From the IMG/VR virus record IMGVR_UViG_3300045993_000099, positions 1 through 21,452 of that record: a stretch of DNA of 21,452 nt; one strand, 5' to 3'. Position 1 is the stretch's first letter. Each line of letters starts with the position of its first letter. Shown here piece after piece: positions 1 through 21,452 of the stretch. A program made the position numbers and the translations under genes. The notes beneath the pieces are model-generated. The model searched no databases. It saw only the letters and a list, made by a program, of their open reading frames with translations, and was not told the origin of the DNA. The DNA comes from a virus.

Positions 1-1034
1 TCGACGAGGCGGGTAACATCCACGTTGACACACGCAAGACAGACAAGCATCGCACGATGTTCACGGCGCACACTGACACGGTGCACCATGTGGGTGGGCC
101 CAATGAAGTGCGGCTTGATGTGCAGGCACATCGGACGTACTGGCGTGCCGGTGAGGGCGCATGCCTTGGCGCTGATGATGGTGCTGGCGTGGCGTTGATG
201 ATGCACATGCTGGAGGCACAGGTGCCCGGGTACTACGTATTCTTCAGAGGCGAGGAGTCCGGGGGTACGGGGTCACGCTGGCTGGCAGACAACATGGCGC
301 ATACACTGACTGACCTTGACCGATGTGTCAGCTTCGATCGGGCCGACTATGCCGACGTCATAACACACCAAGGTGGTGGGCGTTGCTGTAGTGATGCGTT
401 CGCGGCTGCGCTGGCTGATGCGCTGACTGACTTCGATCGTAACCTGATGTACCTGCCATGCAACGGGGGTGTGTTCACGGACAGTGCGAACCTGACGCAC
501 ATCATCCCCGAGTGTACTAACCTGTCGGTTGGATACAAGCACCAGCATGGGGACGGTGAATGGCAGGACATCACACACCTGACAGCGATGGCAGCACAGA
601 TAGTGGCATTCGACTGGGACACGCTGCCCACTGCGCGTAACCCCAAGGTCAAGGAGTACAAGGAGTTCGGCTACCGTGCATACAGGGGATACAACGTGCC
701 GGCTGATACCGACCCACTGGACATCACTGACCCTTATGCGTTCAACCCGATGCACGTCGATCCCTACCCTACGTACTCACGCGCACCACTCATGGTGGAC
801 GAGGAGGCCCAGTGTGCGATAGATGCACTGTACGAAGCAGCCAGTGGATACACGGCAGAGATCGTGAAAGTAGTGTCAGCGTGGCTGATGCCCGATGCCC
901 CGCACGAGGTGTCCCACATGCTGCGGCCGCACAAGCTCACACCAAGCGACTACGCAGAGTACGCGCAGGGGATCGAGGACGGGTCGTACGACTACACCGC
1001 TGTGCTGGATCTGCTTGGGGATGACCTGCAATGA
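1..1034 (+). CDS. M28/M20-like zinc aminopeptidase, 5' end missing
   Basis: The frame is open to the left window edge, so the true start lies outside; the first in-frame ATG (57) would cut off a 'DEAGNI' stretch typical just before the first metal-ligand motif. Numbering from that ATG, the di-zinc peptidase signature is present in order: HTD (H5, D7), GADDGAG (D40/D41), GEESG (catalytic/ligand E66-E67), SFDRAD (D94) and a late 'LSVGYKHQH' with a ligand His near 162-164. The family removes N-terminal residues from peptides or small proteins; the phage substrate is unknown. About 160 residues follow the catalytic core with no recognisable domain. The stop overlaps the next start (ATGA). The protein is likely cytoplasmic, since no downstream membrane segment is seen. 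Catalytic class is confident; M28 versus M20 is not resolved. Confidence 0.8.
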   Translation, partial: DEAGNIHVDTRKTDKHRTMFTAHTDTVHHVGGPNEVRLDVQAHRTYWRAGEGACLGADDGAGVALMMHMLEAQVPGYYVFFRGEESGGTGSRWLADNMAHTLTDLDRCVSFDRADYADVITHQGGGRCCSDAFAAALADALTDFDRNLMYLPCNGGVFTDSANLTHIIPECTNLSVGYKHQHGDGEWQDITHLTAMAAQIVAFDWDTLPTARNPKVKEYKEFGYRAYRGYNVPADTDPLDITDPYAFNPMHVDPYPTYSRAPLMVDEEAQCAIDALYEAASGYTAEIVKVVSAWLMPDAPHEVSHMLRPHKLTPSDYAEYAQGIEDGSYDYTAVLDLLGDDLQ

Positions 1035-1426
1035 GCGTGGAGTTCAAGGATCTCGTAGGGGTGCAGATGCTAGACGCCGTTGACTACGGGGCGCTAGATG
1101 GGGCTGCAAATATCATGCGCGTGCGGCTGTGTGGGGTCACGTACGTCTTCGAAGAAGATCCGGACGATGGCTACCGCAGCCACCTGCGCGATGTACGTGT
1201 GGCTGACACATCTGATCTTCCGATCAAGAACGTCATACCTATGACGATCGTGGACTGCGAGCTAGATCAGGATGGGGGCATCTTACTCATCAAGGATCGT
1301 GCTAATGGCAAGGTTGTCATCGAGGCGGGGACGGATTACTCTGACAACTACTATCCCTTCTGCATCATGCACTGGAACCCCGAGAACCTGCAGGTGAACA
1401 TTGACAAAAACTTGTCAAGTTCTTAA
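1031..1426 (+). CDS. Hypothetical protein, 131 aa
   Basis: I do not recognise this protein. It begins in an ATGA overlap with the peptidase gene, which implies translational coupling. It is acidic and soluble-looking, with alternating hydrophobic/charged stretches (for example near residues 25-45 and 60-110) suggesting a small beta-rich fold; no signal peptide, Cys pairs or catalytic motif is seen. The last codons overlap the -35 element and inverted repeat of the next transcription unit at 1401-1429, so the gene ends inside a promoter. Confidence 0.7.
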   Translation: MSVEFKDLVGVQMLDAVDYGALDGAANIMRVRLCGVTYVFEEDPDDGYRSHLRDVRVADTSDLPIKNVIPMTIVDCELDQDGGILLIKDRANGKVVIEAGTDYSDNYYPFCIMHWNPENLQVNIDKNLSSS

Positions 1427-1429
1427 CAA
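1401..1429 (+). promoter_or_regulatory. Sigma70-like promoter with overlapping inverted repeat
   Basis: A perfect TTGACA (1401-1406) is followed after 17 bases by TAACAA (1424-1429), a 4/6 match to TATAAT. A perfect inverted repeat, TTGACAA (1401-1407) and TTGTCAA (1412-1418) around AAAC, covers the -35 box, as expected of an operator. It would drive the gene starting at 1497 and the MoxR/VWA cassette, leaving a leader of about 60 nt. A related upstream element occurs at 17806-17825. The box match is direct; promoter activity is inference. Confidence 0.5.
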
Positions 1430-1444
1430 ATACCACCCACATCG

Positions 1445-1470
1445 CCGAATTGTGGGTTACAATTATTCGG
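1445..1470 (+). promoter_or_regulatory. Nested inverted repeat in the leader (hairpin or operator)
   Basis: CCGAAT (1445-1450) pairs with ATTCGG (1465-1470), and inside it AATTGT (1448-1453) pairs with ACAATT (1459-1464) across GGGTT. The two pairings share bases, so this is one imperfect hairpin with a bulge. It lies between the promoter and the RBS at 1486, so it could act as a protein-binding site on DNA or a leader RNA structure. There is no long T run after it, so a simple terminator is unlikely. Confidence 0.35.
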
Positions 1471-1496
1471 CACAACACCTTTACCGGAGTAACAAT

Positions 1497-1886
1497 ATGA
1501 GCATACAAGCAACCGCATTAGCCAAGGCATTGGCACTTCTGAAGATCGCTGGCGTGGCACACGCCGTGGTCATTCCTGATGGGGACACCATCGTCACCGA
1601 GGGGTACGAGCTGCGTGCTATCTCAAAGAAACCCGAGTTCCATCCCGATGGGCGCAAGGTACGCGTGTGCACGGTCAAGCGGGGGGTGTTCTACAACGTC
1701 TACTACCCCATGCTCAAGGATCTGGCGGTGGGCAGCATCGCCACCATCACTGTCCCTGATGAGCTGGACACGGAGCGGGTACGCAGCGCTGCCTGCGGGT
1801 ACTGCACAACGGCATGGGGCAAGGGGACGTACATCTCCGAGACTATCGCGCACAGCCACACGATCACAATCGCACGCTGCGCATAA
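1497..1886 (+). CDS. Hypothetical phage protein, 129 aa
   Basis: I chose ATG 1497 because it sits behind GGAG (1486-1489) with normal spacing; the frame stays open back to a TTG at 1401, but that extension would translate the promoter and leader. The protein starts with a helical Ala/Leu-rich stretch ('ALAKALALLK'), continues with short beta-like segments, and has two close Cys (CGYC, about residues 106-109) without a second pair. No known domain is recognised. It is the first gene of the MoxR/VWA transcription unit; its role is unknown. Confidence 0.75.
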   Translation: MSIQATALAKALALLKIAGVAHAVVIPDGDTIVTEGYELRAISKKPEFHPDGRKVRVCTVKRGVFYNVYYPMLKDLAVGSIATITVPDELDTERVRSAACGYCTTAWGKGTYISETIAHSHTITIARCA

Positions 1887-1908
1887 CAACCAACAGGAGT
1901 AATAACAC

Positions 1909-3036
1909 ATGAGCAAACTTCTTTCTTCGGCACAAGTCGTATCCCTAATCAAGTCCATCGGACACAAGCGCACTGTGCTTGTCGAGGGCGAGGCAGGCAG
2001 CGGCAAGACATCCATGCACTACGAGCTGGCGGCTTCGCCCGAGTTCAGCACTCACTACGCGCCCGCACCGATTGACTGCACGCAGTTGTCGGATGGTTCC
2101 GTGTGGATGCCTGACATCGACCGCAGTCGTGGTGTGTCGCGTGAGCTGCCTAACGAGCGCTTCGGGGTGAACGATGAGAACCATAAGGGTGTGGAGAACG
2201 CGCGGCCGGCGTTGATATCTCTGGATGAGATCGGCAAGACACGCCAGTTCATCAAGGATGTGCTGGCCCCGATCATCTATGAGCGTCGTGTGGGCGGATA
2301 CTACTTCCCCGAGGGCTCGGTAGTGTGTGGCTTCACCAACCTGACGGACGAGGGGCTGGGCGATCACATGCTGGCGCACCTGCGCAACCGGATCATCATC
2401 GTAGGCATGCGCAAGCCCACCAAGGACGAGTGGCAGCAGAACTTCGCCATCCCGCGCGGGTTGAACGAGAACGTCATAGCGGCTACCGAGATGTACCCCA
2501 TGTGCTTCGACTCGTTCCTTGACTACAAGCCCGGGGGCAAGCACGCAGGCAAGACGCTGGACAGGGACAACACGTACATCAGCAATCCGGCAAACGCGGG
2601 GCAGTTGCAGGTGGTTACACCACGCTCACTGCATGCAGCCAGCGACATCGTGGATGCGCGCGACGGGTTTGACGACACCACGCTGCAGGCTGCGCTGGAT
2701 GGCACGGTAGGCACGGCGTTCGCTGCCAATATCATGTCGATGCTGCGCTTCGGTGACCAGTTGCCAAGCTACGCCCGTGTGGTAGCGGACCCGGCCGGTG
2801 CACCCCTGCCTACCAATGCGACGGCGCAGATAGTGCAGGTGTTCCAGTTCATCAAGCAGGTGCGTGACCGTGACGAGGCAGAGGCGGTGAGTGAGTACGT
2901 CGAGCGCATGAAGCGTGAGATGCAGTCGCTGTTCGTGAACTGCGTGGCTAACAGCAAGGGGCGCTTGCAGGACTTCGCAATGTCGCCGATGTTCAACGCC
3001 ATGCTGGCTAAGAATCGTGCCTTCCTCGGTTCGTAA
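1909..3036 (+). CDS. MoxR-like AAA+ ATPase
   Basis: The protein has a Walker A motif GEAGSGKTS (residues 27-35), a Walker B motif LISLDEIGK (D105, E106) and a sensor/arginine-rich region 'LRNRIIIVGM' near residues 163-172, the layout of MoxR/CobS-type AAA+ ATPases. At 375 aa it fits a single AAA+ module plus a helical C-terminal lid. Family members form hexamers that use ATP to remodel a target, usually with a VWA-domain partner as adaptor. That partner is present two genes downstream (3384-4571). The start has a good SD (AGGAG) before ATG 1909. The last 20 nt overlap the next gene. The fold assignment is strong; the substrate is unknown. Confidence 0.88.
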   Translation: MSKLLSSAQVVSLIKSIGHKRTVLVEGEAGSGKTSMHYELAASPEFSTHYAPAPIDCTQLSDGSVWMPDIDRSRGVSRELPNERFGVNDENHKGVENARPALISLDEIGKTRQFIKDVLAPIIYERRVGGYYFPEGSVVCGFTNLTDEGLGDHMLAHLRNRIIIVGMRKPTKDEWQQNFAIPRGLNENVIAATEMYPMCFDSFLDYKPGGKHAGKTLDRDNTYISNPANAGQLQVVTPRSLHAASDIVDARDGFDDTTLQAALDGTVGTAFAANIMSMLRFGDQLPSYARVVADPAGAPLPTNATAQIVQVFQFIKQVRDRDEAEAVSEYVERMKREMQSLFVNCVANSKGRLQDFAMSPMFNAMLAKNRAFLGS

Positions 3037-3382
3037 GGCTACGCACACATTCCCGTATGGCGGCAAGTTCTATTGCCCCCTGCTGGATGCGACGGGTCGT
3101 ATGAATGTACGTACGGGAGTAGGGTACGGCACCGCAGGCCATCGGACGTTCATGCTGACCATCTATGTCATAAGCGTACTGCACGGAAGCAAGGGCGTCA
3201 AAAACTTCTTCGATGTGCCTGCGAAGCGCTGGTTTATTGACCGAGGCGTGACCGAGGCTGAACAGCTACGACAGTTGGAGTTCGAGTGCAATATCTTGGC
3301 TACACAGTTCGGGCTGGACTATACGTTACGCCTGCCACACAACCCTAGGGCTACGCCCAAGAGTTACTACAAGGAGAACTAA
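3017..3382 (+). CDS. Hypothetical protein, 121 aa
   Basis: The frame opens with a GTG at 3017 that overlaps the ATPase gene; SD support is weak, so an internal start such as ATG 3101 remains possible. The product is basic, with Gly-rich and aromatic stretches ('YGGKFYCP', 'GVGYGTAGH') and a charged helix near residues 75-95. I do not recognise a domain. It lies between the AAA+ ATPase and the VWA protein genes, one base before the latter's ATG, so it is probably co-translated with them. Confidence 0.65.
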   Translation: MPSSVRKATHTFPYGGKFYCPLLDATGRMNVRTGVGYGTAGHRTFMLTIYVISVLHGSKGVKNFFDVPAKRWFIDRGVTEAEQLRQLEFECNILATQFGLDYTLRLPHNPRATPKSYYKEN

Positions 3383-3383
3383 C

Positions 3384-4571
3384 ATGGCATTTAAAGACCT
3401 AACCCTATCAGACAGGCTGATAGCTGTCCACACGGACTTCATGAAGCACCCGGACTTCTGCATACTTGGAGGAGTAACGCAGATCGGCAAGGTGACGGTG
3501 TCCGATGAGGTGGAGACGGCGTGCACCAATGGCGTGGACGCTACGTACGGGGCGGCATTCATCGAGCCCATGACGCGCAAGCAGCTACGCTATCTGGTGG
3601 GGCATGAGAACCTGCACAAGGCGCTGCACCACTGCACCGAGTACATCCCCATAGCCAAGAAGCACCCGGGTGAGTTCGCGCAAGCGGTTGACTACGTGGT
3701 GAACTGGCAACTGGAGTCGATGGACACGGCACCGGACAAGTTCTTGGAGCGGCCCACGAGCATCCCACCACTCATAGACGCCGCATATGCTGACATGAGC
3801 GTACCCGAGGTACTACGGGAGCTGTTGAAGAAAGGCAACAATAGCAGCAAGCAGGCGGGCAAGACTATGGACGTGCACGTCCTTGTCGAGAAGACACCGG
3901 GCAACGAGGAGGAGCTGGATGACGTCAAGCAGAAGATCGAGGATGCCGTACGGCACGGCGAGATCGTGCAGGGGCAGTTGCGCGCAAACATGAGCGGCCC
4001 GGCCGTGGCACTCAATGGCTTTCGCGAGCAGAAGACTGACTGGCGTCCTGCGCTGCGCCGGATCTTTCAGGAGTTCTGCGATGGCGATGGGCAGTCAAGG
4101 TTCAACCCGCCCAACAAGCGCATGCTGCCGCTGGACATCATCATGCCTTCGCACTTCGACGAGATGACGGGCGAGATCATCATTGCCGGTGACACGTCTG
4201 GCTCGATGGTGGGCCACTACCCGCTGATATTCGGCGAGGTGGCACGCATCTGCCAGCAGCTCAACCCCAAGAGCGTGCGCGTGCTGTGGTGGGATACACG
4301 CATCGCAGGCGAGCAGGTATTCACGCAGAAGGACTACCCCAACCTTGCCCGGGCGATGGCTCCCAAGGGTGGCGGCGGCACTACCGTGTCGTGCGTGGCT
4401 GCGTACATCCGCGAGAAGCAGTTCAAACCCAAGGCGGTGATCTTCCTGACCGATGGATACATCGAGAGCGGCTACGAGGTGCCAGCGGGCAATGTAGTGT
4501 GGGGAGTCGTGGGGAATCGTAGCTTTCAGCCGATACGGGGAAAGGTACTTCACATTGACTCAAACGCCTAA
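3384..4571 (+). CDS. HExxH metallopeptidase-like / VWA (MIDAS) protein, DUF2201-type
   Basis: The N-terminal half carries HENLH (H74-E75-H78), a zincin HExxH, followed by 'AVDYVVNWQL' (about residues 101-110), which resembles the downstream D/N ligand segment of DUF2201-type putative metallopeptidases. The C-terminal half has a VWA-like fold with DTSGSM (D270, S272, S274) as the MIDAS motif, a 'GGGGTT' loop and 'FLTDGY'. In this family the VWA part binds a divalent metal and presents a target to a MoxR ATPase, encoded just upstream. Whether the HExxH site cleaves protein is unproven. A charged linker around residues 150-215 joins the halves. At 395 aa the length is normal for such fusions. 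It overlaps the next gene by 17 nt. Confidence 0.85.
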   Translation: MAFKDLTLSDRLIAVHTDFMKHPDFCILGGVTQIGKVTVSDEVETACTNGVDATYGAAFIEPMTRKQLRYLVGHENLHKALHHCTEYIPIAKKHPGEFAQAVDYVVNWQLESMDTAPDKFLERPTSIPPLIDAAYADMSVPEVLRELLKKGNNSSKQAGKTMDVHVLVEKTPGNEEELDDVKQKIEDAVRHGEIVQGQLRANMSGPAVALNGFREQKTDWRPALRRIFQEFCDGDGQSRFNPPNKRMLPLDIIMPSHFDEMTGEIIIAGDTSGSMVGHYPLIFGEVARICQQLNPKSVRVLWWDTRIAGEQVFTQKDYPNLARAMAPKGGGGTTVSCVAAYIREKQFKPKAVIFLTDGYIESGYEVPAGNVVWGVVGNRSFQPIRGKVLHIDSNA

Positions 4572-4986
4572 ACTGCTGGAGACGATACGCGCGTTCGCTG
4601 TATTGGAGGACGCGCAGCAGATGCTCAAAGCAGGGGCTGCTGCCAATCCACAGCATCAGCGCAAGCAGTCCATCATGGCGCACGCACGGCAGGAGCTGGA
4701 CAGATTGAACGGCTCGATCACGGATGTGCCTAATGGCACGCTACGACTGGGCGCGTTCGAGTGGGCTATCAACTCGCCGTGGTATGGCCCTGAACAGACA
4801 TACTACGTAGTGCGCGAGTCGCTGTGGAGCAAGACCATCATCATCACGTTCGAGCCGGGAGCAGGAGACTCGAAAGACCCGCTGCTGTTCACGCTGCACC
4901 TCAAGCCACCGCTGCCGCTGGACGATGTTCATCTCGCTGCAGATACGTACATGATGCTGATTAACCTTACGAGGACGACTGTATGA
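4555..4986 (+). CDS. Hypothetical protein, 143 aa (TTG start)
   Basis: This frame opens with TTG at 4555 inside the end of the VWA gene, about nine bases after AAAGG (4541-4545); the next ATG (4621) would remove a plausible N-terminal helix. Residues 1-50 look helical; the rest has beta-like stretches with many aromatic residues ('WAINSPWYG', 'YYVVRES'). It has no recognised family, membrane segment or metal motif. Its place between the VWA gene and the DUF3150-like gene, with overlaps at both ends, suggests it belongs to the same unit. Confidence 0.6.
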   Translation: MTQTPKLLETIRAFAVLEDAQQMLKAGAAANPQHQRKQSIMAHARQELDRLNGSITDVPNGTLRLGAFEWAINSPWYGPEQTYYVVRESLWSKTIIITFEPGAGDSKDPLLFTLHLKPPLPLDDVHLAADTYMMLINLTRTTV

Positions 4987-5285
4987 GACGTTCCGAATTG
5001 GTAGAGACGATGAAAGGGCCGCACCATCTCAGGCATGTGGCGTTCTATACCCCAGAGGATGTGATCGTGTCTCCGCTGCATATAGCATTTGAAATGGAGG
5101 CGCGTGAAAACCCGGATGCGCGGTACATGAGCGTGATGGATGCGGCAAGCCAGACGCTTGTGCGGGGCAGGTACGTGCCAGCACCGCATGACAGGAGTGA
5201 GAGAAGGGCGGCAGCACAGTGGCTGCTGGACATCGCATGTGCCCGCTACGCATGCGATGCGCGTGTGTTGGATAGCTGGATTTAA
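4983..5285 (+). CDS. Hypothetical protein, 100 aa
   Basis: It starts in an ATGA overlap with the preceding gene. The product is basic and His/Arg-rich, with a helical C-terminal half and a Cys at residue 85 and another at 90; no complete metal site is seen. No family is recognised. It is the last gene before a short spacer and a strong SD for the DUF3150-like gene, so it is probably part of the same polycistronic message. Confidence 0.65.
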   Translation: MRRSELVETMKGPHHLRHVAFYTPEDVIVSPLHIAFEMEARENPDARYMSVMDAASQTLVRGRYVPAPHDRSERRAAAQWLLDIACARYACDARVLDSWI

Positions 5286-5303
5286 TCAACAAGGAGTAAC
5301 AAT

Positions 5304-6188
5304 ATGAGCAAAAACTTTAACCTCAATTCTGTGGGCCTGATCTGTGAGTTCAACGCATCCGTGTGGACGGCGCGTAAGCTCGATCGCAAGGAGTCCGACA
5401 AGGTTGTCGAGGGTGCCGGTGCCAAGAGCAAGGGCGCTGCGCGTGTCAACAAGAACCTGCTGGCAGGCAGGCCCGAGCTGGAGGAGATCGGCCAACTGGT
5501 GACGCGTGCCCGTAACTACGTGGGGGACAACACCCTGCCGTGGAGCGACAGCGGCCAGCGTTTCCTGATCGGCATGCGCTTCCCCGAGTTCGACAAGCGT
5601 GTCGAGGCATTCCGCGACGAGTTCAATTCCAAAGTGGACGACTTCGTTGCGATCTACCCCACGCTCATCACGGCGCAGGCGATGGCGCTGGGCGACATGT
5701 TCAACCGCTCTGAGTTCCCTTCGGCTGGGGAGATTGCAGGGAAGTTTGGCATGACCGTGAGCTACCTGCCGGTACCTTCTGCTGGCGACATACGGGTAGA
5801 CATCGGCAATCAGGCGCAGGAAGAGCTGCGTACCAAGCTGCAGGCACTGGCGGATACCCGTGTCGAGCGTGCCGTGGCAGACATGAACGCGCGCTTCGTC
5901 GATCACCTCAAGCGCATGGCGAAGGGGTTGGAGATGACGGACAAGGTGACCAAGAAGGGCGACCCGGTGGGCAACCGCTTCACCGAGACGCTGGTGACCA
6001 GTGCGTTCGAGCTGTGCGACATGGTGCGTGATTACAACCTGACATCCGACCCGGATCTTGCACACGCCCGTGTCCTGCTGGAGAATGCGTTGTCAGGTGT
6101 TACGGTGCACACGCTGCGTAACGATCTCGATAAGCGCGAGGACGTGCGGGTGGCTGTCAGGGGCATCCTGAACAAGTTCGAAATCTAA
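5304..6188 (+). CDS. DUF3150-like phage protein associated with MoxR/VWA
   Basis: It is a 294-aa, mostly helical protein with a central segment 'TLPWSDSGQRFL' (about residues 77-88), then 'EFDKRVEAFRDEF' and 'LPVPSAGDIRV' (155-165). This order resembles proteins of the DUF3150 type and related phage proteins found beside MoxR-like ATPase and VWA genes. No enzyme motif is visible, so a structural, adaptor or substrate role in the ATPase complex is likelier than catalysis. The start is clear: AAGGAG (5291-5296) before ATG 5304, with the same GGAGTAACAATATGA leader as the genes at 1497 and 17867. The family name is from memory of pattern, not a search. Confidence 0.6.
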   Translation: MSKNFNLNSVGLICEFNASVWTARKLDRKESDKVVEGAGAKSKGAARVNKNLLAGRPELEEIGQLVTRARNYVGDNTLPWSDSGQRFLIGMRFPEFDKRVEAFRDEFNSKVDDFVAIYPTLITAQAMALGDMFNRSEFPSAGEIAGKFGMTVSYLPVPSAGDIRVDIGNQAQEELRTKLQALADTRVERAVADMNARFVDHLKRMAKGLEMTDKVTKKGDPVGNRFTETLVTSAFELCDMVRDYNLTSDPDLAHARVLLENALSGVTVHTLRNDLDKREDVRVAVRGILNKFEI

Positions 6189-6204
6189 TCAACAAGGGGT
6201 TCAC

Positions 6205-6432
6205 ATGGACGACAAGACACAAGAAGAAAGGGTACTGGCTATGTGCCACTACCCGGCAGAACAGCTGTTCCGCAAGGCGCGGTTGCAGGGTATGGTCAAG
6301 GCACCGCCACCTACGCACAGTACGCTGTGGGACAAGGGTACGTATCGCACGGGTATGGGGGACACCTTCCACCAGCCGCAGCGGCCGGGCTCTGACCACT
6401 CATACATTAAATCAAAAGGAGATCCGACATGA
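6205..6432 (+). CDS. Small hypothetical protein, 75 aa
   Basis: ATG 6205 lies behind AAGGGG; the spacer shares the string taatcaacaagg with the spacer before 5304, pointing to a copied junction. The product is hydrophilic, with a short helix at residues 1-30 and a Pro/Gly/His-rich tail that looks disordered. No family is recognised. Confidence 0.6.
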   Translation: MDDKTQEERVLAMCHYPAEQLFRKARLQGMVKAPPPTHSTLWDKGTYRTGMGDTFHQPQRPGSDHSYIKSKGDPT

Positions 6433-6614
6433 ACTGGTTGAAATCTATGTTTCGTAAGCCTTCCCCGTTGGAGAAGGCAGCAAGGGAGTTGGCGCAGTTG
6501 GAGCACATGACGTTGGAGACAACGGCAGAGATAGCGTGGGCCGAGCATCGGCTGCACTACCAGCAAGAACGCGCCGTGTACCTGCGCAACTACATACAGG
6601 AGAGAGCGGTATGA
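6429..6614 (+). CDS. Small helical (coiled-coil) protein, 61 aa
   Basis: It starts in an ATGA overlap with the gene before it, with GGAG at 6418-6421. After a short basic, hydrophobic start ('MNWLKSMFRK') the chain is one long amphipathic helix rich in Glu, Ala and Leu, consistent with a coiled coil. The N-terminus could be a weak membrane anchor but is too short for a full spanning segment. Function is unknown. Confidence 0.6.
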   Translation: MNWLKSMFRKPSPLEKAARELAQLEHMTLETTAEIAWAEHRLHYQQERAVYLRNYIQERAV

Positions 6615-6724
6615 GACTACTACGCCTACTCACGGAGTTCTACTGCACGCTATGCGGTGCGTCTTGGAAGCAGGAGAGTTCCAAGCGGTACGTCTGCCCC
6701 GGATGCGGAGCACACACAAAATGA
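6611..6724 (+). CDS. Zinc-ribbon microprotein, 37 aa
   Basis: ATG 6611 overlaps the previous stop (ATGA) and the gene's own stop overlaps the next ATG (6721), so it is locked into the translation chain. The product has two CxxC knuckles, C12-C15 (CTLC) and C29-C32 (CPGC), spaced like a rubredoxin-type zinc ribbon. Such small ribbons bind nucleic acid, RNA polymerase or other proteins; which applies here is unknown. An in-frame extension to 6536 exists, but the SD-like AGGAGAG just upstream of 6611 favours the short form. Confidence 0.6.
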   Translation: MRLLRLLTEFYCTLCGASWKQESSKRYVCPGCGAHTK

Positions 6725-6999
6725 AACAGAACGTCATCTACAAGACTATCTGGATAGGTGGACGTTACCCAGCCACACCGCCACAGTATGTATCTACCAA
6801 GACTCGGAAGATCAACGCAGTGTTGGAATGCATGACGGCTCCCAGAACATCACATGAGGTTATGGCAGCTACGGGAATATCGCAGAGTAGCGTACTCGCA
6901 ATACTTCTGATGCTGACTGAGACTGGTGAACTGAAGCGAACCGTTATCCCGGCAGTCAGGAACAACTCTATTACATATATCTACGAGAGGGCAACATGA
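6721..6999 (+). CDS. Winged-helix DNA-binding protein, 92 aa
   Basis: ATG 6721 overlaps the preceding stop; a longer in-frame version to 6652 would overlap the zinc-ribbon gene. Residues 30-90 follow a winged helix-turn-helix pattern: helix 1 'INAVLECM', then 'TSHEVMAATGISQSSVLAIL' as helix-turn-recognition helix, then 'GELKRTV' and 'ITYIYER' as the wing strands. It is probably a small transcriptional regulator or other DNA-binding protein of the accessory region. The target is unknown. Confidence 0.65.
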   Translation: MKQNVIYKTIWIGGRYPATPPQYVSTKTRKINAVLECMTAPRTSHEVMAATGISQSSVLAILLMLTETGELKRTVIPAVRNNSITYIYERAT

Positions 7000-7871
7000 T
7001 CCAACTCACCAAAGACCAAGCCAAGCAGATTCTGGATTCGCTGGACTTCCTTGAAGCTGAAAACATGAAGGCAGAACACCATCAAGATTGGGAGGGTCAA
7101 CGCAAAGCTTTTGCAGTCCTCGACATACTCCGTACCGCAATCGCCGCACCGAAAGCGGAGCCTGTTGCTTGGATGCACGAGATAGATGACTACGCGACAG
7201 TGACTACGTACCAGAAAGAGAACAACGAGTTCCAGTATTCGGAGAAGTTTCTTGCTGGATTCACTATCCCCTTGTACACCGCAGCACCCACCATCCCCGC
7301 TCTCGGTGCGGAGCCTGTTGCTTTTCGATTCAACTTTGATGGCTACGGATGGGACTACCGAGACAACGGAAGCGGGTCTAGTTGGCAAGACATGACGAAG
7401 TCTTATCCTGACTCTGAACTGCTCTACACCGCAGCACCCACCATCCCCGCACCGAGAGCGGAGCCGAGTGCACCCAAATGCAAAGACCACCCTGCTGCTC
7501 CTCACGGATTTGACCGCAATGCAAGCCACAACGCACATCGGTATGTTTGTGATTGTGAAGGGTGGCAGGAGCCGAAAGCGGAGCCTGTTGCTTGGTTAAT
7601 GGTAGACGATATTGGCAGACAAGTAGTGCGAACCGAGCAAACAGTACAAACTGAACCTATTGATTCAATTCGATACCAATGGAGAGCATCTACAGCACTC
7701 TATACACATCCAGCTCTAACGCAAGAGCCTATCGCGGAAATAGTTGCGGAGGATATGGGAAAGCCGTTCAACGCGATACAAGTTCGCACCCATTTTTACA
7801 AGCAAGTTCCACCAGTAGGAACAAGACTCTACGCAGCACCCACCATCCCCGCTGAGAAGGAGCAGACATGA
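6996..7871 (+). CDS. Ea22-like modular accessory protein with four 'PVAW...TAAP' repeats
   Basis: A helical N-terminal segment (about 1-50) is followed by four modules that each open with an EPVAW-like strand and close with an LYTAAPTIPA-like turn. The first two open at EPVAW and EPVAF and end in TAAPTIPA; the third opens with EPVAW and ends LYTHPAL; the fourth opens EPIAE and ends LYAAPTIPA. Between modules 2 and 3 sits a Cys/His-containing insert ('CKDHPAAPHG', 'YVCDCEGW'). The same module type is known from Ea22-like early proteins of temperate phages, of unknown function. The repeats are also conserved as DNA, which suggests recent copying. ATGA overlaps occur at both ends. Confidence 0.7.
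   Translation: MIQLTKDQAKQILDSLDFLEAENMKAEHHQDWEGQRKAFAVLDILRTAIAAPKAEPVAWMHEIDDYATVTTYQKENNEFQYSEKFLAGFTIPLYTAAPTIPALGAEPVAFRFNFDGYGWDYRDNGSGSSWQDMTKSYPDSELLYTAAPTIPAPRAEPSAPKCKDHPAAPHGFDRNASHNAHRYVCDCEGWQEPKAEPVAWLMVDDIGRQVVRTEQTVQTEPIDSIRYQWRASTALYTHPALTQEPIAEIVAEDMGKPFNAIQVRTHFYKQVPPVGTRLYAAPTIPAEKEQT
7149..7853 (+). repeat. Interspersed DNA repeats of the PVAW/TAAP modules
   Basis: Two short DNA units recur. The 'gagcctgttgctt' unit is at 7158-7170, 7311-7323 and 7583-7595 (24 nt identical between 7149-7172 and 7572-7595), with a further copy at 8551-8566. The 'gcagcacccaccatccccgc' unit is at 7281-7300, 7431-7450 and 7833-7852, with a 26-nt version shared by 7275-7300, 7425-7450 and 8668-8693. 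They open and close each protein module. Confidence 0.85.
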
Positions 7872-8092
7872 AACCCAATATCAATATGACATGGACGAGC
7901 AGTGAGGGTTCAGAACGTGGTACTGCACTTTACACCAGCGAAGACACCATCTTCCTGAGCCTTGACCTGCCTGATTTTAAGAAGGCCCATGCTATCGCGC
8001 TGGCACTAGATACCGCAGTTGCTGCTGGCTATCACGAAGGCGTAAATGATGCACAGTCAACAATGAACACTGCGCTGAGGAATATGAAATGA
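7868..8092 (+). CDS. Small hypothetical protein, 74 aa
   Basis: It is held between two ATGA overlaps. The first half looks like beta strands ('GTALYTSEDTIFLSLDL'), the second like a helix with 'HAIALALDTAVAAGYHEG'. I recognise no family. It lies between the two genes that share the PVAW/TAAP modules and probably belongs to the same accessory set. Confidence 0.6.
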   Translation: MKPNINMTWTSSEGSERGTALYTSEDTIFLSLDLPDFKKAHAIALALDTAVAAGYHEGVNDAQSTMNTALRNMK

Positions 8093-8877
8093 CCGACACC
8101 ATCACCCTATCCCGAGCCGACGCGCAGGAAAACCTGAACGACTATGGACCAACACTACCAACGAAAGAAGATATGAAATTTAGTACAAAGCCAGTAATTA
8201 TCGAAGCGCGTCAGTTCTTCATTCTCGACAAATCCACACATGACGGTGTTTGTTTTGGTACGCCTGACCCAGAGGGTGAGCAGTACCTAGTGGGTAAATA
8301 CTGGATTCATCGCATTGACGGAAAGTACGAGGTATTTGATGGGGACTACCTAATACGGGGCGCTCAAGCACAGGTACTGGACGTACTCAGGTCTAGAAAT
8401 TTTGAGGCTACATATACGCCAGTGCAATACCTAAGTCCAGATCAAATAGCAACTGCATGGAATGAGACCGCCGATCCAAATGAATGGGATCACGCTTCAA
8501 AGTTCGCTAACGCTATTTTTCAGATAGCGCAGATCAAGGAGCCAAGTGCCGAGCCTGTTGCTTGGATAGAGCATCAATGGTCTGGAACGGGGCAAAAGTA
8601 TCTGCACTTTGAACGCCCTAATGCGACAGTCCGAGATGATGTTGTGAAGCCAATCTGGATACCACTCTACACCGCAGCACCCACCATCCCCGCTGACCAT
8701 GAATTCTGGATAGGTGTTTGCGAGTCGTTGGACAAGAAGGTAGTCGCATGGCGCGTCAGTTTCAACGGCGGTAAGGATTGGACTCTCTATGAACAAGACC
8801 CGCAACCTTCATTGTTTGACAAGAAAGAAGGAATGATTGTCAGGGCGCTTTATGAACTGGAGCAGACACATGAGTAG
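8089..8877 (+). CDS. Ea22-like mosaic accessory protein, 262 aa
   Basis: Residues about 30-115 resemble a small phage domain with a 'VIIEARQF' start and a 'GDYLIRG...NFEATYTPV' end, seen in many phage early proteins of unknown role. The middle is helical. From about residue 153 one PVAW...LYTAAPTIPA module appears, matching the modules in the gene at 6996 at DNA level (8551-8566 and 8668-8693). After it comes a degenerate module ('VVAWRVSFNGG', 'LYEQDPQPS'). It is a clear product of domain shuffling between neighbours. Confidence 0.65.
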   Translation: MTDTITLSRADAQENLNDYGPTLPTKEDMKFSTKPVIIEARQFFILDKSTHDGVCFGTPDPEGEQYLVGKYWIHRIDGKYEVFDGDYLIRGAQAQVLDVLRSRNFEATYTPVQYLSPDQIATAWNETADPNEWDHASKFANAIFQIAQIKEPSAEPVAWIEHQWSGTGQKYLHFERPNATVRDDVVKPIWIPLYTAAPTIPADHEFWIGVCESLDKKVVAWRVSFNGGKDWTLYEQDPQPSLFDKKEGMIVRALYELEQTHE

Positions 8878-9142
8878 TTCTGACATATTGGGACTCACAT
8901 ATAGAGTTCCTGCCACACAATCAAAAGCACTGAGACTTGCAGACACTCTTGACCATGTTCCAAGCACGGTTGGGCACGAAGCAGCCGCAGAACTCCGTCG
9001 CCTTGATGCGGAGAACAAGAGACTGCTCCGAGCAAGGAACCTTTATGAAGCGGCACTCCTTGCAGGCTACCCGAAGGGTGCTTCTGGAGATGTATTTGAA
9101 TTGTGGAACTCTGCGAGAGCAGCACTAGGAGAACAACAATGA
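8870..9142 (+). CDS. Small helical accessory protein, 90 aa
   Basis: I chose ATG 8870 behind GGAG (8859-8862); an in-frame TTG at 8837 would extend into the previous gene without SD support. It overlaps the preceding stop by 8 nt. The core 'EAAAELRRLDAENKRLL' is a coiled-coil helix shared with the gene at 10476 (ELRRLHAEN), followed by a 'YEAALLAGYPKGA' segment. It is a member of the repeated small-protein families of this region; function is unknown. Confidence 0.6.
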   Translation: MSSSDILGLTYRVPATQSKALRLADTLDHVPSTVGHEAAAELRRLDAENKRLLRARNLYEAALLAGYPKGASGDVFELWNSARAALGEQQ

Positions 9143-9573
9143 GCAAAATTATGGAACTGGCTGACGCATACGTACAACTTAGTCGCCACTACTACAGTGC
9201 AGATGCACCAGAAGTAGTAAAAGCCCGAGACGCACTAGCCGCAGAGGTGAGCAAACTGCATCAAGAGCGCGATGCCCTGCGTGAGCAGTTGGACACTCTG
9301 CAAAAGGCACATGACAGCCTACTCTTGTCTGCTAACTTGCGCGTAGGTACTGCTCTGTCTGAGAGAGATGCGGCAGAGGATCAGGTAGCTGCACTGAGCA
9401 AGGATGCTGCGAGGTATCGGTGGTTGCGTGACAACTGCACCAGAATACAAGCGCCAATGTTAGGCGTACTCCTGTGTGTACCAGATAAATGGTTACCTGA
9501 ACACCAGACAACTACGCAGGATGATGACGCAGCCATTGACGCAGATATCGCAGCAAAGGGGGAAGCAGTATGA
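9139..9573 (+). CDS. Coiled-coil RYRWLR-type accessory protein, 144 aa
   Basis: ATG 9139 overlaps the previous stop (ATGA), preferred over the in-frame start at 9103. Residues 35-95 are a heptad-like coiled coil ('EVSKLHQERDALREQLDTL'). A 'DAARYRWLRDN' cassette and an acidic end ('DDDAAIDADIAA') follow. The RYRWLR cassette plus an AIDA-type tail is common in small phage early proteins and recurs here in the gene at 9803. Role unknown. Confidence 0.65.
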   Translation: MSKIMELADAYVQLSRHYYSADAPEVVKARDALAAEVSKLHQERDALREQLDTLQKAHDSLLLSANLRVGTALSERDAAEDQVAALSKDAARYRWLRDNCTRIQAPMLGVLLCVPDKWLPEHQTTTQDDDAAIDADIAAKGEAV

Positions 9574-9806
9574 GACTGTTAAACGACGAACAATACGCGC
9601 AGACCGTGGATGCGCTGGAGAACGCAGAAACAGACTGCTACAAACCCGTGTCTACGCAATGCAGAGATGCACTCGCAATGCTCCGAGCAATGAAGCCTGT
9701 GGAGCTGTGCGCTATCGTTAATTCAATGGACGGAAATACGTGTACTACGCATCTGCGGAAGTACCCAGATGGAATGACACCACTATTCGCAGCGGAGGAA
9801 GCATGA
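9570..9806 (+). CDS. Small hypothetical protein, 78 aa
   Basis: It lies between ATGA overlaps at both ends. The product is mostly helical, with four Cys (about residues 23, 31, 47 and 58) spread too widely for a classical finger. It ends in 'FAAEEA', the same ending as the next gene's AIAAEEA, because the 39-bp repeat copied at 9787 and 10140 spans the stop of this gene and the start of the next. Confidence 0.6.
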   Translation: MRLLNDEQYAQTVDALENAETDCYKPVSTQCRDALAMLRAMKPVELCAIVNSMDGNTCTTHLRKYPDGMTPLFAAEEA

Positions 9807-10178
9807 CCTACCAGTTACCAGAGCCGAAAGAGACAGGCTACTCCGTTGATGGAGTAGAGATACTTGCTTACAGAGCAGACCAGATGCTCGACGCCTACGA
9901 GCAAGGTAGGAAGTCTGTCGTTTACACCGACAACAGTGCTGTGATAGCAAAGATGGAAACCATGTACAACGACCTGACTATTGACTACGCTGATTTGAAG
10001 GGGCAGGTAGCTGCACTGGAGGGTGATGCGCGGAGGTATCGGTGGCTGCGGTCAACAACAAATTTTGTCACAAGTAAAGGAAGGCGTATCGAAGTACGCG
10101 ATGACCCCGAACTATGGGATGAATCCATTGACGCAGCTATCGCAGCGGAGGAAGCATGACCTACCAGTTACCAGAGCC
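9787..10178 (+). repeat. 39-bp direct repeat covering stop, SD and start
   Basis: Positions 9787-9825 and 10140-10178 are identical, 353 bp apart. The unit spans the end of one gene, the GGAGGAA SD, the ATGA junction and the first codons of the next, so copying it duplicated a ready-made translation start. Confidence 0.9.
9803..10159 (+). CDS. RYRWLR-type accessory protein, 118 aa (paralogue of next gene)
   Basis: ATG 9803 sits in an ATGA overlap behind GGAGGAA; the open frame to 9740 is ignored. The first 60 residues, from MTYQLPEPK to 'SVVYTDNSAVIA', are closely repeated in the next gene. Residues 60-118 have a helix, then 'DARRYRWLRS' and 'DAAIAAEEA', shared with the gene at 9139. The protein is thus a fusion of two local modules. 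Function is unknown. Confidence 0.65.
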   Translation: MTYQLPEPKETGYSVDGVEILAYRADQMLDAYEQGRKSVVYTDNSAVIAKMETMYNDLTIDYADLKGQVAALEGDARRYRWLRSTTNFVTSKGRRIEVRDDPELWDESIDAAIAAEEA

Positions 10179-10301
10179 AAAGTACAAAGGAACACAGGCG
10201 AACATTCCAAACGCTATTCCCGACTTGTTTATTGCGTCCCAACTCCGTGAAGCCTATGAGCAGGGGCAGCAGTCTGTCGTTTACACCGACAACAGTGCTG
10301 T
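9912..10301 (+). repeat. 31-bp direct repeat inside the paralogous pair
   Basis: Positions 9912-9942 and 10271-10301 are identical and code SVVYTDNSAV in both paralogues; identity continues after one mismatch. The spacing (359 bp) differs from that of the 39-bp repeat (353 bp), so six bases have been gained or lost between the repeats since duplication. Confidence 0.88.
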
Positions 10302-10479
10302 CATAGCACAACTAGAGTCCGACCTGACCAAACACCGTGAATTAGTGCTGGTTCACTTCAAGCGGTTTGAGGAAGATCAGAAAGCGATGCGGCTGGCGCT
10401 GGATGCATTCAACAGGATGCTAAGTCGCAAGCCGGACTTTGTTGAAGCTGCGATTGATGCGCTTAAGGGGAGACTATGA
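10156..10479 (+). CDS. Paralogue of the preceding protein, 107 aa
   Basis: It starts with the same MTYQLPEPK and shares 'SVVYTDNSAVIA' with the preceding gene, but its C-terminal half is different: a long helix ('LVHFKRFEEDQKAMRLALDAF') and 'EAAIDALKG'. The SD region and start codon are part of the copied 39-bp repeat. This shows a tandem duplication followed by replacement of the 3' part. It is an ATGA-coupled member of the accessory chain. Confidence 0.65.
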   Translation: MTYQLPEPKYKGTQANIPNAIPDLFIASQLREAYEQGQQSVVYTDNSAVIAQLESDLTKHRELVLVHFKRFEEDQKAMRLALDAFNRMLSRKPDFVEAAIDALKGRL

Positions 10480-10736
10480 CACACCAATGGGCACTGATCT
10501 ACGCAGACAAGCTGGAACGCCGAGGCGCGACATACGTGCCAGAGGATATTGCCAAAGAACTCCGTAGGCTTCACGCTGAGAACGTGAGACTGAAAGCAGA
10601 GTTGGCAGATGCACTGGCGACGATTGAGTTTAAGGAACACCTAACTGATGGAACAAAGTGCTGGTGTGAGCCTGATCTTGATTATGTAGACCCTGAAACT
10701 GGAGCAGAAGTATGGGTACACAGGAAGCCGTCATGA
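10476..10736 (+). CDS. Small coiled-coil accessory protein, 86 aa
   Basis: It overlaps its upstream neighbour by ATGA. Residues 5-50 form 'YADKLERRGATYVPEDIAKE' leading into 'LRRLHAENVRLKAELADAL', a coiled coil that resembles the core of the protein encoded at 8870. Two close Cys (CWC, about residues 63-65) lie in an acidic tail. No known function. Confidence 0.6.
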   Translation: MTHQWALIYADKLERRGATYVPEDIAKELRRLHAENVRLKAELADALATIEFKEHLTDGTKCWCEPDLDYVDPETGAEVWVHRKPS

Positions 10737-10933
10737 CCCATACCATCAAAGACCGCGAAGTAGCTGTCTCCACCGAAGTCTACTACCTGCCCATGTCATC
10801 CTGTCCAGTGGGTGTCAAGTGTCTGCTACTTAACCCCGGAGGTTCAGCAGTTCTTGCGCAGTACAACGGAAAGGAAACCTGCTGGCAGGGCTGGTATCCG
10901 CTGCCCCGTAAACCCCCTACTGTGCTAAAATGA
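10733..10933 (+). CDS. Small hypothetical protein, 66 aa
   Basis: ATG 10733 overlaps the preceding stop; an ATG at 10712 in the same frame is possible but would overlap more. The chain is beta-rich with 'GVKCLLLNPGGSAVLAQY' and an aromatic end 'CWQGWYPLP', a layout seen in small phage proteins of unknown role. It is the last gene of the ATGA chain; a 28-nt spacer with a possible promoter follows. Confidence 0.6.
   Translation: MTHTIKDREVAVSTEVYYLPMSSCPVGVKCLLLNPGGSAVLAQYNGKETCWQGWYPLPRKPPTVLK
10922..10931 (+). promoter_or_regulatory. Possible extended -10 promoter
   Basis: TGCTAAAAT (TG at 10923-10924, TAAAAT at 10926-10931) matches an extended -10 element. No good -35 hexamer lies 16-18 bases upstream, so the call rests on the -10 alone. 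Its position just before the only sizeable gap in this stretch (10934-10961) supports a start of transcription for the replication genes. Confidence 0.3.
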
Positions 10934-10961
10934 ATGTTCAATACTTAACAAAGGAAACAAC

Positions 10962-11174
10962 ATGCACCTACCTAACATGACGGCCGCAGAACTTATCCGC
11001 GCCGTCGATAACAACCCCAAGGCATCCAGCATGGAACGTGCGCTGGCGGATGCACTGCAGGACATGCGTCCCGCTCCTGCACATGAGCACATGGCGATGC
11101 CTACACCCGTGCAGCTTGAGCTGCCGCTTGACTACGTAGCAGGCACGGCACAGCGCTGGCTGGAGAAGCGATGA
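10962..11174 (+). CDS. Small hypothetical protein, 70 aa
   Basis: ATG 10962 lies behind AAGGAA in a 28-nt spacer, the first non-overlapping start for over 4 kb. Residues 5-40 are helical ('TAAELIRAVDNN', 'SMERALADALQDM'); the rest is Pro/Met-rich with a 'PVQLELPLDYVAG' segment. No family recognised. It may head the replication operon. Confidence 0.6.
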   Translation: MHLPNMTAAELIRAVDNNPKASSMERALADALQDMRPAPAHEHMAMPTPVQLELPLDYVAGTAQRWLEKR

Positions 11175-11371
11175 CAATCCCCAAACTGAACAGAAACAAG
11201 GCGTACTTCGCTGCGTGGGGACACGATACGCTGGCACAGTTTGCGGCTGACGCTAACGCGGAGATAGCACAACTTCAAAAGGATCGCAGGGATGCCATAG
11301 ACGCATACCGCGCGCTGGTTACCGAGATAGCAAACAAGGAGCGAGCACATGACCGAAACAGTAGACCTTAG
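11171..11371 (+). CDS. Small helical protein, 66 aa
   Basis: It overlaps the preceding stop (ATGA) and runs 23 nt into the next gene. The sequence is one long Ala-rich helix ('AQFAADANAEIAQLQKDRR') with coiled-coil character. No family is recognised and no catalytic residues are seen. Confidence 0.55.
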   Translation: MTIPKLNRNKAYFAAWGHDTLAQFAADANAEIAQLQKDRRDAIDAYRALVTEIANKERAHDRNSRP

Positions 11372-11726
11372 CAATGCTATAAACATGATAGTGGACCAAC
11401 TGAAGGAAGAACCTGAGCGGTTCTACGCCCTCAAGAAGGAGGACTGGAAAGCCGGCATACTTTTGCAGGCTATCGAAAACGTAGTCAAAGGAAAGTACGA
11501 CGATGTACTCTCCGAAGAGGAGCGCAAGTGCATCGTGGACGCACGCCGCGAGATGCTGCGGGTCAAGTTCTACACGCAGGTTGTTGGCACGGTGCTCGAT
11601 ACACGCGAGCACCGGACACGGGAGGAGCTGGAGGACAACCCGTTTTCAGACCAACTCGTAGCGCAGGGGATGGCAGAGAAGTTGGGGCTCCTGTCGGGGA
11701 CAGCAAAAAAGCTGGGCCTCATATGA
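11349..11726 (+). CDS. Hypothetical phage protein, 125 aa
   Basis: ATG 11349 is preceded by AAGGAG (11336-11341). The product is helical and charged; the segment 'LSEEERKCIVDARREML' looks like an amphipathic helix and the end 'AEKLGLLSGTAKKLGLI' is basic. It precedes the VRR-NUC nuclease gene with an ATGA overlap, an arrangement that suggests a replication or recombination accessory role. No domain recognised. Confidence 0.6.
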   Translation: MTETVDLSNAINMIVDQLKEEPERFYALKKEDWKAGILLQAIENVVKGKYDDVLSEEERKCIVDARREMLRVKFYTQVVGTVLDTREHRTREELEDNPFSDQLVAQGMAEKLGLLSGTAKKLGLI

Positions 11727-12022
11727 CCCCCGAAGCCCGAGTCAAGACGCAAGTCAAGCGGCTGCTAGTAGAGCGAGGCGTGTACTACTTCATGCCTGCT
11801 GCAAACGGGTACGGACGCTCCGGCATACCCGACATTGTCTGCTGCCACTACGGTCACTTCTTGGCTATCGAGTGCAAGGCAGGTAAGGGCAAGACGACTG
11901 CGCTACAGGATCGCGAGCTGAAGCTCATACATGACGCAGGTGGATGGTCAATGGTAGTAACCGACGACCCCGTAACCTTGGAAGCGCTGGATATGGTGCT
12001 AACAAACATGGAGAACGCATGA
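11723..12022 (+). CDS. VRR-NUC domain nuclease
   Basis: At 99 aa this is a minimal VRR-NUC fold of the PD-(D/E)XK superfamily: an N-terminal Glu (E4), 'GYGRSGIPDIV' (D37), 'LAIECKAGKG' (E50, K52) and Q62 give the catalytic set. Family members cut branched or flapped DNA, Holliday-junction-like structures among them, and stand-alone phage versions are commonly found next to polymerase and helicase genes. ATG 11723 overlaps the previous stop; a longer frame to 11528 is a shadow of the preceding gene. Activity is inferred from intact motifs. Confidence 0.88.
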   Translation: MTPEARVKTQVKRLLVERGVYYFMPAANGYGRSGIPDIVCCHYGHFLAIECKAGKGKTTALQDRELKLIHDAGGWSMVVTDDPVTLEALDMVLTNMENA

Positions 12023-12321
12023 TCGAACTGGAGGATATCGAGATCCTAGACGCACACCCCAGTGCGTCTATTGAGGAGATCAACGCGCTTATCGGCAGCA
12101 TGGACGAAGAGACACGCCTCGCACTGCAAGCGGTATTCGAGACGATGGTTAAGACTATCGCCGGTAAGGCAGGTACCGTTGTCATCGTGATGGATGTATT
12201 CGGTATCGGCCACGCACAGATGCTTGCGCTTGGAGATCCACTGGCGGTACCCCGGCTGCTGGAGGCATCCTCACGCATCGCTGACCATTTATACAAACCA
12301 CAGGACGGAGTACTGCAATGA
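12019..12321 (+). CDS. Hypothetical acidic protein, 100 aa
   Basis: It starts in an ATGA overlap and ends in another with the polymerase gene. The chain is acidic and helical, with a hydrophobic stretch 'AGTVVIVMDVFGIG' (about residues 52-65) that is more likely a buried strand-helix than a membrane segment. No family is recognised. Tight coupling to the polymerase start hints at a replication role. Confidence 0.6.
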   Translation: MIELEDIEILDAHPSASIEEINALIGSMDEETRLALQAVFETMVKTIAGKAGTVVIVMDVFGIGHAQMLALGDPLAVPRLLEASSRIADHLYKPQDGVLQ

Positions 12322-14327
12322 CACAACCCTATAAAAATATCCTCTGCATCGACTTTGAGACGCGCTGGAACAGCAAGGACTACACGCTCTCCAAGATGAC
12401 TACCGAGGAGTACATACGGGATGCGCGATTCAAGGCGTTCGGCGTGTGCATCCACGAGGTCGGCACTGACAAGAAGACGCAGTGGTACGGGCACGACGAG
12501 ATCCCCCGCATACTGGCGACCTACGACTGGAGCAAGACAGCGGCGCTGGCGCATAACTCGCAGTTTGATGCAGCGATACTGTCCATGATCTACGGCGTCG
12601 TGCCGTGCTTCATATTCGACACGCTCTCTATGGGACGTGCACTGCGCGGCGTCGAGGTTGGCAACTCATTGATGAAGCTGGCCGAGGACTATGGTCTGCC
12701 ACCCAAGGGGCATGCCGTGCACAGCACAAATGGGCTGGACGAGATTTCACCCGAGATCGAGAAGGAGCTGGCAACGTACTGCATGCACGACGTGTACCTG
12801 TGCGAGGAAATCTTTGCACGCCTGATGATGCGCCTCGACCCGGACGGCACCACTCACGGACCATACCCGACGAAAGAGCTGCGGCTCATCGACATGACCG
12901 TGCGGATGTACATCGACCCCAAGCTGGAGCTGGATCGGAAGATGCTGGTCAGCGCACTGGAAGAGGAGAAGGAGAAGCTGGAGACTGCGCTCTTGCGTGC
13001 AGATGTGGAGGAAGCTGCACTGGCAAGCAATGAGCACTTCGCCGAAGTCCTGCGCAAGCTGGGCGTGGAGCCGCCGACCAAGACGAGTAAGACCACGGGA
13101 AAGGAGGCATTCGCGTTCGCAAAGAATGATGCCATGTTTCAATCCCTTCTCAACGGAGATGATGAAGACGTGGCACTTTTATGTGAGGCTAGGCTGCGAG
13201 TCAAATCGACTCTGGAGCGCACACGGGCGCAGCGGTTTATCGACATTGCTTCCCGTGGAGCTTTACCAGTTCCCCTGTCTTACTACGGTGCGTCGGTTAC
13301 AGGACGATGGGCTGCTGCAAAAGGTTCAAATATCAACCTACAAAATATGAAACGCGGCTCGTTCCTGCGCAAGGCGATCATGGCTCCGGACGGGTATCTG
13401 ATATGCGTGACCGACTTGTCTCAGATCGAGCCGCGCGTGCTGGCGTGGCTGTCTGACTACGAGGACATGCTGGCGATCTTCCGCGCTGGCGGTGACCCGT
13501 ACGCACGCTTCGGTGCGCCTATGTTCGGTGTCCCGGGCATGACCAAGGATAGCCACCCGATCCTGCGCCAGAGTGCCAAGAGTGCGCTGCTGGGGGCTGG
13601 GTACCAGCTAGGGTGGGCGAGCTTCGCTGCGCAGCTTCTGGTGGGCTTCCTCGGGGCCCCTCCGGTACGCTACGGCAAGGCCGAAGCCAAGCAGTTGGGC
13701 GTGACCAAGGCCGACATCACACGCTTCATGGAGTGGGACGACAACCAGAAGAAGATGAAGGAGATAGCGCACTCGTGCACGGACTACGAGCTGGCTGTCC
13801 ACTGCCTTGCATCCAAGGCGATCATCGACAAGTACCGGGCTGCGGCCGAGCCGGTGGTTAACTTCTGGGGCTTGCTGGGTAACCTGATCGAACACAGCTT
13901 GGTAGGCGGCAAGGAGTATACGCACAAGGGCATCCTGCACTTCTCCAAGGGACGTATCGAGATGGCGAACGGGATGCACATTCGCTACGATGACTTGCGC
14001 CAAGAAAGGGGTGATGACGGGCGCATGCAATACACCTATACAGACGGTAAAAAGCGCGTTAAACTTTATCCCGGCAAGGTGTGCAACAACGTAACTCAGG
14101 GTACGGCGCGCATCATCATGTCTGATGGTTTGCTGCGTGTGCAGAACAAGTATCTAGCGGTAGGTACTGTGCACGATGAAGGCTTGAATTTGGTGCCGGA
14201 GAGTGACTCCAGCACCGCACTGCCGTGGACGATCGGGCAGATGACGAAGGTGCCGAAGTGGATGCCGGGTATTCCGCTAGCTGCGGATGGTGGCATACAC
14301 AAGCGGTATGGTATGGCGAAAAACTAG
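12318..14327 (+). CDS. Family A DNA polymerase with 3'-5' exonuclease
   Basis: It is a 669-aa phage replicative polymerase without the 5' nuclease domain. Exonuclease motifs are intact: IDFET (D12, E14), HNSQFD (N80, D84) and YCMHD (Y154, D158), so proofreading is expected. Polymerase motif A is DLSQIEPR (D366), motif B RQSAKSALLGAGY (R417, K421, Y429) and motif C HDE (H619, D620, E621). Relative to E. coli Pol I, the Tyr after the motif A Asp is Leu, and the Phe of the O helix is Leu (L425), the position linked with ddNTP discrimination in other family A enzymes. A charged stretch at 215-290 forms the thumb region. It acts with the SNF2 helicase, SSB and primase encoded downstream. Confidence 0.95.
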   Translation: MTQPYKNILCIDFETRWNSKDYTLSKMTTEEYIRDARFKAFGVCIHEVGTDKKTQWYGHDEIPRILATYDWSKTAALAHNSQFDAAILSMIYGVVPCFIFDTLSMGRALRGVEVGNSLMKLAEDYGLPPKGHAVHSTNGLDEISPEIEKELATYCMHDVYLCEEIFARLMMRLDPDGTTHGPYPTKELRLIDMTVRMYIDPKLELDRKMLVSALEEEKEKLETALLRADVEEAALASNEHFAEVLRKLGVEPPTKTSKTTGKEAFAFAKNDAMFQSLLNGDDEDVALLCEARLRVKSTLERTRAQRFIDIASRGALPVPLSYYGASVTGRWAAAKGSNINLQNMKRGSFLRKAIMAPDGYLICVTDLSQIEPRVLAWLSDYEDMLAIFRAGGDPYARFGAPMFGVPGMTKDSHPILRQSAKSALLGAGYQLGWASFAAQLLVGFLGAPPVRYGKAEAKQLGVTKADITRFMEWDDNQKKMKEIAHSCTDYELAVHCLASKAIIDKYRAAAEPVVNFWGLLGNLIEHSLVGGKEYTHKGILHFSKGRIEMANGMHIRYDDLRQERGDDGRMQYTYTDGKKRVKLYPGKVCNNVTQGTARIIMSDGLLRVQNKYLAVGTVHDEGLNLVPESDSSTALPWTIGQMTKVPKWMPGIPLAADGGIHKRYGMAKN

Positions 14328-14338
14328 AAAGGAACAAC

Positions 14339-14653
14339 ATGAACATTCCAAGTAGATTCCTGCTTGCAGGCAAAGAGATAACGGTACGCTTGCGACGTGC
14401 CGTAGGGCGCGGGTTGCTGGGGCGCATGTGGCTGGACGTGGGTGTGATGGAGATCGCCACACATCACAAGGGCAAGCTGCGGCCCCTGCGGGGACCGTAT
14501 GGACTGCCACAGACGTTCTGGCATGAGTCTGTGCATGCGATCCTCTATGCGATGGGCAACCCGCTGTACAAGGACGAGGCGTTCGTTAATGCGTTCGCAA
14601 CGCTGCTGACACAGGCGATTGAAACTGCGGAGTTTAATGATGGCCCAGCATAG
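14339..14653 (+). CDS. Small HExxH putative metallopeptidase, 104 aa
   Basis: ATG 14339 sits behind AAAGGAA in the short gap after the polymerase stop; the in-frame extension to 14225 overlaps the polymerase and is rejected. The protein has 'FWHESVHAIL' (H62, E63, H66) and a likely third ligand in 'YKDEAFVNAFATLL' (E80), the minimal zincin pattern shared by small phage proteins of ImmA/SprT-like character. Such proteins may cleave a repressor or host factor; here no partner repressor lies adjacent. The last 14 nt overlap the nuclease gene. Confidence 0.75.
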   Translation: MNIPSRFLLAGKEITVRLRRAVGRGLLGRMWLDVGVMEIATHHKGKLRPLRGPYGLPQTFWHESVHAILYAMGNPLYKDEAFVNAFATLLTQAIETAEFNDGPA

Positions 14654-15305
14654 CTACTCAGGCATCAAGGCGTTCGAGACGTGCCCGCGCCAGTACCATG
14701 ACACCAAGGTGGTGAAGCTGTACCCGCGCGAGGATACGGAGCAGACGCTATACGGCACCGAGCTGCACCGGCAGGCGGAGCTGTACTTGCTGGAGAACCG
14801 TCCGCTGGACAAGTCGTTCGTATTCCTGCAGCCTGTCATGGATAGCCTGAGTGCGATGCCGGGGCGTCGTCTGTGCGAGCACAAGATGGCGTTGACCGAA
14901 ACGCTGCGCCCCTGCGCATTCGATGCGCCTGACTACTGGGTCCGAGGCATCGCCGATCTGGTCATCGTCGATGACGACAACCTGACAGCCCGGGTGTTTG
15001 ACTACAAGAGCGGGGGCAACAAGTACCCCGATACCGATCAGCTCATGCTCATGTCGCTGATGATCTTCAAGCAGTTTCCGCACATCCGGCGCGTAACTGG
15101 TGGGTTGCTGTTCGTGCTCAAGAATACCGTGTCCAAGTACAAGGTAGAGCGCGAGCAGGAGAACGGGCTGTGGTGGCGCTGGAGAGAGCGTGTGGCACGC
15201 CTCGACAACGCATTCACCCACGGCATGTGGCCGGAGAGAAGTTCAGGGCTGTGCAAGCAGTACTGCCCTGTTGTGCAGTGTCATTTCAACGGAAGGAGAG
15301 GTTAA
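14640..15305 (+). CDS. PD-(D/E)XK nuclease, Cas4/RecB-like, with Cys cluster
   Basis: The signature runs in order: 'SYSGIKAFETCPRQYH' (C15), 'GTELHRQAE' (H43), 'GIADLVIV' (D106), 'VFDYKSGG' (D121, K123) and 'QLMLMS' (Q134). C15 with C205, C209 and C214 (CKQYCPVVQC) gives the four-Cys arrangement that holds an iron-sulphur cluster in Cas4 and AddB-type nucleases. It is likely a DNA exonuclease acting in phage recombination or DNA end processing. ATG 14640 is chosen for 7-nt spacing from GGAG (14629-14632); ATG 14637 is the alternative. No cas genes or CRISPR array are near, so a role in adaptation is not supported. Confidence 0.85.
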   Translation: MAQHSYSGIKAFETCPRQYHDTKVVKLYPREDTEQTLYGTELHRQAELYLLENRPLDKSFVFLQPVMDSLSAMPGRRLCEHKMALTETLRPCAFDAPDYWVRGIADLVIVDDDNLTARVFDYKSGGNKYPDTDQLMLMSLMIFKQFPHIRRVTGGLLFVLKNTVSKYKVEREQENGLWWRWRERVARLDNAFTHGMWPERSSGLCKQYCPVVQCHFNGRRG

Positions 15306-15680
15306 ATGGCGGCGCGTACCTACGCAGATAGACGCGAGTACCTGCTTGAGTACAACCATAAGTGGCGCGCAGCTAATAGGGAGAAGCGCGCAGAAGCGGC
15401 CAGAATTTATAGGCTTGTACACCCCGAAGTAGCCGCCGCTGCGTGGCGTAAGTTTAAGGACAGTGACCCAGCGCGAGCTAAACAACAGATGATAAAGGCT
15501 ACACACAATGCTACAAAAAATGTTACTCCCGCATATGTAGCAGGTACTTTGCGTATGCCACTAGCAGAGGTGTCAGAAGCGTTATTAGAATTAAAACGAG
15601 AGCAGTTAAAAACTGCCAGAGTACTACAGCAACTTAAACAAACCATAGAGGTATTAAATGAAACACGCAGCAGTAACTGA
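15306..15680 (+). CDS. Conserved-type phage protein, 124 aa
   Basis: It has a strong SD (GGAAGGAGAGG) before ATG 15306, which directly follows the nuclease stop. The N-terminus 'YNHKWRAANREKRAEAARIY' resembles the basic repeat found before phage HNH nuclease domains, but no HNH core follows. The C-terminus 'VTPAYVAGTLRMPLAEVSEA' then 'LLELKREQLKTARVLQQLKQ' resembles the tail of other phage proteins of unknown role. The second half is notably AT-rich. It could be a DNA-binding relic of a nuclease. Confidence 0.65.
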   Translation: MAARTYADRREYLLEYNHKWRAANREKRAEAARIYRLVHPEVAAAAWRKFKDSDPARAKQQMIKATHNATKNVTPAYVAGTLRMPLAEVSEALLELKREQLKTARVLQQLKQTIEVLNETRSSN

Positions 15681-15957
15681 TATATCAATGCACACAGTGG
15701 CAACTACCCCCAGCGTAGTAAGCGCGATAACTTCTTTTGGGGACGCCCGGCGCATGCTGTTGGATGTTATTCAAGAGCTACGCAACGGGGAGATGTCTGT
15801 AGATCGTGGACTGGCGATTGCCGCTACGATGAAAGTTGTGAACGACAACATAAACTCTGAAATCAACGCTGCAAAAATGTGCGTTATGACAGAAGGTACC
15901 GCCCATGAGTTCGGAAAGGTCGTGGTCATGGGGCGCAGATTAATTGGAACCAACTAG
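15658..15957 (+). CDS. Hypothetical protein, 99 aa
   Basis: ATG 15658 is behind GAGG (15647-15650) and overlaps the previous gene by 23 nt. The protein has a helical centre ('ARRMLLDVIQELRNGEMSVD') and 'AIAATMKVVNDNINSEINAA', a pattern known from small phage proteins located near replication genes. No catalytic motif is seen. Confidence 0.6.
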   Translation: MKHAAVTDISMHTVATTPSVVSAITSFGDARRMLLDVIQELRNGEMSVDRGLAIAATMKVVNDNINSEINAAKMCVMTEGTAHEFGKVVVMGRRLIGTN

Positions 15958-15963
15958 GAGATC

Positions 15964-16239
15964 ATGATGCCTAAATCATCTGCCAAGAAATTGGCGTTCC
16001 AGAAAGAATACAACGCCCGCCCCGAGAACGTCAAGAAGCGGGAAGAGAACAACCGCGCTAGACAAGCGGCGCTGCGTGCGGGTACCGCACACAAGGGTGA
16101 CGATACACAAGTCGATCACATCACCCCGCTCGATGTCGGTGGCACCAACGCCCCGAAGAACCTGCGTGTCATCAAGCGCAGCACCAACGAGGCATGGCGC
16201 AAGCGACAGCCGAAGATGTATGGCCCTAATGGTAAGTAG
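15964..16239 (+). CDS. HNH endonuclease
   Basis: After a basic helical N-terminus the protein has 'QVDHITPLDVGGTNAPKN' (D51, H52, G59-G60, N62, N66) and 'STNEAWRK' (N75), the HNH/HNN nuclease core, without the two CxxC pairs that some members have. It is a metal-dependent DNA nicking or cutting enzyme; in phages such genes are either homing endonucleases or part of DNA processing. ATG 15964 and ATG 15967 are both possible; GGAG at 15957-15960 gives better spacing to 15967. Confidence 0.82.
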   Translation: MMPKSSAKKLAFQKEYNARPENVKKREENNRARQAALRAGTAHKGDDTQVDHITPLDVGGTNAPKNLRVIKRSTNEAWRKRQPKMYGPNGK

Positions 16240-16241
16240 CA

Positions 16242-17804
16242 ATGGAAGTACTAGACAACAAAGCCCTACGCATACGGACGCGAAGTCCGGACAAGTTCAA
16301 GATCATCCCCAAGCACCATGTACAGGCGGTGGATGGCGGATATGAGGTGACGGTTTACTGGGGGTTGGACGAGGCGCGAGTTCTGCAAAACTTGGGCGTC
16401 AAGAATGTACCTTCGCCTATCGTACGTAAGTACCAGTGGCCGGGGCGCTACACCCCGATGGCACACCAGAAAGTAACCGCTGCATTCATAACCATGCACC
16501 GCCGTGGATTCGTATTCAACGATCCCGGTACAGCCAAGACGATGAGCGCACTGTGGGCAGCAGACTACCTGATGAAGCGCGGTGACGTGCGCAGGTGTCT
16601 GGTGATATGCCCGCTGTCGATCATGCAGTCAGCGTGGATGGGGGACATCATGAACAGTGTTATGCACCGCAGCGCTGTAGTGTGTCATCACGACAAGGCG
16701 TCGAGACGCATCGAGATGATCCAAGACGACTACGAGTTTGTCATCATCAACTACGACGGGCTCGCGCTGGTCGCCAAGGAGATCGTGGCAGACGGCCGGT
16801 TCGACATGGTCATCGTGGATGAGGCAAACGCCTATGCGCTACCATCGACGAAACGCTGGAAGGCGCTGGCTAGTATCCTTCGCCCCGATACGTATCTGTG
16901 GATGATGACGGGCACGCCTGCCGCACAGTCTCCGGTCAACGCATACGGGCTAGCGAAGTTGGTGAACCCCAGCAACGTCCCTGCCTACATGACGTCATGG
17001 CGCGACAAGGTGATGAACAAGATCACCACGTTCAAGTGGGCACCCAAGTACAACGCCAAGGAGTTGGTGTTCGCTGCACTACAGCCCGCGATACGTTTCA
17101 GCAAAGCAGACTGTCTGGATCTTCCCCCAGTGCTGAAGACGGTGCGCGAGGTGCCGATGACTGCGCAGCAGGCCAAGTACTACCAGAAGATCAAGACGGA
17201 TATGCTGGTGGTGGCGGCGGGGCAGACGATCAGCGCGGTGAACAAGGCCGCAGTCGTGAATAAGCTGCTTCAGATAAGCTGTGGTGGTGTGTACAGCGAG
17301 GACGGTGAGGTGGTGGAGTTCGATGCCACCCCGCGTATGAACCTGTTGCTGGAGATACTGGCAGAGACGAACCGCAAGGTGCTGATCTTCGCCATGTATC
17401 GCTCAAGCATCAGCACCATAGAGACGTTCCTCACTAAGCACGGAATCGCTATCGGCTCCATCCACGGAGGTGTACCGGCGCATAGGCGTGGGGAGCTTAT
17501 CAATCAGTTCCAGCACACGCCCTCGCCGATGGTGATGGTCATGCAGCCACAGGCATCTGCACACGGGATCACGCTGACCGCTGCGGACACCGTAGTGTTC
17601 TTCGGACCGTTGATGAGTATCGAGTTATACCTACAATGTATAGCCCGAGCAGATCGCAAGGGGCAGAACTCTGACAAGGTAACCGTTGTGCATATTCAAA
17701 GCAGTCCGATAGAAAAGAAGATGTTCGATGCGATGAACACCCGCGTGAATGACCACGCACTATTGACCGAGATGTTTGACGCAGAAATGGAGGTGAATAA
17801 ATAA
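16242..17804 (+). CDS. SNF2-family DEAD/DEAH-like helicase
   Basis: It is a 520-aa superfamily 2 ATPase. Motifs: Q76 region, motif I NDPGTAKT (94-100), motif Ia 'LVICPLSIMQSAW', motif II DEAN (193-196), motif III TGTPA (223-227), motif V 'ASAHGITLTAADTVVF' and motif VI 'QCIARADRKGQ' (465-475). The last is diagnostic of SNF2-like translocases. Unlike the usual GKT, motif I reads AKT, and motif II is DEAN in place of DEAH. Phage members act as DNA translocases in replication or recombination. There is no clear SD before ATG 16242, which lies 2 nt after the HNH stop, so reinitiation is likely. Confidence 0.92.
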   Translation: MEVLDNKALRIRTRSPDKFKIIPKHHVQAVDGGYEVTVYWGLDEARVLQNLGVKNVPSPIVRKYQWPGRYTPMAHQKVTAAFITMHRRGFVFNDPGTAKTMSALWAADYLMKRGDVRRCLVICPLSIMQSAWMGDIMNSVMHRSAVVCHHDKASRRIEMIQDDYEFVIINYDGLALVAKEIVADGRFDMVIVDEANAYALPSTKRWKALASILRPDTYLWMMTGTPAAQSPVNAYGLAKLVNPSNVPAYMTSWRDKVMNKITTFKWAPKYNAKELVFAALQPAIRFSKADCLDLPPVLKTVREVPMTAQQAKYYQKIKTDMLVVAAGQTISAVNKAAVVNKLLQISCGGVYSEDGEVVEFDATPRMNLLLEILAETNRKVLIFAMYRSSISTIETFLTKHGIAIGSIHGGVPAHRRGELINQFQHTPSPMVMVMQPQASAHGITLTAADTVVFFGPLMSIELYLQCIARADRKGQNSDKVTVVHIQSSPIEKKMFDAMNTRVNDHALLTEMFDAEMEVNK

Positions 17805-17805
17805 G

Positions 17806-17845
17806 TTTGTCAAGAATTGAACAAACATTAAATTTGCGGTATAGT
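17806..17845 (+). promoter_or_regulatory. Sigma70-like promoter with operator-like element
   Basis: TTGAAC (17817-17822) and TATAGT (17840-17845) are separated by 17 bases, a good sigma70 match. The upstream TTGTCAAG (17807-17814) and the ACAAA after the -35 repeat the element at 1412-1430 (TTGTCAAG, three variable bases, then T-AACAAA). The left part forms an imperfect inverted repeat with TTGAACAA. This would start transcription of the 17867 and SSB genes, with a leader of about 15 nt. Confidence 0.6.
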
Positions 17846-17866
17846 TCTCGAAAACGGAGTAACAAT

Positions 17867-18289
17867 ATGACAGACGAAACAGCCAAGACCTTACCAGATA
17901 TTCCTATGGATAAACTGGCAAAAATTTACATCAGGATGCGCGACAAGCGCTCTGAACTCACACGCGACTACGAAGCGCAGGACGCCGCCATCAAGGCCCA
18001 GCAGGACGAAGTCGCATCCGCAATGAAGGAGATCATCCGCGCAGCAGGCGGCACCAGCATGGGCACTGCGCACGGGACGGTATCCCTCAAGACCAGCAAG
18101 CGCTACTACGCGCAGGACTGGGACGCAATGGGCAATTTCATTATCGAGCACGCTGCGCCGCAGTTGCTGGAGAAACGTATTGCGCAGAGAAACATGGACG
18201 AGTTCTTGGAGGTCAACCCCGGCGTTGTCCCTCCCGGCCTCAACATCATGTCAGAGATCACAGTGTCAGTAACTAAACCACGTACGTAA
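17867..18289 (+). CDS. Conserved-type phage protein, 140 aa
   Basis: ATG 17867 follows GGAG (17856-17859); the in-frame extension to 17807 would translate the promoter and is rejected. An N-terminal coiled-coil-like helix ('KIYIRMRDKRSELTRDYEAQ', about 24-43) precedes 'GTVSLKTSKRYYAQDWDAMG' and an 'LEKRIAQRNMDEFLE' helix, ending in a beta hairpin 'GLNIMSEITVSVTK'. This pattern is common in phage proteins encoded just before the SSB-like gene; it has no assigned function. First gene after the promoter at 17806. Confidence 0.7.
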   Translation: MTDETAKTLPDIPMDKLAKIYIRMRDKRSELTRDYEAQDAAIKAQQDEVASAMKEIIRAAGGTSMGTAHGTVSLKTSKRYYAQDWDAMGNFIIEHAAPQLLEKRIAQRNMDEFLEVNPGVVPPGLNIMSEITVSVTKPRT

Positions 18290-18298
18290 GAGGAAACC

Positions 18299-19306
18299 AT
18301 GAGCAACATTCAAGTATTCAATCCCGGCCAACTCCCTGCCTTTGCTAAAAAGGGTGAACTCTCCGCTATCGCCAAGGCGTTGGCTGGCGGCTCGATGCAG
18401 ACCGGCAAGCGCATCTCCATCAAGGGTGGCGTGTTCCGCCTGATCGCTGATGGCAAGGAAGTCGCAGCCATCGACGAGCGCTATCTGGACGTGGTGGTTG
18501 TCAATGCCGCACCGAAGGTGTCCCGCACCTTCTACGCTGGCGTGTACAACGAGAACAACCCGACTCCTCCTGCCTGCTACAGCTCGGACGGAGACAAGCC
18601 CGACGCTACGGTCAAGGCACCTCAGTGCGCCAACTGCGCACAGTGCCCGCAGAACGTCGCTGGCTCCGGTCAGGGTGACTCCCGCGCCTGCCGCTACGGT
18701 CAGAAGCTCGCCGTGGTGCTGGCGAACGACATGGAAGGCGACGTGATGCAGCTCCAGTTGGCTGCGACATCGCTGTTCGGCAAGGCCGATGGCGACAACC
18801 GCCCCATGCAGGAGTATGCCAAGTGGCTCACCGCGCAGGGCATCGACCCCACGATGCTGGTGACGCGCCTGAAGTTTGACACCAAGGCTCCCACTCCCAA
18901 GCTGTTCTTCAAGGCGATGCGCTGGCTGACCGACGAAGAGTTCGCGATGACGCAGGATAAGGGCAAGTCGAAAGACGCGCTCAACGCCATCCACATGACG
19001 GTGGCACAGACAGACGGCGTGCAGGCACCGGCACCAGCGCCGTTCACTGCTCCCGGCAACCCGCCCAAGTTAGCGAAGCCGGCACCCGCACCTGCAGCGG
19101 ATGACGAGGACGACGAGCCGCCAGCACCTGCGCCCAAGGCCACACGCGCAGCCAAGGTAGCGAAGCCGGCACCCGCACCTGCAGCGGATGATGACGAAGC
19201 TCCGGCACCGGAGCCGACCGTACGCAAGGCGGCAGCAGCCGCACCGACAGCGGTGCCTGCAGCCAGTGGACTGGCGCAAGCTCTGGCCGACTGGGACGAC
19301 GAATAA
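18299..19306 (+). CDS. Probable single-stranded DNA-binding protein
   Basis: Residues 40-240 form a compact domain with 'SIKGGVFRLI', 'LDVVVVNAAPKVSRTFYAG', a Cys set (C93, C110, C113, C116, C131; 'CANCAQC') and 'LFFKAMRW'. It resembles a widespread phage protein family found beside primase and helicase genes. From about 245 to 320 the chain is Pro/Ala-rich with a repeated 'KPAPAPAADD' unit, and it ends in 'LADWDDE', an acidic aromatic tip like those by which SSBs recruit partners. The SSB role is inferred from the linker-plus-tip layout and neighbourhood, since no OB fold can be proven by eye. The zinc site is a likely structural element. A terminator follows. Confidence 0.6.
   Translation: MSNIQVFNPGQLPAFAKKGELSAIAKALAGGSMQTGKRISIKGGVFRLIADGKEVAAIDERYLDVVVVNAAPKVSRTFYAGVYNENNPTPPACYSSDGDKPDATVKAPQCANCAQCPQNVAGSGQGDSRACRYGQKLAVVLANDMEGDVMQLQLAATSLFGKADGDNRPMQEYAKWLTAQGIDPTMLVTRLKFDTKAPTPKLFFKAMRWLTDEEFAMTQDKGKSKDALNAIHMTVAQTDGVQAPAPAPFTAPGNPPKLAKPAPAPAADDEDDEPPAPAPKATRAAKVAKPAPAPAADDDEAPAPEPTVRKAAAAAPTAVPAASGLAQALADWDDE
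19071..19191 (+). repeat. Two direct repeats coding the KPAPAPAADD linker unit
   Basis: A perfect 34-nt repeat is present at 19071-19104 and 19158-19191, 87 bases apart start to start, so in frame. It codes AKPAPAPAADD twice. The DNA identity at silent positions points to a recent duplication of a linker unit instead of selection on the protein alone. Confidence 0.85.
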
Positions 19307-19316
19307 GGAGGACTGC

Positions 19317-19340
19317 GGGGGCTACGGCCCCCTTCTTATC
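19317..19340 (+). terminator. Rho-independent terminator after the SSB-like gene
   Basis: GGGGGC (19317-19322) pairs with GCCCCC (19327-19332) around TACG, a stable UNCG-type tetraloop closed by C-G. A moderate T-rich tail (TTCTTAT) follows. The U run is interrupted, so read-through into the regulator gene that starts at 19341 is likely. Confidence 0.65.
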
Positions 19341-19565
19341 ATGTCCTACCACACATCAACACGTCTCCTTCTAAAGCACACCCCCAGTTCGCTGGGGGTT
19401 CGTCTTGGTAGGCTAGCTGTTCGCAGGAAGGTATCAGTTCAAGATATATCCGTGCGGACTGGGGCATCGCGTACTACGGTTTACAACTGGTTTGCGGGTC
19501 GTGGCGTCACCAACGCATACCGTCCCGCAGTAGAGAATTTAATAAAAGCGCTAAGAAATAATTAG
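19341..19565 (+). CDS. Small HTH transcriptional regulator, 74 aa
   Basis: ATG 19341 comes directly after the terminator stem, with no clear SD; the in-frame extension to 19188 overlaps the SSB-like gene and is rejected. Residues 20-52, 'VRLGRLAVRRKVSVQDISVR' then 'TGASRTTVYNWF', are a Cro/XRE-like helix-turn-helix with the recognition helix at SRTTVYNWF. Proteins like this sit between SSB-like and primase genes in related phages. A GC hairpin (19381-19398) lies inside its coding sequence. Likely target: local promoters, possibly the repeated elements at 1401 and 17806; this is inference. Confidence 0.7.
   Translation: MSYHTSTRLLLKHTPSSLGVRLGRLAVRRKVSVQDISVRTGASRTTVYNWFAGRGVTNAYRPAVENLIKALRNN
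19381..19398 (+). promoter_or_regulatory. GC hairpin with UUCG loop inside the HTH gene
   Basis: CCCCCAG (19381-19387) and CTGGGGG (19392-19398) pair fully around TTCG, a very stable tetraloop. There is no T run, so it is not a classical terminator. Its CCCCC and GGGGG could also pair with the GGGGG and CCCCC of the terminator stem at 19317-19332, allowing an alternative fold. Confidence 0.5.
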
Positions 19566-19574
19566 AGGTGCGTA

Positions 19575-21452
19575 ATGGGTACAACCGATTTCCTGTCGGC
19601 GGTGCTGCCGACACAGGGAAAATACTGCACTTTCATCCAAAGTGGTGAAAGTAGAAAGAACATTTTTGTAGACACACTAGACAACCTTTACAACACAAAC
19701 ATCCAACTGAGTGAGGGTGGCAGCCAGACGTACTACGCACTAGCCACATTCGACGACGCAGGCTCCCGCAAGGCCGAGCATGCGCAATATCTCCGCGCCA
19801 TCTTCATTGACATGGACTGCGGTATCGAAGCGAAGACTGGAGAGCCCAAAGCCTTCCTGAGCAAGAAGGCAGCAGCCGAAGCCCTGTATGCGTTTCTGGC
19901 AGTCACCGGGCTGGACAAACTAGGCGAGCCGTGGCTGGTGGACTCAGGCGGTGGGCTGCACGCCTACCTGCCCTACGAGCATGACGCGACAGTAGCCCGG
20001 TGGAAACCTATCGCCGAGGCGTTCAAACGTGCAGCAGCCCAGCACGCGTTCCCGATTGACGTTACGGTTACAGCCGACGCCGCCCGGGTACTGCGCTGCC
20101 CCGGCACATGGAACTGGAAGTACAACCCCCCGAAGCCTGTCAAGCTCGTGCTGCGTGGCAGCATCTACGTTCTGGACGATATCGAGGAGGCACTTGTCCC
20201 CTATGCCACTGCGCCGCCCGTGGCTATGCAGAGCACAACACTCATGCTGCCGGGCAAGCGACCAGTCGCCACACTGTCAGCAGTAGGCAAGGCGCTGATC
20301 GGCAACAGCGTTTCGTACTTCAAGAACATCATGGTGCGCACCGAGGCAGGTACGGGTTGCGCGCAGTTGCAGCACTACGTCACCAACGCCACGAAGGACG
20401 GCATGGAGCCACTATGGCGTGGGCTGCTGTCACTGACACAGCCGTGTGTTGACGGTCTGAAGAGCGCACGCATACTCTCCAAAATGCATCCGTACGACGA
20501 AGATCGCATGATGCACAAGCTCAGTGAGATCAAGGGGCCGTACCTGTGCGCAACGCTAGACTCCACCAACCCCGGGATATGTGCTACGTGCCCGAATTGG
20601 GGGAGGATCACAACCCCGCTGTCGCTCGGCCGCGAGTTCCAGACAACCACGGAAACATATACCTACGAGGTGGACGAGGAAAGCCCTCCTATGGACCGGC
20701 CGGAGCCACCGCGCGGATTCAGCTATGGTGTCAATGGCGGGTTATTCTATGAGTACCATGCGCAGAAGAAGGGGGAGCAGGACGAGAAGATCATGCTTCT
20801 TCCCTACGACTTCTTCATGACAAACATCTTCGCCGATGTGAACGAGCGCGTTGCAGAGTTCAAGGCGATCAAGGGCGGCAAGACATACACGCTGGGCATC
20901 CCGCTCGCCAAGGCCATCAACTCCGCTGACTGTACCAAGGCGCTATCACACGAGAGTATCGTGGCTATCCACCCCAAGTTCGATCCGTATCTGGCGCTGT
21001 TCGTGCGCCAGAGCATCACTGCCAAGAGCGCGATCGGCCATGAAGTTGCTATCCCACCACGCTTCGGCTGGCTGGAAGGTGGAGACTTCGCGCTGTGCGA
21101 TCGGGTCATAAGCCAGCACGGCCCCGAGCATGATTACGAATACAAGTCCACACGACTGAGCAACCTGATCGAAGCGACACGCCCGCAAGGGACACTCGAA
21201 GAATGGCGCAGGCCGTTTGAGATGATGCGGCGCAAGGAGCTATGGGGCCACTTGGCGTTCGCAACGCTGGGCTTCGCCGCTCCGCTCATGCGCTTCATGC
21301 CTGCTGGTGCGCAGACGGTCACTGCCCACATCGCTGGTGAAGGCTCCGGCAACGGCAAGTCCTATGTGATCGCGATGGCTAACTCCATCTACGGCAACCC
21401 CAAGTCGTATGCTGTTCCGCCAGATACGTCCCACACAACGCTTATGCAGCGG
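19575..21452 (+). CDS. Prim-Pol type primase fused to a DUF927-like helicase, 3' end missing
   Basis: The frame is open from ATG 19575 (SD GAGGTG) to the window edge, 626 codons. The N-terminus has archaeo-eukaryotic primase motifs: FIDMD (D79, D81), 'DSGGGLHAYLP' (S124, H129) and 'IDVTVTADAARVLRCPGTWN' (D162, R174), so it should make primers or extend DNA. A Cys set (C325, C336, C339; ICATCPNWG) suggests a zinc-binding linker. Near the edge, GEGSGNGKS (588-596) is a Walker A motif followed by 'MANSIYGNP', as in DUF927-like helicases. It would unwind and prime the origin together with the polymerase and SSB. The missing end should hold Walker B and the arginine finger. Confidence 0.82.
   Translation, partial: MGTTDFLSAVLPTQGKYCTFIQSGESRKNIFVDTLDNLYNTNIQLSEGGSQTYYALATFDDAGSRKAEHAQYLRAIFIDMDCGIEAKTGEPKAFLSKKAAAEALYAFLAVTGLDKLGEPWLVDSGGGLHAYLPYEHDATVARWKPIAEAFKRAAAQHAFPIDVTVTADAARVLRCPGTWNWKYNPPKPVKLVLRGSIYVLDDIEEALVPYATAPPVAMQSTTLMLPGKRPVATLSAVGKALIGNSVSYFKNIMVRTEAGTGCAQLQHYVTNATKDGMEPLWRGLLSLTQPCVDGLKSARILSKMHPYDEDRMMHKLSEIKGPYLCATLDSTNPGICATCPNWGRITTPLSLGREFQTTTETYTYEVDEESPPMDRPEPPRGFSYGVNGGLFYEYHAQKKGEQDEKIMLLPYDFFMTNIFADVNERVAEFKAIKGGKTYTLGIPLAKAINSADCTKALSHESIVAIHPKFDPYLALFVRQSITAKSAIGHEVAIPPRFGWLEGGDFALCDRVISQHGPEHDYEYKSTRLSNLIEATRPQGTLEEWRRPFEMMRRKELWGHLAFATLGFAAPLMRFMPAGAQTVTAHIAGEGSGNGKSYVIAMANSIYGNPKSYAVPPDTSHTTLMQR
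19594..19613 (+). promoter_or_regulatory. Hairpin at the start of the primase gene
   Basis: TGTCGGC (19594-19600) pairs with GCCGACA (19607-19613) around GGTGCT, at about codons 7-13 of the primase gene. It could slow translation initiation or be chance in coding DNA. Confidence 0.3.

Follow-up and report, generated by a model that had tools for sequence, protein, structure and literature searches.

A conserved AAA+, zincin-like/VWA and DUF3150-like gene trio in a phage genome fragment and its relatives on plasmids

Three large genes of a phage genome fragment, encoding an AAA+ ATPase, a DUF2201 protein that joins a putative zincin-like domain to a VWA domain, and a DUF3150-like protein, are well supported as one functional unit, and homologous trios are also carried by plasmids. 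The fragment (hereafter the window) is the IMG/VR record IMGVR_UViG_3300045993_000099, positions 1 to 21,452, and a DNA-level search of its 21,452 nt found no match among named phages. An ORF check of the window confirmed six cassette ORFs where a first-pass annotation, made by a model from the sequence, had placed them, all on the plus strand and nearly contiguous (Table 1). The motifs that this annotation had read in the three large genes (intact Walker motifs in the first, a MIDAS and an HENLH motif in the second) and its reading of the third as DUF3150-like were likewise borne out.

Table 1. Positions of the cassette genes, the adjoining small gene and the downstream module in the window.
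Feature	Position	Strand	Basis
Small protein, 131 aa, candidate fourth component	1491..1886	+	family adjoins cassette in many relatives
AAA+ ATPase, MoxR/midasin-like kind, 375 aa	1909..3036	+	phrog_1297; midasin AAA match; Walker A/B conserved
Small lineage-specific ORF, overlaps AAA stop	3017..3382	+	relatives in 7 loci only
DUF2201 protein, 395 aa: putative N-terminal zincin-like domain (HENLH 74-78) and C-terminal VWA domain with intact MIDAS	3384..4571	+	PF13203; PF09967; conserved residues; model
Small lineage-specific ORF, overlaps VWA stop	4555..4986	+	relatives in 7 loci only
Small lineage-specific ORF	4983..5285	+	relatives in 5 loci only
DUF3150-like, mostly helical protein, 294 aa	5304..6188	+	relatives' PF11348 matches; model; fold matches
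DNA-metabolism module: endonuclease-like, DNA polymerase I-like, exonuclease, HNH, DNA helicase, others	11738..19306	+	matches to phrog_93, phrog_17, phrog_69, phrog_62 and HNH

Two surveys of gene neighbourhoods support the linkage of the three large genes, which had been proposed as a conserved unit. First, a scan seeded with DUF3150 returned 66 viral contigs and one seeded with the AAA protein added 2 more; in 61 of these 68 all three genes share a strand and follow the order AAA-VWA-DUF3150, and the remaining 7 begin at or within the cassette, so that every contig with room for the trio has it. Second, at least 566 viral contigs matched when the VWA family was the seed, and among the 80 kept for analysis DUF3150 sits beside the VWA gene in 78, the other two stopping 240-360 nt past it. 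Phage contigs share ancestry, and many of the counts in these surveys are therefore not independent. A further scan, seeded with the VWA protein of a Burkholderia phage, found nothing. Two loci (L153 and L144) have a shuffled gene order in which the trio stays adjacent, and in cyanophage MinM2 and the plasmid loci the order is AAA-DUF3150-VWA; MinM2 and the plasmids are more independent support for the linkage than are related phage contigs. Compared with three relatives, the three large genes give dN/dS values of about 0.16-0.32 and are under purifying selection.

The co-occurrence of the cassette genes in phages that the first-pass annotation expected thus holds for the three large genes and fails for the small ones. 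The ORFs at 3017, 4555 and 4983, put forward as adaptors or substrates, look coding, yet they are confined to the closest relatives, and such a role as conserved components is not supported. A better candidate for a fourth component, overlooked at first, is the small protein encoded just upstream of the AAA gene; profile matches place its family next to the cassette at 37 of 69 loci and at 18 of 67, mostly between VWA and DUF3150. The family evolves fast (17-30% aligned identity to the window copy), and the window protein had no match in Pfam or the PDB; comparison with the three small ORFs showed them not to be related to it. Farther upstream, positions 3-1034 hold an M20-type peptidase gene truncated by the start of the window, which we ruled out as a part of the machine since it is present in few loci. 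In its place, 42 relatives have near the AAA gene a gene for an unrelated protein of 328 aa whose family is unknown.

The AAA protein matches phrog_1297 (annotated 'ATPase') in PHROGs at 1e-31. Across about 70 aligned relatives the Walker A lysine K33 and the Walker B pair D106/E107 are invariant or nearly so, the conserved residues being G27, G32, K33 and D106, with E or D at position 107. No Pfam AAA model is reached by the window protein at its cutoff; its relatives give weak Pfam matches to AAA_5, AAA_2 and AAA_22, and the best solved-structure matches of their profile are midasin AAA modules (3e-15). The name MoxR, applied at first, is therefore a loose label: the Walker motifs and the VWA neighbour agree with it, but Pfam assigns the protein to no AAA family at cutoff and the midasin modules are the closest structures, and the protein is better termed MoxR-like than a filed MoxR member.

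The DUF2201 protein exceeds the Pfam cutoffs for both PF09967 (5.7e-11) and PF13203 (8.7e-10), and its HENLH motif and its MIDAS (D270-S272-S274-T333-D357) were both confirmed. Residues H74, E75, H78, H83, D103 and N107 are kept in all of the 78-79 copies that cover them, bar one badly aligned plasmid row. Because these catalytic-type residues are conserved, the predicted peptidase activity is plausible. The structure model (pLDDT 81) shows short strands, then the helix that bears HENLH, then the VWA domain. A fold search of this model against the PDB matched VWA domains, with no metallopeptidase among the matches listed, and so left the zincin fold unconfirmed by that route; the putative zincin-like fold is based on the match to DUF2201_N, on the HExxH motif and on the modelled secondary structure. 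An assignment as HNH endonuclease is not supported for the window protein, in which Pfam shows only DUF2201 domains above cutoff. That label is attached to phrog_1314 in PHROGs and to gp25 of phage N4 (NC_008720 11164-12306) in RefSeq, where Pfam and the motifs do not support it; a loose HNH pattern found no match in N4 gp25.

The DUF3150-like protein itself scores 16.6 bits against PF11348, under the 24.9-bit Pfam cutoff. However, 27 of 31 of its relatives match PF11348 (best 1e-8), and one 51%-identical relative, from a metagenome-assembled genome, scores 27.1 bits and passes the cutoff. A fold search with its model (pLDDT 74) gave significant matches to viral proteins only, eight of them at 2e-6 or better and one of these named DUF3150; against the PDB nothing fell below 0.2. 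The protein is well conserved, with a median of 58% identity among representatives, and no mention of DUF3150 was found in the literature searched. On a Manganitrophus plasmid (L076, 5854-8876) AAA, DUF1257, DUF2997 and DUF3150 genes stand in a row; here DUF3150 accompanies a Cdc48/FtsH-like AAA protein without such a VWA protein, and DUF3150 therefore has other contexts as well.

Trios are also present on Burkholderiales and Rhodovastum plasmids, near PRTRC, conjugation (T4SS) or partition genes. A homologous AAA/DUF3150/VWA set is carried by IncC, IncT, Citrobacter and Vibrio plasmids, where its neighbours encode SSB, a Bet or RecT protein and an exonuclease of the lambda type. The IncC, IncT and Vibrio set resembles that of the window in its three components and in the combination of an HExxH motif (near residue 60) with a VWA domain bearing a DxSxS MIDAS, and differs in its neighbours and in having, in its genomic copies, a CbbQ-type AAA protein and a CobT-like VWA protein that matches CobT models. 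The AAA and VWA proteins of these recombination-linked plasmids belong to other subfamilies, with weak profile links to those of the window. The DUF3150 families of the phage and plasmid sets, in contrast to an unrelated control (0.44), align by HHalign at 7e-8, and phages and plasmids alike retain the catalytic-type and MIDAS residues. Among plasmids, 1168 matches were found to the DUF3150 of the recombination-linked set and 1234 to its VWA protein, and the two counts are almost the same genus by genus. In the accessible part of the IncC and SXT literature searched, no function was found for the trio genes.

As in MoxR AAA+/VWA pairs, the window encodes Walker A and B motifs alongside a MIDAS-bearing VWA protein, and as in the phage pairs of an AAA+ and a peptidase-vWA protein, the metallopeptidase-type domain is N-terminal to VWA. 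The AAA/peptidase-VWA pair is already known, while the trio with DUF3150 was not found described. The pair belongs to the core of N4-like phages (PMC4193335): N4 gp24 and gp25 (Schitoviridae) match the AAA and VWA profiles at 1e-72 and 5e-76, and gp25 has HELWH and DTSGS where the window protein has its HExxH and MIDAS motifs. Unlike in the window, no DUF3150 was detected near gp24/gp25, and the Schitoviridae relatives are just ~22-28% identical to the window proteins. In group 2.2 jumbo phages an AAA+ gene likewise adjoins one for a vWA protein with an N-terminal metallopeptidase domain (Iyer et al. 2021; PMC7824862); the accessible text of that paper mentions no third partner and proposes a role in virion assembly. 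NorQ/NorD and CbbQ/CbbO also pair an AAA+ protein with a VWA adaptor whose MIDAS is needed for client activation, but their clients are metabolic enzymes, and neither an HExxH domain nor DUF3150 is described in the parts of those sources consulted. In the vWA-MoxR ternary conflict systems (Kaur et al. 2020) the third component is VMAP, iSTAND or FtsH-type, whereas the third gene of the window is DUF3150-like by sequence and fold search.

The surroundings of the phage cassette belong to DNA metabolism. In relatives the trio is followed, as in the window, by genes for an endonuclease-like protein, a DNA polymerase, an exonuclease, an HNH protein and a helicase. One related phage contig, of 69 kb, has the cassette within its replication arm and the recognised virion genes (terminase, portal and tail-fibre) on the opposite strand.

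We tentatively favour, at somewhat less than even confidence, a reading in which the trio is one ATP-driven protein-remodelling machine that acts on the element's own replication or recombination complexes. The AAA+ protein would form a ring on which the VWA protein docks, the MIDAS metal would grip an acidic residue of the target, ATP hydrolysis would pull the target apart under strain, and cleavage by the fused zincin-like site may follow. DUF3150 could serve as a subunit for choosing or presenting the target, or might itself be a regulated substrate. The likely target would be a protein-DNA complex of the element's replication or recombination, containing for example an annealing protein, SSB or a nuclease. 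The ring, the VWA docking and the metal grip are proposed by homology and by analogy with NorQ/NorD and CbbQ/CbbO, in which a VWA adaptor works with an AAA+ ring and its MIDAS holds an acidic residue of the client (PMC9976466, PMC4660213). The DNA-metabolism target is the least certain step. We infer it solely from the genes that lie nearby in phages and in plasmids, which are a weak guide to what the machine acts on. The Burkholderiales plasmid trios lie by PRTRC and T4SS genes and not by recombination genes. Also counting against the full model, N4-like phages keep the AAA/VWA pair without a detectable DUF3150, and DUF3150 is therefore not always needed. A broader proposal, possible but rather doubtful, is that the trio is a general mobile-element machine whose phage and conjugative-plasmid versions are shared by descent, in which the AAA+ ring, the zincin-VWA adaptor and the DUF3150 subunit would dismantle or clip nucleoprotein complexes in single-strand-annealing recombination or replication.

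Host takeover or counter-defence, in which the machine would disable a host protein or a defence complex, had been suggested by the first-pass annotation and appears unlikely to us. The carriers, phages and conjugative plasmids, are both exposed to host defences, the peptidase-type residues are conserved, and conflict roles are known for other ternary MoxR-vWA systems (PMC7159879). However, nothing in the data points there specifically: five window proteins compared with the PADLOC models of anti-phage defence gave no match to these known families, DUF3150 is well conserved whereas conflict proteins often diversify, and the strict linkage suggests housekeeping.

A little less probable again is a virion-assembly chaperone-protease, in which the pair, with DUF3150, would fold and clip structural proteins during particle maturation. 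Maturation of a phage protein was among the roles first considered, and it has a precedent: Iyer et al. propose virion assembly for the MoxR and peptidase-vWA pair of group 2.2 jumbo phages and draws on Acidianus two-tailed virus (PMC7824862). Remodelling of replication or recombination complexes is nonetheless favoured, because conjugative plasmids carry the trio and make no virions and because the cassette of the 69-kb relative lies in its replication arm; the N4 homologues gp24/gp25 are, moreover, middle genes (PMC4193335). Metal-cofactor insertion by a CobS/CobT-like chelatase or a NorQ/NorD-like activity is very improbable, for although the plasmid-type VWA relatives match CobT models and MoxR-VWA pairs elsewhere insert metals (PMC9976466), no cofactor enzyme was recognised in the window or is annotated beside most plasmid sets, and the HExxH motif would be left unexplained.

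The trio is common: besides the viral contigs that match the VWA family, the related DUF3150 or VWA protein has matches in more than 1,100 plasmid records, and the trio's relatives include part of the backbone of IncC plasmids. The link between phages and plasmids poses a testable question, namely whether a chaperone-peptidase acts on recombination proteins, and coliphage N4, with gp24/gp25 as a core pair, is a convenient laboratory model in which to address a part of that question.

Two further observations concern the DNA between the cassette and the downstream module. Two ORFs at 6996-8877 contain repeated 'AEPVAW' and 'LYTAAPTIPA' segments, visible as direct repeats of 36-41 nt. The small ORFs at 9103-10479 have common duplicated stretches of 34-60 nt with 77-90% identity, a pattern that suggests gene duplication.
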